NCBI RefSeq assembly: GCF_001314875.1
Contig: NZ_LJZS01000021.1
Location: forward strand, 1-64,000
Source of the DNA: Halomonas sp. HL-48
Lineage (GTDB): Bacteria; Pseudomonadota; Gammaproteobacteria; Pseudomonadales; Halomonadaceae
Length of the DNA: 64,000 nt
Direction: 5' to 3'
Shown here: piece after piece, positions 1 through 64,000 of the stretch
How the letters are laid out: each line of letters starts with the position of its first letter
Position numbering within the stretch: position 1 is the first letter of the stretch
Notes under the pieces: generated by a model
Database searches by the model: none
Told to the model about the DNA's origin: nothing
What the model saw: only the letters and a program-made list of their open reading frames with translations
Program-made: the position numbers and the translations under genes

Positions 1-98
1 CCCGAGTTCGGGGTAAGTTAATGGCATGAGCCGTATACGTGACCCGTATGTACGGTTCTGTGAGAGGGATGAGGCGGCAACGCCTCACCCTACTCGAT
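1..98 (+). mobile_element. 3' end of a group II intron (domains V and VI)
   Basis: The stretch from 28 to 58 folds as a group II intron domain V: GAGCCGTA pairs with TACGGTTC around a small TACG/CGTA stem, with the AGC catalytic triad near its 5' end and a two-base bulge (TG). It is followed by a domain VI hairpin (GAGAGGGATGAGGCG, GCAA loop, CGCCTCACCCTACTC). An unpaired A at 92 lies seven bases before the likely 3' splice site after CTCGAT (98), the usual place for the branch-point A. Only the intron tail is inside the window; a reverse transcriptase ORF and the 5' half would lie upstream. The predicted 3' exon begins about 12 bases before the first in-frame ATG of the TetR gene. Confidence 0.82.
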
Positions 99-110
99 GG
101 TGCGTACTTC

Positions 111-755
111 ATGCGTAAAAGGGACGAGGACAGCGTGGCAAGAACCCAGGACGAAATTCGGCAAACCAACGTGAAAAAGATTCTTCAGGCGGCGGAACAG
201 CTGTTTGCTGAAAAGGGCTATGCCGGCGCCTCCATGGGCGATATCGCCCAGCTGGCCGACATTCCCAAATCCAACGTGCACTATTATTTTGCGACCAAAA
301 AAGCCCTTTATCAGGAGGTTCTGCTGGAGCTTTTGGAGGTATGGAAGCAGGACGCGCTGTGCTTTGAGCTCTATGACGATCCCCGCGTGGTGCTCTCCAG
401 CTACATTCGCGCCAAGATGAACCACTCGCGTAACCGCGCCCATGGTTCCAAGGTATGGGCTGCCGAGGTGATGCAGGGTGCACCGATTCTGAAAGAGTGC
501 CTGCGCGACAACCTTTACGAATGGGCCAAGCTCAAGGAGGCCAAGATTCGTGAATGGATCGAGACGGGCCAGATCAATCCCGTCGAGCCTTCCTATCTGC
601 TCTACATGATCTGGGCGTCGACCCAGCACTACGCCGACTTCGACTACCAGATCTACCTGCTCAACGACGACCAACCGCTTGACGACCTTCAGTTCGAAAA
701 AGCCGTGCAGTCAGTTACCTCGGTCATCCTTCGGGGGATTGGGCTGACGGCGTGA
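111..755 (+). CDS. RutR-like TetR family transcriptional regulator
   Basis: A 214-residue TetR repressor. The N-terminal helix-turn-helix (about residues 20-65, ending SNVHYYFATKKALY) is followed by a C-terminal ligand domain of the YcdC/RutR type, recognised by MIWASTQHYADF, which E. coli RutR also carries. RutR-type proteins sense uracil or thymine and control pyrimidine use and related pathways, which fits the nucleobase genes elsewhere in this window. The ORF track extends to 39, but those codons are group II intron RNA structure and should not be coding. ATG 111 is 12 bases past the intron. GTG 135 (reading ARTQDEIRQ) has a GAGG upstream and is a real alternative. The gene's own promoter and ribosome binding site may have been displaced by the intron. 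Its last 35 codons are repeated at 1531-1627. Confidence 0.88.
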   Translation: MRKRDEDSVARTQDEIRQTNVKKILQAAEQLFAEKGYAGASMGDIAQLADIPKSNVHYYFATKKALYQEVLLELLEVWKQDALCFELYDDPRVVLSSYIRAKMNHSRNRAHGSKVWAAEVMQGAPILKECLRDNLYEWAKLKEAKIREWIETGQINPVEPSYLLYMIWASTQHYADFDYQIYLLNDDQPLDDLQFEKAVQSVTSVILRGIGLTA

Positions 756-760
756 ACGAA
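649..760 (+). repeat. Direct repeat copy 1: 3' end of the RutR-like gene
   Basis: The last part of the TetR coding sequence plus its stop codon and five more bases (ending TGAACGAA) recurs at 1531-1627. The final 67 bases differ at only one position. Further upstream the copies differ mainly at third codon positions, and this copy has 15 extra bases (five codons, within DDQPLDD). Similarity stops immediately after CGAA. The two copies flank the AbiEi gene. Confidence 0.9.
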
Positions 761-780
761 AAGTGGCTTGAAGGCATTTA

Positions 781-822
781 AGTGTACATCTATGCTATGT
801 ATATATAGTCTAGGTGTTCACT
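781..822 (+). promoter_or_regulatory. Inverted-repeat operator candidate before the AbiEi gene
   Basis: AGTGTACA (781-788) and TGTTCACT (815-822) are inverted with one mismatch. They bracket an AT-rich core containing TATATA, a likely -10 region, and end just before the ATG at 824. AbiEi antitoxins of known systems repress their own promoter through inverted repeats, so an autoregulatory site is plausible. Binding is inferred. Confidence 0.4.
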
Positions 823-823
823 T

Positions 824-1366
824 ATGAATCATATGGTCGCCCGCCAACGCTTGGATGCATGGGATCGCCAGGGGCGCACTATTTTCACGTTGCGAGATCT
901 CGCCAAGCTGTTCCATGAAGATAACTCGAAAACGCTACAGGAAGGGGTGAACCGCCTCCGTCGTCATGGAGTGCTGGAAAGTGTTGCGCGGGGTATCTAT
1001 CACTATACCCTGTCTCGAACTCCAGACGCTTATCGACTGGAGCGTATCGCCCGGGCCATGCGGCGCGGAGAATACAGTTACGTCTCTTTAGAGTCGGCTT
1101 TATCTGAATATGGCGCTATCTCACAGATTCCGGTGGATCGACTGACTGTTATGACCACCGGCCGAAAGGGCACTTATCGCACACCTTATGGCACCATCGA
1201 GTTCACCCATACACGCCGCCCAGTCACCGAGCTGATGGGGCGCATGAAAGATATTGGTCGGCCCCTCAAAATCGCGACGCCTGAAGCCGCTTGGGCTGAT
1301 CTGAAACGTGTCGGGCGCAATACCCACCTAGTGGATGTCGAGGTGTTGGAAAAATTGTCAGACTGA
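824..1366 (+). CDS. AbiEi family antitoxin / DUF6088-like protein
   Basis: A 180-residue protein resembling AbiEi-type type IV antitoxins. The N-terminal winged helix region (about 1-65, FTLRDLAKLFHEDNSKTLQEGVNRLRRHGVL) is followed by the RGIYHY step and a C-terminal domain beginning YSYVSLESALSEYG, the usual arrangement in this family. Known AbiEi proteins repress their operon and neutralise the nucleotidyltransferase toxin AbiEii encoded just downstream. Here no AbiEii-sized gene follows, only a 52-codon ORF, and then the duplicated TetR tail. The gene is more AT-rich than its neighbours, which with the flanking repeat suggests acquisition by transfer. ATG 833 is an alternative start. Whether it still has a partner elsewhere cannot be seen. 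Confidence 0.75.
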   Translation: MNHMVARQRLDAWDRQGRTIFTLRDLAKLFHEDNSKTLQEGVNRLRRHGVLESVARGIYHYTLSRTPDAYRLERIARAMRRGEYSYVSLESALSEYGAISQIPVDRLTVMTTGRKGTYRTPYGTIEFTHTRRPVTELMGRMKDIGRPLKIATPEAAWADLKRVGRNTHLVDVEVLEKLSD

Positions 1367-1367
1367 A

Positions 1368-1526
1368 ATGACGCGATTTCTACCCACTGACACGCTGGCG
1401 CGAACGCTGGATAATCCGCGATTCGCCGATTTTCTGTCGCGAGAACTGACAACAATGCTTGGTTCGGTTGTCGCAACGCTAGACGGGCCTGACCCACATA
1501 CACCGCCGGATGAGTTTAAGCTTTGA
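1368..1526 (+). CDS. Small ORF after AbiEi, unknown function
   Basis: A 52-codon frame starting one base after the AbiEi stop codon (MTRFLPTDTLARTLDNPRFADFLSREL...), in the position where AbiEii toxin would be expected. The sequence shows no nucleotidyltransferase signature (no GS-x-D motif) and is far too short for AbiEii, which is usually near 300 residues. The stop lies four bases before the duplicated TetR tail. It could be a genuine small partner, the head of a toxin gene cut by the rearrangement, or chance. No function is assigned. Confidence 0.45.
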   Translation: MTRFLPTDTLARTLDNPRFADFLSRELTTMLGSVVATLDGPDPHTPPDEFKL

Positions 1527-1530
1527 AGAC

Positions 1531-1627
1531 CAATTTACTTGCTCAACGACAACCTGCAGTTTGAAAAAGCCGTGCAGTCAGTCACCTCGGTCATCCTTCG
1601 GGGGATTGGGCTGACGGCGTGAACGAA
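1531..1627 (+). repeat. Direct repeat copy 2: displaced RutR-like 3' end
   Basis: This copy would encode IYLLNDNLQFEKAVQSVTSV... through the stop codon, so it keeps the reading frame of a TetR C-terminus but has no gene body in front of it. Compared with copy 1 it lacks five codons in frame and carries mostly synonymous changes upstream of a nearly identical 67-base end. That pattern looks like the original or foreign tail left behind when DNA carrying its own version of the gene end recombined here. Confidence 0.9.
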
Positions 1628-1654
1628 GCCGTCGTCCTTGCCCGCTATCCTCAT

Positions 1655-2875
1655 TTACCCCAGCGGCCCGCCGGTGACCGTGGTTTTCAAGCCTGCGATG
1701 ATGGCCTGGCCATCTTCGCGCTGGAGTTCGTCGTACCAGGCGCGGGTATCGTCGGCATCGTGGCCGTGAATCATCGCCGCACGTTTGCGGGCGCGCTGGA
1801 CGATTTCGCCCACCCGGTCGACGCGTGCCCTGTCGTACTGCGCCAGGGCGCTTTTGATGGCCGCTGACGTATCGGTATTTTCTTCCAGCGCACGCTCGAG
1901 CGCCTGTGAGAGCACCCAGGCATCTTCCATCGCCTGGCAGCCGCCCTGGCCAAGATCGGGCGCCATGCCGTGGGCGGCATCGCCCAATAATGCGACCCGT
2001 GGGGCGGTGAGCGAATCCAGCGGCGGAATATCGTAGATTTCCACGCGGGCCATGCGCGCTGGGTCAAAGCGCTCGATCAGCGCCTGTACGGGGTCGGCCC
2101 AGCCGGCAAAATGTGCGCGTAATTCATCGCGATACAGATCGGGGTCGTTGGGCGTTCCCGCAGGGAGCGGCACGTCAAAGAAACAGTAGAATTCCTGTGC
2201 GCCTTCCTCGTTGCCGCCACTGCCCATGGGCATGAACGAGACGCGCTTGGCGTCGCCTACGTATTGGTCCCAATGCGTCAGGGGGGCCAGCGCTGCGTCG
2301 GCGGGGACGCGGACGTTCCAGTTCACATAGCCGACGTATTGGCGATCCACGGGGTGCCCTACCAGCTTGCTGCGAAGCCTGGAGTGCGTGCCCTCGGCGA
2401 CCACCAGCAAGTCGGCATGCAGGCTTTCACCGTCGTCAAAATGCGCCGCCACGCCGTCCTGGGTGACCGTGTAATCGTCACAGCGACGGCCAAACTGGAT
2501 GTGGTCGGTGCCGACGGCCTCCAGCAGCGTCTGCTGAAGCGCGGCGCGGGCAATCGGGCAGACGCGCTGGCCGACATCGCTAAACAGCGGTGCCAGGCTG
2601 AAGTCGGTCAAGGTCTTGCCGGAGTGGGTCAGGTAGCGCATCTGGGTCATCTCGCCGCTCAAGCCCTCGATGGTTTCACCCAGGCCTAACTGGTGCATGA
2701 CCTTGACGCCATTGGGCCATAGCGAAATCGCCGCGCCCACCGGGCGCATGGTCGCCACGCGTTCGGCAACGGTGACCCGATGTCCCTGTTGTTGAAAGGC
2801 GAGCGCGGTGCTTAGCCCGCCAATGCCCGCACCGATAACGAGAATATTGAGAGATGTGGTAAGCGGGCGGGGCAT
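1655..2875 (-). CDS. hpxO: FAD-dependent urate hydroxylase
   Basis: A 406-residue flavoprotein monooxygenase of the p-hydroxybenzoate hydroxylase fold. The dinucleotide-binding motif GAGIGG is at residues 15-20 and the second FAD motif (GDAAHGMAPDLGQG) near 297. The sequence GYVNWNVRV and the overall length match HpxO, which converts urate to 5-hydroxyisourate with NADH and oxygen in purine breakdown; other aromatic hydroxylases of the family remain possible. The start at 2875 has AAGGAG upstream. It stands alone: no hydroxyisourate hydrolase or OHCU decarboxylase gene is nearby, so the rest of the uricolytic pathway must be elsewhere. The RutR-like regulator upstream is converging on it. Confidence 0.82.
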   Translation of the reverse strand: MPRPLTTSLNILVIGAGIGGLSTALAFQQQGHRVTVAERVATMRPVGAAISLWPNGVKVMHQLGLGETIEGLSGEMTQMRYLTHSGKTLTDFSLAPLFSDVGQRVCPIARAALQQTLLEAVGTDHIQFGRRCDDYTVTQDGVAAHFDDGESLHADLLVVAEGTHSRLRSKLVGHPVDRQYVGYVNWNVRVPADAALAPLTHWDQYVGDAKRVSFMPMGSGGNEEGAQEFYCFFDVPLPAGTPNDPDLYRDELRAHFAGWADPVQALIERFDPARMARVEIYDIPPLDSLTAPRVALLGDAAHGMAPDLGQGGCQAMEDAWVLSQALERALEENTDTSAAIKSALAQYDRARVDRVGEIVQRARKRAAMIHGHDADDTRAWYDELQREDGQAIIAGLKTTVTGGPLG

Positions 2876-2955
2876 GGCAAACTCCTTGAACAGTGAAAGA
2901 GCACAATGAATGTTAATTGGGTAAGCCGGTCAAGAATCCCATCGCGAAGGTTAAC

Positions 2956-2963
2956 TGTATACA
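2956..2963 (-). promoter_or_regulatory. TGTATACA palindrome upstream of hpxO
   Basis: A perfect 8-base palindrome TGTATACA lies about 80 bases upstream of the hpxO start, with a half-like TGTATA about 15 bases further on. Palindromes of this form are common binding sites of GntR and TetR regulators of purine or pyrimidine genes. The short length makes chance occurrence possible. Confidence 0.3.
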
Positions 2964-3061
2964 AAATTGAGGTTTAATGTATAGGTAAAGGTCGTTTGGG
3001 CTAGGCATCCACGGTGTGCTGGATAACCGGAATGAGAAGCAAAAAAATGCCTGTTGCCCCC

Positions 3062-3088
3062 CTTGAAAACTGTCTGAATGCTCCTATT
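3062..3088 (+). promoter_or_regulatory. Sigma32-like heat shock promoter
   Basis: CTTGAAA (3062-3068) matches the sigma32 -35 consensus exactly. After a 12-base spacer CTCCTATT (3081-3088) resembles the -10 consensus CCCCATNT. It lies about 78 bases upstream of the first Hsp20 gene and is the only likely heat-shock signal for the pair. Confidence 0.6.
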
Positions 3089-3165
3089 TTGCGATTTAAG
3101 AGGCGCTGCGATGGGATATAGCGGCATCTCTTCTCATAGTCTGCTTAACGTAGGAGGTGTTCGAT

Positions 3166-3627
3166 ATGTTCGATGATCTCAAGCGTTTTGATGTTGGCTC
3201 ACCTCGCCAGTTGGACTGGTTTCGCCAGTTGTTGGACGACTTTTTGCCCGATGGCAATGCGATGGATATACGCGCGGTGCCCAATGGCAGCTTCCCGATG
3301 ATCAATGTGGCCCGTAGCGATGAAGCCGTGCACGTTTATGTGTTCGCGGCGGGGCTGGACGCTACGGATCTCACCATTGATGTTCAGGATAATGTGCTAA
3401 CCCTTCGCGGCAAGCGTGAGTCTGTCATTGGCAATAACGATGGCGAGCGCTCGCGTCCGGTATTCCGTCGCGAACGCCTCAGCGGTGATTTTGTGCGCGC
3501 CATTGCGCTGCCGGATGGCGTGGATGCAGACCGGGCTGAAGCCCGCCATGCCCACGGGGTGTTCGAGATCGTGCTGCCCAAGCGCGAGGAACTCAAGCCA
3601 CGTCGTATCGATGTTCAGGCGGCGTAA
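3166..3627 (+). CDS. Hsp20/alpha-crystallin small heat shock protein
   Basis: A 153-residue small heat shock protein. The alpha-crystallin domain begins near residue 45 (FPMINVARSDEAVHVYVFAAGLDATDLTIDVQDNVLTLRGKR) and ends with the conserved HGVFEIVLPKREE. These proteins hold unfolding proteins as ATP-independent chaperones. The track starts at GTG 3157, but ATG 3166 has AGGAGGT eight bases upstream and is preferred. It is followed after 37 bases by a second Hsp20 gene with its own strong ribosome binding site. The pair is probably transcribed from the sigma32-like promoter upstream and ended by the hairpin at 4085. Confidence 0.93.
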   Translation: MFDDLKRFDVGSPRQLDWFRQLLDDFLPDGNAMDIRAVPNGSFPMINVARSDEAVHVYVFAAGLDATDLTIDVQDNVLTLRGKRESVIGNNDGERSRPVFRRERLSGDFVRAIALPDGVDADRAEARHAHGVFEIVLPKREELKPRRIDVQAA

Positions 3628-3664
3628 ATCATGGTTGGTAACCTTGAATAAGGAGGGATAAATC

Positions 3665-4066
3665 ATGAATAACGTTGTTCGTTCATCTAATAACCAAGCC
3701 TCGCTTCAACAGCGGGATGAAGACAAGAAACCGCAGGAAACGCTGCTGCCAGCAGTGGATATTGTCGAGGAAGATAATGCCATTAAGCTGGTTGCCGACA
3801 TGCCAGGCGTTACCAACGACTCACTGCGTGTCGAGCTCGACAATAACGTGCTGAGCTTGGAGGGCGAGATAAACCTGAACATGCCCGAAGGGCTGAGCGC
3901 GCTGCATGCTGAGGTGCGTGGTCGGCGTTTCGCACGCCGCTTCAACCTCAGTCATGAAATAGACGGTGACGCGATCACGGCACGTATCGTCAATGGTGTG
4001 CTGACGGTAACGTTGCCCAAGAAAGATAGCCATCGCACGCGCCGTATCGAGGTACAGGCAGCGTAA
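3665..4066 (+). CDS. Hsp20/alpha-crystallin small heat shock protein
   Basis: A 133-residue second small heat shock protein with a short polar N-terminal arm (about 1-28, rich in Q, N and D) and an alpha-crystallin domain (LPAVDIVEEDNAIKLVADMPGVTNDSLRVELDNNVLSLEGE ... NGVLTVTLPKKD). It starts at ATG 3665 after AAGGAGGG. It is a divergent paralogue of the gene in front rather than a recent duplicate. Paired small heat shock proteins often form mixed oligomers, as IbpA and IbpB do, but that is inference here. A terminator-like hairpin follows. Confidence 0.93.
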   Translation: MNNVVRSSNNQASLQQRDEDKKPQETLLPAVDIVEEDNAIKLVADMPGVTNDSLRVELDNNVLSLEGEINLNMPEGLSALHAEVRGRRFARRFNLSHEIDGDAITARIVNGVLTVTLPKKDSHRTRRIEVQAA

Positions 4067-4084
4067 AACGAAGCTGATACTTAG

Positions 4085-4114
4085 CCGCCCCGGCACGATA
4101 GAGTGCCGGGGCGG
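4085..4114 (+). terminator. Hairpin terminator after the Hsp20 pair
   Basis: CCGCCCCGGCAC and GTGCCGGGGCGG form a perfect 12-bp stem with a six-base loop, 18 bases after the second hsp20 stop. Only a weak T run follows (TACTTT), so it is a strong hairpin but not a textbook intrinsic terminator. Confidence 0.7.
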
Positions 4115-4197
4115 TACTTTCCCTAGTCGCAATTTAAGCTCTATGCTCTACATAAAGAGTGTTCGATACTTCCCTGATCGATAGAGAGAATTGCGTC

Positions 4198-5250
4198 ATG
4201 ACGGATATAACCGCGTTGCTCGGCAGTGATGCCGAGAGTTTGCTCAATCACACCTGCCAGGGCGTTCCCCGCGACAGCTTGCACTTACCCGGCCCCGATT
4301 TTATTGACCGTGTTATGGCGGATAGTGACCGTAGCCCGGCGGTGCTGCGCAATATGCAGAGCCTGTTTAATCATGGCCGCTTGGCGGGCACCGGCTACCT
4401 TAGCCTGCTGCCGGTAGACCAAGGCATCGAGCACTCGGCAGGTGCCTCCTTTGCTCCGAACCCGCGCTACTTCGACCCGGCGAATATCGTTGAGCTGGCC
4501 CTTGAGGGTGGCTGCAATGGCGTGGCCTCGACCCTTGGCGTGTTGTCGTCGGTCGCGCGTCGTTATGCCCACAAGATTCCGATGATGCTTAAACTCAACC
4601 ACAACGAGACGCTAAGCTACCCGGCGATGTATGACCAGACGCTGTTTGCCGACGTTGAGCAGGCCCACGATATGGGCTGTGTGGCGGTCGGGGCGACGAT
4701 TTACTTTGGCTCCCACGAGAGCCGCCGGCAAATCATGGAGATTAGCGAGGCTTTCGAGCGCGCTCACCAACTGGGGATGGTGACGGTATTGTGGGCCTAT
4801 CTACGCAACCCGGCCTTCAAGCAGGAAGGTGCCGATTATCATGCTTCCGCCGACCTCACCAGCCAGGCCAACCACATGGCCGCAACGCTCAAGGCGGATA
4901 TCGTCAAACAGAAGCTGCCCGAGAACAACGGCGGCTATAAAGCGGTCGGTTTCGGCCATACCCACGAGAAAGTCTACAGCGAGATGACCACTGACCATCC
5001 CATCGACCTGGCCCGCTACCAGGTCGCCAACTGCTTTATGGGCCGCGCCGGTCTGATCAACTCCGGTGGTGGCTCCAAAGGGCACTCCGATCTCGGCGAG
5101 GCGGTGCGCACGGCGGTGATCAACAAGCGTGCCGGTGGTATGGGCTTGATCTCGGGGCGTAAAGCGTTCCAGAAACCGATGCAGGAAGGCGTTGAGCTGC
5201 TGCATGCGATTCAGGATGTCTATCTCTCCAAGGACGTGACCGTCGCCTGA
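4198..5250 (+). CDS. fbaB: Class I fructose-bisphosphate aldolase
   Basis: At 350 residues, exactly the length of E. coli FbaB, the protein follows the DhnA-type aldolase throughout: [42 protein letters not shown], and the Schiff-base lysine region ADIVKQK. It splits fructose 1,6-bisphosphate into dihydroxyacetone phosphate and glyceraldehyde 3-phosphate, or works in reverse in gluconeogenesis. The track begins at 4159; ATG 4198 matches the E. coli N-terminus (MTDI) and has GAGAGAA upstream. It stands alone, converging with phzF. This class is typically used for growth on gluconeogenic substrates, consistent with the organic-acid genes in this window. Confidence 0.95.
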
Positions 5251-5294
5251 TCTCCTGACCCTTACGAATCACATAGGAGCAACAGAAGGGGCGC

Positions 5295-6176
5295 CTAGCC
5301 AATGGTTTGGTGTATGTCAAAAGCGCCCCTGCCCACTACCGCTGCGTAACCGCCCACTTCCACCAAGCCATGCTTGATCCCGCCATTGGCGGCGGTATGG
5401 ATAATGCTGGGTCGCCCCATCTCAACACCCTGATGAATCTTGCACTGCAAGGCATCTGGCTGAAGGGATGCCAAATAGCCGGTCAATGCGGCTGCGGCGC
5501 TGCCGGTAGCGGGATCTTCGCAAAGGCTGGCGTGCATACAGAACATACGGCTTTTAATCACCGTTTCTGCTTCATTTGTCTGCTCCATTACGTACAGATA
5601 AACCTGCTCGGCACTGCTGGGAGCCACGGCCCTCATCCAGGTGGTCGTTGAAATGCGCACGTTCTCCAGAGCGGTGATATCTGCTAGCTCGATCAAATGA
5701 AAGGGCAGGCCAAAGGAAGCCAACACCGGGTTGCCAACCACCTGGTGCGCCTCAAGCCCCAGTAGCTCGGTGGCGGTAGCGTGATCAAGGTTGCTGTCCT
5801 TGATGCTTGCAGGCTGGGCAGTGGTAAACGTTGCCCTTCCTTGGTCATAGCGTACCGCCAGTTCGCCAATAGGTGGCTGAAGCACCAAGGTTTGATCACG
5901 GTTCACAAGCTCTAAAGCGGCCAATAGATGCGCGGTGCCTACCGTAGGATGGCCTGCAAAGGCTAGCTCTTGAGTGGGGGTGAATATCCGCATGGGGAAA
6001 TGGTTCGGCCTGGTGGCGGCGCTCAAAAATACCGTTTCAGCCAGGTTTAATTCATTGGCAAGCGCTTGCATGGTGCTGGTCTCAAGCTCTCCAGCCTCTA
6101 AAAAGACGGCCAATGGATTACCAGTGAACGGCTGGTCGGTAAATACATCCAGCAGGTAATACTCAACGGTTTTCAT
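5295..6176 (-). CDS. PhzF family epimerase/isomerase
   Basis: A 293-residue PhzF-fold protein with two similar lobes. The catalytic glutamate is in ELNLAETVFL (about residue 45), the lobe motifs are FAGHPTVGTAHLL and CEDPATGSAAAALTGYL. Family members catalyse proton shifts such as the isomerisation in phenazine synthesis, but most genomic copies have unknown substrates and no phenazine genes occur here. The ATG at 6176 has AGGGGGA upstream; the extra N-terminal residues in the track are not conserved. The start overlaps the last codons of the upstream DUF1127 gene by 14 bases, suggesting translational coupling. It lies divergent from a MocR regulator that may control it. Confidence 0.88.
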   Translation of the reverse strand: MKTVEYYLLDVFTDQPFTGNPLAVFLEAGELETSTMQALANELNLAETVFLSAATRPNHFPMRIFTPTQELAFAGHPTVGTAHLLAALELVNRDQTLVLQPPIGELAVRYDQGRATFTTAQPASIKDSNLDHATATELLGLEAHQVVGNPVLASFGLPFHLIELADITALENVRISTTTWMRAVAPSSAEQVYLYVMEQTNEAETVIKSRMFCMHASLCEDPATGSAAAALTGYLASLQPDALQCKIHQGVEMGRPSIIHTAANGGIKHGLVEVGGYAAVVGRGAFDIHQTIG

Positions 6177-6375
6177 AAGTCCCCCTGTTAACAGACGCAT
6201 GTTTCCAAAACGGTTTGCGGCCCTCTGTTTGGGCCTGCTCGCGGCTGATGCCGACATCCTCCAGCAGCCGGTCATCGAGCGTTAATAGATGGCGGCGACT
6301 GCGGCGGCATTGTTGATAGTAGCGAAGTTGATAACCTAGCTGGTAGCGGAGCAGGTTAAGGCTGAAGCGCGGCAT
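6163..6375 (-). CDS. DUF1127 (YjiS-like) small protein
   Basis: A 70-residue basic protein with the DUF1127 core RRHLLTLDDRLLEDVGISREQAQTEGRKPFW. Small arginine-rich DUF1127 proteins bind RNA or act as stress and metabolism modulators in alphaproteobacteria; function in gammaproteobacteria is mostly unknown. It is the first gene of a two-gene unit with the phzF-like gene, whose start codon lies inside its last codons. Its upstream region carries repeated GATACAG motifs shared with the divergent MocR gene. Confidence 0.85.
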   Translation of the reverse strand: MPRFSLNLLRYQLGYQLRYYQQCRRSRRHLLTLDDRLLEDVGISREQAQTEGRKPFWKHASVNRGTYENR

Positions 6376-6427
6376 GGCGAATCCTCCGTGGTGTGTGCCA
6401 GACCAGATTACTCAGCGCTGATGTTTT

Positions 6428-6511
6428 GATACAGATATAGAGTTTATTGTTTTTAAGATACAGAATGGCGTGTTATACCTCTGTATGGCGGTTTCTGGGT
6501 ACGTCTGTATC
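6428..6511. promoter_or_regulatory. Four-copy GATACAG/CTGTATC operator array
   Basis: GATACAG occurs at 6428-6434 and 6457-6463, followed by CTGTATG (6481-6487) and CTGTATC (6505-6511) in the opposite orientation. Successive starts are 29, 24 and 24 bases apart. The array fills the divergent promoter region between the DUF1127-phzF unit and the MocR gene. MocR/GabR-type proteins bind paired repeats of this kind, so it is a good candidate operator for the neighbouring regulator. Confidence 0.6.
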
Positions 6512-6539
6512 GTTGTTGGGTTGTGGGGAGGAGGGTGTT

Positions 6540-7991
6540 ATGACGCGTTACGAAGAAGTGGCGACCATTTTGCGGCAGCGTATCGAACACGGTATTTACC
6601 GCGTGGGGGATCGCCTCCCCTCGATTCGTGCGGTCTGCCAGGAGCTGGACGTCAGCATTTCCACCGCACAGGAAGCTTACCGGCAACTGATGGATGTGGC
6701 GCTAATCGAGTCGCGGCCCAAGTCGGGCTACTTTGTGCTGCCAAGCCGAGTCCCGTCGGTGCTCCCGTCGGTCTCTCGGCCTGCGCAGCGCCCGCTGGAT
6801 ATTTCGCAATGGGATCAAGTGCTGGAGCTGGTCGCCACCCAGCGAGACGACCAGCGGCTGCTGCTGGGGCGTGGGGTGCCCAATCTCGAGTATGAAACGC
6901 TTCGGCCGCTGTCGAAAATCCTTGCTGGCTTACATCGCAGCACTGAGCTGAACGGGTTTAACTACGACAAGCTGAGCGGAAGCCCCGAGCTGCGCCAGCA
7001 GGTGGCGCGGCTGGCGATTCATTCTGGCTGCTTGCTGCACCCGGACGACATTATGGTGACCACCGGCTGTCAGGAGGCGCTGGCCATTGCGCTGCGAACG
7101 CTCACTCAGCCCGGCGATGTGGTGGCCGTGGACTCACCCAGCTTTTACGGCACCATGCAGATCCTCAAGGCCAACGGCTTAAAGGCGCTGGAAATCCCCA
7201 CCGACCCGCAAACCGGCATCAGCCTGGAAGCGCTCGAATTGGCGCTGGAACAGTGGCCGATCCGCGCGATACAGGTCACGCCGACCTACAACAACCCGCT
7301 GGGCTACACCATGCCTGAAGCACGCAAGCGGGCGTTGTTTCAGCTCGCCCAGCGATTTGATGTGGCGATTATCGAAGACGATATCTACGGCGACCTGGCG
7401 TTTACTCAACCGAGGCCGCCCACCGTGAAATCCTTCGATGACGACGGACGCGTGATGCTATGCAGCGGTTTTTCCAAAACGGTAGGGCCGGGGTTGCGGG
7501 TGGGCTGGCTGGCGCCGGGCCGCTACCGCGATCAGGCGATGCATATGAAGTACGTCTCCACCGGAGCCTCGGCGACGCTGCCGCAGCTGGCGGTGGCGGA
7601 GTTCGTCGCCAAAGGCCACTACGAGCGCCACCTGCGTTTCGCTACCCGCCAGTATCAGCGCCAGCGGGACATCATGATCAGTTGGGTGCAGCGCTATTTT
7701 CCCGCAGGATCAGGCATCAGCTACCCCCAGGGCAGTTTTTTGCTATGGGTGGAGCTGCCCGCCGCCGTGGACTGCGTACGCCTTAACCAACGCTTGGCGC
7801 AGCGTGCTATCCACGTGGCGCCGGGGTCGCTGTTTTCCGCCTCGGGCAAGTTTCGCCAGTGCCTGCGCTTGAACTATGCGTTTACGCTAACCCCTGCCAT
7901 CGAAGACGCCGTGCGTACCGTGGGTGAGCTAGCCACTGAGATGGTGGAAGAGGAGGAGCGGCATGCGCTGGAAGATAGGGTGATAGAGTAG
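6540..7991 (+). CDS. MocR/GabR-type regulator (GntR HTH fused to aminotransferase domain)
   Basis: A 483-residue fusion. Residues 1-70 form a GntR winged helix (VGDRLPSIRAVCQELDVSISTAQEAYRQL) and the remainder is a fold type I aminotransferase-like domain with the PLP lysine in LCSGFSKTVGPGLRVGW and the aspartate region AIIEDDIYGDL. MocR regulators sense amino acids or vitamin B6 compounds through this domain and control adjacent genes, often divergent ones. The start at 6540 follows GGAGGAGGG; the extra 31 residues in the track overlap the operator repeats. Its likely target is the divergent DUF1127-phzF unit; the effector cannot be read from sequence. Confidence 0.92.
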   Translation: MTRYEEVATILRQRIEHGIYRVGDRLPSIRAVCQELDVSISTAQEAYRQLMDVALIESRPKSGYFVLPSRVPSVLPSVSRPAQRPLDISQWDQVLELVATQRDDQRLLLGRGVPNLEYETLRPLSKILAGLHRSTELNGFNYDKLSGSPELRQQVARLAIHSGCLLHPDDIMVTTGCQEALAIALRTLTQPGDVVAVDSPSFYGTMQILKANGLKALEIPTDPQTGISLEALELALEQWPIRAIQVTPTYNNPLGYTMPEARKRALFQLAQRFDVAIIEDDIYGDLAFTQPRPPTVKSFDDDGRVMLCSGFSKTVGPGLRVGWLAPGRYRDQAMHMKYVSTGASATLPQLAVAEFVAKGHYERHLRFATRQYQRQRDIMISWVQRYFPAGSGISYPQGSFLLWVELPAAVDCVRLNQRLAQRAIHVAPGSLFSASGKFRQCLRLNYAFTLTPAIEDAVRTVGELATEMVEEEERHALEDRVIE

Positions 7992-8023
7992 CATTAGCTG
8001 TTTAACACGATGGGAGAGCCATC

Positions 8024-8641
8024 ATGCAATCCAAAGAACACTGGGAAAGGGTTTACGCCAAGAAGCCACCTACAGAGGTCAGTTGGTTTCAGGAGCATGC
8101 GGCGCTTTCCGTAAAGCTAATTCGCAATGCTGACATCCCCGCATCATCTGCAATCATTGATGTAGGTGGTGGTGCCTCAACGCTGGTGGATGACCTGTTA
8201 GCGCTGGATTATGAAAAAATCACTGTGCTGGATTTATCGTCATCCGCCCTGGTTACAGCAAAAGAACGCCTTGGCAAGCGTGCATCAAACATTATATGGC
8301 GTGAAGAAAATGTGCTGGAGGCTGAGTTTCCTAAGCATGGTTATGATGTTTGGCATGATCGTGCCGTTTTCCATTTCCTCACGAGTCAAGAAGAACGTCA
8401 TCGTTATGTCCAAAAAGTGATGGGGGCTGTTAAGCCGGGCGGTCTTGTGATGGTGGCGACCTTTGCCGAAGATGGCCCAACCCAATGCAGCGGGCTCCCC
8501 GTGATGCGCTATAGCGCTGGTGCGTTGCATTCAGAGTTTGGTGAACCGTTCGAACTTATCGGTCATGAAAAAGAGACACACCACACGCCGGATGGCAGTG
8601 AGCAAAAGTTTATATACTGCCTTTGTAAGAAAATGATGTAA
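8024..8641 (+). CDS. Class I SAM-dependent methyltransferase
   Basis: A 205-residue Rossmann methyltransferase. SAM-binding motif I is IIDVGGGASTLVDDLL (about 45-60), the acidic end of beta 2 is VLDLSS, and motif IV is YDVWHDRAVFHFL. The short form with HWERVYAKKPPTEVSWFQ at the N-terminus is widespread and usually annotated as a generic methyltransferase; related enzymes act on small thiol or tellurium/selenium compounds, but the substrate is unknown. It stands 32 bases after the MocR gene on the same strand and converges with the broken tag gene. Base composition is slightly more AT-rich than the neighbours. Confidence 0.85.
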   Translation: MQSKEHWERVYAKKPPTEVSWFQEHAALSVKLIRNADIPASSAIIDVGGGASTLVDDLLALDYEKITVLDLSSSALVTAKERLGKRASNIIWREENVLEAEFPKHGYDVWHDRAVFHFLTSQEERHRYVQKVMGAVKPGGLVMVATFAEDGPTQCSGLPVMRYSAGALHSEFGEPFELIGHEKETHHTPDGSEQKFIYCLCKKMM

Positions 8642-8649
8642 CGACGGCG

Positions 8650-8834
8650 TCATTTAACAGGCCGCTGAAACTGTTGTCGCGCCTGCTCAACGCGTTCACG
8701 TGTAATGCAGTTTAGCGAGTGGTCGTTTAGCAGCCCCATGGCCTGCATAAAGGCAAAAGCGGTGGTGGGCCGAAAAATTTCCAGCCGCGCTTTTTGAGTT
8801 CTTTAGCCAGTGCTATGGATTCCGGCGAGGTGGT
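8650..8834 (-). pseudogene. tag: 3' fragment of tag, cut off by the IS element
   Basis: The minus strand continues the glycosylase reading frame interrupted at 10104: ACCACCTCGCCGGAATCC... gives TTSPESIALAKELKKRGWKFFGP, and after a one-base loss at the GGCCCACCACC stretch the other frame gives TTAFAFMQAMGLLNDHSLNCITRERVEQ to a stop at 8650. These match the C-terminal KKRGxKFxGxT and FMQAxGLxNDH motifs of 3-methyladenine DNA glycosylase I. The frameshift, in addition to the insertion, indicates the gene is decaying. It is absent from the ORF track. Confidence 0.85.
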
Positions 8835-8860
8835 TGAAGTGGACCCCGAAATTTGGACAG
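8835..8860 (+). repeat. IS left terminal inverted repeat
   Basis: Matches the reversed right end (10078-10103) at most positions, with the outer TGARGTGGACCC and inner TTGGACAG blocks conserved. It precedes the orfA ribosome binding site by about 30 bases. Confidence 0.85.
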
Positions 8861-8902
8861 GTGCCTAAGCTCTGATTCATTATCTCCACAAGGAGGAGAA
8901 TC

Positions 8903-9187
8903 ATGAGCAAGAAACGCAAGCAATACAGCGCATCATTCAAGGCCAAAGTCGCCCTGGCCGCCCTCAAAGGGGATCAGACTACTTCTGAGATTGCTGCCCG
9001 ATTTGAGATCCATCCCACCATGGTCAGCACCTGGAAACGTGAGCTGTTGGACAATGCCTCCGGCCTCTTCGAAGGCAAGCAGACGTCTGGCAAGCAGTCC
9101 AATGAGCCCAGCTCCGACGAACTCTACCGCGAGATCGGCCGGCTGACGGTGGAACGCGATTTTTTGTCGCGCAAGCTCGATCAGTAA
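8903..9187 (+). CDS. IS3-family transposase OrfA
   Basis: A 94-residue OrfA. The N-terminal helix-turn-helix (YSASFKAKVALAALKGDQTTSEIAARFEIHPTMVSTWKRELL) is of the IS3 HTH_Tnp type that binds the element ends, and a C-terminal heptad-like segment (SSDELYREIGRLTVERDFLSRKLDQ) resembles the leucine zipper of OrfA. It starts at ATG 8903 after AAGGAGGAG. OrfB lies in the -1 frame and that frame is open back across the orfA end, so an OrfAB fusion by -1 frameshifting is likely; the T run in GATTTTTTG is a candidate slippery site. Confidence 0.92.
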   Translation: MSKKRKQYSASFKAKVALAALKGDQTTSEIAARFEIHPTMVSTWKRELLDNASGLFEGKQTSGKQSNEPSSDELYREIGRLTVERDFLSRKLDQ

Positions 9188-9201
9188 GCCGTCAGCGCCG
9201 G

Positions 9202-10035
9202 TTGGCAATGATCGAGCGTGGTCATCCCCAGGTCAGCATTGTGCGTCAGTGTGAGCTGCTCAAACTGAGCCGTTCCTCGGTGTACTACGTCTCTCGTGAA
9301 CGGCATCAGGAGGATATGAATCTGATGTATCTGATTGACCAACAACACCTGGAAACGCCGTACTACGGCTCTCGCAAGATGCGAGTCCACCTGGAGCGCA
9401 AAGGCCACCGGATAAACCGCAAGCGGGTGCAGCGCCTGATGCGCACCATGAATATTCAGGCGGTATATCCGCGCCCCAGGACCAGCATTCCGGGCAAGGG
9501 GCACAAGGTTTATCCGTACCTGCTCAAAGGGCTGAAAATCGACCGCCCTAATCAGATCTGGGCAACAGATATCAGTTATATTCCGCTGGCCCGGGGCTTC
9601 ATGTACTTGGTCGCCATCATCGACTGGTACAGCCGCAAGGTGCTGTCCTGGCGGGTCTCAAACACCATGGACACGGACTTTTGCATTGATGCTCTGGAGG
9701 AGGCCCTGCAGCGCTACGGAACGCCGGAAATCTTCAACACCGATCAGGGCGTCCAGTTCACCAGTGAAGCCTTTACAGGCGTTCTCAAGGCGCATGGCAT
9801 CCGGATCAGCATGGATGGCAAGGGCTGCTATCATGACAACATCTTCGTGGAACGGCTCTGGCGTAGCGTCAAATATGAGTGTGTCTACCTAACTGCCTTC
9901 GAGAGTGGACACCACTTGAAGCGGGCGCTCAGCCAATACTTCGGGTATTACAACCTGAACAGATACCACCAAACCCTTGATTACCAAACACCGGATGAGG
10001 TGTACTACCAACAACCCATGACCCTGGTAGCTTGA
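9202..10035 (+). CDS. IS3-family transposase OrfB (DDE integrase)
   Basis: A 277-residue catalytic subunit. An HTH_21 region (YYGSRKMRVHLERKGHRINRKRVQRLMRTMNI) precedes the rve integrase core with the DDE residues in WATDISYI, FNTDQGVQF and NIFVERLWRSVKYE. All catalytic residues are present, so the element may be active. The start at 9202 is conventional; the frame is open upstream, as expected for translation as an OrfAB fusion. Confidence 0.93.
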   Translation: MAMIERGHPQVSIVRQCELLKLSRSSVYYVSRERHQEDMNLMYLIDQQHLETPYYGSRKMRVHLERKGHRINRKRVQRLMRTMNIQAVYPRPRTSIPGKGHKVYPYLLKGLKIDRPNQIWATDISYIPLARGFMYLVAIIDWYSRKVLSWRVSNTMDTDFCIDALEEALQRYGTPEIFNTDQGVQFTSEAFTGVLKAHGIRISMDGKGCYHDNIFVERLWRSVKYECVYLTAFESGHHLKRALSQYFGYYNLNRYHQTLDYQTPDEVYYQQPMTLVA

Positions 10036-10077
10036 GCCAGTAAGACAAAAAGATCAGAGCTTAATAGCACCTTCAAG

Positions 10078-10103
10078 CTGTCCAACTGATCGGGTCCACC
10101 TCA
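10078..10103 (-). repeat. IS right terminal inverted repeat
   Basis: CTGTCCAACTGATCGGGTCCACCTCA, the inverted partner of 8835-8860. Immediately beyond it the minus strand enters the tag coding sequence at CAGGCG. Confidence 0.85.
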
Positions 10104-10532
10104 CGCCTGGGTTTGCAGCGGTGGAAGCGAAGAGGCGTCCGGCTCAAAACGCCAGAAGAAAGCGGCCAGCGAGCCTTCCAGCTCGACCATTTCCTGCGCG
10201 CGCCGGGCATTGTTGATCGTCGCTTCGATCTTGCCTCGATGGCGAATAATGCCTGCATCCTGCAATAAGCGCTGCACATCGCCTGCGCCAAAATGGGCGA
10301 TTTGGTGGAAGTCGAAGTGATGGAAGGCGGCGCGGAAATGTTCGCGTTTGTTGAGAATGGTGCGCCAGCTCAAGCCGGACTGAAAACTCTCCAGGCACAG
10401 TTTTTCGAACAGCCGCTGGTCATCCGCTACCGGAAACCCCCACTCGTTGTCGTGATAGGGCAGAAATTCCGGTGCGCCGCCGCACCACTGGCAGCGCGGG
10501 TATCCGTCGGGAGCGATGAAATCGTTGGCCAT
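10104..10532 (-). pseudogene. tag: 5' fragment of tag, DNA-3-methyladenine glycosylase I, split by IS
   Basis: The first 143 codons of Tag, which removes 3-methyladenine from alkylated DNA. Seen here are the zinc site start CQWCGG, the catalytic-region Y/W motif YHDNEWGFPV, LFEKLCLESFQSGLSWRTIL, and the glutamate-containing core up to FEPDASSLPPLQTQ. The IS starts right after the alanine codon, putting a stop two bases into the element. The C-terminal zinc ligands and last helices are in the separated fragment at 8650-8834. The start is ATG 10532; the track's longer N-terminus lies in the upstream gene. The truncated product lacks the C-terminal zinc ligands and is unlikely to work. Confidence 0.9.
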
Positions 10533-10546
10533 TGGTGTATCGCCTG

Positions 10547-11272
10547 TTAACTGAACCACTCCTGGCCCGTGCGCCACAGGCACATGCCTGCAAAATAAAC
10601 GGAGGCCAGGCCCCATCCCCAGAGTGCCCAGGCCGCGTGCTCAGGGCTTGAGAGCACCAGCGATGTGGCACACGCGCACCACACCAGCGTGACAGCGATA
10701 TTGAGCGGCATGAACAGACGCACCCGAAACGGGTGCAGAAACTTCATGCGTGTCACGGTGAGGATAGCCAGAAAGATGATGCTGGCAAACGTCAGGAAAG
10801 GCGGGAAATCGAGGATATAAAAATAGGCGGCGGCGATGTTCCAGGCAGCAGGAAAACCAACGAAGTAGTTGTCCTGGCTTTTCATATTGACGTTGCAGAA
10901 ACAGAACATCGACGACAGCAGAATGATGAAGACTGATATCAGTCCTAAATAAGGCGGCAACTCAATAAAGAAGTAGATAAACAGGGCGGGAATAAAGGCC
11001 CAGGTCAAGTAATCGATGACCATATCCAGCGTCGAGCCATCAAAGTGGGGCAGGATAAGCTTCACGGCATACTTGCGCGCCAAAGTGCCATCCACGGCAT
11101 CGACCATCATCGCAGCCCCTAGCCAGAGGAGGCAGGCGACCGGGTTGTTGTCCACCAGTGCAAGCAGCGCCATGGTACCGAGCAGCACGCCGCTGGCGGT
11201 GAATACGTGCACGCTCCAAGCCTTCCATATCGAGGCGCGGGATTCTGCAGACGAAGAAAGCGATTGAACCAC
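10547..11272 (-). CDS. CDP-alcohol phosphatidyltransferase, phosphatidylcholine synthase-like
   Basis: A 241-residue integral membrane enzyme with the CDP-alcohol signature DGTLAR...FDGSTLDMVIDYL (about residues 59-90) and about eight hydrophobic segments. Size and the sequence WSVHVFTASGVLLG at the N-terminus fit bacterial phosphatidylcholine synthase (Pcs), which condenses CDP-diacylglycerol with choline. Phosphatidylserine synthase-type enzymes are the main alternative. It starts at GTG 11272 and lies 14 bases ahead of tag, so the two were probably co-transcribed before tag was broken. No choline uptake gene is adjacent. Confidence 0.8.
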   Translation of the reverse strand: MVQSLSSSAESRASIWKAWSVHVFTASGVLLGTMALLALVDNNPVACLLWLGAAMMVDAVDGTLARKYAVKLILPHFDGSTLDMVIDYLTWAFIPALFIYFFIELPPYLGLISVFIILLSSMFCFCNVNMKSQDNYFVGFPAAWNIAAAYFYILDFPPFLTFASIIFLAILTVTRMKFLHPFRVRLFMPLNIAVTLVWCACATSLVLSSPEHAAWALWGWGLASVYFAGMCLWRTGQEWFS

Positions 11273-11432
11273 GTTGACCCCATCGGGAACGTGAGTCCCC
11301 TTTGCGTTTGGTTGATAGATAAGCCTATAAAGAACGATACACTACTACAGCAGTGCACCCGGAGAATATGCTGGCATGGCATCCATTGCTCGATAGGCTG
11401 GTGCAAGGTCAAACCTACGAAGGAGATTGCTG

Positions 11433-11882
11433 ATGAATAGGGTACGTACCGCCACTGTTCGAGACCTTGATGCCTTAACCGAGCTCTTGGATGGCTACCG
11501 TCAGTTTTATGCGCAGCCGAGCAATACGCAAGCCGCGCGTGATTTTCTGCGCCAGCGTTTTGGTCAGGCAGATTCGCGCATCCTGGTCAGTGAAGACGCT
11601 GAAGGGACGCTCACCGGCTTTGTGCAGCTTTATCCTGGCGTTTCCACGGTGGGGTTGAATGCCCGCTGGACCTTGAACGATCTGTTTGTGCTGCCGGAGT
11701 GCCGGGACAAAGGCACCGGCAGGGCATTAATGGAAGCTGCCACAAAGCTTGCCAGTGAGCATGGCGTGGCGCGCCTGATGCTCATGACGCAAGTCGAAAA
11801 CGAGCGCGCCCAGCACCTTTATGAATCATTGGGCTGGCAGCGCAATACGGCGTTTTATGGGTATGTGCTGGATATGAATTAA
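11433..11882 (+). CDS. GNAT family N-acetyltransferase
   Basis: A 149-residue GNAT enzyme. Motif A with the acetyl-CoA pyrophosphate loop is seen in LNDLFVLPECRDKGTGRALMEAA, and the C-terminal part has NERAQHLYESLGWQ. Substrate unknown. ATG 11433 follows AAGGAG at a good distance; the track's TTG at 11427 is less likely. It is divergent from the phosphatidylcholine synthase-like gene, with about 160 bases between them holding both promoters, and converges with codA. Confidence 0.88.
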   Translation: MNRVRTATVRDLDALTELLDGYRQFYAQPSNTQAARDFLRQRFGQADSRILVSEDAEGTLTGFVQLYPGVSTVGLNARWTLNDLFVLPECRDKGTGRALMEAATKLASEHGVARLMLMTQVENERAQHLYESLGWQRNTAFYGYVLDMN

Positions 11883-11907
11883 GCACGGCCAAGGTGGCAG
11901 TGCTTAA
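11879..11907. terminator. Bidirectional hairpin between GNAT gene and codA
   Basis: TTAAGCAC and GTGCTTAA form an 8-bp stem with a 13-base loop, overlapping the GNAT stop codon and ten bases before the end of codA on the other strand. It lacks a strong T run, so it is a weak candidate. Confidence 0.35.
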
Positions 11908-11916
11908 CCGACCTTG

Positions 11917-13170
11917 TTAGCCAAGCCACGGTGGCGTGGTGATTCTGGCGGGCTCGCGCTGCATAATGATCTCGCCGTGGCGAACCGAGAGGAGCACTTC
12001 TCCCTGGGTACGCAATACGCTGTAATCGTCCTCGCCGTCCAGCAGGTTGAAACTTGCGGGTTTGCCGACCTCAATGCCGTAGCGTGATTCGATATCCAGC
12101 GTACGCGCGCTTTTATCGGTAATCAGCGAAAGCGCCTGGCTGAAATCCTGATAGCCCATCATGTGGCAGATATGCAGGCCAAAATCCAGCGTGCGTAATA
12201 GCTTGCCGTTGCCCAGCGAGTACCAGGGGTCGACGATGGAGTCCTGGGCCAGGCACACGTTGATGCCTGCCTCGTTGAGTTCTTTCACGCGGGTCACACC
12301 GCGGCGTTTGGGGTAGTTGTCGAAGCGCCCCTGGAGGTGAATACTTTCGGTGGGGCAGGAGACAAAGTTGATGCCCGAGCGCTTGAGCAGTAAAAACAGC
12401 TTGGAGCAGTAGGCGTTATCGTAAGAGTGCATGGCGGTGGTGTGGCTCGCGGTCACGCGGCTGCCGAGGTCATGCGTCAGCGCCTCATGGGCCAGCACTT
12501 CGAGAAACCGCGAGTTGGGGTCATCGATCTCGTCGCAGTGGACGTCCACCAGGCGATCGTATTTGATCGCCAGCTCGATCACCCGCTTCATGGAGGCCAC
12601 GCCCAGTTCGCGGGTGTATTCAAAGTGGGGAATACCGCCGACCACATCGGCGCCGATCTCAAGCGCTTCTTCCAGCAGTTTGTCGCCGCCGGGGTAGGAG
12701 AGCAGGCCGTCTTGGGGAAAGGCCACCACCTGGATGTCGATTTTATCTTTCAGCTCGTCGCGCAGGGCGCACAGCGTTTTGATGCCGACGAGGCTGGGGT
12801 CGCTGGTATCGGCGTGGGTGCGCACAAATTGCACGCCGTTACTGATCAGCAAGTTGAGTGTTTTCAGCGCACGCTCGCGAATGTCGGCCTCCGACAGCAT
12901 GGGTTTGCGCTCCCCCCAACGTTCAATGCCTTCGAACAGCGTGCCGCTCTGGTTCCAGTTAGGCTCACCCGCCGTCAGCGCCGCATCCAGATGGATATGG
13001 GGCTCGATGAAGGGGGCACACAGCAGTTTGCCGCCCGCGTCGATCTGTCCTTCGCTGGGTTTTTGCGGCGCATCCTGAACGGTAATGGCGCTGATGATGC
13101 CACCGTCTATCTCGAGGCGATAAAGCGCCGGGAGTTGGCGCAAACGGGCGTTGATGATCTGCATGCTCAT
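11917..13170 (-). CDS. codA: Cytosine deaminase
   Basis: A 417-residue amidohydrolase that deaminates cytosine to uracil. The metal-binding HxH motif is EPHIHLDAALTAGEPNWNQSGTL (about 57-80), further ligands are in VDVHCDEIDD and ASHTTAM, and the catalytic aspartate region is CLAQDSIVDPW. These match E. coli CodA closely. It is the second gene of a codBA operon, 16 bases after codB. Its product uracil could enter the reductive pathway encoded at 26.7-31.8 kb. Confidence 0.95.
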   Translation of the reverse strand: MSMQIINARLRQLPALYRLEIDGGIISAITVQDAPQKPSEGQIDAGGKLLCAPFIEPHIHLDAALTAGEPNWNQSGTLFEGIERWGERKPMLSEADIRERALKTLNLLISNGVQFVRTHADTSDPSLVGIKTLCALRDELKDKIDIQVVAFPQDGLLSYPGGDKLLEEALEIGADVVGGIPHFEYTRELGVASMKRVIELAIKYDRLVDVHCDEIDDPNSRFLEVLAHEALTHDLGSRVTASHTTAMHSYDNAYCSKLFLLLKRSGINFVSCPTESIHLQGRFDNYPKRRGVTRVKELNEAGINVCLAQDSIVDPWYSLGNGKLLRTLDFGLHICHMMGYQDFSQALSLITDKSARTLDIESRYGIEVGKPASFNLLDGEDDYSVLRTQGEVLLSVRHGEIIMQREPARITTPPWLG

Positions 13171-13186
13171 ATAAAAAACGGCTCAC

Positions 13187-14452
13187 TTATTGCTTGGCGG
13201 TCGAAGGAAGGCTATCGCCAAGCGTAGCGTGATTTACGCGCAGCAGCACGGCATAGCTGCCGGCGGCCACGGCCACGCCGACAAGCGGCGGCAGCAACGG
13301 CGAGAAGTAGGCGGCTCCGGCGCCCAGCGCATAGGCCGCCAAGCCCCGGCGGTTAAAGTCGGGCAGTTGGGCGGTATCCAAGGCGGGGTAGCGACCTTTA
13401 TGTTTGAGCCAGAAGTCCGCCATGATCACCCCGCCCATGGGCGGAATAAAGGTACCCAGCAGCACCAGAAAGGGAATTAGCAGGTTATACATACCGCCGA
13501 CCGCCAGCACGGTGCCAATCGCCGCACCGCCCACCGTGACCAGACGGCGTTTTTCGGTGCGCAACAAATTGCAGCCCGCCACGGCGAAGTTGTAGATGGT
13601 GTTGTCCTGTGTGGTCCAGATGTTCAGAAACAGCATCAGCACGGCGATGGTGACAAAGCCCTGGGCGATCAAGACATCGACAATATCCGCTTGCTGATAA
13701 ATCATGGTGCCCAGCGCGCCGGTCAGCACCATCAAGCCGTTGCCGATAAAGAAAGCCGCCAGGGTCGCGATGACCGCAATTTTGGGCGTCTTGGCGAAGC
13801 GGCTCCAGTTAGTCGCCTGGGTGCCGCCGCTAATAAAGGTGCCAATGATGACGGTGATGGCCGCCGCCACGCTCATGCTCTCCGTGGGCGTTTGCTGGCT
13901 TAGCCCGGCGAAACCGCGCACATCCACCAGCCCGGTGAACAGGCTGATGAGGATAAACAGCATCATGGCGGGGACGGCGAAGCGCGATAGCCAGTCCATG
14001 CCCTTGTAGCCGATCATGGCGGTCACGCAAAAGCCGAACCCAAATAGCACCATTAAGGGGATTTCCAGCCATTCAGGCATCCCGGTGGTGCGTACCAGCA
14101 CCAGCGCTATTGTGGCGGTCCCCCAGGCGTACCAGCCAATCTGGGTAAACCCGAGAATAAAATCGGAAAGCTTGCTGCCCTTCTCGCCGAAGCAGAAGCG
14201 CCCCATCAGCACGGAGGTTAGGCCGCTTTTACAGGCGATATAGGCCAGGGTCGCGGCGTAAACGCCCAGCAGCAGGTTGCCGATGACGATGATCCACAGC
14301 AGTTGGCCAATCGAGAAGGCCTGCCCCAGGGAGCCCCCCGCCCACATGGTGGCGGTAAAAAACGTAAAGCCCAGCAGGACGGCAGACAGGGACAGCAGGC
14401 CCTTGCGGGCATTGAGGGGGACTTCTGTTAAGGGGTAGTCAGAGTGGTTCAT
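13187..14452 (-). CDS. codB: Cytosine permease
   Basis: A 421-residue NCS1 transporter with about twelve membrane segments, near the 419 residues of E. coli CodB. The start MNHSDYPLTEVPLNARKG at 14452 is preferred over 14479 because it fits the family. The segment GTFISGGTQATNWSRFAKT and the APLNxRKG-like start are typical. It imports cytosine by proton symport and precedes codA in the same operon. A promoter should lie in the 66 bases between it and the TetR gene, though the TetR reads the same way and could read through. Confidence 0.94.
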   Translation of the reverse strand: MNHSDYPLTEVPLNARKGLLSLSAVLLGFTFFTATMWAGGSLGQAFSIGQLLWIIVIGNLLLGVYAATLAYIACKSGLTSVLMGRFCFGEKGSKLSDFILGFTQIGWYAWGTATIALVLVRTTGMPEWLEIPLMVLFGFGFCVTAMIGYKGMDWLSRFAVPAMMLFILISLFTGLVDVRGFAGLSQQTPTESMSVAAAITVIIGTFISGGTQATNWSRFAKTPKIAVIATLAAFFIGNGLMVLTGALGTMIYQQADIVDVLIAQGFVTIAVLMLFLNIWTTQDNTIYNFAVAGCNLLRTEKRRLVTVGGAAIGTVLAVGGMYNLLIPFLVLLGTFIPPMGGVIMADFWLKHKGRYPALDTAQLPDFNRRGLAAYALGAGAAYFSPLLPPLVGVAVAAGSYAVLLRVNHATLGDSLPSTAKQ

Positions 14453-14518
14453 GGCAGGCTCCAGGTGAAAGACATTCACTCAGTATAGGAAGCAAGCCGT
14501 GTGCCAGTGTGGCGAATA

Positions 14519-15142
14519 TTAGCGCTTCTGCTCCACTAACAGCCCGCGCATCAGCGTTTCGACGATGCTGTCGCGGGCATCGTCCAGGGAATACTGGTGG
14601 GGATCCTGTAGCCAGTCAAAGCAGGTGCCAATCAAAAAGCCGTGAAACTGTCGGCGGGCGCCTTCGGGCGTCAGGTCGTTGCGAAGTTGGCCCTGTTGCT
14701 GGGCCTGTTCGAACAGCTGCTCAACCTTGGCTTCTGCATGCTCGGAAAGCCGTGTAATCATGCTGATGCGCGGATGGTCGTCCTCGAGCTTCTCGCAGCG
14801 GTGCAGCACGATGGTGGCGGCCCGTTGCAGCGGTAAATCGTGGCAGATGCCTGCCAGCGAGCGCTGGGCGATATTACGCAAGCAATCTATTGGCGTCGAG
14901 CCGAGTTGGTGCACGGCGTCGTCGACGATTTCGTCCAGCGGGATACGCACCCGTTCAAGCAGCGCATCAAACACTGCCGCCTTATCCTCAAAGTGCCAAT
15001 AGATCGCCCCACGGGTAACGCCCGCCGCCTGGGCAATGTGCGCCAGGGTCGTACGCGAAACGCCCTGGGCGAGAAAGGTGGTTTCGGCGGCGTCGAGTAT
15101 CGTTTCCCGGGTGCGTTCGGCGTCGGCCTTACGACGAGACAT
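14519..15142 (-). CDS. AcrR/TtgR-type TetR repressor of the adjacent RND pump
   Basis: A 207-residue TetR protein with the AcrR-like HTH RETILDAAETTFLAQGVSRTTLAHIAQAAGVTRGAIYWHFEDKAAVF (about 10-55) and a C-terminal multidrug-binding domain of the TetR_C_2 kind. It is transcribed away from an RND adaptor-pump pair, with a 20-base palindrome in the 166-base gap. Local repressors of this kind are released from DNA by pump substrates. The arrangement predicts repression of both its own gene and the pump. Confidence 0.9.
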   Translation of the reverse strand: MSRRKADAERTRETILDAAETTFLAQGVSRTTLAHIAQAAGVTRGAIYWHFEDKAAVFDALLERVRIPLDEIVDDAVHQLGSTPIDCLRNIAQRSLAGICHDLPLQRAATIVLHRCEKLEDDHPRISMITRLSEHAEAKVEQLFEQAQQQGQLRNDLTPEGARRQFHGFLIGTCFDWLQDPHQYSLDDARDSIVETLMRGLLVEQKR

Positions 15143-15226
15143 AGCGGTTCCTTACCTAAATATTGTGCTTATTCTGGCATTGCTGGCTGGCAAAGTCGCC
15201 GTTGGGTGATTAATATACATTTTTCA

Positions 15227-15246
15227 CTGACATTCGTGTATGTCAG
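15227..15246. promoter_or_regulatory. Palindromic TetR operator of the RND pump
   Basis: CTGACATTCGTGTATGTCAG is a 7-bp perfect inverted repeat with a six-base centre. It lies 63 bases before the adaptor gene in the divergent promoter region and resembles the ACATNNNNNNATGT cores bound by AcrR-type repressors. Confidence 0.65.
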
Positions 15247-15308
15247 TTTGGTAAGTACTCCCCTGTGCCCGGGGGACGCGGCGTTCGACCGTCATCAAGG
15301 AGCCTATC

Positions 15309-16403
15309 GTGCCTGTTAACCTATTTCGCTTACTGCCGGGTCTGCTGGTTCTGATGGTGCTGGTGGGATGTGAACAGCCCCAGGCACAGTCAGCGGAAAC
15401 CCCGCGGCCGGTCAAGCTGATGACGCTGGAAGCGGCCAACGCCACGGCCCTGCGTCAGTTTCCGGCCCGCGTCGAGGCCACTACGCGCAGTAACCTGTCG
15501 TTTCGCATGGCGGGGGAGCTGCTCGAGCTCAACGTCAGCCCCGGCCAGCGGGTGAGCGAAGGCGAGGTCATCGCGCGTATCGACAACCGCAATGCGCAAA
15601 GCGAGCTGGAAAGCGCGCGTTCGCGGCTGGAGCTTGCCGACGCAACCCTTGAGCGGATGCGCTATACCCTGGAGCGCGGTGCGGTCAGCCAAGCGCAGTT
15701 TGATGAGGCGGAAAGCGAAGCGCGGGCGGCACGATCTACCTTTGAGCAGGCCGAAGAGCAGGTGACGCATACCCAGTTGCGCGCGCCCTACGACGGAGTG
15801 ATTGCCCAAGTACCGGTGGATAACCGCCAGATTGTCCAGGTGCAGGAAACCGTCGCGGTCATCCAGCAGCCGGGGCAGTTGGACGTGGTCTTTCATCTGC
15901 CGGAGCAAATTGTCCAGCGCATGCCACGAGGCGACGGTCAGCCCTTTGGCGATGAGTTAGCGTTCGAAGTTCGTTTTGGTAACAGTGACAAACCCTATCT
16001 GGCCCAGCTGGCGTCTTACACGACCCAGGCCAGCGAGCAAAGTTTGGCCTATGAGGTCACGCTGACGCTTCCCCAGCCCGACGATATCACCCTGCTCGAT
16101 GGTATGAGCGCCAATGTGCGCCTGGATTTAAGTACCTTGCAGTCTGACCAAACCGCGCCGCTTTGGCATCTTCCCCCGGACGCCGTGAGCTATTCGGGCG
16201 ATGACCCCGACCAGGCCCAGGTATGGCGGTTCAATGAGCCAGACCGGGTTGAGGCGGTGCCCGTCGAGGTTGGCCGGTTGGCGTCAAACGGCTTGGAAGT
16301 CAGCGGAGAGTTGGCCGCCGATGAACGCATTGTGGCCGCTGGCGCGCACCGGCTGAAGGCCGATATGCGTGTAACCCCGTGGGAAAAAGAGCAGGGGCTG
16401 TAA
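15309..16403 (+). CDS. RND efflux periplasmic adaptor lipoprotein
   Basis: A 364-residue membrane fusion protein. A lipoprotein signal ends in the lipobox LVGC (cysteine 21), followed by the barrel/lipoyl halves (LSFRMAGELLELNVSPGQRVSEGEVIARIDNRNAQ and VTHTQLRAPYDGVIAQV) around an alpha hairpin (about 90-140). It joins an inner membrane RND pump to an outer membrane channel. It ends one base before the pump gene. Start ATG is GTG at 15309 in the sequence, with AAGGAG upstream. No TolC-type gene is in the operon. Confidence 0.92.
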   Translation: MPVNLFRLLPGLLVLMVLVGCEQPQAQSAETPRPVKLMTLEAANATALRQFPARVEATTRSNLSFRMAGELLELNVSPGQRVSEGEVIARIDNRNAQSELESARSRLELADATLERMRYTLERGAVSQAQFDEAESEARAARSTFEQAEEQVTHTQLRAPYDGVIAQVPVDNRQIVQVQETVAVIQQPGQLDVVFHLPEQIVQRMPRGDGQPFGDELAFEVRFGNSDKPYLAQLASYTTQASEQSLAYEVTLTLPQPDDITLLDGMSANVRLDLSTLQSDQTAPLWHLPPDAVSYSGDDPDQAQVWRFNEPDRVEAVPVEVGRLASNGLEVSGELAADERIVAAGAHRLKADMRVTPWEKEQGL

Positions 16404-16404
16404 C

Positions 16405-19400
16405 ATGGTGGACTACTTTTTACGCCACCGGGCGGCCAGCTATTTAATGACCGTCGTCCTGCTGGCCGGCGGCGCGCTGGCGTTTCTGGGCATGGGGCAG
16501 CTGGAGTTTCCCGAGTTCACCATCCGCAACGCCCTGATCACCACGCAATACCCCGGCGCGACGCCGGAGGAAGTCGAGCAGGAGGTCACTTCGACCCTGG
16601 AAGAGTCTATCCAGGAAATGTCGTCGATCAAGCGCGTAAGCTCAGTGAGCTCCGATGGCCTCTCGCAGATTACCGTCGAGCTTGAAAGTACGGTGCAAAA
16701 CGAAGAGCTCGAGCAGCTATGGGATTCGCTGCGCCGCAAGGTCGAAGATGCCCAGGCAGCGCTTCCTCCGGGGGCCAGCCAGTCGCGCATTAATGACGAT
16801 TTCGGCGACGTGTTTGGTTTCATGGTCAACCTGACCGGCGAGGGCTACGCCATGCCCGACCTGGCCGACCATGCCGATTTCCTCAAGCGTGAGCTGGCGC
16901 TGGTCGAAGGCGTCGAGAAGGTGTCGCTGGGCGGCGAGCATGAAGAGCGCATTTATATCGAAGTCGACCGCGAGCGGTTGCGCGCGTTGAATATTCCGCT
17001 CACCCGTCTGCAGCAACTGCTGGATACCCAGAACGCCGTGGCCGACTCGGGCCATCTTAAGCAGGATGGCCGCCGCTTTCGCATTACGCCCACCGGCAGC
17101 GCGGCGAATATCGACGACCTGCGCGCGCTGATCGTCAGCGAAGGCGATGGCGAGCTGGTGAGGCTCAGCGATATCGCTGACGTATCGCGAGAGCTGGCGG
17201 AGCAGCCCCAGCAGCTGTACCGCGACATGGGCCGGCCGGCGATTTCATTGGGCGTTTCCTTTGAGAGCGGCGTGAACGTGGTAGAGGTCGGCGAACGGCT
17301 GCAGCAGCGTCTGGATGAGCTTCAAGAGCGCACGCCGTTGGGCATGGAGCTCAACGTGGTCTACGACCAGCCCCAGGTGGTCGATGAGGCGGTATCGGGC
17401 TTCCTGGTGAGTCTGATACAGGCAGTGGCGATTGTGATCGTAGTGCTGATGCTGTTTATGGGCTGGCGCAGCGGCCTGTTGATGGGCTTTATTCTGCTGA
17501 TCACTATTATCGGCACTTTCATGATGATGCGTATCCACGGCCTGCAACTGGAAAAAATCTCGCTGGGGGCGCTGATTATCGCCCTTGGGATGCTGGTGGA
17601 TAACGCCATTGTGGTGACCGAGGGCATGCTGGTGGGCTTGAAACGCGGCCATACGATCCGTGATTCGGCCCACCAGGTGATCCGCCAGAACGCTTGGCCG
17701 TTGCTGGCGGCGACGCTGATCGCGATTGCCGCCTTTGCGCCAATAGGTCTGTCGCCGGATACCACCGGGGAGTTTATCGGCTCGCTGTTTTTCGTGCTGC
17801 TCTACTCGCTGCTGCTGAGCTGGATCACTGCGCTTACGCTCACGCCTTTCTACTTCAAATTATTTTTCCGTAACGTTGCGCTGGGCGATGGTCAGGAAGA
17901 CCCCTACAAGGGGTTGATTTACCGGCTTTTCAGTCGCGTCATTATCACGGGCATTCGCTTTCGCTGGGTCACCATTATCCTGGTCGTCGGCCTCTTGATC
18001 GGCGCGGGTCTCGGTTTTGGCTCGGTTAAAAACGCGTTTTTCCCCGCGTCGAACACGCCGATCTTTTTTGTCGATTACCGTACGCCGGAAGGCACGGATA
18101 TCCTTGAAACCCAGCGCCGTGTCAGCGAGTTGGAAGACGCCGTCATGGATATGGACGGCATCCGCCATCTGACCACCACCGTGGGCGGCGGGGCGCAGCG
18201 CTTTACCCTCACCTACTCGCCGGAAGACCGCTACTCGAGCTACGCGCAGTTGATCGTCGAAACCGACGATAAAGCCACCCAGCGCGAACGTATGGCTGAA
18301 GTGGAGAAGGTGCTGAAGCGTGAGCATGGCGATATCGACTATAAAATCGCCCCGCTGGAAGTCGGGCCCGCGCCGAAAGCCAAGCTGGAAGCGCGCTTCT
18401 ATGGCAGCGACCCTGAGGTGCTGCGCCAGCTTGGCGATCGGGCTGACGCCATCTTCCGCGATACGCCGAACATGACCAGCGTTCGCACCAGTTGGCGCAA
18501 CCGGGTGCAGTCGATTGAACCGGTGTTTCTGGAAGACACCGCCCGGCGTTTGGGGGTTACCCGCGAGGACTTGGCGGATACGCTCGCCTTGAGTACCAGC
18601 GGTAGCCAAGTGGGTGTTTACCGCGACGGTAGCGATCTGATTCCCATGGTGGCGCGGGCGATTCCCAGTCAGCGCCACGACATAGATAACCTCGGCTCGC
18701 TTAATGTATGGAGCGAGGAGCGAGGGCGCTATATCAGCGCCGATCAGGTGATGGGTGAGGTATCGACCCAGGTAACCGATCCGCTGGTAATGCGCCGTAA
18801 CCGCGAACGCATGCTGGCGGTGTATGGCGAGCCGGACCCGCTAAGCGGCGTCACGGCGGCCAGCGTGCTGGCCGAGGTCCGCCCCGAGGTGGAAGACTTG
18901 GAACTGCCGCCTGGCTATCGACTGGAGTGGGGTGGCGAGTACGAGACCGCAGGCGAAGCCCAGAGCGGGCTATTCTCCTCGCTGCCGCTGGGGCTTGCGA
19001 TGATGTTTATCATTACCGTGGTGCTGTTCAACAATTTCCGCCAGCCGCTGGCCATTTGGTCGCTGGTGCCGCTGACCATCATCGGTGTGGTGGGGGCGCT
19101 GCTGCTCACCGGCTTGCCGTTCTCGTTCATGGCGCTGCTGGGTACGCTGAGTCTGATCGGCATGGTGATCAAGAACGCCATCGTGCTGGTAGAGGAAATC
19201 AACGTGCAGCTGCCGCTGCATCAGGACCGTTACCACGCCGTGGTACGCGCCGCCATCAGTCGTGTCAGGCCTGTCGCCATGGCCGCGCTGACCACCATGC
19301 TGGGCATGATCCCGCTGATCAGCGATGCCTTCTTCGCCAGCATGGCGGTCGCGCTGATCGGTGGCCTTGGCGTTGCTACGCTATTGACCCTGGTGGTGCT

Positions 19401-19452
19401 GCCGGTGGTCTACTGCGTGCTTTACCGGATCAAGATTCATGCGGATTCATAA
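16405..19452 (+). CDS. RND family efflux permease
   Basis: A 1015-residue AcrB-type proton antiporter with the usual twelve membrane helices and two large periplasmic loops. Helix 4 carries the proton-relay motif GMLVDNAIVVTEG, and the second half mirrors it with GMVIKNAIVLVEEIN; the N-terminal FPEFTIRNALITTQYPGATPEEVEQEVT is characteristic. It is of the shorter, HAE-1-like group that includes multidrug pumps of marine gammaproteobacteria. Substrates cannot be deduced. It is co-transcribed with the adaptor and controlled from the palindrome at 15227. Confidence 0.93.
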   Translation: MVDYFLRHRAASYLMTVVLLAGGALAFLGMGQLEFPEFTIRNALITTQYPGATPEEVEQEVTSTLEESIQEMSSIKRVSSVSSDGLSQITVELESTVQNEELEQLWDSLRRKVEDAQAALPPGASQSRINDDFGDVFGFMVNLTGEGYAMPDLADHADFLKRELALVEGVEKVSLGGEHEERIYIEVDRERLRALNIPLTRLQQLLDTQNAVADSGHLKQDGRRFRITPTGSAANIDDLRALIVSEGDGELVRLSDIADVSRELAEQPQQLYRDMGRPAISLGVSFESGVNVVEVGERLQQRLDELQERTPLGMELNVVYDQPQVVDEAVSGFLVSLIQAVAIVIVVLMLFMGWRSGLLMGFILLITIIGTFMMMRIHGLQLEKISLGALIIALGMLVDNAIVVTEGMLVGLKRGHTIRDSAHQVIRQNAWPLLAATLIAIAAFAPIGLSPDTTGEFIGSLFFVLLYSLLLSWITALTLTPFYFKLFFRNVALGDGQEDPYKGLIYRLFSRVIITGIRFRWVTIILVVGLLIGAGLGFGSVKNAFFPASNTPIFFVDYRTPEGTDILETQRRVSELEDAVMDMDGIRHLTTTVGGGAQRFTLTYSPEDRYSSYAQLIVETDDKATQRERMAEVEKVLKREHGDIDYKIAPLEVGPAPKAKLEARFYGSDPEVLRQLGDRADAIFRDTPNMTSVRTSWRNRVQSIEPVFLEDTARRLGVTREDLADTLALSTSGSQVGVYRDGSDLIPMVARAIPSQRHDIDNLGSLNVWSEERGRYISADQVMGEVSTQVTDPLVMRRNRERMLAVYGEPDPLSGVTAASVLAEVRPEVEDLELPPGYRLEWGGEYETAGEAQSGLFSSLPLGLAMMFIITVVLFNNFRQPLAIWSLVPLTIIGVVGALLLTGLPFSFMALLGTLSLIGMVIKNAIVLVEEINVQLPLHQDRYHAVVRAAISRVRPVAMAALTTMLGMIPLISDAFFASMAVALIGGLGVATLLTLVVLPVVYCVLYRIKIHADS

Positions 19453-19470
19453 CTCTAGATGCCAGGTTCA

Positions 19471-19507
19471 TCACATCTCTTTAACTAACGCAGCCAAAGA
19501 GATGTGA
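19471..19507 (+). terminator. Hairpin after the RND pump gene
   Basis: TCACATCTCTTT and AAAGAGATGTGA form a perfect 12-bp stem around a 13-base loop, starting 19 bases past the pump stop. No T run follows, so termination is inferred from position and strength. Confidence 0.5.
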
Positions 19508-19611
19508 CTCATCCGCATAGCCTCACTCTCACTCCTTTGCTGTATCTCCATCACCATTTCTTGCACCTAGGTGTCGGGTCCCGAGTGATTAATTTGTTTT
19601 AGCGCTAAGTG

Positions 19612-19929
19612 CTAAGCAAGTAGATATAAAAGCACCAACGTTCCAACCTCCGCGGCCCCTATCGCGTCTAGCGTCTCTATTAGCTCACTGGGAAAAAAAA
19701 CTGGTGGGCTTTCAGAGTAAAAGAACCTAAGTAGCTGGCCTATGCTGCTTGTTATCACGCTCAGTATGACAATAATCATTTCTATCGAGTTTATTTCAAA
19801 GAGTCCAAGTAGCACTGTTAACAAAAAGACCAAGACAAACATGACGTTTAAGGTAAGGTATTTATTATTAATGCCGTCATCCAGACCTTTATGAGCCGGA
19901 TAGGATTTCGGTAAGTGAGATAAAACCAT
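19612..19929 (-). CDS. Small membrane protein, unknown
   Basis: A 105-residue frame with two clear hydrophobic segments (YLTLNVMFVLVFLLTVLLGLF and MIIVILSVITSSIGQLLRFFY) and a hydrophobic C-terminus. I do not recognise the family. It lies alone downstream of eptA on the same strand in AT-rich DNA, with no strong ribosome binding site noticed. Coding is supported by length and membrane character only. Confidence 0.5.
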   Translation of the reverse strand: MVLSHLPKSYPAHKGLDDGINNKYLTLNVMFVLVFLLTVLLGLFEINSIEMIIVILSVITSSIGQLLRFFYSESPPVFFPSELIETLDAIGAAEVGTLVLLYLLA

Positions 19930-19978
19930 GCAGCCACCACTCAGGTTGTCATAATATGAATATCATGCCATCTGAGAC

Positions 19979-21667
19979 TTAACGATTACTTAAGCGTTGA
20001 CGACTGGGAGGGAAACGGCACAGTTGGCTTTTATCTTGTTGTTTTTGGTAAACATCCGTTGCGACGCCCAGCAATCCCAACACGCTATGAAATAAATTAT
20101 CGTGTGAGGCGGCTTGGTTGGCGATGTCGCGTAAGCAGTCTGTATTGAGCCCTTGCTGCTGTGAAAATGAGTTGGAAAGCCACCAGACCATAGGCACATG
20201 GGTCTGTTCATCGGGAGCAATGGCATAGGGAATGCCGTGCAAATATAGCCCTTTTTCACCCAGTGATTCACCATGATCAGAGAGGTAGATCATCGCAGTT
20301 GCGTAGTCATCCTGACGCTTTAACGTCTCAATCACCTGGTCCAACACGGTGTCGGTATAGAGAATGGCATTGTCGTAGCTGTTGGTAATGGCGTCCCTTG
20401 AGCACTTGGCTAAATCAGCGGTGGTACAAACGGGAGTAAACCGTTCGTAGGCATCAGGATAGCGTTGGTAATAGCTTGGCCCATGGTTGCCTAGCTGATG
20501 CAGCACGACCACCTGATCAGCCGAGGCACTGCTAATTTGCGTGGCTAGAGCTTGAACCAATGCTTCATCCAGACACCGTCCTTCTTGGCATAAAGGCGCA
20601 TAGTCCTCTGGCGAGAGCGTTTTTGTATTCACGCCCTCGCAGACGCCTTTACAGCCTGACTGGTTATCAAGCCAGGTTACCTCTAACCCGGCGTGGGCTA
20701 CTACGTCCAGTAAGGATTCATGTTGCTGAGCATAGGATTTAGCGTAATTGGCACGCCCCGGTAATGAAAACATGCAGGGTAATGAGACTGCCGTGCTTGT
20801 ACCGCATGAGGAAACGTCTGAAAAATTGATAACGTCAGGCTGCTGGGCAAGTTTGGGTGTGGTTTGGCGCTCATAATCATTTAGCCCCCAATTCGCCGCT
20901 CGTACTGTTTCGCCCACGACGATGACGAGCAGGGTGGGTTTGTCACCGACGTGCGAACTGATACGGGCGTCCTCTCCCACTGGGGATCGCACCGTGTTCG
21001 CAGTAGCGTGTTGACTGGAAAGCGCTTGCACCATCGATACAATATAATTCCCTGGAGTCACCAAGTAGCGAAGCTCTTTGTTGTTGCGCATGAGTGACGA
21101 TACTTCTTGATAAGATAAAAAGATCGCTAACAGCAATATCGCTGTACTGGCGAAGCAATAAGCTAAACGGCGCAAAACAGCCTTCTTCCAGGTTGAAGGA
21201 ACGATGTTAACTCGCCAAATCATGACGGTAGGCAAGCCAAAAAAGAAGGCTAAATGAATCAATAAACCAGCGGTGAGAAGTTCCTGTGCTTCGTTAGTAT
21301 CCGTTTGAAGCACATTATCTAACATGGAGGTGTCAAAATAGGTGCCGTAGTAGCTGGTAAAGTAACTGACGAAGGCGGTAATCAGAAATAGTAAGGTTAA
21401 GAGAGGTTTTGCCAGTTTTCGAGAAGCTAGGCTAACGAAGACCAGAAAGTTAAGACAGGTCATTACTAAAAACATATTGGCAAAGGTCAGCCACGTCTGG
21501 ACGGCAAGAAGGTCATAGCCAGCAAGGACTTGTTGCCAAAAAGGTACATTGTAAAAAACACTGAATATGACAACGACCCATAAAACAAGCTGCTCCGTGC
21601 TTAATGTAGGGCGATAATGCCAAGCGGTGTCGACAATTTTTGAAGGCAATGATAGCAACGGGGGCAT
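19979..21667 (-). CDS. eptA: Lipid A phosphoethanolamine transferase
   Basis: A 562-residue inner membrane enzyme: five N-terminal membrane segments (to about residue 180), then a periplasmic sulfatase-fold domain. The metal site starts at VVGETVRAANWGLNDY, the nucleophile threonine is in CGTSTAVSLPCMFS (about 285), and SDHGESLGEKGLYLHG and THVPMVWW complete the site. It transfers phosphoethanolamine from phosphatidylethanolamine to lipid A, lowering polymyxin binding. It is third in a dgkA-PAP2-eptA run near a PmrAB-like system, the usual controller of eptA. DgkA can recycle the diacylglycerol this enzyme releases. Confidence 0.93.
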   Translation of the reverse strand: MPPLLSLPSKIVDTAWHYRPTLSTEQLVLWVVVIFSVFYNVPFWQQVLAGYDLLAVQTWLTFANMFLVMTCLNFLVFVSLASRKLAKPLLTLLFLITAFVSYFTSYYGTYFDTSMLDNVLQTDTNEAQELLTAGLLIHLAFFFGLPTVMIWRVNIVPSTWKKAVLRRLAYCFASTAILLLAIFLSYQEVSSLMRNNKELRYLVTPGNYIVSMVQALSSQHATANTVRSPVGEDARISSHVGDKPTLLVIVVGETVRAANWGLNDYERQTTPKLAQQPDVINFSDVSSCGTSTAVSLPCMFSLPGRANYAKSYAQQHESLLDVVAHAGLEVTWLDNQSGCKGVCEGVNTKTLSPEDYAPLCQEGRCLDEALVQALATQISSASADQVVVLHQLGNHGPSYYQRYPDAYERFTPVCTTADLAKCSRDAITNSYDNAILYTDTVLDQVIETLKRQDDYATAMIYLSDHGESLGEKGLYLHGIPYAIAPDEQTHVPMVWWLSNSFSQQQGLNTDCLRDIANQAASHDNLFHSVLGLLGVATDVYQKQQDKSQLCRFPPSRQRLSNR

Positions 21668-21691
21668 CGAAAGGCTCTCTGTATGAAAAGA

Positions 21692-22384
21692 TTAATGAAC
21701 GCTGGGGGGTAATAAAACTCTTGAAAGAACAAAGCTTACGGTCCAGCAAATCATGGCCGTCCAGAGGTCATGGGACAGAAAGTGCGCCCCGCGCAACTGT
21801 TGTGTGATCCCAAACGTAAGGCCAAGCCCTAACCCCAGCGCAAGCCCTGCCCATCGCCAATGGGCCCGTATAGCGGCAAAAAAGAAGTAGAGGGCTATCC
21901 ACGTATAGCCTGCGCTGGCATGCCCGGCGGGAAAGCAGGCGGACGCTGGCATTGAGGAAGGCCGTATGTTGAGCAAGCCAATAAATTCTCGTGCCCCACC
22001 ATAGCGAACTAAGTCCCAAGGGCATTCCATGCTCACCAAATGTTTAATCGTTGCTACCAATAGCGCCGAAAGAAGCGTAGCGGAAAAAAGATATAACAGC
22101 GGAGTGCGGTACGCTTTGAGACGAGTAACGATGGTGCTTAGTATTAAAAGGAAAAGCGTGGCTAAACCCATCACCAAGCTTAGCCATTTACCACCTTTGT
22201 GAAAAACATCTTGGGTAATAAAGGTATCTTTCAATTCCCAAGCATTACCCTGAAGGCGATATATAAAATCGGCTAGCGTAAAATCTATGCTTAAACTACT
22301 GAAAACCGACATGGCAATAAGAAATAAAAGCCAAGCGGATGCCAAGGGTTTGACAACATTTAGTTGAGCAGCACGCATAGCCAC
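21692..22384 (-). CDS. PAP2 superfamily membrane phosphatase
   Basis: A 230-residue membrane protein with the three PAP2 phosphatase motifs in degenerate but recognisable form: KHLVSMECPWDL, PAGHASAG and RGAHFLSHDLWTA, the last two carrying the catalytic histidines. Members dephosphorylate phosphatidylglycerol phosphate, undecaprenyl diphosphate, phosphatidate or lipid A. It overlaps dgkA by 25 bases and precedes eptA by 24, so a role in lipid A or phospholipid turnover with those enzymes is likely. LpxE, LpxT and PgpB-like activities cannot be separated from sequence. Confidence 0.88.
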   Translation of the reverse strand: MAMRAAQLNVVKPLASAWLLFLIAMSVFSSLSIDFTLADFIYRLQGNAWELKDTFITQDVFHKGGKWLSLVMGLATLFLLILSTIVTRLKAYRTPLLYLFSATLLSALLVATIKHLVSMECPWDLVRYGGAREFIGLLNIRPSSMPASACFPAGHASAGYTWIALYFFFAAIRAHWRWAGLALGLGLGLTFGITQQLRGAHFLSHDLWTAMICWTVSFVLSRVLLPPSVH

Positions 22385-22737
22385 ACACCCATCACCATAA
22401 AAATGGTCATCATGACGGCGGCCGCTCCCATGTCTTTAGCACGACCGCTAAGTGCGTTATGCTCTAGTCCGATACGGTCAATGGTGCTTTCGATGGCGGA
22501 ATTAATAAGTTCTACGATCAACACAAGGGTGAGGGAAGAAAACAGCAACGATTTTTCAACAGAAGTGGCATTAACAAAAAATACAAAAGGATAGAGGATG
22601 AGGCATAGCATCGCCTCTTGCCTAAAAGCAGATTCATTTATCCAGCAAGCTTTTAAACCCGATACCGCATTGATAGAAGCGCGGAAGATGCGTTTAACAC
22701 CTGTGCTATTAGGTTTTGATGTAGTTAAAATAGGCAA
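22360..22737 (-). CDS. dgkA: Diacylglycerol kinase
   Basis: A 125-residue protein of the DgkA family with three membrane helices and the active-site motif ELINSAIESTIDRIGLEHNALSGRAKDMGAAAV. It phosphorylates diacylglycerol to phosphatidate at the inner membrane. The N-terminal amphipathic segment GVKRIFRASINAVSGLKACWINESAFRQE is typical. It is first in the dgkA-PAP2-eptA run, where it would recycle diacylglycerol left by EptA; many PmrA-regulated eptA genes have this partner. Confidence 0.94.
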   Translation of the reverse strand: MPILTTSKPNSTGVKRIFRASINAVSGLKACWINESAFRQEAMLCLILYPFVFFVNATSVEKSLLFSSLTLVLIVELINSAIESTIDRIGLEHNALSGRAKDMGAAAVMMTIFMVMGVWLCVLLN

Positions 22738-22811
22738 GACAGTACACTCGATAACGTAATAGTAGAGGCACTATAAAGTGCAAGGCTTAACGAACAGTTA
22801 TGTGCTTTAAT

Positions 22812-24005
22812 TCAGTAGCTAGAATACAACTGGTCAGCACTAGGTGGTGGTGTTACCCACTGTGTGGGTTGGTTTGTTAACGAGGCCGATTGAACGGGAG
22901 CCGTTGCGTTTTGTCCTCCAAGAGTAGCGCGTATGGCGTCTATTACCGTGCTGATCTCTGGGCGCCACAGAACGGTGTCATAGGGTTCTCGTGGTACGAA
23001 GGCGAGTGATTTTTTCTGGCGCACCAGGGAAATGGTGGCGACATCAAGAGCTGCCGCTAAGTGCATCGGCCCTGAGTCTGGCGTCACGAGTAGTCGCGCA
23101 CGCTCTAAAACGGCGGCAAAGTGTCGGATAGCAAGCGGAGGACATAAGCTGCCATACAGCGATGACATCAAACGCTGTTCAATAGGTGCTAAAAGCCTAA
23201 ACTCTTCAGGCCCAAGGAAAACGACATAGCGTATTTTGTGGGCTTCCATGGCATCGATGAGCATTAGCCAGAATGCCAACGGCCACCGTTTGTTTTGATG
23301 CCCGCCTACGAATATCGCAATAAAGTCAGTTTCTGACGGGTGATCACTATGAAGACTGACGAGCTGTTCTACCTTTGCCATTGCTTGATAGCGTTCCTGC
23401 TCTGTTAGCTGGAGCAATGGCCGATTACGGCATGCAACGTCGAGCGGACGTGTCAAATTAACGATGGCATCGTAGGCATGTGATGACTTGCCATCCGCCT
23501 CAATGCTATACCAGCGCTGGGGACCTTTACGTGACCCCATGCTGTACCGTGCCCCTATTAACCGGGTCACGATAAAGCCGCTCGTTGATCCCCCGCTCAC
23601 TTGTACCGCTAAGTCATAGCGTTGTGCTCGTAAGCGTCGTAATAGTGTCACACACTGCCAAGGACGAAGGATCGCGGTTCTCGACAGTAAATGAAAATGG
23701 TCAACAGGTCGTTGCTGCAACAGTGGCAACGTTTTATCCGTCGCTAAATAATCTATGCGCGCGGAAGGAAAACGTTCACGCAAAGCATCGATGACAGGGG
23801 TGCTGATGAGTGCATTGCCCAGACGAAAATTGGGGCGAATAATTAAAATTTTTTCTATACCCACAAGGCTGTCGATGGTTTCTGGCGCCGGTGCTTTGAG
23901 GATATACCGTATGCCTCCCAGCAAATATCGCTTCATTCTTTTTTCTAAACCACGAGCCATTATTTTTAAATAATAGTTTGTTCTAATAAGGGTTAGTAAG
24001 TGCAT
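22812..24005 (-). CDS. Glycosyltransferase family 9 (heptosyltransferase-like)
   Basis: A 397-residue GT9 protein. The N-terminal Rossmann lobe starts at KILIIRPNFRLGNALISTPVIDALRERFP, and the nucleotide-sugar lobe has LLVTPDSGPMHLAAALDVATISL, the family signature. GT9 enzymes add heptose to the lipopolysaccharide inner core. The first 40 residues (LKIMARGLEKRMKRYLL...) are variable, so a start at 23960 is also possible. It sits between dgkA and the PmrAB-like system; PmrA-box-like sequence lies in its upstream region, suggesting coordinated envelope remodelling. The exact sugar and acceptor are unknown. Confidence 0.86.
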   Translation of the reverse strand: MHLLTLIRTNYYLKIMARGLEKRMKRYLLGGIRYILKAPAPETIDSLVGIEKILIIRPNFRLGNALISTPVIDALRERFPSARIDYLATDKTLPLLQQRPVDHFHLLSRTAILRPWQCVTLLRRLRAQRYDLAVQVSGGSTSGFIVTRLIGARYSMGSRKGPQRWYSIEADGKSSHAYDAIVNLTRPLDVACRNRPLLQLTEQERYQAMAKVEQLVSLHSDHPSETDFIAIFVGGHQNKRWPLAFWLMLIDAMEAHKIRYVVFLGPEEFRLLAPIEQRLMSSLYGSLCPPLAIRHFAAVLERARLLVTPDSGPMHLAAALDVATISLVRQKKSLAFVPREPYDTVLWRPEISTVIDAIRATLGGQNATAPVQSASLTNQPTQWVTPPPSADQLYSSY

Positions 24006-24136
24006 GCTCTGGCGCTCTGTTCAGTGATTAGAAAACGATCCACCAACTGCAGTGATTAGGGCGATTCAAAATCAACACAGGTGATAGCGCTGCGTTGGCT
24101 TTTCCCATGGCGGTAGGGACAGCTTGAGCCTCATAA

Positions 24137-24153
24137 CTTAAAGAAGAGTTAAA
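24137..24153. promoter_or_regulatory. PmrA-box-like repeat, imperfect copy
   Basis: CTTAAA-N5-GTTAAA, an approximate match to the PmrA half-site pair YTTAAK-N5-YTTAAK, lies 130 bases upstream of the glycosyltransferase start in the divergent promoter region. Confidence 0.35.
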
Positions 24154-24225
24154 CTGCGCAAGAGGTTTGCAAAATAGGGTGGTTGGATTCAGATGCGTAT
24201 GCCTTGTGTGGTATACGTTGCCGTA

Positions 24226-24242
24226 TTTAAGAAAAGCTTAAG
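24226..24242 (+). promoter_or_regulatory. PmrA-box-like operator before the response regulator
   Basis: TTTAAGAAAAGCTTAAG fits YTTAAK-N5-YTTAAK, the direct repeat recognised by PmrA/BasR, with both half-sites perfect. It lies 43 bases before the response regulator start, a suitable place for autoregulation. Confidence 0.6.
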
Positions 24243-24284
24243 TTTTGGTAGCCAAGATAGCGGTTTGTCGATTGAGGAAGCAGC

Positions 24285-24947
24285 ATGCGTGCACTGCTAA
24301 TAGAAGATGACCCCTTGCTGGGGGATGGCATTAAGACGGCACTGGAACGCGAAGGGTACACGGTCGATTGGTTTATGCTTGGCCGCGAGGCAATCAGCGC
24401 TATCAGCGGCGAGACCTTCAGTGTGATTATTTTGGATCTTGGTCTGCCCGATATGGACGGTATGCAGGTACTGCATTTACTCCGTCAGCAATCCACGCTG
24501 CCTATTCTGATTTTGACGGCCCGCGATGCGATGGAAGACCGTATTGGCGGCTTAGATGCGGGGGCGGATGACTATGTGCTCAAGCCTTTCAATTTGCAGG
24601 AGTTACTTGCCCGTTTGCGTGTCGTCATGCGCCGTGCTGAGGGGCGTGCTTCGCAAATATTGACGCTGGGGGCGCTGAGTATTGATGAAGCTCGTCATGC
24701 GGTGAGTTGGCGGGGTAAAGACGTAAAGTTGGGCCGACGTGAGTATGCCTTATTGTTAGAGTTAGCAAGGCACCCGGACAGGGTGCTCTCTCGTCCTCGT
24801 TTAGAAAACTTGCTTTACGGTTGGGGCGACGAGGTAGAGTCCAACGCGGTGGAAGTTCACATTCATCATCTGCGTAAAAAGCTTGAAAAGCATCTGATTA
24901 TTAACGTGCGCGGGATTGGCTACCGGCTGGATAGCCAAGCACAATGA
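24285..24947 (+). CDS. OmpR-family response regulator, PmrA/QseB-like
   Basis: A 220-residue regulator. The receiver domain has the acidic pair EDD at 7-9, phospho-acceptor aspartate 51 (ILDLGLPDMDG) and lysine in YVLKPF. The C-terminal winged helix (about 125-218) ends LRKKLEKHLIINVRGIGYRL. The closest known types are PmrA and QseB. Its stop overlaps the histidine kinase start by four bases (ATGA). The adjacent eptA and dgkA genes and the upstream PmrA-like box support a PmrA role, inferred. Confidence 0.93.
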   Translation: MRALLIEDDPLLGDGIKTALEREGYTVDWFMLGREAISAISGETFSVIILDLGLPDMDGMQVLHLLRQQSTLPILILTARDAMEDRIGGLDAGADDYVLKPFNLQELLARLRVVMRRAEGRASQILTLGALSIDEARHAVSWRGKDVKLGRREYALLLELARHPDRVLSRPRLENLLYGWGDEVESNAVEVHIHHLRKKLEKHLIINVRGIGYRLDSQAQ

Positions 24948-26341
24948 GATCGATACGGCGCTATCTACTCCGCACGCTGGCCATTACCATGACTGTCGCT
25001 GGGGGCGTTGCGGTTACCGCGGCTTACTTAATTACCGATCACGAGCTAGAAGAAATTCTCGATACACAGCTCAGTCTGCATAGCCGGATTGTGGCTGGCC
25101 AACTCGATCCCGATGCCACCCAAGACGACTATGCTCGTCTCGCTACACGGATGAGCCTTCCAGAACACCCTGCCCGACAATATAGCGAAGGCGATGCGAT
25201 AATCACTGCCGACAATATTACCCCCAAGCTCTATCACGAAGAAGAACTGAAATTAGTGCTGGGCTTTTGGGACGCACAAGGATCGCCGAAACTACTGGGA
25301 GGCAGGTGGAATGATGCCGGGCCATTTCCCTCGCCGCATGAAGAAGGTTTCCGCTGGGAAAACTACGATGGACATCGCTGGCGAGTGTTCAGCATGTTCG
25401 ATGTTGCCAGCGATACCTGGATCAGCATGGGGTTGCGGAGTTCGTTTCATAATGAAGTGGTGGAGCGCATCACCTGGAACAATTTATTGCCGATGCTCTT
25501 TTTGCTGCCACTCATCCTTTGGCTGATGAGTCGTATTATCCGGCGGGGTGTTGCGCCCATCCAAGCCCTTTCCAGTCAGGTACAAAACCGCTCTGCCCAT
25601 GACTTGCGTAAAATCGATAACCCGGTTCCTCATGAGCTTAATGGATTACGCCAATCGCTGAACGACTTTATCGCCCGATTGAAAGAAACGTTAGAGCGTG
25701 AAAGGCGCTTCACCGCAGATGCGGCCCATGAATTACGCACTCCCTTGGCAGCACTGAGAATCCACTTAGATAATGCGCAGGCAGGGGGAGAGCAATCATT
25801 ACAAAAGGCTTATGTCGGAGTTGAGCGGCTTCAGCGGGTGGTAGAACAACTGCTTATTTTGGCTCGATTGGATCAAGTTGCCACAACCTCACCGGCCACT
25901 ATCGACCTCTATCCGATTATTGCTGAATTGGTAGCCGAGCTGTGGCCACTCGCTGAAGCACGATATCAGCACTTAAAGCTAACCGGCTTAACCCGGTTAG
26001 AGGTTCGCGCCGACGAAGTCGAGGTAGGGATTCTTTTTCGTAACCTACTGGATAACGCCTTGCGATATACGCCTGAAGGCGGTCAAGTGGAGGTAGAATT
26101 AGCGCTTTTGGAAGGATTGCCTCAACTCACGGTGAGAGACACTGGCCCCGGACTCCCCGAGTCACTTTTGGATAAAGTCACTGAGCGCTTTAGGCGCGCT
26201 TCTGGTCAGGGCACCACCGGCAGCGGATTGGGTTTATCGATTGTCTCTGAGTTAGTTCAACGCCAACAAGCAATTCTTACCCTCACCAACCGTGAGCCTA
26301 GTGGGCTTGAGGTAAGCGTGAGGTGGGAACTTCCTACGTGA
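24944..26341 (+). CDS. Sensor histidine kinase, PmrB/QseC-like
   Basis: A 465-residue membrane kinase. There is one N-terminal membrane helix (about 8-30), a periplasmic sensor region to about 175, a second helix (LLPMLFLLPLILWLM), a HAMP segment, the DHp domain with phospho-histidine 262 in FTADAAHELRTPLAAL, and a catalytic domain with NLLDNALRYTPEGG and DTGPGLP. The periplasmic domain has acidic stretches (EEEL, DHELEE) that could bind metals, as in PmrB, but no clear ExxE iron motif was identified. It works with the response regulator encoded just before it. Confidence 0.93.
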   Translation: MRSIRRYLLRTLAITMTVAGGVAVTAAYLITDHELEEILDTQLSLHSRIVAGQLDPDATQDDYARLATRMSLPEHPARQYSEGDAIITADNITPKLYHEEELKLVLGFWDAQGSPKLLGGRWNDAGPFPSPHEEGFRWENYDGHRWRVFSMFDVASDTWISMGLRSSFHNEVVERITWNNLLPMLFLLPLILWLMSRIIRRGVAPIQALSSQVQNRSAHDLRKIDNPVPHELNGLRQSLNDFIARLKETLERERRFTADAAHELRTPLAALRIHLDNAQAGGEQSLQKAYVGVERLQRVVEQLLILARLDQVATTSPATIDLYPIIAELVAELWPLAEARYQHLKLTGLTRLEVRADEVEVGILFRNLLDNALRYTPEGGQVEVELALLEGLPQLTVRDTGPGLPESLLDKVTERFRRASGQGTTGSGLGLSIVSELVQRQQAILTLTNREPSGLEVSVRWELPT

Positions 26342-26671
26342 ACGGGCGTAAAAAATCGTATTTTTCTGGTCAATAGACACCTCGTGAACGATGACAATAT
26401 TAACACCTATGTTGGTGTCCGGATTTATTGAACCACTTGAGACCTCGCCCCAAACGCAGCCAGCGCTTTTGCGGCCCGCCACCCAAGGGGGTAAAAAGGC
26501 GAAAGCAGTGGCAAGCGCGGACCAAGAGTGGGAAGAGTTTTAAGGATCAAGGTCGAAGGCTGCCTGATAAGCTCTTGGTTTAAGGCGGTAGGCGCTGGAT
26601 AACGATTCAGCGGTTAAAAAAACGCCACCGCCCTCACTCTGTGGGGGCGGTGGCGTTTTGCAGGGCGTTAA
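26342..26671. other. Intergenic region between the histidine kinase and preA
   Basis: No convincing gene is seen here. The only short frames lack ribosome binding sites and conserved character. The right part holds the terminator of the pyrimidine operon (26619-26659). Confidence 0.6.
26619..26659 (-). terminator. Intrinsic terminator of the pyrimidine degradation operon
   Basis: AAAACGCCACCGCCC and GGGCGGTGGCGTTTT form a perfect 15-bp stem starting 12 bases after preA on the minus strand, with T-rich tails on either strand. It can stop transcription in both directions, so it also serves the two-component system. Confidence 0.88.
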
Positions 26672-28006
26672 TCAAGAGGCCGCGCGGAAGGGGTTGCGCG
26701 GGTCGTCATCCCAGGCCAGGAAAGGCTTGCCGGTTTCCTGCGGCACCATGGTGATGCAGTTTTCCACCGGGCAGGTAATCTGGCACAGGTTGCAGCCCAC
26801 GCACTCTTCTTCGATCACTTCGTAGCGGCGCGCGCCGTCTTTTTCGGTGAGCTTGGCAATCGACTGGTGGGAGGTATCCTCGCAGGCGATATAGCAGCGG
26901 CCGCACTCGATACACAGGTCCTGGTCGATCTTGGCGATGGTCTTGAAGTTGATATCCAGATGCTTCCAGTCGGTGGTCTGGGGGATCGCCTTGCGCGAGA
27001 ACGCCTCGATCGAGTCGTAGCCCTTCTCCGCCATCCAGCGGGAGAGGCCATCCTTCATCTCCTCCACGATGCGAAAGCCGTTGAGCATCGCCGCGGTACA
27101 CACCTGCACGCTGCCCGCGCCGAGTGCGATAAACTCCGCCGCATCCCGCCAGGTGGAAATGCCGCCAATGCCGGAAATGGGCAGCGTGGGTGTGGCTGGG
27201 TCGCGGGCGATCTCCGCCACCATGTTCATGGCGATGGGCTTCACGGCGCTGCCGCAGTAGCCGCCGTGGGTGCTCAGGTGGCCGACGGTGGGCTTGGCGA
27301 CCATGTTGTCCAGGTCGATGCTGGTGATCGAATTGATAGTGTTGATCAGCGATACCGCGTCGGCGCCGCCGCGCAGCGCCGCCTGAGAACCCGCGCGGAT
27401 ATCGGTGATATTCGGCGTCAGCTTTACGATCACCGGTTTGGAGTAGTGCTTTTTACACCAGTAGGTGACTTTCTCGATCAGGTCCGGGTTTTGGCCTACC
27501 GCCGCGCCCATGCCGCGTTCCGGCATGCCGTGGGGGCAGCCCAGGTTTAGCTCGATGCCGTCCGCGCCGGTGGCTTCCACCAGCGGTAGGATATACGCCC
27601 AGGCTTCCTCGTTGCATGGCACCATGATGGAGACGATCAACGCGCGGTCGGGCCAGTCCTTTTTCACCTGGGTGATTTCTTCAAGGTTGATCTCAAGCGA
27701 GCGGTCGGTAATCAGCTCGATGTTGTTAAAGCCGATCACCTCGCGGTTCTTGCCGTAGTGGGCCGAATAGCGCGACGAAACGTTCACCGCAGGCGGCTCT
27801 TCGCCGAGGGTTTTCCACACCACGCCGCCCCAGCCCGCCTCATAGGCGCGCACCACGTTGTAGGCCTTGTCGGTGGGCGGTGCAGAGGCCAGCCAGAACG
27901 GGTTGGGGGCTTTAATACCGGCGAAGTTCACCGACAGGTCAACGCCGTTGACCACGCTGGCACCGCTGTCGTGCTTGCCCGGTGGGGTAAAGTTGAGGGT
28001 ATTCAT
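26672..28006 (-). CDS. preA: NAD-dependent dihydropyrimidine dehydrogenase subunit PreA
   Basis: A 444-residue FMN TIM-barrel subunit that reduces uracil and thymine to the 5,6-dihydro forms. The barrel contains LNLGCPHGMPERGMGAAVGQ and SLINTINSITSIDLDNM, with the catalytic loop near GGYCGSAVKPIAM. A C-terminal ferredoxin extension has two [4Fe-4S] motifs, CIECGRCYIACEDTSHQSI and CVGCNLCQITCPVENC. It overlaps preT by four bases, so the two subunits are translationally coupled. Confidence 0.95.
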   Translation of the reverse strand: MNTLNFTPPGKHDSGASVVNGVDLSVNFAGIKAPNPFWLASAPPTDKAYNVVRAYEAGWGGVVWKTLGEEPPAVNVSSRYSAHYGKNREVIGFNNIELITDRSLEINLEEITQVKKDWPDRALIVSIMVPCNEEAWAYILPLVEATGADGIELNLGCPHGMPERGMGAAVGQNPDLIEKVTYWCKKHYSKPVIVKLTPNITDIRAGSQAALRGGADAVSLINTINSITSIDLDNMVAKPTVGHLSTHGGYCGSAVKPIAMNMVAEIARDPATPTLPISGIGGISTWRDAAEFIALGAGSVQVCTAAMLNGFRIVEEMKDGLSRWMAEKGYDSIEAFSRKAIPQTTDWKHLDINFKTIAKIDQDLCIECGRCYIACEDTSHQSIAKLTEKDGARRYEVIEEECVGCNLCQITCPVENCITMVPQETGKPFLAWDDDPRNPFRAAS

Positions 28007-29382
28007 GCGGCCTCCTGCTTGGCGGTAAGCGCCTGATGAATGGCGTGGGCGGCCAACTTGCCGTGCTGCACGGCCTGTACGGTGAGATCCTGGCCGGGCT
28101 TGATGCAGTCACCGCCGGCGTAAACGTTAGGTAGCGACGTTTGGAACATCTCATTAACGTGAATACGTTCGCCGTCACGGGCGAGCTCAGCAGCGGTAGC
28201 GTCGCTGAGACTTTCATCGTCAAAGCCCTGACCGATCGCCTTGAAGATGGCATCGGCGGCAATCTCGAAGGTGTCGTCGGTGGTCGTCAATTGCCCCGCT
28301 TGATCTCGGGTCTTGGCAAAGCGCATACCCGCTACGCGTCCTTCTGCATCCAGCAGAATGTCATCGGGCTGCGCCCAGGTGATCATGCGCACGCCGTTGG
28401 CTTTGGCGATCTCCTGTTCATGATCGGTGGCGGACATCGACTCGACGCCGCGGCGGTAGACCAGCGTTACCTCGGTGGCACCCAGGCGGGCCATCTGCGT
28501 CGCCATATCGATGGCGGTATTGCCCGCACCGATCACGATGCAGCGCTTGGCGACTGCCAGGCTGCCCAGGTCATCGGTTTGGCGCAGGGTCTTGATGTAG
28601 TCCACGGCGGGCATCAGGCCTGGTGCATCTTCCCCAGTGAGGCCTAAGGCGCGGCTGGCACCCAAGCCCAAGCCGAGGAATACGCTGTCGTACTGCTTGT
28701 GCAGATTAGCGAGTTCAAGGTTGTCGCCAAGGCGCTTCCCATACTGAATATCGATGCCGCCGATCTCGAGCAGAAACTCGACTTCCTTGCGGGCGAAGTC
28801 ATCGGTCATCTTGTAGCGGGCGATGCCGTATTCGTTCAGTCCTCCGGGCTTTTGCTCGGCCTCGAAGATGGTCACCTGATGGCCGAGCATCGCCAGTCGG
28901 TGCGCGCAGGAGAGCCCCGCCGGCCCGGCGCCGACCACGGCCACATGACGGCCGGTGGAGGCCCCCCGCTTAAACGGGTGGCCATCGAACTGCATGTGGT
29001 CGGTGGCGTGACGCTGCAGCAAGCCGATCAGCACCGGCTGGCATTCGGCGTCGTGGTTGCGCACGCAGCTGCGCTCGCAAAGGATTTCTGTCGGGCACAC
29101 CCGGGCGCAGCTGCCGCCCAGGATGTTGGCTTCCAGGATGGTTTCCGCCGCGCCGTTGACGTTGTTTTCGCTGATCTGGCGGATGAAGCTCGGGATGTCG
29201 ATCTCCGACGGGCAGGCCTCCACGCAGGGCGCATCGAAGCAGTAGAGACAGCGCTGACTTTCGATCATCGCCTGGCGATGGGTCAGCGGCGGGTGCAGGT
29301 CGCTAAAGTTGTTTGCCAGCGTAGCCGGCTCAAAGGTGCCGACCTCTTTTGCGCTGGGTAGGTGGTTCAGTGGGCTAGTCAC
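28003..29382 (-). CDS. preT: NAD-dependent dihydropyrimidine dehydrogenase subunit PreT
   Basis: A 459-residue flavoprotein of the GltD/PreT type that passes electrons from NADH through FAD and Fe-S clusters to PreA. N-terminal cysteine motifs CLYCFDAPCVEACPSEIDIPSFI and GGSCARVCPTEILCERSCVR bind [4Fe-4S] clusters; FAD binding is at VVGAGPAGLSCAHRL and NAD binding at VIGAGNTAIDMA. GTG 29382, with GGAGG upstream, is chosen; the track's start at 29442 adds an unconserved extension that runs into the intergenic gap. First step of the reductive pathway. Confidence 0.93.
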   Translation of the reverse strand: MTSPLNHLPSAKEVGTFEPATLANNFSDLHPPLTHRQAMIESQRCLYCFDAPCVEACPSEIDIPSFIRQISENNVNGAAETILEANILGGSCARVCPTEILCERSCVRNHDAECQPVLIGLLQRHATDHMQFDGHPFKRGASTGRHVAVVGAGPAGLSCAHRLAMLGHQVTIFEAEQKPGGLNEYGIARYKMTDDFARKEVEFLLEIGGIDIQYGKRLGDNLELANLHKQYDSVFLGLGLGASRALGLTGEDAPGLMPAVDYIKTLRQTDDLGSLAVAKRCIVIGAGNTAIDMATQMARLGATEVTLVYRRGVESMSATDHEQEIAKANGVRMITWAQPDDILLDAEGRVAGMRFAKTRDQAGQLTTTDDTFEIAADAIFKAIGQGFDDESLSDATAAELARDGERIHVNEMFQTSLPNVYAGGDCIKPGQDLTVQAVQHGKLAAHAIHQALTAKQEAA

Positions 29383-29416
29383 AGTAGAGCCTCCGCTGTT
29401 GTTATGGGCACAGCTG

Positions 29417-30868
<1,452 letters not shown>

Positions 30869-30903
30869 TTATGTTCTCTCGGCAGATGCACAAGCCGATC
30901 GCA

Positions 30904-31770
30904 TCATTCGCCGTCGGTCAGGCGGGTATAGGTCTCGGGGCGGCGGTCGCGGAAGAACTGCCAGTTGTTGCGCACCTCGCGCACCATGTCCAAATCGATC
31001 TCGTGGACCAGCAGCTCGTCCTCGGTCTCGCTGGCCTGGGCCTCGATCTTGCCGCGCGGGTTGACGATGTAGCTGGAGCCGTAAAAGTCGCCGATATTCC
31101 AGGGGGCTTCGGTGCCGACACGGTTGATGGCGGCGATAAAGCAGCCGTTGGCGGCGGCGGAGGCGGGCTGCTCAAGCTCCCACAGGTACTGGGAAAGCCC
31201 GGCCACGGTGGCAGAAGGATTGAAAATCACCTCGGCGCCGTTGAGGGCCAGTGCCCGCCAGCCTTCGGGGAAGTGGCGGTCGTAGCAGATATACACGCCG
31301 ATCTTGCCAAAAGCGGTGTCGAACACCGGCCAGTTGGATTGCCCCGGCTTGAAGAAGAATTTTTCCCAGAACCCGGCTACCTGCGGAATATGGGTTTTGT
31401 GGTACTTGCCCAGGTAGCTGCCATCGGCGTCGAACACGGCCGCTGTGTTGTAATACACGCCGGTTTCGGTTTCCTCAAAGACGGGCACGATAATCACCAT
31501 GCGGTGTTTGGCGGCCAGCTTCTGCATCATCTGGCAGGTGGGGCCTTCCGGCACTCGCTCGGCGGCGGCGTACCACTTGGTGTCCTGACTGGGACAGAAG
31601 TAGGGCTGGTTGAACACTTCCTGGAAACAGAGCACCTGCACGCCCTGCTCGGCGGCTTGCTCTACCAACGGCAGGTGAGCCTCGTTCATGGCGTCACGAA
31701 TCGCCGCCGGTTCCAGGTCGGTGCTGGTTTTTAGCCCCATTTGAATCAGGCCGATTTTCATCTTCTGCAT
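30904..31770 (-). CDS. Beta-ureidopropionase (nitrilase superfamily)
   Basis: A 288-residue carbon-nitrogen hydrolase with the catalytic triad glutamate in CFQEVFNQPYF, lysine in KYHKTHIPQV and cysteine in VYICYDRHFPEGWR. It hydrolyses N-carbamoyl-beta-alanine to beta-alanine, CO2 and ammonia, the third reductive-pathway step. The sequence belongs to the CN-hydrolase type rather than the M20 amidohydrolase type used by some bacteria. ATG 31770 with GGGAGTG upstream is preferred; the track's extension to 31857 is not conserved. It is the first gene of the four-gene operon and faces the permease. Confidence 0.93.
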   Translation of the reverse strand: MQKMKIGLIQMGLKTSTDLEPAAIRDAMNEAHLPLVEQAAEQGVQVLCFQEVFNQPYFCPSQDTKWYAAAERVPEGPTCQMMQKLAAKHRMVIIVPVFEETETGVYYNTAAVFDADGSYLGKYHKTHIPQVAGFWEKFFFKPGQSNWPVFDTAFGKIGVYICYDRHFPEGWRALALNGAEVIFNPSATVAGLSQYLWELEQPASAAANGCFIAAINRVGTEAPWNIGDFYGSSYIVNPRGKIEAQASETEDELLVHEIDLDMVREVRNNWQFFRDRRPETYTRLTDGE

Positions 31771-31931
31771 CAGACACTCCCTCTTATTAGCGTTAGGCCA
31801 AAGTGTTGGTGTTATTTGATGTTCTGTTTTAAGCGGGTGGTTTTCAAAGCTGACCATTAGGACAGCTTTTAAGAAAGTATCGTCAGGTTGTGCGTTTTAG
31901 CAAGTCAGTTGGTAGTTTTTTTATGGTGATG

Positions 31932-31950
31932 TTTAACTCATTGAGTTAAA
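31932..31950. promoter_or_regulatory. Palindromic operator candidate of the pyrimidine locus
   Basis: TTTAACTCATTGAGTTAAA has two 9-base arms around one central base. It lies 162 bases upstream of the ureidopropionase start. It does not match the RutR consensus (TTGACCANNTGGTCAA), and its symmetric T/A positions do not fit a simple LysR T-N11-A either. Confidence 0.55.
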
Positions 31951-32203
31951 TTGATTTTTTTATTTTAGCCTTGAGGAATCCCTAATCTGGTGAAGGTGCG
32001 CACTGTTTTGGGTGCTTGGTTTAATGGTTTTAAATCAGCAGCTTGAACTTTTTTATTGAAAATAAGCGCAGGTTTTTATGTTTAAAATTGGTGCAAATAT
32101 TTTTTTTGATCTAGCCTTTTTGAGTCCGCCGGGTATTCGGTGACTCAGAAGTCGGCAAGATGACGACAACAATAAAATTCTTGTCCTGGAAGACAGTTTT
32201 TGA

Positions 32204-32215
32204 TCAATGAGTTAA
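32204..32215 (-). promoter_or_regulatory. Second copy of the operator motif near the permease
   Basis: TCAATGAGTTAA reads TTAACTCATTGA on the other strand, identical to 12 bases of the palindrome at 31932. It lies 94 bases before the permease start. Two copies on the two sides of the divergent region support a common regulator. Confidence 0.5.
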
Positions 32216-32309
32216 GTGGCTAGAATGACTTAGTCGGCACGCTTATTGCTTGAAACTACCTCAGACCGTGAGGGTTTTCTGGGAAGCGGATGACACTGAG
32301 GAGAGACCA

Positions 32310-33830
32310 ATGACGAAAACAACCTCTCAGATGGTAGATCGAGAAGGGCTGGTTGAGCTGGACGTGGGGGATGATGTTCGCGACAGCTCACGTTTCAATG
32401 AGGATATTGCCCCTACCCGGGCAAGCGAGCGCACTTGGTCAAAGTGGAATATCGCCGCGCTGTGGGTGGGCATGGCGATCTGCGTGCCCACTTATACGCT
32501 GGGAGGCGTATTAACCGCCTACTTCGGCCTGAGCGTGGGCGAGGCGCTGTTAGCGATATTGCTCGCCAACGTAATTGTCTTGATTCCGCTTACGCTCAAT
32601 GCTTTCCCGGGTACAAAATTCGGGATCCCTTTTCCCGTGGTGCTGCGCTCGTCGTTTGGTATTTTTGGCTCTAACGTGCCCTGTTTGGTGCGTGCGCTCG
32701 TCGGCTGCGGGTGGTTCGGTATTCAGACCATGTTCGGCGGCCTGGCCATTCACCTGCTGCTTTCCGAGTTGATACCGGCCTGGGCCGCACTGGGCGGGGT
32801 TGGCGAAGTCATAGGCTTCTTCGTGTTCGGTGCGATGAACCTGTATGTAGTGATTCGCGGTGCAGAATCGATCAAATGGCTTGAGACGTTTGCCGCCCCT
32901 TTGCTGCTGGCCGTCGGCATCGGGCTGATGGTCTGGGCGTGGCCACATACGTCAATGACCGAGTTGCTGGCGCAGCCGCCATCGCGGCCTGAGGGGGCCT
33001 CGGTGTATGGCTACTTCTTTGCCGGATTAACCGCCATGGTGGGGTTCTGGGCCACGCTGTCGCTGAATATTCCTGACTTCAGCCGCTTTGCCAAAAGCCA
33101 GAAAGACCAAATTGTTGGCCAGGTGATTGGGCTGCCGCTGACGATGTTTTTCTTTGCTGCGTTAGGCGTGGTGATGACCGCTGCCTCCGAAACCTTGGTA
33201 GGTCAGACCGTCGCCGACCCCGTGCGTCTTATCGGCTTTATCGACAACCCTTTCTGGGTAGTGCTGGCGATGCTGCTGATTATCATCGCCACCATTTCAA
33301 CCAATACCGCCTCCAACATCGTCTCGCCCACCAATGATTTCCAGAACATTGCGCCCAAGCTGATCAATCAGACGCGTGGCGTACTGATGACCGGTGCGGT
33401 GGGTGTGCTGCTGATGGGCTACGACCTGCTGCAAAAGGCGGGCCTGATTCCTCCGGGGCTGTCGCTTGAACAGATGTACTCCAACTGGCTGCTGGGGTAT
33501 TCGAGCCTGCTAGGGCCGATCGCGGGGATCATGGCGGTGGATTACTTCCTGATCAAGCAGCAGCGTCTGGACGTCCCCAGCCTGTACATGGATAACCATG
33601 CCTACCCCGCCGTCAATATCGCCGGCTTCATCGCCTTTGGCGTGCCGGTGGCGCTGACCTTGATTGCGCTGACCACGGGGACCATGTACTGGTTCTATGA
33701 CTACGGCTGGTTCACCGGCTCGGCGCTGGGCGCGATTGTTTACTACATCGCAAGCCAGGTACTGGCCACGGCTCCGTCGGTGGGGCCGGCGCCGGTGGCT
33801 GACCGGGAGCCAAGCGAGCAGCTACCCTAG
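32310..33830 (+). CDS. NCS1 family nucleobase permease
   Basis: A 506-residue transporter with about twelve membrane segments and the NCS1 features FPVVLRSSFGIFGSNVP and GFWATLSLNIPDFSRFAKSQKDQ. NCS1 members import uracil, allantoin, hydantoins or thiamine by cation symport. The start at 32310 follows GAGGAGA; the track adds 20 unconserved residues. It faces the pyrimidine degradation operon, so uracil, thymine or dihydropyrimidine uptake is the best inference. An acidic N-terminal tail (about 45 residues) is cytosolic. Confidence 0.92.
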   Translation: MTKTTSQMVDREGLVELDVGDDVRDSSRFNEDIAPTRASERTWSKWNIAALWVGMAICVPTYTLGGVLTAYFGLSVGEALLAILLANVIVLIPLTLNAFPGTKFGIPFPVVLRSSFGIFGSNVPCLVRALVGCGWFGIQTMFGGLAIHLLLSELIPAWAALGGVGEVIGFFVFGAMNLYVVIRGAESIKWLETFAAPLLLAVGIGLMVWAWPHTSMTELLAQPPSRPEGASVYGYFFAGLTAMVGFWATLSLNIPDFSRFAKSQKDQIVGQVIGLPLTMFFFAALGVVMTAASETLVGQTVADPVRLIGFIDNPFWVVLAMLLIIIATISTNTASNIVSPTNDFQNIAPKLINQTRGVLMTGAVGVLLMGYDLLQKAGLIPPGLSLEQMYSNWLLGYSSLLGPIAGIMAVDYFLIKQQRLDVPSLYMDNHAYPAVNIAGFIAFGVPVALTLIALTTGTMYWFYDYGWFTGSALGAIVYYIASQVLATAPSVGPAPVADREPSEQLP

Positions 33831-33852
33831 TCGTTGTTGCTTGCCTTGCAGA

Positions 33853-33881
33853 CCAACACCCGGCCATGTGCCGGGTGTTGG
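33853..33881. terminator. Bidirectional terminator between the permease and LysR
   Basis: CCAACACCCGGC and GCCGGGTGTTGG form a perfect 12-bp stem with a five-base loop, between two converging genes. There is no long T run on either side. Confidence 0.7.
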
Positions 33882-33883
33882 CG

Positions 33884-34786
33884 TTAGGGGGTATCGATAA
33901 ACCGTAGAAAGGCTTCCACCACGCGGTTGGGCCGTCGGTCGCGGCGCGAAATCAGCGCAAAGGGGATGCGATAGTGCTGGTGCGCGCTGTCCAGGGCGCG
34001 CATTTTGCCTGCCGAGACCCACTGTGCGGCCACGTGTTCGGGAAGAAACCCGATGAAACGCCCGGTGAGAATCAGAAAGGCCGCGCCTTCACGGTCAGAG
34101 GCCGAGGCGCGCAGGTTGAGGGCATCGTGGGCTTGTCGCGCCTCCATCGGCAGCGGGTAGCGGGGCGAAATCGCCGGGTGGCGGGCCTGCTCCTCGACCG
34201 TCAACTGTTCGCCTGCCCGTTCAAACAGCGGGTGCCCGGCGGCGCAATACAGATAGGACGGTTCGTCGTAGAGGTGCTGGGTGTCCAGGCTGGTGGGCAG
34301 GTTCACTGCTGGCACCACGCCGACGTGCAGGTGGCCGTCCATCACGCCGCGAATCACCGCATCCGAGGGTTCCATATGAATATGCAGGGTGACCTCGTGC
34401 TCCGGGGCGCTTAGCCGGGCCAGCGCATGGGTGACGTGCATGGCGGGCAGGGTCACCAGGTTGTCGGTAATACCGATATTCAACTCGCCTTTGATCGTCT
34501 GATGCAGCGCGTTGACGTCGCTTTTGAAGGTTTCCAGCGCCGTCAACAGGGTCAGTCCCGCCTGGTAGATTTCCTTGCCTTCCTCGGTGAGGCTGAAGCC
34601 GCCGCGACCGCGCTGGCAGAGCGAAAAGCCCAGTCTTCCCTCCAGGTCGTTCATATGCTGGCTGATGGCCGACCGGCTGATCCCCAGCGTGGTTTCCGCC
34701 GCCGTAAAGCCACCACACTCCACGACCGTCTGAAAAATACGGATCAAGCGAATCTCGTAGTCGCTCATTTGACCAAGCGCGGGCAT
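33884..34786 (-). CDS. LysR family transcriptional regulator
   Basis: A 300-residue LysR protein. The winged HTH (about 8-68) contains CGGFTAAETTLGISRSAISQHMNDLEGRLGFSLCQRGRGGFSLTEEG, followed by the two-lobe effector domain starting near 90. The second ATG (34768, MSDYEIRL) is an alternative start with a typical N-terminus. It converges on the NCS1 permease and lies at the end of the pyrimidine locus, so it may control that region; the usual divergent arrangement with a target is missing here, because upstream of it lies the unrelated GGDEF-EAL gene. Confidence 0.9.
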   Translation of the reverse strand: MPALGQMSDYEIRLIRIFQTVVECGGFTAAETTLGISRSAISQHMNDLEGRLGFSLCQRGRGGFSLTEEGKEIYQAGLTLLTALETFKSDVNALHQTIKGELNIGITDNLVTLPAMHVTHALARLSAPEHEVTLHIHMEPSDAVIRGVMDGHLHVGVVPAVNLPTSLDTQHLYDEPSYLYCAAGHPLFERAGEQLTVEEQARHPAISPRYPLPMEARQAHDALNLRASASDREGAAFLILTGRFIGFLPEHVAAQWVSAGKMRALDSAHQHYRIPFALISRRDRRPNRVVEAFLRFIDTP

Positions 34787-34946
34787 GGCAGGCTCTCATG
34801 AAGGGTGATCAGTGGATTTAATGATAGGCAAGTTGAAAAGGGGCGATATACTTTTCACAAATAGCTCTTCAATATCATGCACGTTTGGGCTTATCTTAAA
34901 ACGCTATTGCTAGCTTTATGCCACTTTATGACAAGGCGCCCGCGCA

Positions 34947-37637
34947 ATGCCACAACCTGTTATCCCGCTCCCGGCCGATTTGGCGAAAAAATATCGTCAA
35001 CAGCGTCATGGTGCCTTGATGCTTTACGGGGTGGCATTACTGCTATTGCTGAGTATTTTTACGTGGATACTTTACGAACAATATCGCCAGGAAATCCGCG
35101 CGCTTCAATCGCGAAACGCCGCCAGGGCCGACGTCGTGGTCGAATGGGCGAAAGGTGTTTTTGCACAAAGTGACCAGGCCTTACTGAGCATGGCCGAGCT
35201 GATCGAACTGCAGGGCATGCCCCCCCAGGGTGACGCCGATGGGCTGCAGCGTGCGTTACTCAGCCATAGCCGCTATGTGGACTGGATCGATGATATCGGG
35301 GTCATCGACGCCGATGGCGTTGTTCAGGCCAGTGCACTCAGAACGGAGCTGGTCGGTCGCGACCTGAGCGACACGCGGTTTTTTCAAGCGTTTCGTGATC
35401 AGCAGGAGCGCACCAAGCTGGTGACGCCGCTGTACTCGACCTCCCACGATGATCGCTATTTTCTGTATCAGGCGCGACGGCTGACCCGCGACAACGGTGA
35501 GTTTAACGGCATCGTGGTGGCACGAATTTCACCGAAGGTGTTCGAGCGCGCCTTGCAGCGCCTGGGCGTCGCTGAGGGCGAGAGCATTGCCCTGGTCGAC
35601 GGTGAGCTCAAGCTGATTGCCCGCTTGCCCGCGCTGGACGACCCCCTGCCATCCGGCTGGCAAGTCGACAGTCCCGAGACCATGGCAATGATCGAGCAGG
35701 GCGCTGAAAACTGGTCGCAGCAATTGACCTCGCCGCTGGACCAGCGCGAGCGGCTGTTTCAGATGCAGTGGATAGAAGCGCTGCCGCTGTTGGTGGTGGT
35801 TGGCGAAGATCTCCAGCTTCAACTGGCCAGCTGGCGTCAGCGGGCGGTAATTCTGGCCGGGTTCATGGTGGTGATTGCCCTGCTGGGTGCCTGGGGGGTA
35901 CGTCATTACCTGAACCGGCTGCGCGTTGAGCACCGCCTGCATCAAGGGGAAGCCGAGCTGCGGATTTCCGCGACGGCGTTTCAAACGCACCTGGGGATGC
36001 TGATTGCCGATGACAAGGGGCGCATCCTGAAGGTCAACGATACCTTCACGCGGATCACCGGCTACAGCGAAGACGATGTGGTGGGCAGGAGCACCCGCAT
36101 GCTCAATTCGGGGCGCCATGACGCCGCCTTCTATCGCAAGATCTGGCGGCGAGTGCAGGCCAACGGGAGTTGGGAAGGCGAGATATGGAACCGGCGCAAG
36201 AACGGCGATGTATTTCCCGAGTGGCTGACCATCAGCGCCGTCTACGATCCGCAAGGGGTGCTGACGCATTATGTCGCGACGATGAGCGACATTAGCGAGC
36301 GCAAGGCGGCGGAGGAGGAAATCCATCAGTTGGCGTTCTACGACCCGCTGACCGGGCTTGCCAACCGGCGGCTGTTCCTGGATCGCATGCAGGCCGCGCT
36401 GAAGGACGTCAATCGCCATTCGAACTGTGGTGCCCTGCTGTTTATCGACATCGATAATTTCAAACAGATCAACGACACTCTGGGCCACTTTGCCGGTGAC
36501 CAGTTGTTGCAGCACCTGGGCCGGGGGATGGGCCAGATGCTGCGTGAAACCGATACCCTGGCACGGCTTGGCGGCGATGAGTTCGCCGTCCTGATCGAGG
36601 GGCTGGGCCAGCGTCGTGAGGACGCCGCCGAGCTTGCCGAAAGCATTGCGCAGAAGCTGCAGGATGTCATTCAACAGCCCATCCCGCTTCAGGAAGACAG
36701 TGTCGACGTGACCGCGAGCATCGGGATTACCGTGGTGAGCGATCCGTTCAGTTCGGTCGACGACTATCTACAGCAGGCCGACATGGCCCTGTTTCAGGCC
36801 AAGAGCAATGGGCGCAGCTCGCTGAGCTTTTTCGATCCCACCATGCAGGCCGAGCTGCTATCGCGGGTACGTCTGGAAAACGCGCTGCGCGAGGCCCAGG
36901 CTAATGAGGAATGGCGGCTTTACTACCAGCCACAGGTTGATCAGGCAGGGCGCTGTATCGGCGTCGAGGCACTGTTGCGCTGGCAGCACCCCGAGCGCGG
37001 CCTGGTGACGCCGGACGTCTTCATACCGCTGCTCGAAACAACCGAGCTGATCAATTCGGTGGGCGACTGGGTGCTGGAGACGGCCTGCCGGCAACTGGTG
37101 GAGTGGGCCCACCAGCCAGCGTTCGCCGAGCTGAGCGTGGCGGTTAACGTCAGCCCGCTGCAGTTCCGGCAGGTGGATTTTGTCGCCAAGGTGGAGGCCA
37201 TCCTGCAGCGCACCCAGGCGCCGTGTCACAAACTCAAGCTGGAGGTGACCGAGTCGTTGTTTCTTGAGGAGCGCGACGATGCCCGCGACAAGATGCTGCG
37301 CCTCAAGCAAAAGGGCGTACGTTTCTCGCTGGATGACTTTGGCACCGGCTACTCGTCGCTTGCCTATCTGGCGCACCTGCCGCTGGACCAGCTCAAGATC
37401 GATAAGTCCTTCGTCCAGGAGGTTATCCACAGCAAGGCCAACGCGGCGATTGTGGAAAGTACCATTGCGCTGGCGCAAAGCCTGTCGCTCGAGGTCATCG
37501 CCGAGGGGGTCGAAAGCGACGAGCAGCAGGTTTGGCTGCTGACCCACGGCTGCAGCACCTACCAGGGGTATCGCTATGGCCGGCCAATGCCGCTGGACGC
37601 ACTGGAAGCGAGGCTGACGGCCGCATCTACGATTTAG
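34947..37637 (+). CDS. Membrane PAS-GGDEF-EAL cyclic-di-GMP protein with periplasmic sensor
   Basis: An 896-residue bifunctional protein. A first membrane helix (about 25-45) and a second (about 300-318) bound a dCache-like periplasmic sensor with SRYVDWIDDIGVIDADG. A PAS domain (about 340-455) leads to a GGDEF domain with intact GGDEF (about 544) and an RETD inhibitory site five residues before it. The EAL domain has EALLRW (about 673), NVSPLQFR, DDFGTGYSSLAYL and EGVE. Both cyclase and phosphodiesterase sites look complete; the net activity cannot be predicted. It overlaps the 3' end of the convergent CobW gene by four bases. Confidence 0.93.
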   Translation: MPQPVIPLPADLAKKYRQQRHGALMLYGVALLLLLSIFTWILYEQYRQEIRALQSRNAARADVVVEWAKGVFAQSDQALLSMAELIELQGMPPQGDADGLQRALLSHSRYVDWIDDIGVIDADGVVQASALRTELVGRDLSDTRFFQAFRDQQERTKLVTPLYSTSHDDRYFLYQARRLTRDNGEFNGIVVARISPKVFERALQRLGVAEGESIALVDGELKLIARLPALDDPLPSGWQVDSPETMAMIEQGAENWSQQLTSPLDQRERLFQMQWIEALPLLVVVGEDLQLQLASWRQRAVILAGFMVVIALLGAWGVRHYLNRLRVEHRLHQGEAELRISATAFQTHLGMLIADDKGRILKVNDTFTRITGYSEDDVVGRSTRMLNSGRHDAAFYRKIWRRVQANGSWEGEIWNRRKNGDVFPEWLTISAVYDPQGVLTHYVATMSDISERKAAEEEIHQLAFYDPLTGLANRRLFLDRMQAALKDVNRHSNCGALLFIDIDNFKQINDTLGHFAGDQLLQHLGRGMGQMLRETDTLARLGGDEFAVLIEGLGQRREDAAELAESIAQKLQDVIQQPIPLQEDSVDVTASIGITVVSDPFSSVDDYLQQADMALFQAKSNGRSSLSFFDPTMQAELLSRVRLENALREAQANEEWRLYYQPQVDQAGRCIGVEALLRWQHPERGLVTPDVFIPLLETTELINSVGDWVLETACRQLVEWAHQPAFAELSVAVNVSPLQFRQVDFVAKVEAILQRTQAPCHKLKLEVTESLFLEERDDARDKMLRLKQKGVRFSLDDFGTGYSSLAYLAHLPLDQLKIDKSFVQEVIHSKANAAIVESTIALAQSLSLEVIAEGVESDEQQVWLLTHGCSTYQGYRYGRPMPLDALEARLTAASTI

Positions 37638-38653
37638 GCGGTCAGGGTGCGCGCGAAGGTGGCCTTGAGGGCGTCGGGGCTGGGCGCATGCGCCACCGAC
37701 TGTTCGGGAGCAATTACTTCAACCCGCGAATCCTGCCGCCAGGTGGCCGGCGTGACGCTAAGCGTGCCGCCGGCCCGGTTGAGCTGTCGCCAGCCGCTAT
37801 CGGTATGGAAGACGCCTTTGACGCGAATGTCATGGGGCAGTTCGCCCAGCTGGGCCGCGAGGCGGTCCAGGTCGAAGACATCGCTTGGGTGCCAGCGCAA
37901 CCCGGTGCTCGAATAGCCAAGCGACGAGCCGGTCTTGCACTGGGGCGTGCCCGGTGCCGGCGGCATGTCAAAGAAGTTGCCCGCCAGGCTTGGCGGTGCG
38001 GCTAGCGGCTGGTGGGCCTCTGGAACGCTACTGCTGCCCTGAGCATGCCCGCCTTCCAGCAGGCGAGCCAGCGGCAGGTGGCCGTCGTGCACCTCGTGGA
38101 CCCACTTGCGCGGTGGCCAGCGCTCGGCGATGAAGGCATGCGCCGCGCTGAGCTGCTCGGGAGTACTTTGATCGCCCATGGTCAGGGCGACGGCGTCGGC
38201 AATCTCCAACTGGTCGCGGAAGGTCTCGTGAGCCACCACGCGTGGCTCATCCAGGCGGCGCGGGTCGAGCGTTGCCACGATATCGCGTACCACAACGACC
38301 CCCTGCAAGGCTTCGCCGCGCAACAGATCCACCAGGCCGGCGGGGTGACCCAGGCCGGAAGGCTCGATGATTACGCGGTCGGGTTGGCTGCGCGCCAGCA
38401 AATTGACCAATGCCGCCTGCAGCACGAAGGCCAGCTGGCAGCACAGGCAGCCACCGGGCAGGCCTTTGACGACGACATCATCGCGGGTATCGAACATCGC
38501 CTGATCGATGCCGATCTGACCAAACTCGTTGACCAGAATCGCCCATTTTTCATCCGCAGGCTTCTGCTCGATCAGGCTGTGGATAAGCGTGGTCTTGCCG
38601 CTCCCCAGAAAACCGGTGACGATATGGACGGGGACGTTGGACAGTGCCGCCAT
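37634..38653 (-). CDS. CobW/COG0523 family GTPase
   Basis: A 339-residue G3E GTPase: P-loop GFLGSGKT (14-21), the metal motif CLCC (69-72), Walker B IIEPSG and a CobW C-terminal domain. COG0523 proteins act as metal chaperones, commonly for zinc, cobalt or other metals. A low-complexity linker (GSSSVPEAHQPLAAPPSL) separates the domains. It is the last gene of the fdhD-mobA-moeA-moaA run, two bases after moaA, so a part in metal supply to the FDH/molybdenum system is possible, though no family member is established in that role. Zinc allocation is the default reading. Confidence 0.87.
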   Translation of the reverse strand: MAALSNVPVHIVTGFLGSGKTTLIHSLIEQKPADEKWAILVNEFGQIGIDQAMFDTRDDVVVKGLPGGCLCCQLAFVLQAALVNLLARSQPDRVIIEPSGLGHPAGLVDLLRGEALQGVVVVRDIVATLDPRRLDEPRVVAHETFRDQLEIADAVALTMGDQSTPEQLSAAHAFIAERWPPRKWVHEVHDGHLPLARLLEGGHAQGSSSVPEAHQPLAAPPSLAGNFFDMPPAPGTPQCKTGSSLGYSSTGLRWHPSDVFDLDRLAAQLGELPHDIRVKGVFHTDSGWRQLNRAGGTLSVTPATWRQDSRVEVIAPEQSVAHAPSPDALKATFARTLTA

Positions 38654-38655
38654 GT

Positions 38656-39654
38656 TTAGCCGCCGGTCATGTTCATGAAGCGTACGACCTGCACGTCGCC
38701 GTCGGTGGTGAAATGATGGCGCTCGGGCTTGAGCGGCAGGGCGTTGATGATGGCGTCTTTAAGCGCCTGCATGTTGCCCGGATGACGGCGCAGCACGGCG
38801 CGCAGGTCCACCGAGTGCTCGTTGCCGAGGCACAGCAGCAGGCGTCCTTCGACGGTCACGCGGACGCGGTTGCAGGTATCGCAGAAGTTATGGCTGTGCG
38901 GCGAGATAAAGCCGACGCGACTCTTGCTGTCGGCCATCCGGAAGTAGCGCGAGGGGCCAGGCGTGGTTTCTGGGGTGGCGATCAGCGGATAGCGGGTTTC
39001 GATCAGCGCCTGGACGTCGTCGCTCGAGTAGAAGGTTTCCGCGCGGGAGTGGTCGGACACGTCGCCCAGCGGCATTTCCTCGATGAAGCTGATATCCAGG
39101 CTTTCCCGGCGGGCAAACTCGACCAGGTCGAGCACTTCGTCCTCGTTGCGGCCCTTGAGGATCACCGCGTTGAGCTTGATGCGCTCAAAGCCGGCTTCCT
39201 TGGCGGCACGAATGCCGTCGATGACTTTTTCCAGTTCACCGGTGCGGGTGAGCTGCTTGAAGCGCTCCGGGTCAAGCGAGTCCAGGCTGATGTTGAGACG
39301 TCGCATGCCACCGGCGTAGAGCTGTTTGGCGTGCTTGCGCAGGCTGGCACCGTTGGTGGTCATGGTGAAGTCGCTGAGGCCCGGCATCGAGCCGATCTCG
39401 TCCACCAACTGGGTGATGTCGCGGCGCACCAGCGGCTCGCCCCCGGTGAGGCGGATTTTCTCCACGCCGAGCTCGGTGAAAGCCCGGGCGACCATGGCCA
39501 ACTCTTCCAGCGTGAGCACCTGGGCGCGGGGCAGGAAGGTCATCTCTTCGCTCATGCAATACACGCAGCGAAAGTCACAGCGGTCGGTTACCGAGATACG
39601 CACATAACTAATGCGGCGGCCAAAGTTGTCGATCAGTTGCTCGGTCATAGCCAT
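38656..39654 (-). CDS. moaA: GTP 3',8-cyclase
   Basis: A 332-residue radical SAM enzyme that converts GTP to the 3',8-cyclo intermediate, the first step of molybdopterin synthesis with MoaC. The N-terminal cluster is CDFRCVYC (C26, C30, C33) and the C-terminal cluster includes [21 protein letters not shown]. It overlaps moeA by ten bases. The rest of the pathway is scattered: moaC, moaD and moaE are not in this window. Confidence 0.95.
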
Positions 39655-40892
39655 TCCGTAAGTGGTTGTATGCTGACGACCTCGCCTGGTTGCACACCAT
39701 CTTGGTCGTCGGCTAGCTCAATCAAGCAGTTAGCTGCCACCATCGAGGTTAATATGCCCGACCCCTGGGCGCCGGTGCTACGTACGCGTAGCTGTCCCTG
39801 TTTATCACTATGGTAGACCCCACGAAGGAAGTCTGTCCGTTGAAAGCGGCTTTTCAATGCTTCGTCGGCAATCGCGTTGAGGCGGCGGGGCGGTGTAACG
39901 GGTTGGCCCTGAAGTCGCTGCAGCAGCGGCACGACAAACTGCAGAAAGGTTACCATGACCGCAACGGGATTGCCGGGCAAGCCGACGAAAGGCGTGTGCG
40001 ATTCACCCAGCCAGCCGCAGGCCATAGGGCGGCCCGGTCGCAGGGCTACCCGCCAGAACGCCAGCCGACCCAGCTGTTCCAGGGCGTCGCGGGTAAAATC
40101 GGCATGGCCCACCGATACCCCGCCGCTGGAAATCACCAGGTCGCTGTTTGCCGCGGCGTGCGACAAGGTGTCCTTAAGCGCGGTCAGCTCGTCCGGCAGA
40201 ATGCCCAGATCGACCACCTCAACGCCGTGTTCGGTGAGCAGCCCCGAAAGCGTATAGCGGTTGGCATCGTAGATGCCGGCGCTGGGCAGGGCTTCGCCAG
40301 GAGCGGTGACTTCGTTACCGGTGGAGAAAATCGCCACCCTGGGACGTCGGCAAACCGACACGGCAGCGCAACCCAGGGAGGCGGCCAGGCCCAGTGCGGC
40401 GGCGTCCAGCCGTGTGCCGGCGGGCAGGGCGACGCTTCCCGCGGCAATGTCTTCTCCCGCCTGGCGTACGTTCTGGCCACGTTTGACGCGCTCGGGGGCG
40501 TCAATCACCACGCCTGTTCCCTGCTCGCTCAGCTGCTCACGCATGATCACCGTGTCGGTCCCCGGCGGCAGCGGGGCGCCGGTGGTAATGCGCACGCACT
40601 GCCCGGCGGCAACGCGGCCTGCGAAGGCCTGTCCGGCAAAGGCATCGCCGACCAGGGCCCAGCCAGTTGGCGCGTCCTGTGTCCAGGCCAGCGCCACGCC
40701 ATCCATCGCGGCGTTGGTATTCTGCGGCACGTTGATGGCCGCCGTGATGGCCTCGGCCAGCCGTCGACCATGGGCCTCGGCCAGTGCCACCTGCTCGCTA
40801 CCCACGGGGCGTTCGACCAGCGTGGCCAGCGCCGTCCGCGCTTCCTCCACGCTGAGCATCTGTTCGCCGAGTTCAAAGCAGGACAGGGTCAT
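39645..40892 (-). CDS. moeA: Molybdopterin molybdenumtransferase (first copy)
   Basis: A 415-residue MoeA that inserts molybdate into adenylylated molybdopterin. Visible motifs are [38 protein letters not shown] and [10 protein letters not shown], and the C-terminal domain IV follows. ATG 40892 is chosen over the track's 41024, which runs through mobA. It overlaps mobA by four bases. A second, clearly different moeA lies at 52066 with moaB. Confidence 0.94.
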
Positions 40893-41500
40893 GGCGTTGC
40901 CGGTTTTGTCTTGGGGGCTAAAGCGGCTTCCAGGCGGAATTTCTCTTCCTCGGTGTTGAGGTTGGCAAAGGCGTCCGGGCAGTCCGACATATCCACCTTG
41001 CACCACGCGTGGCGGGCGTACCAACGGTCGATCTTGCGCTCGCCTTCGCCAAGCGTCGCGGCGAGATCATCGGCAAGCGCAGTGCGTAGCAAGGCCACCA
41101 CGGGGTGAAGGCGCTCGCCGTCGAAGGCAACGCCGATATCATGCTCGCCAATGCCTGCGACCATGCGTGCCACCAGGTCGTCGGGGAGGGCTGGCGAGTC
41201 GCAGGGAGCGACCAGCAGCCAGGGTGTTTTGGCGGCGCGCAAGCCGCTGTAGATGCCCATCAGTGGCCCTTTGAAGCCACCTTCGGCGTCGGCAATGACG
41301 CTGTCGGCAAACAGCCCATAAGCATCGGCGTTGCGATTGGCGTTGATCAGTAACTCGGCCACGCGACCGTTAAAGCGCTGGGCCACGTGGGCCACCAGCG
41401 GCAGCCCGGCGAAGGGCTCGAGGCCTTTGTCGCGGCCACCCATACGGCGGCCTTCGCCGCCGGCGAGAATCATGCCGGTTAGGTCATGGGCGGGAATCAT
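40889..41500 (-). CDS. mobA: Molybdenum cofactor guanylyltransferase
   Basis: A 203-residue nucleotidyltransferase with the N-terminal signature LAGGEGRRMGGRDKGLEPFAG. MobA links GMP to molybdopterin to make the bis-MGD cofactor used by formate dehydrogenases like the one encoded downstream. It lies between fdhD and moeA, overlapping each by four bases, in a run fdhD-mobA-moeA-moaA-cobW. A C-terminal extension past residue 185 ([14 protein letters not shown]) is not typical. Confidence 0.94.
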   Translation of the reverse strand: MIPAHDLTGMILAGGEGRRMGGRDKGLEPFAGLPLVAHVAQRFNGRVAELLINANRNADAYGLFADSVIADAEGGFKGPLMGIYSGLRAAKTPWLLVAPCDSPALPDDLVARMVAGIGEHDIGVAFDGERLHPVVALLRTALADDLAATLGEGERKIDRWYARHAWCKVDMSDCPDAFANLNTEEEKFRLEAALAPKTKPATP

Positions 41501-42357
41501 GAGCGCGCCTCTTGATGGGCCGCGCGAGCGCGGGGCGGGCGCGGCGGAATGGCATCCAGGGTGAGTCGGCCTGCGGCATTGATGGCCTGAAAGTGCTTAC
41601 CCTTGGCGCGGCCAATCAGCATGACGCCAAAACGCTCGGCCAGCTCGACGCCTTTCTGGGTGACGCCTGAGCGCGAGACCAGCACGCTGATGCCCATCTG
41701 GGCGACCTTGAGGACCATCTCCGACGTCAGACGCCCGGTGGTGTAGAAAATATCGGCGTCGGCACTGTCTGCCTGCTGCAGCCACTGGCGACCCGCCAGC
41801 GTATCTACGGCGTTGTGGCGGCCCACATCTTCCACGAAATCCAGCACGTCATGTTGACGGCAGAGCGCGCAACCGTGCACGGCCCCTGCGCTGCGGTAGG
41901 TTTCATTGTAGGCGTTGAGATTTTTCAAAAGCTGGTAGAGCGTTGACTGGGTCAGGTGCGTGTCGGGCAGCTCGGTCAGGTCGGTCTGGTCGAGCAGCTT
42001 GCCGAACACCGTGCCCTGGCCGCAGCCGGTGGTCACGGTGCGCGTGCTGAGGCGCGCTTCAAGATCGTCGGGCAGGTGGCCGGTCACCACCACGGCGGCT
42101 TCCACCTCCCAGTCGACCTGAACGACGGATAGGTCGGCGGCGGCGCGCAGCAGCCCCTGGTTGCGCAAGTAGCCAACCACCAGGGCTTCCGGGTCGTCAC
42201 CCAGCGTCATGAGCGTGACGATCTCACGCTTGTTGAGATACACCGTCAATGCCCGCTCAGCGGCGATGGCCTGTTGGCGAGTGTCACCATATTCATCAAC
42301 CACGCTAATCTCGGTGGTGGCCGGTAAGCGGGCTCGGCTTAGCTCCAGGGCGGGCAT
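41497..42357 (-). CDS. fdhD: Formate dehydrogenase sulfurtransferase FdhD
   Basis: A 286-residue accessory protein that moves sulfur from IscS to the molybdenum cofactor, needed for active formate dehydrogenase. The catalytic cysteine loop is GAVHGCALCRQHDVLDFVEDVGRHNAVD, and the C-terminal ISVLVSRSGVTQKGVELAE is conserved. It is the first gene of the minus-strand run, divergent from the DUF3305-DUF3306 pair with about 110 bases of shared promoter. Confidence 0.94.
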   Translation of the reverse strand: MPALELSRARLPATTEISVVDEYGDTRQQAIAAERALTVYLNKREIVTLMTLGDDPEALVVGYLRNQGLLRAAADLSVVQVDWEVEAAVVVTGHLPDDLEARLSTRTVTTGCGQGTVFGKLLDQTDLTELPDTHLTQSTLYQLLKNLNAYNETYRSAGAVHGCALCRQHDVLDFVEDVGRHNAVDTLAGRQWLQQADSADADIFYTTGRLTSEMVLKVAQMGISVLVSRSGVTQKGVELAERFGVMLIGRAKGKHFQAINAAGRLTLDAIPPRPPRARAAHQEARS

Positions 42358-42466
42358 CTGGAATCCTCGTTGTACGTATAACGTATGAGTTGACGATGAT
42401 GGCGCTCGAAAGGCTTACTTGTCCACCCGAACCTGTTTTTCAGCACAACGCAAAAGGGCCTTTGTG

Positions 42467-42907
42467 ATGACCGATAATCTCCGCCCGCTAAGCATTTCAC
42501 TGATCGCTGAGAAAAAGCAGGTAAGCCGTTTTAGCGAAATACAGTGGCGTATCAATGAGCTGACACTGGGTGAGCAGGGGCCGCACGTACTGTTTTTGCA
42601 GCTGTTCATGACCGAGCGGGCGGCTTATCGCTTTAATCTGACCGCCGCCACGCCGCGCCTCTTCGTGCGCGCCGGTTTTACCGGCCAGGAACCCAAGCCG
42701 TCCGCCATCACTGCCAGCCAGGATGTCGCCGCCGGATGGATGGATGGCGAGCAGCAGGTGCTGGAAGTGGCGATGCCGATGGCGATCCAGATATGGATCG
42801 AAAGCTACCTGGCCCGCCATGGCGAAGCACCGATGGAAATTCGCAAGAAAAAGCGCAAAGGGGCCGGGCGCGCGAAAGAAACGCCTACCCAGGAGAAGCC
42901 GCAATGA
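42467..42907 (+). CDS. DUF3305 domain protein
   Basis: A 146-residue protein of the DUF3305 family, known almost only from formate dehydrogenase gene clusters. There is no signal or membrane segment. A central RWR-like region (FSEIQWRINELT) and a basic C-terminal tail (RKKKRKGAGRAKE) are visible. ATG 42467 (MTDNLRPLS) fits better than the track start at 42419. Its stop overlaps the DUF3306 start. Function is unknown; placement suggests assembly or maturation of the enzyme. Confidence 0.85.
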   Translation: MTDNLRPLSISLIAEKKQVSRFSEIQWRINELTLGEQGPHVLFLQLFMTERAAYRFNLTAATPRLFVRAGFTGQEPKPSAITASQDVAAGWMDGEQQVLEVAMPMAIQIWIESYLARHGEAPMEIRKKKRKGAGRAKETPTQEKPQ

Positions 42908-43536
42908 GTCGTTTAGAACGCTGGTCGCGTATCAAGCGGGGTCTCGAGCCTGAAGACCCGTCATCGGACGCAAAGCACGAAGCGCCCGCAGAGCATGGCG
43001 CTCCGCCGTCGCCACCAGCCGACGAGTCGCCGTCTTCGCAGGCCCGCACCGTTGAGGATATGCCGGAAAGCGACCGCCGGGACAACGTCGACGATGCCGC
43101 CGCCAACGCCAAGATACCGCCGCCCCCGGGAAGCCTGGATGACACCTTGCCCGACCCGGACACGCTGGCTGCCGGCAGCGATTTCAGCGGTTACATGGTG
43201 CCCGGCGTGAGTTCGGCGCTTAGGCGGCGGGCGCTGAAGCGTCTGTGGTCGACCGGCAACTATAACGTGCGCGATGGGCTGGATGACTACGACCTGGATT
43301 ACACTCAGCAGCTCAAGCCCATGGCCTCTGATCTGGCTGGCAAGCTGCGCCGTTGGGTCAAAAAAGCCGATGAAAGCCTGGATCAAGATAATGAAGAGGT
43401 GCCGACAGACGAGCCAGCTGCATCAACGACCGCTGATCACCAGCGCACGCCTTTAGAAGCTGACCATGACGAGCCAGCGAACGAGCAGACGTCGGCACTA
43501 GACGACCAGTCTGATAATGCTCAGACCAAAGCATAA
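42904..43536 (+). CDS. DUF3306 domain protein
   Basis: A 210-residue protein, overlapping the DUF3305 gene by four bases. The conserved part is the start MSRLERWSRIKRG and the middle NYNVRDGLDDYDLDYTQQLKPM; long acidic, proline- and serine-rich linkers (about 20-100 and after 165) appear disordered. The track starts at 42736, inside DUF3305; ATG 42904 is the right start. The pair always seems to accompany this formate dehydrogenase type. Function is unknown. Confidence 0.85.
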   Translation: MSRLERWSRIKRGLEPEDPSSDAKHEAPAEHGAPPSPPADESPSSQARTVEDMPESDRRDNVDDAAANAKIPPPPGSLDDTLPDPDTLAAGSDFSGYMVPGVSSALRRRALKRLWSTGNYNVRDGLDDYDLDYTQQLKPMASDLAGKLRRWVKKADESLDQDNEEVPTDEPAASTTADHQRTPLEADHDEPANEQTSALDDQSDNAQTKA

Positions 43537-43784
43537 GGTGTGACGATAGTTGATAGAAAACAAGGCTTTGAGATAAGAACGGGATAACAGCGTTGAAAGC
43601 ATCGGATGCAAATGGCTGGCAAAGCCTGCCCAGTCACCATACGCTTAGCTTAGGAGCAAGGCGGCGATCAAAAGAGGACTGATCGACTGAGCGAGTGCTA
43701 GGTATTGGCACAGCCGTTATGCCACAATAGTAAAAAAGTATGATCAACTATTATAAAAAAATGATCCTCTGACCGTGAGAATGC
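43537..43784. promoter_or_regulatory. Promoter region of the formate dehydrogenase operon
   Basis: No gene is seen. The region is AT-rich near its end and contains TATTGGCA and, 9 bases on, TGCCACAATA, an imperfect inverted repeat, then two similar blocks (AAAAAAGTATGATC and AAAAAAATGATC) about 20 bases apart, ending 15-20 bases before the polyferredoxin gene. It is the likely control point of the operon. Confidence 0.4.
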
Positions 43785-45551
43785 ATGAATCAACGAATCC
43801 AGCTGGCGTCGATAGACGATCAGCGTAACGCCGAAGCCCGAGAAGCGGTACGCCAGCGTATCTCGTGGCCAGCGAATCTAACGCCCGCCAACGTGACCTA
43901 CCATAGTCGTGGTCACGTAATTCTTATTGGAGCGAGCGACACTACCGAAGCGGCTGCCCGCGCCCTGCAGGGCAGCGGGCTCGCGTCGTTGACGCTGCTG
44001 GCCGAAGACAGCCGGGAATCAGCCGCGCCGCTGCCCGAGCAAGCATCACCAGACGTCGCCTCACCGGTCGCCTCATCTGATGTCATGCCCCAGGGGCATG
44101 CCCAGCCCATCGTCCGTCATGCCCTGAGCACGGCTCAGCGCAGCGCCCTGCGTATCAGCGGTCATTTGGGTGCGTTCGACGTTCGCATCGACGACAGCGG
44201 CAATTTGCTCAATTTGGCCCGGGCGTTTATCGACCGTGACCATTTCGACGTGGTGTTAGACCTGAGTGCCACGCCGGTGATGACTACCGAACTGCCGCCC
44301 CCCGGCTACGTACTACTCGACTGGACCGACGTCGACCGCCGCCGTGATGCGGTGGATTCAGTGGCTGAGCTGGTCGGCGAGTTCGACAAGCCGCGTTATT
44401 TCCAGGTCAACAGCGATCTCTGCGCGCATTCCTCCAGCGGCAACACCGGCTGTACCCGCTGCCTGGACGTGTGTCCTGCCGATGCTATCAGCAGTCATCA
44501 GGGCCGCATTGAATCGCGGATCGAGATCGACCCCTATCTGTGCCAGGGCGTCGGCAGCTGCACCAGCGCCTGCCCGACCGGCGCCATTGAATTTCGCCTG
44601 CCCGACACCCGCCGCCAGCAGGACACGCTGTCCACCTGGCTTGCCGCCTACCGCGAAGCCGGCGGTCAAGCGCCGGTACTGCGCTTTATCACCCATGATT
44701 CCCTGGACGCTGAACAGGTGGCCGGCGTAACGCCCGCCGGGCACGTGCTGGATATCCCCCTGGAAGAGCTCGGGGCGGCCGGTCACGACCAGTGGCTGAC
44801 GGCTCTGGCCAGCGGTGCCGCCGAAGTGCGCATCCAGGAACACCCCGGCATGCCCGCCCGCCTGAGCGCCTTTTTGGCTGATCAGGTGGGCCAGGCCCAG
44901 ACACTGCTGACTGCTCTGGGGCACGACCCGGCCCGCGTGCAACTGCTGGCTGTCGGCGATGCCCAGGCGCGCGACGCGTTGCCCATGCTGACGCCGTTGA
45001 CCGACCAGCCGCTGGCGCTGAACGAGCCCAATAAGCGCGCCCGTCTGAATATCGTGTTGGCACGCCTGGCCGAACTGGGTGCGCCTAGCGGTCAGCGCCA
45101 CGCCATGCCGCAAGGCGCGGCGTACGGGAGTATTCAGGTCGACAGCGACGCCTGCACGCTGTGTCATGCCTGCGTCAGCAGCTGTCCGACACCGGCGCTT
45201 TCCTCCGGGGGCAAGGTGCCTTCGCTGAACTTCCGCGAGGCGGATTGCGTGCAGTGCGGGCTTTGTGAACAGGCCTGTCCCGAAAATGCCATCACGCTGA
45301 TGCCGGGCTTCCTGGCCGCCGAGGCGCGGGAAACGCGCCAGGTGTGCCATGAGGAAGCGCCTTTTGAATGCATCGGCTGTGGCAAACCTTTCGCCACGGC
45401 CAGCACGGTTGCCAACATCAAGGCCAAGCTCGCTGATCACCCCTATTTTGCAGGCGACGCCATGCTGCGCCTGGAAATGTGCGAGGACTGCCGTGTGAAA
45501 GACGTATGGAAAACCATGATTCGTGATCCCGACGCCCAGTTGAGAATATAA
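43785..45551 (+). CDS. FDH-linked polyferredoxin-like 4Fe-4S protein
   Basis: A 588-residue iron-sulfur protein found in formate dehydrogenase clusters. Cysteine motifs read, in order: TGCTRCLDVCPADAI (about 222-238), YLCQGVGSCTSACPTGAI, CTLCHACVSSCPTPAL (about 455-470), CVQCGLCEQACPENAI and a C-terminal ECIGCGKPF plus MCEDCRVKD. The N-terminal 200 residues are unique to this kind and may fold like a Rossmann-type domain (HVILIGASDTTEAAARAL). No signal peptide is seen, so it is cytosolic. It could pass electrons to cytosolic acceptors or act as an assembly factor. Its role is unknown. Confidence 0.85.
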   Translation: MNQRIQLASIDDQRNAEAREAVRQRISWPANLTPANVTYHSRGHVILIGASDTTEAAARALQGSGLASLTLLAEDSRESAAPLPEQASPDVASPVASSDVMPQGHAQPIVRHALSTAQRSALRISGHLGAFDVRIDDSGNLLNLARAFIDRDHFDVVLDLSATPVMTTELPPPGYVLLDWTDVDRRRDAVDSVAELVGEFDKPRYFQVNSDLCAHSSSGNTGCTRCLDVCPADAISSHQGRIESRIEIDPYLCQGVGSCTSACPTGAIEFRLPDTRRQQDTLSTWLAAYREAGGQAPVLRFITHDSLDAEQVAGVTPAGHVLDIPLEELGAAGHDQWLTALASGAAEVRIQEHPGMPARLSAFLADQVGQAQTLLTALGHDPARVQLLAVGDAQARDALPMLTPLTDQPLALNEPNKRARLNIVLARLAELGAPSGQRHAMPQGAAYGSIQVDSDACTLCHACVSSCPTPALSSGGKVPSLNFREADCVQCGLCEQACPENAITLMPGFLAAEARETRQVCHEEAPFECIGCGKPFATASTVANIKAKLADHPYFAGDAMLRLEMCEDCRVKDVWKTMIRDPDAQLRI

Positions 45552-45554
45552 GCC

Positions 45555-46169
45555 ATGACGCAAACTGCCCCCGCGCTGAACGAGGCCGATGCTTTACGCG
45601 CTGATATCTATCGGCTGCTGGCAGCGCTCCTCCGTGAAGCGCCTAGCGACGAACTGCTCGGCTGGCTGGCCTCGCTGGACATCGAGCAGGACGGAAGCCG
45701 TCTGGCCGAGTGCTGGCGCGGGCTTAGCCAGGCCGCTGACAGTGCCGACACTCCGCATTTGAAACGCGCGCATTTCGGCCACCTGGTGGGCGTGATTCAG
45801 GGCGATGTCGTGCCCTATGCCTCCTGGTACCGCAACGGCGAACTGATGGAGGCAGCGCTCGTGGCGCTGCGTCGCGATCTTGGCGCGCTGGGCTTCGAGC
45901 GCAGCGAGCACACAAAGGATCCCGAGGATCACCTGGCCGCGCTGTGCGAAGTGATGGCCATGCTGATCGACGCGACGAGCGCGGACCAGGCGCACTTCTT
46001 TATGCATCACCTTGCCCCTTGGGCAAGCGACTGTTTTAACGACTTAGGGCAAGTCGACACGGCTTTTTATGCAGCGCTCGGGCAGTTGGGTAGCGCTTAC
46101 ATGGAGAGCGAAGAGGCCCGCCTGGCCATTGAGGCGAGCCATGCCCCTGTAAAAATCGTAGAACCTTGA
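45555..46169 (+). CDS. TorD/DmsD-type Tat chaperone
   Basis: A 204-residue, all-helical molecular chaperone with the family features LRADIYRLLAALLREAP at the N-terminus and HFFMHHLAPWASDCFNDL. Such proteins bind Tat signal peptides of molybdoenzymes and hold the apoenzyme until the cofactor is inserted. Its client here is very likely FdhA, encoded just after it. It starts three bases after the polyferredoxin stop codon. Confidence 0.9.
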   Translation: MTQTAPALNEADALRADIYRLLAALLREAPSDELLGWLASLDIEQDGSRLAECWRGLSQAADSADTPHLKRAHFGHLVGVIQGDVVPYASWYRNGELMEAALVALRRDLGALGFERSEHTKDPEDHLAALCEVMAMLIDATSADQAHFFMHHLAPWASDCFNDLGQVDTAFYAALGQLGSAYMESEEARLAIEASHAPVKIVEP

Positions 46170-46267
46170 CGTGACGCGCTAACGCGTTGGTTCACCGTCG
46201 GGTGAGCGCGCGGCAGCCATAGCACAAGATAAAACGGCCAAAGGCCATGGCAAGAGAGGAGAACACC

Positions 46268-46468
46268 ATGCAACAGTCACACAATCCTGAGCGCCGCCGG
46301 TTTATGAAAACCGTGGGGTTGGGAACCGCGGCCGCAGGCGCTGCTGCCGCAGTGGGCCATGTCACTTTGGCGCAAGCCGACAGCGCTCCCAGCGACGCTG
46401 AAAAACCGACAAAAAATTACCGTGAGACCGACCACGTCCGTGCTTTTTACGCCTCTTTGCGTGACTGA
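46268..46468 (+). CDS. Small Tat-signal protein of the formate dehydrogenase operon (FdhX-like)
   Basis: A 66-residue protein with a twin-arginine signal (ERRRFMKTVGLGTAAAGAAAAVGHVTLAQA) and a short mature tail ending YRETDHVRAFYASLRD. Small proteins like this accompany many FDH operons and are known as formate dehydrogenase region Tat targets or FdhX. ATG 46268 follows GAGAGGAG; the track's 46247 start is too far upstream. A role in maturation or export is likely but unproven. Confidence 0.86.
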   Translation: MQQSHNPERRRFMKTVGLGTAAAGAAAAVGHVTLAQADSAPSDAEKPTKNYRETDHVRAFYASLRD

Positions 46469-46492
46469 CGGCGGAATGCCAGGAGAATTGCC

Positions 46493-49348
46493 ATGCGTTT
46501 AACTCGCAAAACAGACACTCCCAAAGCTCCAGGCCTGGGTATTTCGCGCCGCCAGTTTATCAAACGCAGCGGCGCGGCAACCGGCGGTGTTGCCGCGCTG
46601 GGCTTTATGGGCGCGCCCATGATGCGGCGCGCCGAATCGGCGGATAAAACGCCGGTGCTGGATTCCCCGGTGGAAACCAAGCGCACGATCTGTTCGCACT
46701 GTTCGGTGGGCTGCGGCGTCTACGCCGAAGTGCAGGAAGGTATCTGGACCAAGCAGGAACCGGCCTTCGATCACCCGATCAACCGCGGCGCGCACTGCGC
46801 CAAAGGCGCCTCGTTGCGCCAGCACGGCCATTCCAGCCGGCGTCTCAAGTACCCCATGAAGCTGGTGGGCGGCGAATGGGAGCGCATGAGCTGGGAAGAT
46901 GCCGTCGACGAGATCGGCGACAAGTTGCTTGAGCTGCGCGATGAGCACGGTCCGGACAGCGTTTACTGGCTCGGCTCGGCCAAGTTCAGCAACGAGCAGG
47001 CGTACCTGATGCGCAAGCTCGCCTCCATGTGGGGCACCAACAATACCGACCACCAGGCGCGTATCTGTCACTCCACCACCGTGGCCGGGGTAGCCAATAC
47101 CTGGGGCTACGGGGCGATGACCAACTCGCTCAATGACATGCAAAACAGCAAGTCAATGCTGTTCATTGGCTCGAATCCGTCAGAAGCCCACCCGGTGGCG
47201 ATGCAGCACTTCCTGATTGCCAAGGAGCGCAACAACTGCGACATCATTGTCGCGGATCCGCGCTTTACCCGTACGGCGGCCAAAGCCAACAAATACGTAC
47301 GCCTGCGTCCAGGTTCCGACGTGGCCTACATTTGGGGCCTGCTGTGGCACATCTTTGAAAACGGCTGGGAAGATAGCGAATACATCAGCCAGCGCGTTTA
47401 CGGCATGGATGAAGTGCGCGAAGAAGTGTCCAACTTCCCGCCAGATGTGGTGGAAGACATCACCGGCGTCAGTGAAGAAGACATGCGCGACGTCGCCAAG
47501 CGCCTGGCCGACAATCGCCCCGGCTGTGTGGTGTGGTGCATGGGCGGTACCCAGCACACCACGGGCAACAACAACACCCGCGCCTACTGCATTCTAGAGC
47601 TGGCGCTGGGCAACATTGGCAAGTCGGGTGGCGGGGCCAATATTTTGCGTGGCCACGACAACGTTCAAGGCGCGACAGATCTGGGCCTGGGTTCAGACTC
47701 GCTGCCGGGTTACTACGGCTTGGCAGAAGGGGCATGGCAGCACTGGGCCAAGGTATGGGACGTTGACTACGATTGGCTGAAAGAGCGTTTCGACGACAGC
47801 GAATATGCTGATGGCAAGCCCATGAACACCAGCGGTATTACCGTATCGCGCTGGGTTGACGGGGTACTGGAAGAAGACGAAAACATCTCCCAGCGTACCG
47901 CCCTCAAGGCCATGTTCTACTGGGGCCACGCGGTCAACTCTCAGACCCGCGGCGTCGAAATGCAGCAGGCGATGAAAAAGCTCGACATGATGGTCATCGT
48001 CGACCCGTACCCGACCGTGGCGGCGGTTATGCACGACCGCACGGATGGCGTGTACCTGTTGCCGGCGGCAACCCAGTTCGAAACCACCGGCAGCGTGACG
48101 GCGACCAACCGTTCCATGCAGTGGCGCGATAAAGTCATCGATCCGCTGTTCGAGTCCAAGCCTGATCACGAGATCATGTACTTGTTTGCTCGCAAGCTCG
48201 GGTTTGGTGACGAACTGGTCGCCAACTACGAAATGAACGGTGATGAGCCGCTGATCGAAGATATCCTGCGCGAAATCAACAGCGGCATGTGGACCGTCGG
48301 CTACACCGGGCAGAGCCCGGAGCGGCTGAAAGAGCACCAGAAAAACTGGCATACCTTCAGCTTCGAGAACCTGCGCGCCCAAGGTGGCCCGGCAGATGGT
48401 GACTACTACGGCTTACCCTGGCCCTGCTGGGGCACACCGGAGTTTAAGCACCCGGGTTCGCCCAACCTATACGACACCAGCGTACCGGTAATGGAAGGCG
48501 GTATGGGCTTCCGTGCCCGCTTTGGTATCGAACGCGATGGCGTCAACCTGCTGGCCGAAGGTTCAGCGCCGGTGGATGGCGATATCGACGACGGCTATCC
48601 CGAGTTCAACGACCAACTGGTCAAGGACCTCGGCTGGTGGGATGACCTCACTGACGAGGAGAAAGAAGCGGCGGAAGGCAAGAACTGGAAGACCGATCTG
48701 TCTGGCGGTATCCAGCGGGTGGTGATCGAGCATGGTTGTGCTCCTTACGGCAATGCCAAGGCGCGGGCCGTGGTTTGGACCTTCCCCGACGAAGTGCCGA
48801 AGCACCGCGAACCGCTCTACTCGACACGCCGTGACCTGGTCGAAAAATACCCGACGTGGGACGACTTCGACTCGATCATGCGCCTGCCGACCATGTACAA
48901 GAGCGTTCAGGACGGCGCCCCCTCAGTGGATGACTATCCGATCATCCTGACCTCCGGGCGTCTGGTGGAGTACGAAGGTGGCGGTGAAGAGACACGCTCC
49001 ATGTCGTGGCTGGCCGAACTCCAGCAAGAAATGTTTGTGGAGATCAACCCGGCCGATGCCAACGATTTAGGCATCAGCGACGGCGATGATGTGTGGGTCG
49101 AAGGCGCCGAAGGTGGCCGTGTGAAAGTCAAGGCGATGGTGACGCCGCGCGTTGACCGTAAGGTTGCCTTCATGCCGTTCCACTTTGGCGGCATGTTCCA
49201 GGGCGAGAGCCTGGAAGGCATTTACCCAGAAGGCACAGCGCCCTACGTCATTGGCGAATCAGCCAACACCGCGACCACTTATGGCTACGACCCGGTGACA
49301 CTGATGCAAGAGACCAAGTGCACCATTTGCCGTATCGAGCGCGCCTAA
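46493..49348 (+). CDS. fdhA: Formate dehydrogenase catalytic subunit
   Basis: A 951-residue bis-MGD molybdo- or tungstoenzyme that oxidises formate to CO2 in the periplasm. The Tat signal SRRQFIK is at 18-24, the [4Fe-4S] site is ICSHCSVGCGVYAEV...GAHCAKGAS, and the metal ligand is cysteine 192 in HQARICHSTTVAG, replacing the selenocysteine of E. coli FdnG. The C-terminal cofactor domain begins near YPIILTSGRLVEYEGGGEETRS. It ends CTICRIERA. No in-frame TGA was needed to read through. It works with the following beta and gamma subunits. Confidence 0.95.
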   Translation: MRLTRKTDTPKAPGLGISRRQFIKRSGAATGGVAALGFMGAPMMRRAESADKTPVLDSPVETKRTICSHCSVGCGVYAEVQEGIWTKQEPAFDHPINRGAHCAKGASLRQHGHSSRRLKYPMKLVGGEWERMSWEDAVDEIGDKLLELRDEHGPDSVYWLGSAKFSNEQAYLMRKLASMWGTNNTDHQARICHSTTVAGVANTWGYGAMTNSLNDMQNSKSMLFIGSNPSEAHPVAMQHFLIAKERNNCDIIVADPRFTRTAAKANKYVRLRPGSDVAYIWGLLWHIFENGWEDSEYISQRVYGMDEVREEVSNFPPDVVEDITGVSEEDMRDVAKRLADNRPGCVVWCMGGTQHTTGNNNTRAYCILELALGNIGKSGGGANILRGHDNVQGATDLGLGSDSLPGYYGLAEGAWQHWAKVWDVDYDWLKERFDDSEYADGKPMNTSGITVSRWVDGVLEEDENISQRTALKAMFYWGHAVNSQTRGVEMQQAMKKLDMMVIVDPYPTVAAVMHDRTDGVYLLPAATQFETTGSVTATNRSMQWRDKVIDPLFESKPDHEIMYLFARKLGFGDELVANYEMNGDEPLIEDILREINSGMWTVGYTGQSPERLKEHQKNWHTFSFENLRAQGGPADGDYYGLPWPCWGTPEFKHPGSPNLYDTSVPVMEGGMGFRARFGIERDGVNLLAEGSAPVDGDIDDGYPEFNDQLVKDLGWWDDLTDEEKEAAEGKNWKTDLSGGIQRVVIEHGCAPYGNAKARAVVWTFPDEVPKHREPLYSTRRDLVEKYPTWDDFDSIMRLPTMYKSVQDGAPSVDDYPIILTSGRLVEYEGGGEETRSMSWLAELQQEMFVEINPADANDLGISDGDDVWVEGAEGGRVKVKAMVTPRVDRKVAFMPFHFGGMFQGESLEGIYPEGTAPYVIGESANTATTYGYDPVTLMQETKCTICRIERA

Positions 49349-49413
49349 GGCTCGCCCAGACCTGACAGCATCAACGGTGCGGGAGACATCCCGCGCCGTA
49401 TAAGGAGAACACC

Positions 49414-50028
49414 ATGGCTCAAATGAAATTTATGTGTGACGCCGAACGCTGCATCGAATGCAACGGCTGCGTGACCGCCTGTAAAAACGCCAATGATGTC
49501 GAATGGGGCATTCAGCGTCGTCGCGTTGTGACCCTGAACGACGGCGAATCTGACGAAATGTCCATTTCGGTTGCCTGTATGCACTGTGACGACGCGCCTT
49601 GCATGGCGGTGTGTCCGACCGACTGTTTCTACAAGACCGACGACGGTATCGTACTGCACGATAAAGACCTGTGTATCGGCTGTGGCTACTGCCTCTACGC
49701 CTGCCCCTTCGGCGCACCGCAGTTCCCGCAGCAGGATGCCTTCGGCGAACGCGGCAAGATGGACAAATGTACCTTCTGTGCCGGCGGCCCTGCCGAGAGC
49801 AAGGAAGAAGAATACGAGAAGTACGGTGCCAACCGCATCGCCGAAGGCAAGTTGCCGCTGTGCGCGGAAATGTGCTCCACCAAGGCCCTGCTGGCAGGTG
49901 ATGCGCAGGATGTTGCCGACATCTTCCGTCAGCGCGTCGTGCATCGTGGCCACGAAGACGGTGCCTGGTCCAACAACCCTCAGGCCAGTGCCGACAACCT
50001 AGCCTACGATGCTGCCCGTAAAGGGTAA
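49414..50028 (+). CDS. fdhB: Formate dehydrogenase iron-sulfur (beta) subunit
   Basis: A 204-residue ferredoxin-type subunit with four [4Fe-4S] groups: CDAERCIECNGCVTACK, CMHCDDAPCMAVCPTDCF, CIGCGYCLYACPFGAPQF and KCTFCAGG...LCAEMCSTKAL. It carries electrons from FdhA to the membrane subunit. It has no signal of its own and is exported with FdhA. ATG 49414 has AAGGAG upstream. It lies 12 bases before fdhC. Confidence 0.95.
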   Translation: MAQMKFMCDAERCIECNGCVTACKNANDVEWGIQRRRVVTLNDGESDEMSISVACMHCDDAPCMAVCPTDCFYKTDDGIVLHDKDLCIGCGYCLYACPFGAPQFPQQDAFGERGKMDKCTFCAGGPAESKEEEYEKYGANRIAEGKLPLCAEMCSTKALLAGDAQDVADIFRQRVVHRGHEDGAWSNNPQASADNLAYDAARKG

Positions 50029-50039
50029 GGAGGCTTTCC

Positions 50040-51134
50040 ATGAACCAGTTGACTGCTCAGGCACCCGGTGGGGTGCCGCATCTGAACCACTGGCAAGGGG
50101 TTTGGCGCTGGCTATTGTTGGCTTTTGTGCTGGTGCTGAGTCTCGGTGTGACACAGGTAGCGAATGCCCAGGCCGACCCTGACCGGGAGATGGGCACGGC
50201 AGCGCCGGGTATCGACGCTGACCAGTGGCGGGAAGTGCGCAGCGGTGAAACCGATGCCAACTACCGCGACTCGCGTTACGAGAGTAACTACAACCTGATT
50301 AACTCAAGCGGTGAAACCTGGCGCCAATGGCGTAATCGCTGGGTGTCACCGTTCGGGTTGATCGTGATTGGCGGCATGATCGGGATCATTACGCTGTTCT
50401 ACCTGATCATTGGTCGCAAGGATCTTGAAGAACCGCGAACGGGACGCAAGCTGTTCCGCTGGCCGCTTTTCATGCGTGCCTTGCACTGGTCGGTGGCATC
50501 GCTGTTCATTGTCCTGGCGCTTACCGGACTTAACTTGTTGTTCGGCAAGTTCGTCTTCCGCGGCCTGTTTGGCGATGCCTTCTGGGGGTGGATGGTCTCC
50601 TCCTCCAAAGTGTTGCACAACTATCTGGGACCAATCTTCGGCATCTTGCTGGTGATATTGCTGGTTAGTCTGATCAAGGACAACATGCCCAAAAAGCATG
50701 ACCTGGAATGGTTCAAGAAGGGCGGTGGCCTTGTCGGTAAAGGCCACGTGGACGCCGGCTTTGCCAACGGCGGTGAAAAAGCCTGGTACTGGCTGCTTGC
50801 GTCGGTGGGGCTTCTGGTGGTTGCCAGCGGCTTCGTGCTCGACTTCCCCAACTTCGGTCAGGGACGCGACACCATGCAGTGGGCCAACCTCGTTCACGCG
50901 GTGGGCGCTCTGGGGCTGACGGCCGTGTCGATCGGTCATATCTACATCGGCACCCTGGGCACGGAAGGCTCGCTGGAAGGTATGACTACCGGCTACGTTG
51001 ATGAAACCTGGGCCAAAGAGCACCACAACCTGTGGTACGAACAGGTCAAGGATCAGGCAGTTTCCGAGCAGGAACTGGCTGATCGGAAAGCTTCAAAAGA
51101 CTCAGGTGAATCACCTGCTCCTCGCTCCTCTTAA
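50040..51134 (+). CDS. fdhC: Formate dehydrogenase cytochrome b (gamma) subunit
   Basis: A 364-residue membrane anchor. It begins with a signal-like hydrophobic segment (VWRWLLLAFVLVLSLGVTQVANA), a periplasmic stretch rich in Y, R and N to about residue 97, and then the four-helix cytochrome b core with heme histidines likely in RALHWSVASLFIVLAL and LHNYLGPIF. It transfers electrons from FdhB to quinone. The extra N-terminal periplasmic domain marks this as the larger FdhC type. Terminator hairpin follows at 51153. Confidence 0.92.
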   Translation: MNQLTAQAPGGVPHLNHWQGVWRWLLLAFVLVLSLGVTQVANAQADPDREMGTAAPGIDADQWREVRSGETDANYRDSRYESNYNLINSSGETWRQWRNRWVSPFGLIVIGGMIGIITLFYLIIGRKDLEEPRTGRKLFRWPLFMRALHWSVASLFIVLALTGLNLLFGKFVFRGLFGDAFWGWMVSSSKVLHNYLGPIFGILLVILLVSLIKDNMPKKHDLEWFKKGGGLVGKGHVDAGFANGGEKAWYWLLASVGLLVVASGFVLDFPNFGQGRDTMQWANLVHAVGALGLTAVSIGHIYIGTLGTEGSLEGMTTGYVDETWAKEHHNLWYEQVKDQAVSEQELADRKASKDSGESPAPRSS

Positions 51135-51152
51135 GGTGCGCTGGAAGGTTGC

Positions 51153-51182
51153 AAAAGACACCGCCTACGGGCGGTGTCTTTT
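51153..51182 (+). terminator. Intrinsic terminator of the fdh operon
   Basis: AAAAGACACCGCC, loop TACG, GGCGGTGTCTTTT, a perfect 13-bp stem with a T-rich end, 18 bases after fdhC. Confidence 0.93.
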
Positions 51183-51222
51183 GTTATGCTGAGCTTAATT
51201 TCACTCCATAGAGGTCAAGGCG

Positions 51223-51546
51223 ATGGATAAGTTTGACGACACCACCCGTACCGAACTCGAAGCAGCAGCGTTTCGCCGTTTGCTGCAGCATCTCGACGAT
51301 AACAAGGACGTACAGAACATCGATCTGATGATTCTGGCCGATTTCTGTCGTAACTGTTTGTCCAAATGGCTGGTCAGCGCGGCGGAAGCGCGGGGCGAAC
51401 CGCTGACTTACGAAGAGGCCCGCGAATACGTTTACGGCATGCCCTACAGCGAATGGAAAGAACTGTATCAACCGCCCGCCACGCCCGAACAAATGGCGGC
51501 CTGGGAAGCTCATCACGCGAAAAAGAAAGCCGCGAAGCAGGAGTGA
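51223..51546 (+). CDS. DUF1244 domain protein
   Basis: A 107-residue protein of the DUF1244 family, with the conserved core RNCLSKWLVSAAEARGEPLTYEEAREYVYGMPYSEWKELYQ and a single likely helix bundle. Function is not known. A charged tail (AKKKAAKQE) ends it. It stands five bases ahead of moaB and is probably co-transcribed with moaB and the second moeA. Confidence 0.88.
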   Translation: MDKFDDTTRTELEAAAFRRLLQHLDDNKDVQNIDLMILADFCRNCLSKWLVSAAEARGEPLTYEEAREYVYGMPYSEWKELYQPPATPEQMAAWEAHHAKKKAAKQE

Positions 51547-51551
51547 AGGCG

Positions 51552-52073
51552 ATGGAAGAGGCAATGATTCCTTTATCGGTCGCGGTGTTAACCGTTTCGG
51601 ATACGCGCACGGAGGAGACGGACCGCAGTGGCCAGGCACTGGTCGCACGACTCTCTGAAGCCGGTCATCACCTGGCGGAAAAACGTATCGTGCCGGACGA
51701 TGTGTACACCATTCGCGCCGTGGTGGCCCAGTGGATTGCCGATAGTAACGTGCAAGTGGTAATCACCACCGGTGGCACTGGCTTTACCGGCCGTGACTCC
51801 ACCCCCGAAGCCGTCAGCGTGCTGTTGGATAAGCATATTGAAGGTTTTGGCGAACGCTTCCGTCAGCTCAGCGGCGAGGAAATCGGCAGCTCCACGATTC
51901 AAAGCCGCTGCCTCGGCGGGCTGGCCAACGCCACGGTGATCTTCTGTCTGCCGGGCTCGACCGGCGCCTGCCGCACCGGCTGGGACGGTATTCTGGCCGA
52001 GCAGCTCGACAGCCGCCACAAGCCGTGCAACTTTGCCAACCTGGTCATCCCCGAGCGTGGCCAGCATGGCTGA
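51552..52073 (+). CDS. moaB: Molybdenum cofactor biosynthesis protein B
   Basis: A 173-residue MoaB/MogA-fold protein with the molybdopterin-binding motif TTGGTGFTGRDSTPEAV and PGSTGACRTGWDGI. MoaB-type proteins adenylylate molybdopterin before metal insertion by MoeA. ATG 51552 (MEEAM) or 51564 are both possible; the track's 51366 start runs through the DUF1244 gene. The end overlaps the second moeA start by eight bases, so the last two steps are coupled. Confidence 0.93.
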   Translation: MEEAMIPLSVAVLTVSDTRTEETDRSGQALVARLSEAGHHLAEKRIVPDDVYTIRAVVAQWIADSNVQVVITTGGTGFTGRDSTPEAVSVLLDKHIEGFGERFRQLSGEEIGSSTIQSRCLGGLANATVIFCLPGSTGACRTGWDGILAEQLDSRHKPCNFANLVIPERGQHG

Positions 52074-53271
52074 GCTGCACTCAATTGAGGCCGCTCTTGC
52101 CGCGCTGCTGTCGGATGTTACGCCCGTGCCGGCGGAGCGTGTGGCGCTTACCGACGCGGCCGGGCGGGTGCTGGCTGAAGACGTTACCGCACAGCTAGAC
52201 GTGCCGCCCTACACCAACAGCGCCATGGATGGCTACGCGCTGCGCGCTGCCGATGCCGGTGAGCGCCTTGAAGTCAGTCAGCGGATCGCGGCGGGCACGC
52301 CGGCCACTCCGCTGGCGCCGGGCAGCTGCGCGCGCATTTTTACCGGCGGTGAAATCCCCCCGGGGGCCGACTGTGTGGTCATGCAGGAGCGCGTTGAGGT
52401 GGATGGCAATGTTGCCCTCATTCCCGCGGATATTCCCGCCGGCGACAATGTGCGTCTGAAGGGTCGCGATGTGCGCCAGGGTGATGTGCTGCTGAGCGCC
52501 GGTGAGCGTCTTGAGGCCGCCGCCCTCGGCCATCTGGCGGGGCAGGGCATCACGGAGGTTGGCGTACGCCGTCGGCCTCGGGTGGCACTGTTATCTACCG
52601 GGGATGAGGTGATTGACCCCGGTACGCCGCTCAAGCCTGGGCAACTGTATAACTCCAACCGTCCCATGCTCACGCGTCTGCTGGAGACCTTTGGCGCTGA
52701 GGTGGTGAGCCAGGTCAGCGTCCCCGACGATGCTGAGCGCACCCGTGAACTGCTGGCTCAGGCGGCGGAAAACGCCGACGTGGTAGTCAGCACCGGCGGC
52801 GTAAGTGTCGGTGAAGAGGATCATGTAAAAGCTTCACTCGAGGCGCTGGGTGAGCTCACGATGTGGAAACTCGCCATTCGCCCCGGCAAGCCGCTGGCCC
52901 TGGGGCGCTTGCCCCGCCAGGCGGGTGGCCTGGCGCGGTTCGTCGGGCTGCCGGGGAATCCCGTTTCCGGGTTTGTCGGTGCCTGGCTGTTTCTGCGTCC
53001 GCTGATGGGGGCGCTGCTGGGCTGCCCCGCGCTTACGTCGCTGCCCTGCGTCACCGCACGCGCCGAGTTTGCGACATCGACCGGGCCTCGCCAGCATTAC
53101 ATGCGCGTATCACTGACGTTTGACGCCCAGGGTGCACAGGCCCGAGCGTTTGACGATCAGAACTCCAGCGTGCTGTCGTCGTGTATACAGGCGAATGCCC
53201 TGGCGGTGATTCCGCCCCACGCGGAAGTGGCGGTAGGGCAGCCGGTGCAATGTTTGTGGCTGTCCGCTTAG
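52066..53271 (+). CDS. moeA: Molybdopterin molybdenumtransferase (second copy)
   Basis: A 401-residue MoeA paralogue: TNSAMDGYALRAA, TGGEIPPGADCVVMQE, LLSTGDEV, GGVSVGEEDHVK and [12 protein letters not shown]. It is only moderately like the copy at 39645, so it is an old paralogue and not a recent duplicate. Start ATG 52066 lies inside moaB's last codons. Two MoeA proteins may serve molybdenum and tungsten, or different cofactor forms, as seen in some other bacteria; the sequence does not decide. Terminator at 53303 follows. Confidence 0.93.
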   Translation: MAELHSIEAALAALLSDVTPVPAERVALTDAAGRVLAEDVTAQLDVPPYTNSAMDGYALRAADAGERLEVSQRIAAGTPATPLAPGSCARIFTGGEIPPGADCVVMQERVEVDGNVALIPADIPAGDNVRLKGRDVRQGDVLLSAGERLEAAALGHLAGQGITEVGVRRRPRVALLSTGDEVIDPGTPLKPGQLYNSNRPMLTRLLETFGAEVVSQVSVPDDAERTRELLAQAAENADVVVSTGGVSVGEEDHVKASLEALGELTMWKLAIRPGKPLALGRLPRQAGGLARFVGLPGNPVSGFVGAWLFLRPLMGALLGCPALTSLPCVTARAEFATSTGPRQHYMRVSLTFDAQGAQARAFDDQNSSVLSSCIQANALAVIPPHAEVAVGQPVQCLWLSA

Positions 53272-53302
53272 CCACCTGAAGCGGACTGCCGCATGCCCAT
53301 CC

Positions 53303-53325
53303 ACCGGCGTCTCCCTGACGCCGGT
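53303..53325 (+). terminator. Intrinsic terminator of moaB-moeA
   Basis: ACCGGCGTC, loop TCCCT, GACGCCGGT, then TTTTGTT, 31 bases past the moeA stop. The remaining 247 bases up to the symporter start are AT-rich and hold its promoter; no other gene is seen. Confidence 0.88.
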
Positions 53326-53572
53326 TTTGTTCTATCCTGATGAGAGATTGGCTGTCTGCGCAATTGACCGCTGAGCGATACAAATGTCTGATATTTAAAA
53401 TTTTTTGTTAATAAAACACAGCATTAGCTTAATTAGTTCGACTAAAGACCAATAGTAGAATCGAGTCACCCCTCTACAATTCTCCGCCACTCGGTAAATT
53501 TACCTAAATCCACTGCGCTGGTATTTCGTGCTTCTCAGCACCGCATGCGCGACCGCCCCGAAGGATGTTCTT

Positions 53573-55168
53573 ATGCATGCCCTCACCCTGGCGTCATTTC
53601 TATTCTTCACTTGTTTAGTGGCCTTTATCACCTGGCGCATTACTCGCCGGGACGATCACAGCAGCACCAGCGGGTATTTCCTGGCGGGACGAACGCTGAC
53701 GTTCCCGTTGATTGCCGGCTCGCTGTTGATGACCAACCTGTCTACCGAACAGATGGTGGGCCTCAACGGCGCGGCTTTCAGCGATGGCCTGAGCGTCATG
53801 GCCTGGGAGGTCGTGGCGGTCATTGCGCTGGTGGCCCTGGCGCTGTTCTTCCTGCCGCGCTTCCTTAAAAGCGGTATTGCCACCTTGCCGCAGCTGTTGC
53901 TGATTCGCTTTGACAAAGGCACCCAACTGATCGCGAACGTGATCTTTCTGATTGCCTACGCGGTGATTTTGCTGCCGATTATCCTTTACTCTGGTGCGGT
54001 CGGACTGCAGGGCATGCTCGATCTACCTGCGCTGACCGGTATCGAATCACCGACTACGCTACTCTGGCTGACGGTCTGGGTCGTGGGGATTGTGGGGGCA
54101 ATTTACGCGCTGTTTGGTGGGCTGCGCACGGTCGCGGTGTCCGACACCCTTAACGGGGTCGGTCTGCTGATCGGCGGTTTCGTGATCGTCTACTTCGGTC
54201 TGCAGGCCGTCAGCGATGGCAACGGCATCATGGAGGGCTGGAACACCCTGAAAACCAGCAATCCCGACAAGCTGAACTCGATCGGTGGTGACGACCAGCA
54301 GGTACCCTTCTTCACGCTGTTTACCGGGGTCTTCCTGATCAACCTGTTCTATTGGACGACCAACCAGCAGATCATTCAGCGTACCTTTGCCGCCAAGAAC
54401 CTTGCCGAAGGCCAGAAAGGGGTGCTGCTGACCGGTTTCTTCAAACTGCTGGGCCCCCTTTATCTGGTGCTGCCGGGCATCATTGCTTTTCATCTCTACG
54501 CAGATGACGGCGTTCGCGCCGACGAGGCATACGGCCATCTGGTGTTCAACGTGCTGCCGCCATATCTCACCGGGTTCTTTGCCGCGGTGATGGTCGGGGC
54601 GATTCTGTCGTCGTTCAACTCAGCGCTGAACAGCACGACGACCATTTTCAGCCTGGGGATTTACAAGCAGGTGCTCAACAAGGATGCCAGCGAAGAGCAG
54701 GTCGTCAAGTCGGGCAAGGTATTCGGTTGGATCATGGCGATTATCACCATGATCATCGCGCCGCTGCTGGCGGGCCAGGATAGCCTGTTCGGTTACCTGC
54801 AGAAGATGAACGCTATCTACTTTATTCCCATCCTGGCCGTGGTACTGGTCGGTCTTTTGACCAAGCGCGTGCCGCCGATGGCCGCCAAAGTGGGGCTGGT
54901 GGGCGGCTGTTTGTTGATCGCGGCGGGCTACTTTGTGCCACCCTTCAACAAGCTGCCGGTCGTTATGCACGAGTTCCACTTTGTCGCTGCGGTGTTCGTG
55001 CTGCTGGTGGCGATGATGCTGGTGATCGGCAAGCTGCGCCCCCGCGCGACCGACTGGGTTCAGGAGCACTCGGGCGATGTCGACCTCACGCCGTGGAAGG
55101 GCGCGGTGCCCACCGGTATCGTGCTGGTGATACTGGTGGTCATCATGTACGCGGCGTTCGCTGGTTAA
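53573..55168 (+). CDS. Sodium:solute symporter family protein
   Basis: A 531-residue SSS transporter with about fourteen membrane segments, starting [23 protein letters not shown] and a first cytosolic loop [25 protein letters not shown]. The [14 protein letters not shown] sequence resembles SglT and YidK-like sugar or carboxylate symporters. The substrate is unknown; neighbours give no help, as it lies between moeA and the malonate genes, separated by terminators on both sides. ATG 53573 is preferred over 53528 because it fits the family start. Confidence 0.88.
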
Positions 55169-55196
55169 GCGAGGCCTTCCCGACCGCCGGACGATT

Positions 55197-55232
55197 AAAC
55201 GCCCCGCCCTGTGTCATCAGGGCGGGGCGTTT
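55197..55232. terminator. Bidirectional terminator after the symporter and matB
   Basis: AAACGCCCCGCCCT and AGGGCGGGGCGTTT form a perfect 14-bp stem with an eight-base loop between converging genes. T tracts on both strands make it suitable for both. Confidence 0.92.
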
Positions 55233-55243
55233 GCCATGAGACC

Positions 55244-56767
55244 TCAAACAGGCTGGTAGGTGTTCTGGAAGCGTCTACGCAGCTCGTTCTTTTGCACCTT
55301 GCCCATGGTGTTGCGCGGCAGGGAATCGATGAAGAACACGCGCTTGGGCTGCTTGTACTTGGCAAGCTTGCCCTGCAGGTGGTTGATAATCGTGGCCTCG
55401 TCTAGGTCGGCCCCCGGCTGGGGCACCACGGCGGCGGTCACGCCTTCGCCAAAGTCGGGGTGGGGCAGGCCGATCACTGCCGACTCGGATACCCCTTCCA
55501 GCTCGTCGATAACCTGCTCGATTTCCTTGGGATAGACGTTATAGCCTCCGGAAATTACCAGGTCTTTATCCCGCCCGACGATATGCACGTAGCCCTGCTC
55601 GTCGACCATGGCAAGGTCACCGGTGATGAAAAAGCCATCCTCCAGCAGCTCCTCGCGGGTCTTTTCCGGCATTCGCCAATAGCCAATGAACACGTTGGGA
55701 CCGCGAATCTGCAGCATGCCGATCTCGCCGGGGGCGACGTCATCGCCGGTTTCCCGGTCGGTGATGCGGATCTCCACCCCGGGCAGCGGCATGCCCACGG
55801 TGCCCGCACGACGCGCACCGTTATACGGGTTGGAGATGTTCATGTTGGTTTCGGTCATGCCGTAACGCTCGAGAATGGCATGCCCGGTCTTGGCCTCGAA
55901 GGCCTCGTGGGTTTCGGCGGTCAGCGGTGCCGAGCCCGACACGAACAGGCGCATATTGGCAGTGACTTCCGGTGTCAGACGCGGATCCTGGACGAGGCGG
56001 GTATAGAAGGTCGGCACGCCCATCATAACGCTGCCGTGGGGCAGCTCTTCGAAAATCACGTCGGCGTCGAACTTGGGCAGAAACAGCATACTGGCGCCGG
56101 CCATCAGGGTGACGTTGCACGCCACAAACAGCCCGTGGGTATGAAAGATCGGCAGCGCGTGGATCAGGCGGTCCTCGGCGCTGAAGTGCCAGGCCTTGAC
56201 GAGTGTTTCGGCGTTGGAGGCCAGGTTCCGGTGGGTCAGCATGGCGCCCTTGGAGCGCCCGGTAGTGCCCGAGGTATATAGAATTGCCGCCAGGTCGCGG
56301 TCAGTAAGCTCGGCGATGGCGTCATGGGGCGTGGCGCTTTCAGCCTCATCCATCAGGCTGCCGTCCGCGGCGCTGCCCAGCGTCATGACGGCAGGGCAGC
56401 CGGTGTCGGCGGCGATCCGGCGGGCCTCGTCGGCCACGGCAGGGCGACAGACAAACAGGGCCGGTTCGGCATCGCCCAGGAAGTAGCGGATTTCATCGCC
56501 GGTGTAGCCGGTGTTGAGCGGCAGATAGACTCCGCCCATGCGCAGGCAGGCCAGGTAAAGCAGAATGGCTTCGGGGCTTTTATCCACCTGGACCGCCACG
56601 CGGTCGCCCTGACGCACCCCAAGCGCTATCAACGCCCCGGCAAGCTGGGCGCTCTGGGCCAGCGCATCGGCGTGGGAGTAACGGCGACCCTCGCGGGTGG
56701 TAATGAAATCGGCCTCCCCGCGCTTGTGCATCTGCGTGGCAAAGGTAGCAAACAGGTTGTGGTTCAT
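55244..56767 (-). CDS. matB: Malonyl-CoA synthetase
   Basis: A 507-residue AMP-binding enzyme that activates malonate to malonyl-CoA. The phosphate loop is ILYTSGTTGRSKGA, the adenine motif YGMTETNMN, the hinge GRDKDLVISGGYNVYPKEIE and the C-terminal lysine in LPRNTMGKVQKNEL. The loop LPIFHTHGLF and the length are those of MatB. It overlaps matA by four bases, and the whole block matches the matABC/TRAP arrangement known from rhizobia. Confidence 0.93.
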   Translation of the reverse strand: MNHNLFATFATQMHKRGEADFITTREGRRYSHADALAQSAQLAGALIALGVRQGDRVAVQVDKSPEAILLYLACLRMGGVYLPLNTGYTGDEIRYFLGDAEPALFVCRPAVADEARRIAADTGCPAVMTLGSAADGSLMDEAESATPHDAIAELTDRDLAAILYTSGTTGRSKGAMLTHRNLASNAETLVKAWHFSAEDRLIHALPIFHTHGLFVACNVTLMAGASMLFLPKFDADVIFEELPHGSVMMGVPTFYTRLVQDPRLTPEVTANMRLFVSGSAPLTAETHEAFEAKTGHAILERYGMTETNMNISNPYNGARRAGTVGMPLPGVEIRITDRETGDDVAPGEIGMLQIRGPNVFIGYWRMPEKTREELLEDGFFITGDLAMVDEQGYVHIVGRDKDLVISGGYNVYPKEIEQVIDELEGVSESAVIGLPHPDFGEGVTAAVVPQPGADLDEATIINHLQGKLAKYKQPKRVFFIDSLPRNTMGKVQKNELRRRFQNTYQPV

Positions 56768-58125
56768 TTGGCGAGTTCTCCCTTGGCCAGCTTGCGCGCC
56801 CGCTTGGCGAGGTCACGCACATCGCTCGAACAGGCCACGGTGGCCTTGGCGGTATAATTTTCGTGGTTGCGCTCGATGTCGTCGAGCACATAGAGGTAGT
56901 TGACCATCAGGCCTGCCGCCTGCTTGAGGCCCTTGTCGGAAATATCGCCAAGCCAGTTGATACGCTGAAGCTTGGCGCCGTTCCCCAGGTGAAAGCGGGC
57001 GACGGGGTTGAGCGGCAGGCCATGGCGGTTTTTTTCATCCACCAGGTAGTGCGCGGCAAGCGGCTGGATGATCGCCTTGAGTCGCTCCTGACGTTGTTTA
57101 TCCTGGTGCCATCCTGGTGAATCCAGCTCGGCGAGCGCGTCGCGTACGCTGGGCGGCCATTGCTCGTCCCCGCGCTGCTCGGCGAGCCACTGGGCAAACC
57201 CCGGTACCGGCGAGAGGGTAACAAAGTACTTGAGCTGGGGCAGTTCCTGGGAAAGCTCCTGCACCACCTGCTTGATCAGAAAGTTACCGAACGATATGCC
57301 GCGCAGGCCGGTCTGGCAGTTGCTGATGCCGAAGAAGGCGGCGCTGTCGGCATCTTCGGGGTCGTCAATGCCGCCTTCCGAGCCGGACAGGATCGGCTGA
57401 ATGTGGCTGGGCAGGCCCTTGTGCAACGCGACCTCGACGAAAATCAGCGGCTCATCGCCAATCGCCGGGTGGAAAAACGCGAAGCAGCGCCGGTCGCGGG
57501 CATCCAGACGGCGGCGTAGGTCGTCCCAGTCCTGAATTTCATGCACCGCCTCGTAGCGGATGATCTTCTCGAGGATCGACGCCGGGGTGTTCCAGTCGAT
57601 ACGCTTGAGCATCAAAAAACCGCGGTTGAACCAGGAGCCGAACAGGTGGGCGAAGTCGTCATCGATCGGCGCCAGGTCGGGCTGCTCACGCAGCAGGCCA
57701 AGCAAGTCCTGGCGCATATTGACCAGCTCGTAGGTGCCATCGCTTGCAAAGTTGAGCCGCCGGAAAAGCTCCTGGCGAAGCGGTTCGCAGGCCTCAAATA
57801 GCTGCTGCAGCGAGCGGTTGTCCCGCGCCTCGCGGTAGGCCGCGTAGGCGCTGTCGATATGCGCGGGCTCGGCGGCGAAGTCTTCGGCGAGTCGTTTGAA
57901 GAAACGCTGCTTTTCTTCTTCGGAGAGGCGCCGGTAGATCGCCAGGGCGCGGCTGGCCAGGGCGATGCTTGACGCTTCACCATCGCTTTCCAATAGCGCC
58001 TGGCAGGCCTTTACCAGGTGGATGTGGTCTACCGCTGAGGCGACAGACTGGCGCCGCCGTAGCAGTGCATCGCGCTGGGTGATGTTGTTGAACAGCTCCT
58101 GCAGAAACGTCATGTTCATGGTCAT
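56764..58125 (-). CDS. matA: Malonyl-CoA decarboxylase
   Basis: A 453-residue GNAT-fold malonyl-CoA decarboxylase, which gives acetyl-CoA and CO2. Conserved parts are FFHPAIGDEPLIFVEVALHKGLPSHIQPIL, FFGISNCQTGLRGISFGNFLIKQVV and the C-terminal HYLVDEKNRHGLPLNPVARFHLGNGAKLQRINWLGD. Start MTMNMTF at 58125 or 58119. It lies seven bases after the TRAP large permease gene in the same operon and overlaps matB. Confidence 0.93.
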   Translation of the reverse strand: MTMNMTFLQELFNNITQRDALLRRRQSVASAVDHIHLVKACQALLESDGEASSIALASRALAIYRRLSEEEKQRFFKRLAEDFAAEPAHIDSAYAAYREARDNRSLQQLFEACEPLRQELFRRLNFASDGTYELVNMRQDLLGLLREQPDLAPIDDDFAHLFGSWFNRGFLMLKRIDWNTPASILEKIIRYEAVHEIQDWDDLRRRLDARDRRCFAFFHPAIGDEPLIFVEVALHKGLPSHIQPILSGSEGGIDDPEDADSAAFFGISNCQTGLRGISFGNFLIKQVVQELSQELPQLKYFVTLSPVPGFAQWLAEQRGDEQWPPSVRDALAELDSPGWHQDKQRQERLKAIIQPLAAHYLVDEKNRHGLPLNPVARFHLGNGAKLQRINWLGDISDKGLKQAAGLMVNYLYVLDDIERNHENYTAKATVACSSDVRDLAKRARKLAKGELAK

Positions 58126-58132
58126 TCTCCTT

Positions 58133-59467
58133 TTAGCCCATGATCAGGTTGGGCAGCCACAGGGCAATGCCTGGGAACAGGCACAGCAACAAGATACCCA
58201 GCACCATGCATAGCGCATACGGGAGACTGCCCATCAGCACGTTGCGCAGCGAGATATCCGGCGCAATGCTCTTGATGATGAACAGGTTCAGACCCACCGG
58301 TGGGGTGATCAGACCGATCTCCAGGTTGATCGTCAGGATCACCGCGAACCAGTAAGGATCAAAATTCGCGGCCAGGATGATCGGCAGCAGGATGGGAGCT
58401 GTCATCACGATCACCGCCACCGGTGGCAGGAAGAAGCCCGCCACCAGCAGGAAGAGGTTGATGATCCCCATCAGCACCCAGCGATTGACTTCCAGCTCGG
58501 AGATGGCACCTGCCACGGTCTGGGTGATGAACAGCGACGACAGCGCGTAGGCGAATACCTCGGCCGCGGCGATGATCAGCATGATCATCACACTCTCGCG
58601 CAGGGAGTCGCGCATGATTAGCTTGAGCGGCTTGGCCTGCCACATACGGTAGATGATGATGGCAAGTGCCAGGCACAGGAAAGCACCGACGCCGGCCGCC
58701 TCGGAGGGCGTGGCTACCCCGCCGTAGAGGGCGAAGAGGATGCCCACCACTACCACCAGGAAGGGCAGCACCCGCACCAGGGCCTTGAGGTTGGCGTCGA
58801 CGTTCTGGCGCATCGTCTGCTTGATGGCTTCGGTGTTGATGGCCATGGGGTTCTGGTAACCGCCGGCCAGCTTGCAAGCGATCAGCGTCCAGATCATGAA
58901 CAGCCCGGCGAGCATGAAGCCCGGCACCACACCAGCGATGAACAGCCGCCCGATGGAGGTCTCGGTGGAGATGCCATAGATAATCATGGTCACCGAGGGC
59001 GGGATCAGGATGCCCAGGGTGCCGCCCGCAGCGATGCAGCCGGCGGCCACGCCGTCGGGATAGCCACGGCTGCGCATCTCGGGGATGCCCATCTTGCCGA
59101 TGGCCGCACAGGTGGCGGGCGAGGAGCCGGAAAGGGCGGAGAAAATGGTGCAGGCACCGATATTAGAGATCGCCAGGCCGCCGGGCAGCTTGCCCAGCCA
59201 CAGGTCCAGCGAGCGGTAGAGGTCGCGCCCGGTAGGCGACGAGGCCACGGCGGCACCCATCAGGATAAACATGGGAATGGCGACGAAGCCGAATTCCGCG
59301 ATGCGATCGAAGAAGGTTTCGCCGAAGTAGGTCAGCTCCGAGACTCCGCGGCTGGCGACCAGGGCGATCAGCGAGACGCCGCCCAGGGCGAAGGCGATGG
59401 GCGTGCCGATGGCCATCAGCACGATCAGGCCGATGGCGACAAAAATGCCGGCGGTAACAGGATCCAT
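58133..59467 (-). CDS. TRAP transporter large permease (DctM type), malonate
   Basis: A 444-residue membrane protein of the DctM family with about twelve helices, typical segments being GTPIAFALGGVSLIALVASRG and SALSGSSPATCAAIGKMGIPEM. It forms the sodium-driven pore of the TRAP system with DctQ and the binding protein. ATG 59467 is the start; the track's long frame to 60040 reads through dctQ. The mat gene neighbours indicate malonate or a related dicarboxylate. Confidence 0.92.
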   Translation of the reverse strand: MDPVTAGIFVAIGLIVLMAIGTPIAFALGGVSLIALVASRGVSELTYFGETFFDRIAEFGFVAIPMFILMGAAVASSPTGRDLYRSLDLWLGKLPGGLAISNIGACTIFSALSGSSPATCAAIGKMGIPEMRSRGYPDGVAAGCIAAGGTLGILIPPSVTMIIYGISTETSIGRLFIAGVVPGFMLAGLFMIWTLIACKLAGGYQNPMAINTEAIKQTMRQNVDANLKALVRVLPFLVVVVGILFALYGGVATPSEAAGVGAFLCLALAIIIYRMWQAKPLKLIMRDSLRESVMIMLIIAAAEVFAYALSSLFITQTVAGAISELEVNRWVLMGIINLFLLVAGFFLPPVAVIVMTAPILLPIILAANFDPYWFAVILTINLEIGLITPPVGLNLFIIKSIAPDISLRNVLMGSLPYALCMVLGILLLCLFPGIALWLPNLIMG

Positions 59468-59469
59468 GG

Positions 59470-59991
59470 TCAGTCCTCCCCACGTAAGATTTCGGCGACG
59501 TACTGCAGCGACAACTGGGTGGCACCCACGGCCATGGGCAGCACCGCCGGCCAGAGGAGCGGGTTCCACACCGTGCCGGTAGTCCAGCCGCCGTGCCAGG
59601 CCTCGAACACGTAGATCCAGGCGGCATAGGCCAGGGCGAGGCAGAACGCCAGGCCGGCCAGGGAGGCGACCAGTTTCATGATGCGCCTGGGCGTGGGGGG
59701 AAGGGCGTCGGGCAGCACGGTGACGGCGACATGGCCGCCGGTCTGCAGCACGTAGGGGCTGCCCAGCAACATGGCACCTGTGATCGAGAAGACGGTGAAC
59801 TCGGTTTGCCAGCTGCTGCTCATGCCCAGCGCGTAGCGGATGAAGACCATCTGGCAGACCACCACCACGCCGGCGATGAACAACAGGGCGGCGAGGAAGG
59901 CCATCCCCCGTGATACCCGGTCCATCAATCGGATATAGCCAGCGACCGGCCCGTCGGGTGCGGCGGCCGTGGTAGAAGAAGAGTGGGACAT
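59470..59991 (-). CDS. TRAP transporter small permease (DctQ type)
   Basis: A 173-residue protein with four predicted membrane segments (e.g. GMAFLAALLFIAGVVVVCQMVF and LASLAGLAFCLALAYAAWIYVFEAW) and the DctQ core. It pairs with the large permease encoded two bases later. A variable polar N-terminus (SHSSSTTAAAPDG) precedes the first helix. The binding protein gene is 77 bases upstream. Confidence 0.9.
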   Translation of the reverse strand: MSHSSSTTAAAPDGPVAGYIRLMDRVSRGMAFLAALLFIAGVVVVCQMVFIRYALGMSSSWQTEFTVFSITGAMLLGSPYVLQTGGHVAVTVLPDALPPTPRRIMKLVASLAGLAFCLALAYAAWIYVFEAWHGGWTTGTVWNPLLWPAVLPMAVGATQLSLQYVAEILRGED

Positions 59992-60068
59992 GATGTGCTC
60001 CGGAGAAATCGGGATGTCCGCCCCCGCAGGGGCGGCCCATCGTGACCGAATAAAGGATCGGTCTGGCG

Positions 60069-61064
60069 TTACTCCACCGCGAGGGCGGCGTCGATCAGCG
60101 CCTGGCCGTTCTCGACGTTCTCGGCGAAGGTCTTGTAGGAGCTCTCCTTGGCGACTTCCAGCCAGGCGTCGTAGTCATCCTGGGACATGCTGACTACCTC
60201 GACGCCCTCTTCCTCGAAGACCTCTACCATTTTATCATCGAGCCCCGCGGCCTCACCGGCGAAGTATTCCTCGGCGGCTTCGCCGGCCTCGATCAGCGCC
60301 TGCTGCTGCTCCTCATTGAGTTTCTCCCAGCTCTGGTTAGAGATCAGGATCGGCTCGTACATGAACCACAGGGCGTTGTCGCCCGGCTCGGTCAGGCACT
60401 CGACCTGCTCGTAGAGGCGGTAGGAGACGAAGGAGCCCGAGGAGGTGTTGGCACCGTCGAGCACGCCGGTCTGCATGCCGGTGTAGATCTCGGAGGACGG
60501 CATGGAGGCGATGGAGGCACCGGCGGTCTCGAGCATCTCATCGAAGGCCGGGCCAGCGGCGCGCAGGCTCTGGCCTTCCACGGTGTCCGGCGAGGTGATG
60601 CAGCGCTCGCTAGAGGCGAAGCCGCCGGCCAGCCAGGCGTCGGACAGCACTTTGGCACCACCCTCGTCGATGACCTCCTTGATCATGTCCATGAACTCGG
60701 AGTCGTTGAGGCGCTGGGCATGCTCGTGGTTACGCACCAGGCCCGGCATCAGGGTGGCAGAGAACTCGGGGTGACGGCCGCTGGCGTAATCCAGCGGCAG
60801 GGCGGTGATGTCCAAGCGCCCGCGGGTTAAGGCACCCCACTGCTCCTTGGCCTTGAACAGCGACTGGCCGGGGTGAACCTCGATCTCCAGGCCGACGTCT
60901 GCATCGGCCACGTGCTTGGCCATCAGTTGTACCATCTCGTCGCGCACGTCTCCTTTGCCGCCGGGAAACTGGTGAGAAGCGCGTAGCACGGTGTTCGCTG
61001 AGGCGTGTGAAGCGGCAATCGCCAGACCTAGGGCGGCGGCGGTGAGTAAATATTTACGTTGCAT
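60069..61064 (-). CDS. TRAP transporter solute-binding protein (DctP type)
   Basis: A 331-residue periplasmic protein. A signal peptide (MQRKYLLTAAALGLAIAASHASA) is followed by the DctP fold: LRASHQFPGGKGDVRDEMVQLMAKHV, the substrate arginine region near SLRAAGPAF, and MPSSEIYTGMQTGVLDGANTSSGSF. It captures malonate, inferred from the mat operon, for DctQM. ATG 61064 is chosen since the track's extra N-terminal residues come before a normal signal peptide. It is the first gene of the operon, divergent from the GntR regulator. Confidence 0.92.
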   Translation of the reverse strand: MQRKYLLTAAALGLAIAASHASANTVLRASHQFPGGKGDVRDEMVQLMAKHVADADVGLEIEVHPGQSLFKAKEQWGALTRGRLDITALPLDYASGRHPEFSATLMPGLVRNHEHAQRLNDSEFMDMIKEVIDEGGAKVLSDAWLAGGFASSERCITSPDTVEGQSLRAAGPAFDEMLETAGASIASMPSSEIYTGMQTGVLDGANTSSGSFVSYRLYEQVECLTEPGDNALWFMYEPILISNQSWEKLNEEQQQALIEAGEAAEEYFAGEAAGLDDKMVEVFEEEGVEVVSMSQDDYDAWLEVAKESSYKTFAENVENGQALIDAALAVE

Positions 61065-61114
61065 GTGGCGTCTCCAACGGTTGTTTTTGTGTGCTTGGAT
61101 TAGCTTAATATGTT

Positions 61115-61131
61115 TATCAGCCGAGCTGATA
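61115..61131. promoter_or_regulatory. Palindrome TATCAGC-CGA-GCTGATA in the mat promoter
   Basis: A 7-bp perfect inverted repeat with a three-base spacer, 51 bases upstream of the TRAP binding-protein start. A possible MatR site. Confidence 0.45.
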
Positions 61132-61159
61132 TATACATCAATAGGCGCTACGTATGCTA

Positions 61160-61177
61160 ATGTCAACTTTATGACAT
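61160..61177. promoter_or_regulatory. Inverted repeat ATGTCA-N6-TGACAT before the GntR gene
   Basis: A perfect 6-bp inverted repeat with six central bases, 43 bases before the GntR start. It could overlap the -10/-35 region of matR and serve autoregulation. Confidence 0.45.
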
Positions 61178-61220
61178 ATGCTTTGTGTAAAATATTGCGC
61201 TGCTAAAAAGGAGGTGACGC

Positions 61221-61907
61221 ATGCCAGACTCAAAGCGCTCCAACGCCCAGCGGCTCAAGGATTCATTGGAAAATGACATCATTAATGGTCGCCGTGCGCC
61301 CGGCGAGCGGCTTGACCCTGAAACACTAGGCCAGCAGTTCAACGTTTCGCGCACGCCGGTGCGCGAGGCGATCCAGCAGTTGGTGGCCAGCGGCCTGGTC
61401 ACGGTGTCGCCGAAAAGGGGCACCTTTGTTGCCAAGGTGGGCATTGACCAACTGATTGAAATGTTTGAAGTGATGGCTGAGTTGGAAGGCATGTGTGGGC
61501 GGCTCGCCGCTCGACGCATTACCGAGCAGGAACTTGCAGCACTGCGCGATGCCCATCAGCGCTGTGAAGCTGCCGCCCAGGCAGGTGATACCGACGAGTA
61601 TTATTACGAGAATGAAGGGTTTCACGACTGTATCTACACGGCGAGTCACAATAGCTTTTTATCCAGCGAGGCGCGTCAGCTCAAGCAGCGCCTGAAGCCT
61701 TACCGGCGATTGCAGCTGCAGGTTCGCCAGCGCATGCACAATTCGCTTAGCGAACACCAGGCCATCTTCGATGCCATCGAGCGCGGTGATGCGGCGCGTG
61801 CCCAGCAGGCGCTGAGCGACCACGTACTGATCCAGGGCGAGCGTTTCAGCGATTTTGTGTCCAGCGTGCGCCGGATGGAAGGCGCGCCCATCAGCCAAAC
61901 GGGCTGA
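61221..61907 (+). CDS. GntR family (FadR subfamily) regulator, likely MatR
   Basis: A 228-residue regulator. The winged HTH (about 10-70: LKDSLENDIINGRRAPGERLDPETLGQQFNVSRTPVREAIQQLVASGLV) and the FCD ligand domain (about 80-215: FEVMAELEGMCGRLAARR) are clear. ATG 61221 has AGGAGGTGA upstream. It is divergent from the malonate TRAP and mat genes, the classic MatR place, where malonate releases repression. Two palindromes lie in the shared promoter. Confidence 0.92.
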   Translation: MPDSKRSNAQRLKDSLENDIINGRRAPGERLDPETLGQQFNVSRTPVREAIQQLVASGLVTVSPKRGTFVAKVGIDQLIEMFEVMAELEGMCGRLAARRITEQELAALRDAHQRCEAAAQAGDTDEYYYENEGFHDCIYTASHNSFLSSEARQLKQRLKPYRRLQLQVRQRMHNSLSEHQAIFDAIERGDAARAQQALSDHVLIQGERFSDFVSSVRRMEGAPISQTG

Positions 61908-61998
61908 ACGGCTAATGTCTTAATCGGTGGGGTAATGGTCCTTGCCGACATCACGTCAAGCGGTGACACTCTCTTTATCTGCTGAAGGGAGAACCATC

Positions 61999-63003
61999 GT
62001 GTCCCGCCATATTGCGCTACTCGCCTATCCCGACTGCCAACTGCTCGATGTGAGCGGCCCCTGGCAGGTATTTGCCACCGCCAATGAATTGAGCCAACGT
62101 CCGCGCTATCAGCTGACGCTTGCTGCCAATACGCCCGGCAAGCTGATGACCAATGGCGGCTTGGCGCTTGATGCCAGTCATTCCCTCGACCAGTTGGCAG
62201 CCTTACAGCCGTTGGACACTTTGCTGGTGGCGGGCGGCAGTGGCGTGGCCCGTCAATGCGAGATGCCCGAAATGCTTGCAACGCTGCGTGCGCTCGCCCC
62301 ACAGGTGCGCCGCCTGGGGTCCATCTGCAGCGGCGCGTTTTTGCTGGCGGCGGCGGGGCTGCTGGATGGCCTGCGCGTGACCACCCATTGGCGACACGCC
62401 GATGCGCTGGCCAGTGCCTACCCGTCTCTCAAGGTGACACCGGATGCGCTGTACGTTGAAAGCGGCGGACGCTTCACAAGCGCGGGCGTGACGGCGGGGA
62501 TCGACCTGGCGCTCTCACTGGTGGAAGCCGACCACGGTGCTGAGCTTGCCGGGCGAGTGGCCCGCGAGCTGGTGGTCTTCCTGCATCGCCCCGGCGGGCA
62601 GTCCCAGTTCAGTGAGATACTGCGTGGTCAGCAAGCGGCCGGCCCGTTGCGCCGCCTGCTCGACCGCCTGCACGCAGACCCCGCCGCCGAGCATTCTGTG
62701 ACCGGGATGGCAGACTTCATGGCCGTGACGCCGCGTCATCTGTCACGGCTGTTCAAGCAACATCTGAACACCACGCCGGGCGCTTACCTCACGCAACTGC
62801 GGCTTGAGCAGGCTCGTCTGGTGCTACTCAACGAGCATGGGCCGCTATCCCTTGAGCGGCTTGCCCAGCGCTGGCGGCTGGGCGGTGCCGAGCAGCTGCG
62901 CCGCCAGTTCCAGCGCTACTACGGGGTATCGCCCTCGGTCTATCGCCAACGCTTTGCGTCTTCCCATGCGCGTTCCGACCTGGAGAGTCACTCATGCCTT
63001 TAA
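61999..63003 (+). CDS. GlxA-type AraC regulator with DJ-1/PfpI domain
   Basis: A 334-residue fusion: an N-terminal DJ-1/PfpI-like domain (about 1-190) with the cysteine in GSICSGAFLLAAAGLLDG, and a C-terminal AraC HTH (about 230-330; MADFMAVTPRHLSRLFKQHLNTTPGAYLTQLRLEQARLVLL). Members respond to nitrogen compounds or other small metabolites. GTG 61999, preceded by AAGGGAG, is preferred over the track's 61942. Its stop overlaps the start of the MFS gene by ten bases, so the pair is coupled, and the transporter is the likely target. Confidence 0.9.
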   Translation: MSRHIALLAYPDCQLLDVSGPWQVFATANELSQRPRYQLTLAANTPGKLMTNGGLALDASHSLDQLAALQPLDTLLVAGGSGVARQCEMPEMLATLRALAPQVRRLGSICSGAFLLAAAGLLDGLRVTTHWRHADALASAYPSLKVTPDALYVESGGRFTSAGVTAGIDLALSLVEADHGAELAGRVARELVVFLHRPGGQSQFSEILRGQQAAGPLRRLLDRLHADPAAEHSVTGMADFMAVTPRHLSRLFKQHLNTTPGAYLTQLRLEQARLVLLNEHGPLSLERLAQRWRLGGAEQLRRQFQRYYGVSPSVYRQRFASSHARSDLESHSCL

Positions 63004-64000
63004 CCGTCACCCTGTTATCGCTCTGTCAGGCGCTGCTGATCACCGGTAATGTCCTGCTGATTGCTGTTTCACCGTTAATCGGGGCGTCTCTGGCGCCCAG
63101 CGCGTCATTGTCCACCGCGCCGGTCGCCACCCAGTGGCTGGGGCTGATGTGCGCGACGATTCCCGCCTCGCTGATCATGGCCAGGCTGGGCCGCAAACGC
63201 GGTTTTATTCTGGGCAATATAGTGGGGTTGGTGGGCGCACTGGTGGCCGTTCAGGCGCTGATGAGTGAACGCTTTGGGTTGTTCCTGTTAGCCACCTGGC
63301 TGATCGGTATCGGCATTGGCTTTGGTCAGCTGTATCGCTTTGCCGCCGTGGAGGCCGCGCCCGCGCACCTGCGCGACCGGGCGATTGGCTTGGTGATGGG
63401 CGGTGGCGTACTGGCCGCGTTTGCCGGGCCGTGGTTGTCCAGGGTGAGTCGTGAGCTGGGCGAGGTGCCATTTCTGGGCAGCTTTATGGGGTTAGCCGCG
63501 ATCTACGCACTGGCGCTAGTGGTGCTGATGCTGACGCGCTTACCGCCCGCTTCCCGCACCCATGGCGAAGGCATCGCACTGCCGCTGGGCAAGATACTCC
63601 GCCAGCCTGGATTTATTGTGGCGGTAAGCGCGGCGATGGTCGGTTATGGCGTGATGAACCTGGCCATGACCGCCACGCCGCTTGCCATGGCGGGGGCCGG
63701 GCATCACTTTAACCACGTATCAATGACCATTCAGTGGCACGTGGTGGCGATGTTTTTACCCTCGTTCTTTACTGGCCATTTGGCCACCCGCTTCGGCGCC
63801 AAGCAGGTCATTGTGGCAGGCTGCCTGCTGCTGGTGGCAAGCGCTCTGGTCGCCCAGTGGGGTATCGGGTTAGCCGGTTTCAACGTGGCGCTGATTCTGC
63901 TGGGTCTGGGATGGAACTTTACCTTTCTGTCCGCCACCGGGCTGCTCACCGAGAGCTACCGTCCAGTGGACAAGGCGCGCACCCAGGCCGCCAACGAGTT
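62994..64000 (+). CDS. MFS transporter, cut by the window end
   Basis: An open frame of 335 codons running off the window, missing from the ORF track. It has many membrane helices: LSLCQALLITGNVLLIAVSPLIGASLAPS, a short MARLGRKRGF loop resembling the MFS motif A, then GIGIGFGQLYRFAAVEAAPAHLRDRAIGLVMGGG. It begins at ATG 62994 inside the AraC gene's last codons. Its substrate is unknown. The C-terminal part lies past the window edge. Confidence 0.88.
   Translation, partial: MPLTVTLLSLCQALLITGNVLLIAVSPLIGASLAPSASLSTAPVATQWLGLMCATIPASLIMARLGRKRGFILGNIVGLVGALVAVQALMSERFGLFLLATWLIGIGIGFGQLYRFAAVEAAPAHLRDRAIGLVMGGGVLAAFAGPWLSRVSRELGEVPFLGSFMGLAAIYALALVVLMLTRLPPASRTHGEGIALPLGKILRQPGFIVAVSAAMVGYGVMNLAMTATPLAMAGAGHHFNHVSMTIQWHVVAMFLPSFFTGHLATRFGAKQVIVAGCLLLVASALVAQWGIGLAGFNVALILLGLGWNFTFLSATGLLTESYRPVDKARTQAANE

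Follow-up and report, generated by a model that had tools for sequence, protein, structure and literature searches.

The 3' end of rutR, a gene for a RutR/YcdC-like TetR regulator, is probably a hotspot at which Vreelandella acquires genes without an integrase, and the repeated copies of that gene end found there (hereafter, tails) are its footprints. We read the tails as marks of homologous, partly illegitimate, recombination because rutR is mosaic in several relatives and because the allele of a tail is linked to the flank behind it. The case arose from a 64,000-nt stretch of Halomonas sp. HL-48 (positions 1 to 64,000 of contig NZ_LJZS01000021.1, hereafter the window), in which an earlier note, made from the sequence alone, had described a RutR-like gene end on both sides of an AbiEi gene.

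Results

A duplicated gene end around a broken AbiE unit

The rutR gene of the window (135–755, forward strand) is complete and carries the domains TetR_N and TetR_C_3 (YcdC-like; PF00440 and PF08362); its GTG start (VARTQDEIRQ) is taken from relatives. The end of the gene, through the stop codon and the five bases ACGAA that follow it (681–760, forward strand; copy 1), recurs at 1548–1627 (copy 2) with 95% identity over 80 nt, and a weaker part, 78% identical, lies immediately upstream (651–682 against 1533–1564). Both copies continue past the same stop codon and ACGAA and diverge only beyond; copy 2 has no gene body. Chance is excluded as the origin of the repeat, since it is the sole direct repeat of 50 nt or more in the 64-kb window. 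The duplication that the earlier note had seen is therefore confirmed as real. The same note had contrasted a near-identical end with a divergent head bearing a five-codon indel. The differences themselves are there (5 of 25 aligned columns and a 15-nt deletion in the head, 3 of 72 columns in the remainder), but the contrast is modest (Fisher p = 0.025, with a boundary chosen after the fact).

Between the copies lies an AbiEi antitoxin gene (824–1366, forward strand), identified by PADLOC model PDLC02232 with an E value of 3.6e-73; its match to the Pfam family AbiEi_4 falls under the cut-off of that family. The AbiEii gene that follows is a 3' remnant (1365–1526, forward strand) standing directly against copy 2. 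Judged against the intact AbiEii of V. neptunia (L046), which matches PF08843, some 760 bp have been deleted and 17% of the toxin gene is left; the same deletion is present in G074. Because AbiEii is deleted the unit is an antitoxin relic, and its AbiEi, the toxin being broken, is an orphan antitoxin. A role for the unit in defence is unlikely; putative protection by AbiEi against an incoming AbiEii is possible.

An inverted repeat (779–824; 20-nt arms, 16 pairs) overlaps the start of AbiEi and, from its position, is likely to be the AbiEi operator. Every unit at rutR has such a repeat, its arms about 20 nt long, over the start of AbiEi, and in L046, L072 and L074 the position is the same. Its arms are near-perfect in most relatives with intact gene pairs and are degraded in the window (16 of 20 pairs) and in unit 1 of G093. 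The window unit is like the AbiE type IV toxin–antitoxin system in that its AbiEi has an inverted repeat at the start and relatives at the same site carry a full AbiEii, but it differs in that its own AbiEii is down to about 53 codons.

Beyond copy 2 lies the native downstream neighbour, an FAD monooxygenase gene (1655–2875, reverse strand; PF01494). At the other side, just upstream of rutR and at the very start of the contig, positions 26–98 hold the 3'-terminal part of a group II intron (RF00029), which is probably the reason for the assembly break there.

Tails at rutR across the genus

The comparison covered 82 genomes of the Vreelandella/Halomonas group, one per species, and the empty sites used below are consequently those of other species. 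A near full-length rutR is present in 53 of the 82, mostly after mmsA. What lies 3' of it is highly variable: at least ten kinds of neighbour occur, including NUDIX, Lrp-SpmAB, FAD monooxygenase, LysE, agmatinase, a pyrimidine-degradation operon, a TRAP/hydantoinase cluster and AbiE. In G013, G068 and G097 the monooxygenase gene follows rutR directly, which is the empty arrangement for the window.

Searches by BLAST and with a profile built from the final 170 nt of rutR showed that at least 11 of the 82 genomes, the window's included, have tails that reach the stop codon, either downstream of the gene or as orphans. They flank unrelated cargo, namely AbiE, an 11-kb TRAP/hydantoinase cluster and a NUDIX-Lrp-SpmAB block; the same gene end beside other cargo, which the earlier note had proposed to look for in relatives, thus exists. 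The 11-kb cluster is followed by a tail of 362 nt in G005 and of 112 nt in V. sedimenti (G028). These are second tails with no AbiEi between them and rutR, an arrangement that the note had set against its own reading, but in both genomes other cargo takes the place of AbiEi. In G074 the TRAP cluster, AbiE and the tail stand in that order. Two or more tails are present at three loci: G093 has an intact AbiE pair with a tail at either end, Halovibrio variabilis (G099) also has two tails, and Halomonas sp. CUBES01 (G066) carries, besides AbiE and its tail, a third one behind SpmAB that is degraded (p = 0.002). Degraded tails occur in G033 and V. neptunia (p ≤ 0.001) and orphan tails in G024 and G025; that of G021 is weakly supported (p = 0.013) and was left out of the 11 genomes. 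Apart from a single IS30-type transposase, in G093, the cargo consists of metabolic genes, regulatory genes and AbiE. At the rutR loci of other Halomonadaceae and of Pseudomonas the same scar was not found, the few matches being internal or distant.

The state of rutR itself also varies. It is gone from G024, where only the last 85 nt or so are left (L071, about 2946–3030) between mmsA and the TRAP/hydantoinase cluster. The orphan tail of G025 (H. salicampi; L034, 5737–5869) follows a predicted aminotransferase gene and precedes NUDIX, and the complete rutR of that genome is on a separate contig. In G002 the gene is split by what looks like an IS5-like transposase gene (L035, 2039–3895), and rutR accordingly seems dispensable in that strain. 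Frameshifts break rutR and many cargo genes in G074 (L073) and may be assembly error, not decay.

Partial second copies could also arise if rutR had been duplicated in tandem, with the cargo in between, and the second copy had then eroded from its 5' end. The longest second copy, that of G005, is 362 nt long, and the varied lengths of the tails could be stages of such erosion. Yet no complete second rutR stands at the locus in any of the 82 genomes, a result that also goes against a full second TetR gene having merely been deleted, as the earlier note had considered. Furthermore, in G005, G028 and G025 copy 2 is closer to the rutR of other lineages than to copy 1 of the same genome, and in several species the AbiEii stop and the tail are only a few nucleotides apart. 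We hold duplication and erosion to be extremely unlikely.

No recombinase near the locus

All well-preserved tails stop at the rutR stop codon, and several unrelated cargos lie at the one site with the gene end restored. This is what could be expected of an integrase-driven island, or of the relic of a cis-mobilisable element, for which the rutR 3' end would be attB, the tails attL and attR, and the integrase lost or acting from another place. The window contig, over its entire length, gave no match to the tyrosine or serine recombinase families (PF00589, PF00239), which extends the observation in the earlier note that no integrase is present. Nor was any recombinase of these families found near rutR in the 14 most relevant genomes: the nearest tyrosine recombinase is between about 80 kb (a Xer-like match in G025) and over 500 kb away, and serine recombinases are likewise distant or absent. 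An integrase would also be expected to act at a fixed point, but the tails range from under 60 to 362 nt with differing left ends, and the breakpoints within rutR, described below, fall at different places. Third-position diversity in the tail is ordinary; the tail is thus not marked out as a special site, and the idea that it is specially conserved was rejected. An att-type element is consequently unlikely. The likeness to integrative elements drawn in the earlier note goes unsupported, as does the larger, integrase-bearing ancestor that it envisaged at rutR, of which the 14 related genomes gave no sign.

Crossovers within rutR and linkage of tail to flank

The clearest mosaic is that of V. 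sedimenti. Its mmsA–rutR region is mostly 95–100% identical to V. titanicae until about one third into rutR, after which the gene is 97–100% identical to G100 up to the stop. The switch is located at 1490–1496 of L032, with informative sites dividing 122:8 before it and 4:43 after it (permutation p = 0.0002). Copy 2 and its flank match Lrp-type empty sites such as that of G017. A mosaic copy 1 together with a G017-like copy 2 and flank suggests that resident tail and flank were displaced by incoming DNA, which appears from these identities to have comprised cargo together with the last two thirds of rutR.

Other breakpoints lie elsewhere. Copy 2 of G005 changes from G017-like to G100-like inside the tail and remains G100-like on into the NUDIX flank (p = 0.0006), copy 1 of CUBES01 switches shortly before the stop (p = 0.003), and copy 1 of G005 gave no significant breakpoint (p = 0.086); the reference genomes were chosen as nearest relatives, and these p values, like that for V. 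sedimenti, therefore describe the best contrast. Crossovers are thus found at differing points within rutR or its tail.

A second line of evidence comes from pairwise comparison of 45 loci. Where two loci share a downstream neighbour, the last 77 nt of their rutR genes are more similar, and the effect persists after correction for distance over the first 310 nt (difference −0.044, p = 0.0002). In the middle of the gene it is weaker (−0.007, p = 0.03), and it fades away from the gene end. The ends of rutR travel with the DNA behind them; tail alleles track the downstream flank, not the gene body.

Origin of the two tails in the window

Copy 1 is resident-like up to the stop. From about position 1551, that is, over its last 72 nt or so, copy 2 has only two mismatches to the end of rutR in G093, the nearest relative, and this part (1551–1627, forward strand, through the stop at 1622 and ACGAA) is on that account the resident gene end, still on its monooxygenase flank; for the flank behind it, the closest match is the empty site of G097. 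Positions 1531–1550 (forward strand), the head of copy 2, include the start of the 15-nt deletion. Head, deletion and the junction with the AbiEii stop are common to the window and CUBES01, and the junction is also present in V. neptunia (G031), from which it follows that the head belongs to the AbiE unit. Copy 2 looks, on these alignments, to be composite, with a unit-derived head of about 20 nt joined to a resident tail. The supposition in the earlier note that one copy had come with foreign DNA is correct for this head and not for the 72 nt after it; aligning the tails with related rutR genes, as the note had advised, makes copy 1 resident and copy 2 native except for the head. Its central proposal, an insertion beside rutR that leaves the gene end intact, is borne out, the AbiE junction being shared with two other species.

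Two resident-like tails, with ACGAA common to both beyond the stop, are also what would be left if the AbiE unit had inserted after rutR by a process that copied the resident end, both copies then being duplicated target. Insertion with a long target duplication is reportedly what Nobusato and colleagues proposed in 2000 (cited in PMC3031569); the likeness lies in direct repeats of the target that enclose a small module, and the differences are that copy 2 is composite and that the repeats are specific to rutR, not to the module. The head of copy 2, belonging as it does to the unit and present in other species, means that the repeats do not derive wholly from the resident target, and tails accompany other cargo at rutR too. 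The distribution of AbiEi bears on the same question. Within the genus, AbiEi genes at least 92% identical to that of the window occur only at rutR, in eight genomes. Elsewhere in the genus there are nine AbiEi loci at 80–85% identity and four more distant ones, and beside none of these 13 is a gene end duplicated; one of them, L201, has an unrelated 121-nt repeat more than 0.8 kb from the AbiEi unit. AbiE-specific insertion with target duplication was rejected on these grounds, and we consider target duplication as a whole improbable.

As to the AbiEi loci outside rutR, seven (L190 and L192–L197) lie elsewhere in their genomes and have genes 80–85% identical to the rutR clade; most of them lack an intact AbiEii, and several share similar upstream flanks. 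These are possibly solo antitoxins on mobile elements.

Discussion

If recombination at the end of rutR is the source of the tails, the donor would be chromosomal DNA of a related species in which the 3' portion of rutR is joined to different downstream genes. On one side, donor DNA would recombine homologously inside rutR, presumably by way of RecA; on the other, recombination would take place in a tail already on the cargo, or joining would be illegitimate. The newcomer would bring an intact gene end, and the resident end would remain as a truncated copy on the old flank. Each tail could then act as a short stretch of homology through which a further exchange takes place or the module is cleanly lost. 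The DNA may have entered by uptake: a ComEC-family gene in the host genome is compatible with this and proves nothing.

For the window, the account would be that an AbiE unit already bearing the head of a rutR tail was inserted between the resident rutR and the FAD-monooxygenase flank. With copy 2 as the displaced resident end, the corresponding empty site would read rutR-stop-ACGAAGCCG beside the monooxygenase gene. The left end of the unit has no directly mappable crossover; joining there may have been through an illegitimate end at ACGAA or may have been followed by gene conversion. That ACGAA is common to both copies beyond the stop is left unexplained by simple homologous exchange, and counts against this account.

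An alternative is that the rutR end is a dedicated cassette site, the modules ending in a rutR tail much as integron cassettes end in their own site, with a host system (RecA or a trans-acting recombinase) excising circles and reinserting them at rutR. Were this so, the end of a regulator gene would serve as a reusable docking sequence; we think it very unlikely.

Recombination at rutR has parallels. Oliveira et al. 2017 (PMC5635113) describe a class of recombination-driven hotspots that lack mobile elements, and the rutR locus is like these in its high gene turnover beside a core gene, the lack of an integrase, and homologous recombination in the flanking core gene, of which those hotspots show an excess. 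It differs in keeping the end of the resident gene as a scar after each module. Because the displaced end is left behind each time, past junctions can be read at rutR. Kirchberger et al. 2017 (PMC5361080) proposed that the arrays of T6SS immunity genes in V. cholerae arise by homology-facilitated illegitimate recombination: as at rutR, a homology-anchored incoming module displaces the earlier 3' end to a downstream position, and an array grows as such events recur. There, however, the cargo is the gene's own variable 3' part, whereas at rutR the conserved end of a regulator is restored and the cargo is unrelated. Of the two joints in that process, the homologous one is mapped in relatives of the window and the other would be illegitimate. 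A limited literature search, covering few subscription papers, found no paper on this locus.

The case carries a caution: finding a defence gene between two copies of a gene end is not in itself proof of an integrative element. Other genomes can be screened for the signature of the scar, in which part of the 3' end of a core gene is repeated on the far side of unrelated cargo and no integrase is present. For Vreelandella, rutR would be a place where genes are probably acquired without an integrase and leave readable scars, with breakpoints that mapping can place to within tens of bases.

Follow-up and report, generated by a model that had tools for sequence, protein, structure and literature searches.

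A gene set that travels with FDH3-type formate dehydrogenases and probably serves their maturation before export

In a Halomonas/Vreelandella genome, the genes for a DUF3305 protein, a DUF3306 protein, a polyferredoxin (PFd) and a TorD/NarJ-family chaperone are located upstream of a Tat-exported FDH3-type formate dehydrogenase (FDH). We consider it probable that these four genes, together with a small TIGR02811 Tat protein and FdhD, constitute a cytosolic module dedicated to the FDH3 class, acting in maturation and ahead of export; it would replace FdhE, pass bis-MGD along the chain MobA-DUF3305-DUF3306-TorD-FdhA and have PFd dock on FdhA before export. The sequence comparisons argue strongly for such a module, whereas its chemistry is what we infer from them. 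Because the set is restricted to genomes with FDH3 and never occurs together with FdhE in our sample, it is probably FDH3's own kit for cofactor loading and export control.

The gene set and its locus

The window, that is, the whole stretch of 64,000 nucleotides analysed here (Halomonas sp. HL-48, contig NZ_LJZS01000021.1), contains the following features.

40889..41500, minus strand: MobA, MGD synthesis
41497..42357, minus strand: FdhD, bis-MGD sulfurtransferase, a conserved neighbour (identified from its recognisable sequence rather than through a curated model; a profile recovers homologues)
42467..42907, plus strand: DUF3305 protein, 146 aa (PF11749, 68.4 bits, cut-off 25)
42904..43536, plus strand: DUF3306 protein, 210 aa (PF11748, 82.6 bits, cut-off 25)
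43785..45551, plus strand: PFd, 588 aa, with Fer4 domains
45555..46169, plus strand: TorD/NarJ-family chaperone, 204 aa (PF02613, 81 bits, cut-off 22.2; match to the TorD model partial)
46247..46468, plus strand: small protein, TIGR02811 "formate dehydrogenase region TAT target" (79.1 bits, cut-off 48.45)
46493..49348, plus strand: FdhA, catalytic subunit with Tat signal (cysteine and not selenocysteine, there being no in-frame stop)
49414..50028, plus strand: FdhB, FDH3-type beta subunit (NF038355, 339.5 bits, cut-off 240), without a Tat signal of its own
50040..51134, plus strand: FdhC, cytochrome b subunit (TIGR01583, 176 bits, cut-off 115.85)

The gene order is DUF3305, DUF3306, PFd and TorD, followed by the TIGR02811 Tat protein, FdhA, the FDH3 beta subunit and FdhC; the start of DUF3306 overlaps the stop of DUF3305 by 4 nt, and the FdhD gene is transcribed divergently from the set. 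Rfam searches and promoter and terminator scans of 42200-46600 yielded nothing above chance. Against the FDH-N alpha model TIGR01553, FdhA reaches 358.6 bits, below the cut-off of 814, and it has no selenocysteine codon; judged by these matches, the enzyme in the window is of the FDH3 type, not FDH-N. The TorD/NarJ-family chaperone is presumably dedicated to FdhA.

Co-occurrence with FDH3 and relation to FdhE

The co-occurrence survey covered 219 genomes of Pseudomonadota. DUF3305, DUF3306, the N-terminal region of PFd and the FDH3 beta subunit (above cut-off) were found in the identical 26/219 genomes, and full-length TIGR02811 matches are confined to genomes with the set. An earlier note on this DNA had proposed that the genes form a module for the assembly of this particular kind of FDH, and the proposal holds in the survey, where neither FDH3 without the set nor DUF3305, DUF3306 or the PFd N-region without FDH3 occurred among the 219 genomes. 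The co-inheritance is thus specific to FDH3, and the link between them is far beyond chance. One genome (G200) even carries two copies each of DUF3305, DUF3306 and the FDH3 beta subunit. The genes are mostly organized in a single cluster, frequently on plasmids, and in 78/80 Halomonadaceae loci the module is kept with the FDH genes, the remaining two contigs holding only a part of it. The same note had placed the set always near FDH; this is nearly correct, as the genes are sometimes 31-116 kb apart but co-occur even then. For example, PFd in G016 is unlinked, 31 kb away, yet co-resident, and on three Azospirillum plasmids DUF3305 is separated from fdh3B by about 84-116 kb. On an Azospirillum ramasamyi plasmid, DUF3305 and DUF3306 looked like an orphan pair; this reading was rejected, since fdh3B is located on the same plasmid, 84 kb off. 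The distance matrices across all genes correlate at 0.75-0.94.

FdhE has been regarded as a general companion of periplasmic FDHs. In our sample, FdhE (PF04216) occurs in 24/219 genomes, none of them among the 26 with the set, and no PF04216 match was found in G000 or in any set genome. FDH-N, recognised by its in-frame TGA, is present in 22 genomes, FdhE in 22/22 of these and the set in none. Both the set and FdhE/FDH-N occur within the families f1, f10, f28, f38 and f45, but in different genomes, and the probability that FdhE and the set would share no genome of the sample by chance is 0.04. The exclusion is not absolute, because Shewanella oneidensis has fdhE plus the corresponding cluster within one genome (PMC2535785). 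FdhE, the assembly factor of E. coli FDH-N/FDH-O, is thought to proof-read before export (PMC10609526). Like the set, it is a cytosolic accessory for a Tat-exported FDH and has CxxC metal sites; however, no sequence relation between the two was found, and FdhE tracks selenocysteine FDH-N. The best reading of these patterns would be that the set does for FDH3 what FdhE does for selenocysteine FDH-N.

Architecture and ancestry of PFd

PFd of the window is composed of five parts.

Residues 1-198: HdrA-derived N-region
Residues 213-263: first cluster pair, 2 clusters
Residues about 274-446: MvhD-fold domain without cysteines
Residues 457-498: second cluster pair, 2 clusters
Residues 529-569: HycF-like CxxC-x33-CxxC metal module

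The N-terminal domain, which had been called unique, turns out to be an HdrA remnant: among PDB entries its profile matches only HdrA (E 1.7e-6), with an alignment that skips most of the flavin domain. The FAD motif GxGxxG is absent in 112/114 PFd, and the N-terminal CxC domain of HdrA, absent in the window protein, is retained by about 19/114. For the middle domain, Foldseek places MvhD on top (prob 0.98-1.00), 5odh_D and 8rvu_F reaching prob 1.00 with rmsd of 2.9-3.5; the relation to MvhD rests on fold, because the match by sequence alone is weak (E 0.19). There is no cysteine in residues 274-446 of the window PFd, and the corresponding stretch is cysteine-free in 75/108. In these two parts PFd is similar to HdrA-MvhD of heterodisulfide reductase complexes, but it has lost the FAD motif and the MvhD cysteines, and its flavin domain is shortened. 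PFd is expected to be free of flavin and hence incapable of electron bifurcation.

The C-terminal module, C529xxC532-x33-C566xxC569 in the window, is present in 113/114 PFd and is close to the HycF pattern CxxC-x34-CPxC, the proline of which is absent. The HycF model NF009053 is matched by the window protein and by 10/10 isolated C-terminal modules. A C2H2 zinc finger was rejected for this module, since such matches span 20-30 residues (EKPFxCxxCGKxF) and HycF spans the whole module. With the C-terminal 2[4Fe-4S] part and the CxxC-x33/34-CxxC metal module, PFd resembles HycF/HyfH of formate hydrogenlyase; however, in PFd the module is fused behind the HdrA/MvhD parts, there is no complex I-type hydrogenase, and the partner FDH is exported. 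Modules of PFd are found elsewhere at formate dehydrogenase interfaces, namely HycF with FdhF and HdrA/MvhD with Fdh, and the HycF metal site faces FdhF in formate hydrogenlyase (PMC9474812). In E. coli, the ferredoxin-like proteins HydN and YsaA associate with FDH-H and increase its activity (PMC6004506). They are cytosolic and ferredoxin-like as PFd is, but small and HycB-like, with another domain plan, and they act on a cytosolic FDH.

Besides the extra metal module, PFd has four ferredoxin cysteine motifs, in agreement with the at least four [4Fe-4S] motifs counted previously; the second, however, reads C253-x5-C259 in this clade, with Val256 replacing a cysteine (84/114 PFd), and consequently this cluster site has three ligands. 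It should be noted that the ferredoxin parts are poorly modelled (mean pLDDT 65). The earlier note had excluded PFd from the exported enzyme for want of a Tat signal; this argument is weak, because FdhB has no Tat motif either.

DUF3305 and DUF3306

DUF3305 is a soluble alpha/beta protein (AlphaFold2 pLDDT 82.6), whose model matched no PDB fold at E<=0.001. DUF3306 is of low complexity, and the alignment displays the conserved motifs RWSRxK (N-terminal) and ALRxLW...DGLxDYDxD (C-terminal). No transmembrane helix was detected in either protein, the maximum 19-residue hydropathy being 1.24 and 0.81, respectively.

Gene arrangement links DUF3305 to MobA and DUF3306 to TorD. The model NF011058 treats MobA and DUF3305 as a single protein; a search of 210 Alphaproteobacteria for a natural MobA-DUF3305 protein of full length yielded adjacent genes only. 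In four alphaproteobacterial genomes the order is FdhD-MobA-DUF3305-DUF3306, and TorD-TAT-FdhABC comes next where the contig continues; in these genomes mobA either overlaps DUF3305 or lies no more than 10 nt from it. An in-frame DUF3306-TorD fusion of 365 aa is present in L077, a single case. In L076 and L191, DUF3305 has long ORFs, which were rejected as fusions because they are upstream read-through. From these links, DUF3305 is proposed to connect MobA/bis-MGD with the chaperone and DUF3306 to be the adaptor to TorD; that DUF3305 binds either bis-MGD or MobA is a guess, because its fold matches nothing known. According to a review (PMC10609526), TorD interacts with MobA and with a Tat signal and is proposed to serve as a platform together with MobA. 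The 204-aa window protein belongs to the same NarJ/TorD/DmsD family (PF02613), but in contrast to TorD-TorA, DmsD-DmsA and NarJ-NarG it goes with FDH3 and has DUF3305 and DUF3306 as extra partners, which are not known for those pairs.

The set is not wholly undescribed, as had been supposed. DUF3305/DUF3306 were reported beside TorD/DmsD-fdh genes in 60% of DmsD-fdhGHI operons (Bay et al. 2015, PMC4464133), where they are called putative membrane proteins with no function given. The gene neighbourhood is the same as here, while the membrane location is not borne out. The exclusion of FdhE, the HdrA/MvhD/HycF ancestry and the fusions are absent from the consulted passages of that paper, and FdhE exclusion, PFd ancestry and the fusion links appear to be new here.

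Proposed role and alternative explanations

In the proposed mechanism, bis-MGD would be made by MobA, sulfurated by FdhD and relayed from MobA via DUF3305, DUF3306 and TorD to apo-FdhA. PFd would dock on FdhA before export and supply or test electrons, most likely for the reduction of molybdenum or persulfide while the sulfido ligand is inserted, or else for redox proof-reading; TorD would then free the Tat signal. A redox role at the time of maturation is the likeliest one that we infer for PFd.

Could PFd instead be a cytosolic carrier of electrons from formate oxidation, or back for CO2 reduction, with DUF3305, DUF3306 and TorD as separate assembly factors? Each of its relatives HdrA, MvhD and HycF functions in electron transfer, HycF and Hdr/MvhD as members of complexes with formate dehydrogenase, and the four cluster motifs of PFd stand in a row. 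However, the Tat signal of FdhA and the membrane cytochrome b put the mature enzyme across the membrane, the flavin motif and the MvhD cysteines are lost, and the second FDH3 copy of G200 has no adjacent PFd. Moreover, among the mapped families the conserved neighbours include Moco and chaperone genes, but no oxidoreductase for NAD(P), quinone or ferredoxin. We regard such a carrier as unlikely, and the cytosolic route for FDH electrons raised in the earlier note loses ground as a steady-state route because of Tat export, the enzyme's own FdhC and the lack of a soluble electron acceptor as conserved neighbour.

It is quite unlikely, in our opinion, that PFd is an Fe-S loading or scaffold protein giving [4Fe-4S] to FdhA/FdhB, which by comparison with FDH-N would hold five clusters per enzyme, and that DUF3305/3306 act beside it as chaperone co-factors. 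Other FDHs with several clusters rely on the general Isc/Suf systems, the PFd motifs are classical ferredoxin sites, not transient scaffold sites, and nothing resembling A-type carriers, Nfu or ApbC turned up in the family searches. Loading would nevertheless suit the many cluster motifs of PFd, and S. oneidensis SO4506, orthologous by gene order, changes with FdhA under RyhB control (PMC5826389). The set might also be an appendage that mainly regulates or stabilises, inherited along with FDH3 via linkage and horizontal transfer and contributing no needed maturation step, as the usual single cluster, its frequent plasmid location and the correlated distance matrices, which joint inheritance predicts, would allow. 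This is very improbable, for co-occurrence persists where the genes are unlinked (G016 and the three Azospirillum plasmids), no FDH3 among the 219 genomes lacks the set, and the cysteine ligands are conserved. Maturation by the set is favoured by the fusions and neighbours, that is, MobA-DUF3305, DUF3306-TorD and the adjoining FdhD.

More tentatively, the maturation of periplasmic FDHs may be served by two systems that are not homologous. Selenocysteine FDH-N would use FdhE, and FDH3 would use a bis-MGD relay of MobA, DUF3305, DUF3306 and TorD plus a flavin-less PFd of HdrA/MvhD/HycF descent. In the cytosol this PFd would dock on FdhA, to give electrons for reductive sulfuration or for a redox test of the loaded enzyme ahead of Tat export, a former bifurcation scaffold turned checkpoint.

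Significance

A widespread FDH class without FdhE carries an unrelated set instead. The DUF3305 and DUF3306 families thereby gain a testable role, and a redox step in molybdoenzyme maturation is proposed. The set also offers concrete candidates for accessory factors in heterologous FDH3 production, which may be of use in formate bioenergetics and CO2 reduction.

Organization of the locus

The set that the earlier note had placed at 42467-46169, that is, DUF3305, DUF3306, a polyferredoxin (PFd) and a TorD/NarJ-family chaperone, agrees in its coordinates with the open reading frames in the window. It lies beside the genes of FDH3, a Tat-exported, Cys-type formate dehydrogenase, as listed below.

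42467-42907, +, DUF3305
42904-43536, +, DUF3306 (4-nt overlap with DUF3305)
43785-45551, +, PFd, 588-aa polyferredoxin
45555-46169, +, TorD/NarJ-family chaperone
46247-46468, +, TIGR02811 small Tat protein
46493-49348, +, FdhA
49414-50028, +, FDH3 beta
50040-51134, +, FdhC, then MoaB and MoeA
Upstream of the set, -, FdhD, MobA, MoeA and CobW GTPase

The FDH cluster is flanked by two moeA genes (39645-41024, -; 52033-53271, +), which form a small molybdenum cofactor island with mobA, moaB and the CobW/COG0523 GTPase gene at 37634-38653. The DUF3306-PFd gap (43537-43784) is a long one, and in most Halomonadaceae its length varies between about 50 and 250 nt; scans of it revealed neither an Rfam match nor a clear promoter.

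Distribution of the set

Among 219 evenly drawn Pseudomonadota genomes, DUF3305 is present in 26, and searches of all 219 for DUF3306, for FDH3 beta above the curated cut-off and for the ferredoxin-free N-region of PFd returned exactly the same genomes, the identity of the PFd genome set being checked. Full-length TIGR02811 matches are also restricted to these 26, and one of them, G200, carries two copies each of DUF3305, DUF3306 and FDH3 beta. In Halomonadaceae the module is retained with the FDH genes in 78 of 80 loci, the other 2 contigs carrying only part of the cluster. The co-occurrence is not explained by linkage alone, since PFd and DUF3305 are 31 kb apart in one genome (G016), and DUF3305 and fdh3B of Azospirillum ramasamyi, lipoferum and oryzae lie on one plasmid, about 84-116 kb apart. 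Besides FDH3, the source genome has genes for a cytosolic, FdsA-like FDH catalytic subunit (G000:C31:68740-70059, L002) and an assimilatory NasA-like nitrate reductase (G000:C29:67926-69185, L003); therefore, the set does not reflect a general molybdoenzyme need. As judged from gene content, it is specific to FDH3.

FdhE (PF04216), the classical assembly factor of the selenocysteine enzyme FDH-N, was found in 24 of the 219 genomes, and all 26 genomes with the set lack it. FDH-N alpha above the cut-off was found in 22 of the 219, each with an in-frame TGA (selenocysteine); all 22 have FdhE and none has the set, whereas the FDH3 alphas contain no in-frame stop. Five families (f1, f10, f28, f38 and f45) hold both FdhE and the set, each in separate genomes. 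Within this sample, FdhE is excluded from set genomes at the level of gene content. A review describes a systematic association of fdhE with periplasmic FDHs and regards FdhE as a probable proof-reader before export (PMC10609526); FDH3 is a Tat-exported class that manages without FdhE. Two limits apply to this exclusion: zero overlap has a chance probability of 0.04 when genomes are treated as independent, and Shewanella oneidensis carries both fdhE and a cluster, SO4503-SO4510, in the same order as the set (PMC2535785, PMC5826389), gene order suggesting orthology between the two clusters.

Ancestry of the polyferredoxin

In a profile search of the whole PDB, the PFd N-region matched only HdrA (E 1.7e-6 and 7.6e-5), with an alignment spanning the HdrA N-domain (fvNIRexagW) and the beginning of the flavin domain. 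A ferredoxin insert is kept at HdrA's flavin-domain insert position in the PFd of L068 and L073. Unlike HdrA, PFd mostly lacks GxGxxG (absent from 112/114) and the N-terminal CxC domain (missing in about 95/114, that of the window included). The middle domain is modelled with the fold of MvhD (5odh_D, 8rvu_F, 5odc_D, 7bkb_F; prob 0.98-1.00), but without the MvhD cysteines; 7bkb is, by its entry title, a formate dehydrogenase-Hdr complex. The C-terminal ferredoxin with its CxxC-x33-CxxC module matches HycF, whose metal site, CxxC-x34-CPxC, is tentatively assigned to iron and faces FdhF in formate hydrogenlyase, with Arg122 two residues past the first CxxC (PMC9474812). Lys or Arg occupies the equivalent position in 101/113 PFd. 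Therefore, PFd is built of parts found elsewhere in electron relays touching formate dehydrogenases.

In the PFd of Halomonadaceae and in other short forms (84/114 in total), Val replaces the second Cys of ferredoxin motif 2 (residues 253-263, window 44541-44573); a three-ligand site is therefore predicted, suggesting a [3Fe-4S] cluster or an altered site. The window PFd shares 93% identity with its counterpart in Halomonas sp. CUBES01. In Halomonas olivaria TYRC17 (L165:10001-11726) and one MAG (L163:3039-4732), PFd appears as two overlapping ORFs, through frameshift or assembly error.

In long-PFd lineages, a block encoding DUF6505, DUF6352 and a biotin/lipoate-ligase-like protein of PF16917 separates PFd from DUF3305 or adjoins PFd (L188:6677-8969; L190:6700-8977; L206:10474-12681). 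Strong matches to PF16917 (>160 bits) are confined to 15 genomes, all with the set. The pairing of HdrA-like and lipoate-ligase-like proteins is reminiscent of sulfur-oxidising sHdr gene clusters.

A putative route for cofactor insertion

The predicted fold of DUF3305 is confident (pLDDT 82.6), and a fold search with the model found no match among known folds. NCBIfam NF011058 is a single-protein model covering MobA (1-205) and DUF3305 (210-382). Four alphaproteobacterial genomes have mobA overlapping or immediately before DUF3305, in the order FdhD-MobA-DUF3305-DUF3306-(TorD-TAT-FdhA-FdhB-FdhC). DUF3306 and TorD are fused in frame in one genome (365 aa; L077:8536-9633, -). This fusion lies in the second FDH3 cluster of G200, where PFd is not adjacent; one PFd seems to serve both FDH3 copies. 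TorD interacts with MobA and is a proposed platform linking bis-MGD synthesis and insertion (PMC10609526). Gene order and fusions thus outline a putative chain MobA-DUF3305-DUF3306-TorD-FdhA.

The neighbour and fusion links (MobA-DUF3305, DUF3306-TorD) and the domain ancestry of PFd are established at the sequence level. On the mechanism we propose, DUF3305 and DUF3306 would pass bis-MGD from MobA, via sulfuration by FdhD, to TorD-bound apo-FdhA. PFd, docking by its HycF-like end, would supply electrons for sulfido insertion or test the loaded enzyme, and Tat export would be permitted afterwards. HydN/YsaA, cytosolic ferredoxin-like helpers of an FDH, are a precedent for such a role (PMC6004506). 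The earlier note had considered that PFd might give FDH electrons a cytosolic route; a standing route of this kind is less likely, because mature FDH3 leaves the cytosol and comes with a cytochrome b of its own.

The neighbourhood of the set has already been reported, in a study that describes DUF3305 and DUF3306 as putative membrane proteins without giving a function (PMC4464133), whereas hydropathy indicates here that both are soluble. A search of mainly open-access literature found nothing on their function. The exact co-occurrence, the FdhE dichotomy, the descent of PFd from HdrA, MvhD and HycF, and the two fusion links appear to be new. Most likely, the set belongs among the molybdoenzyme maturation systems.
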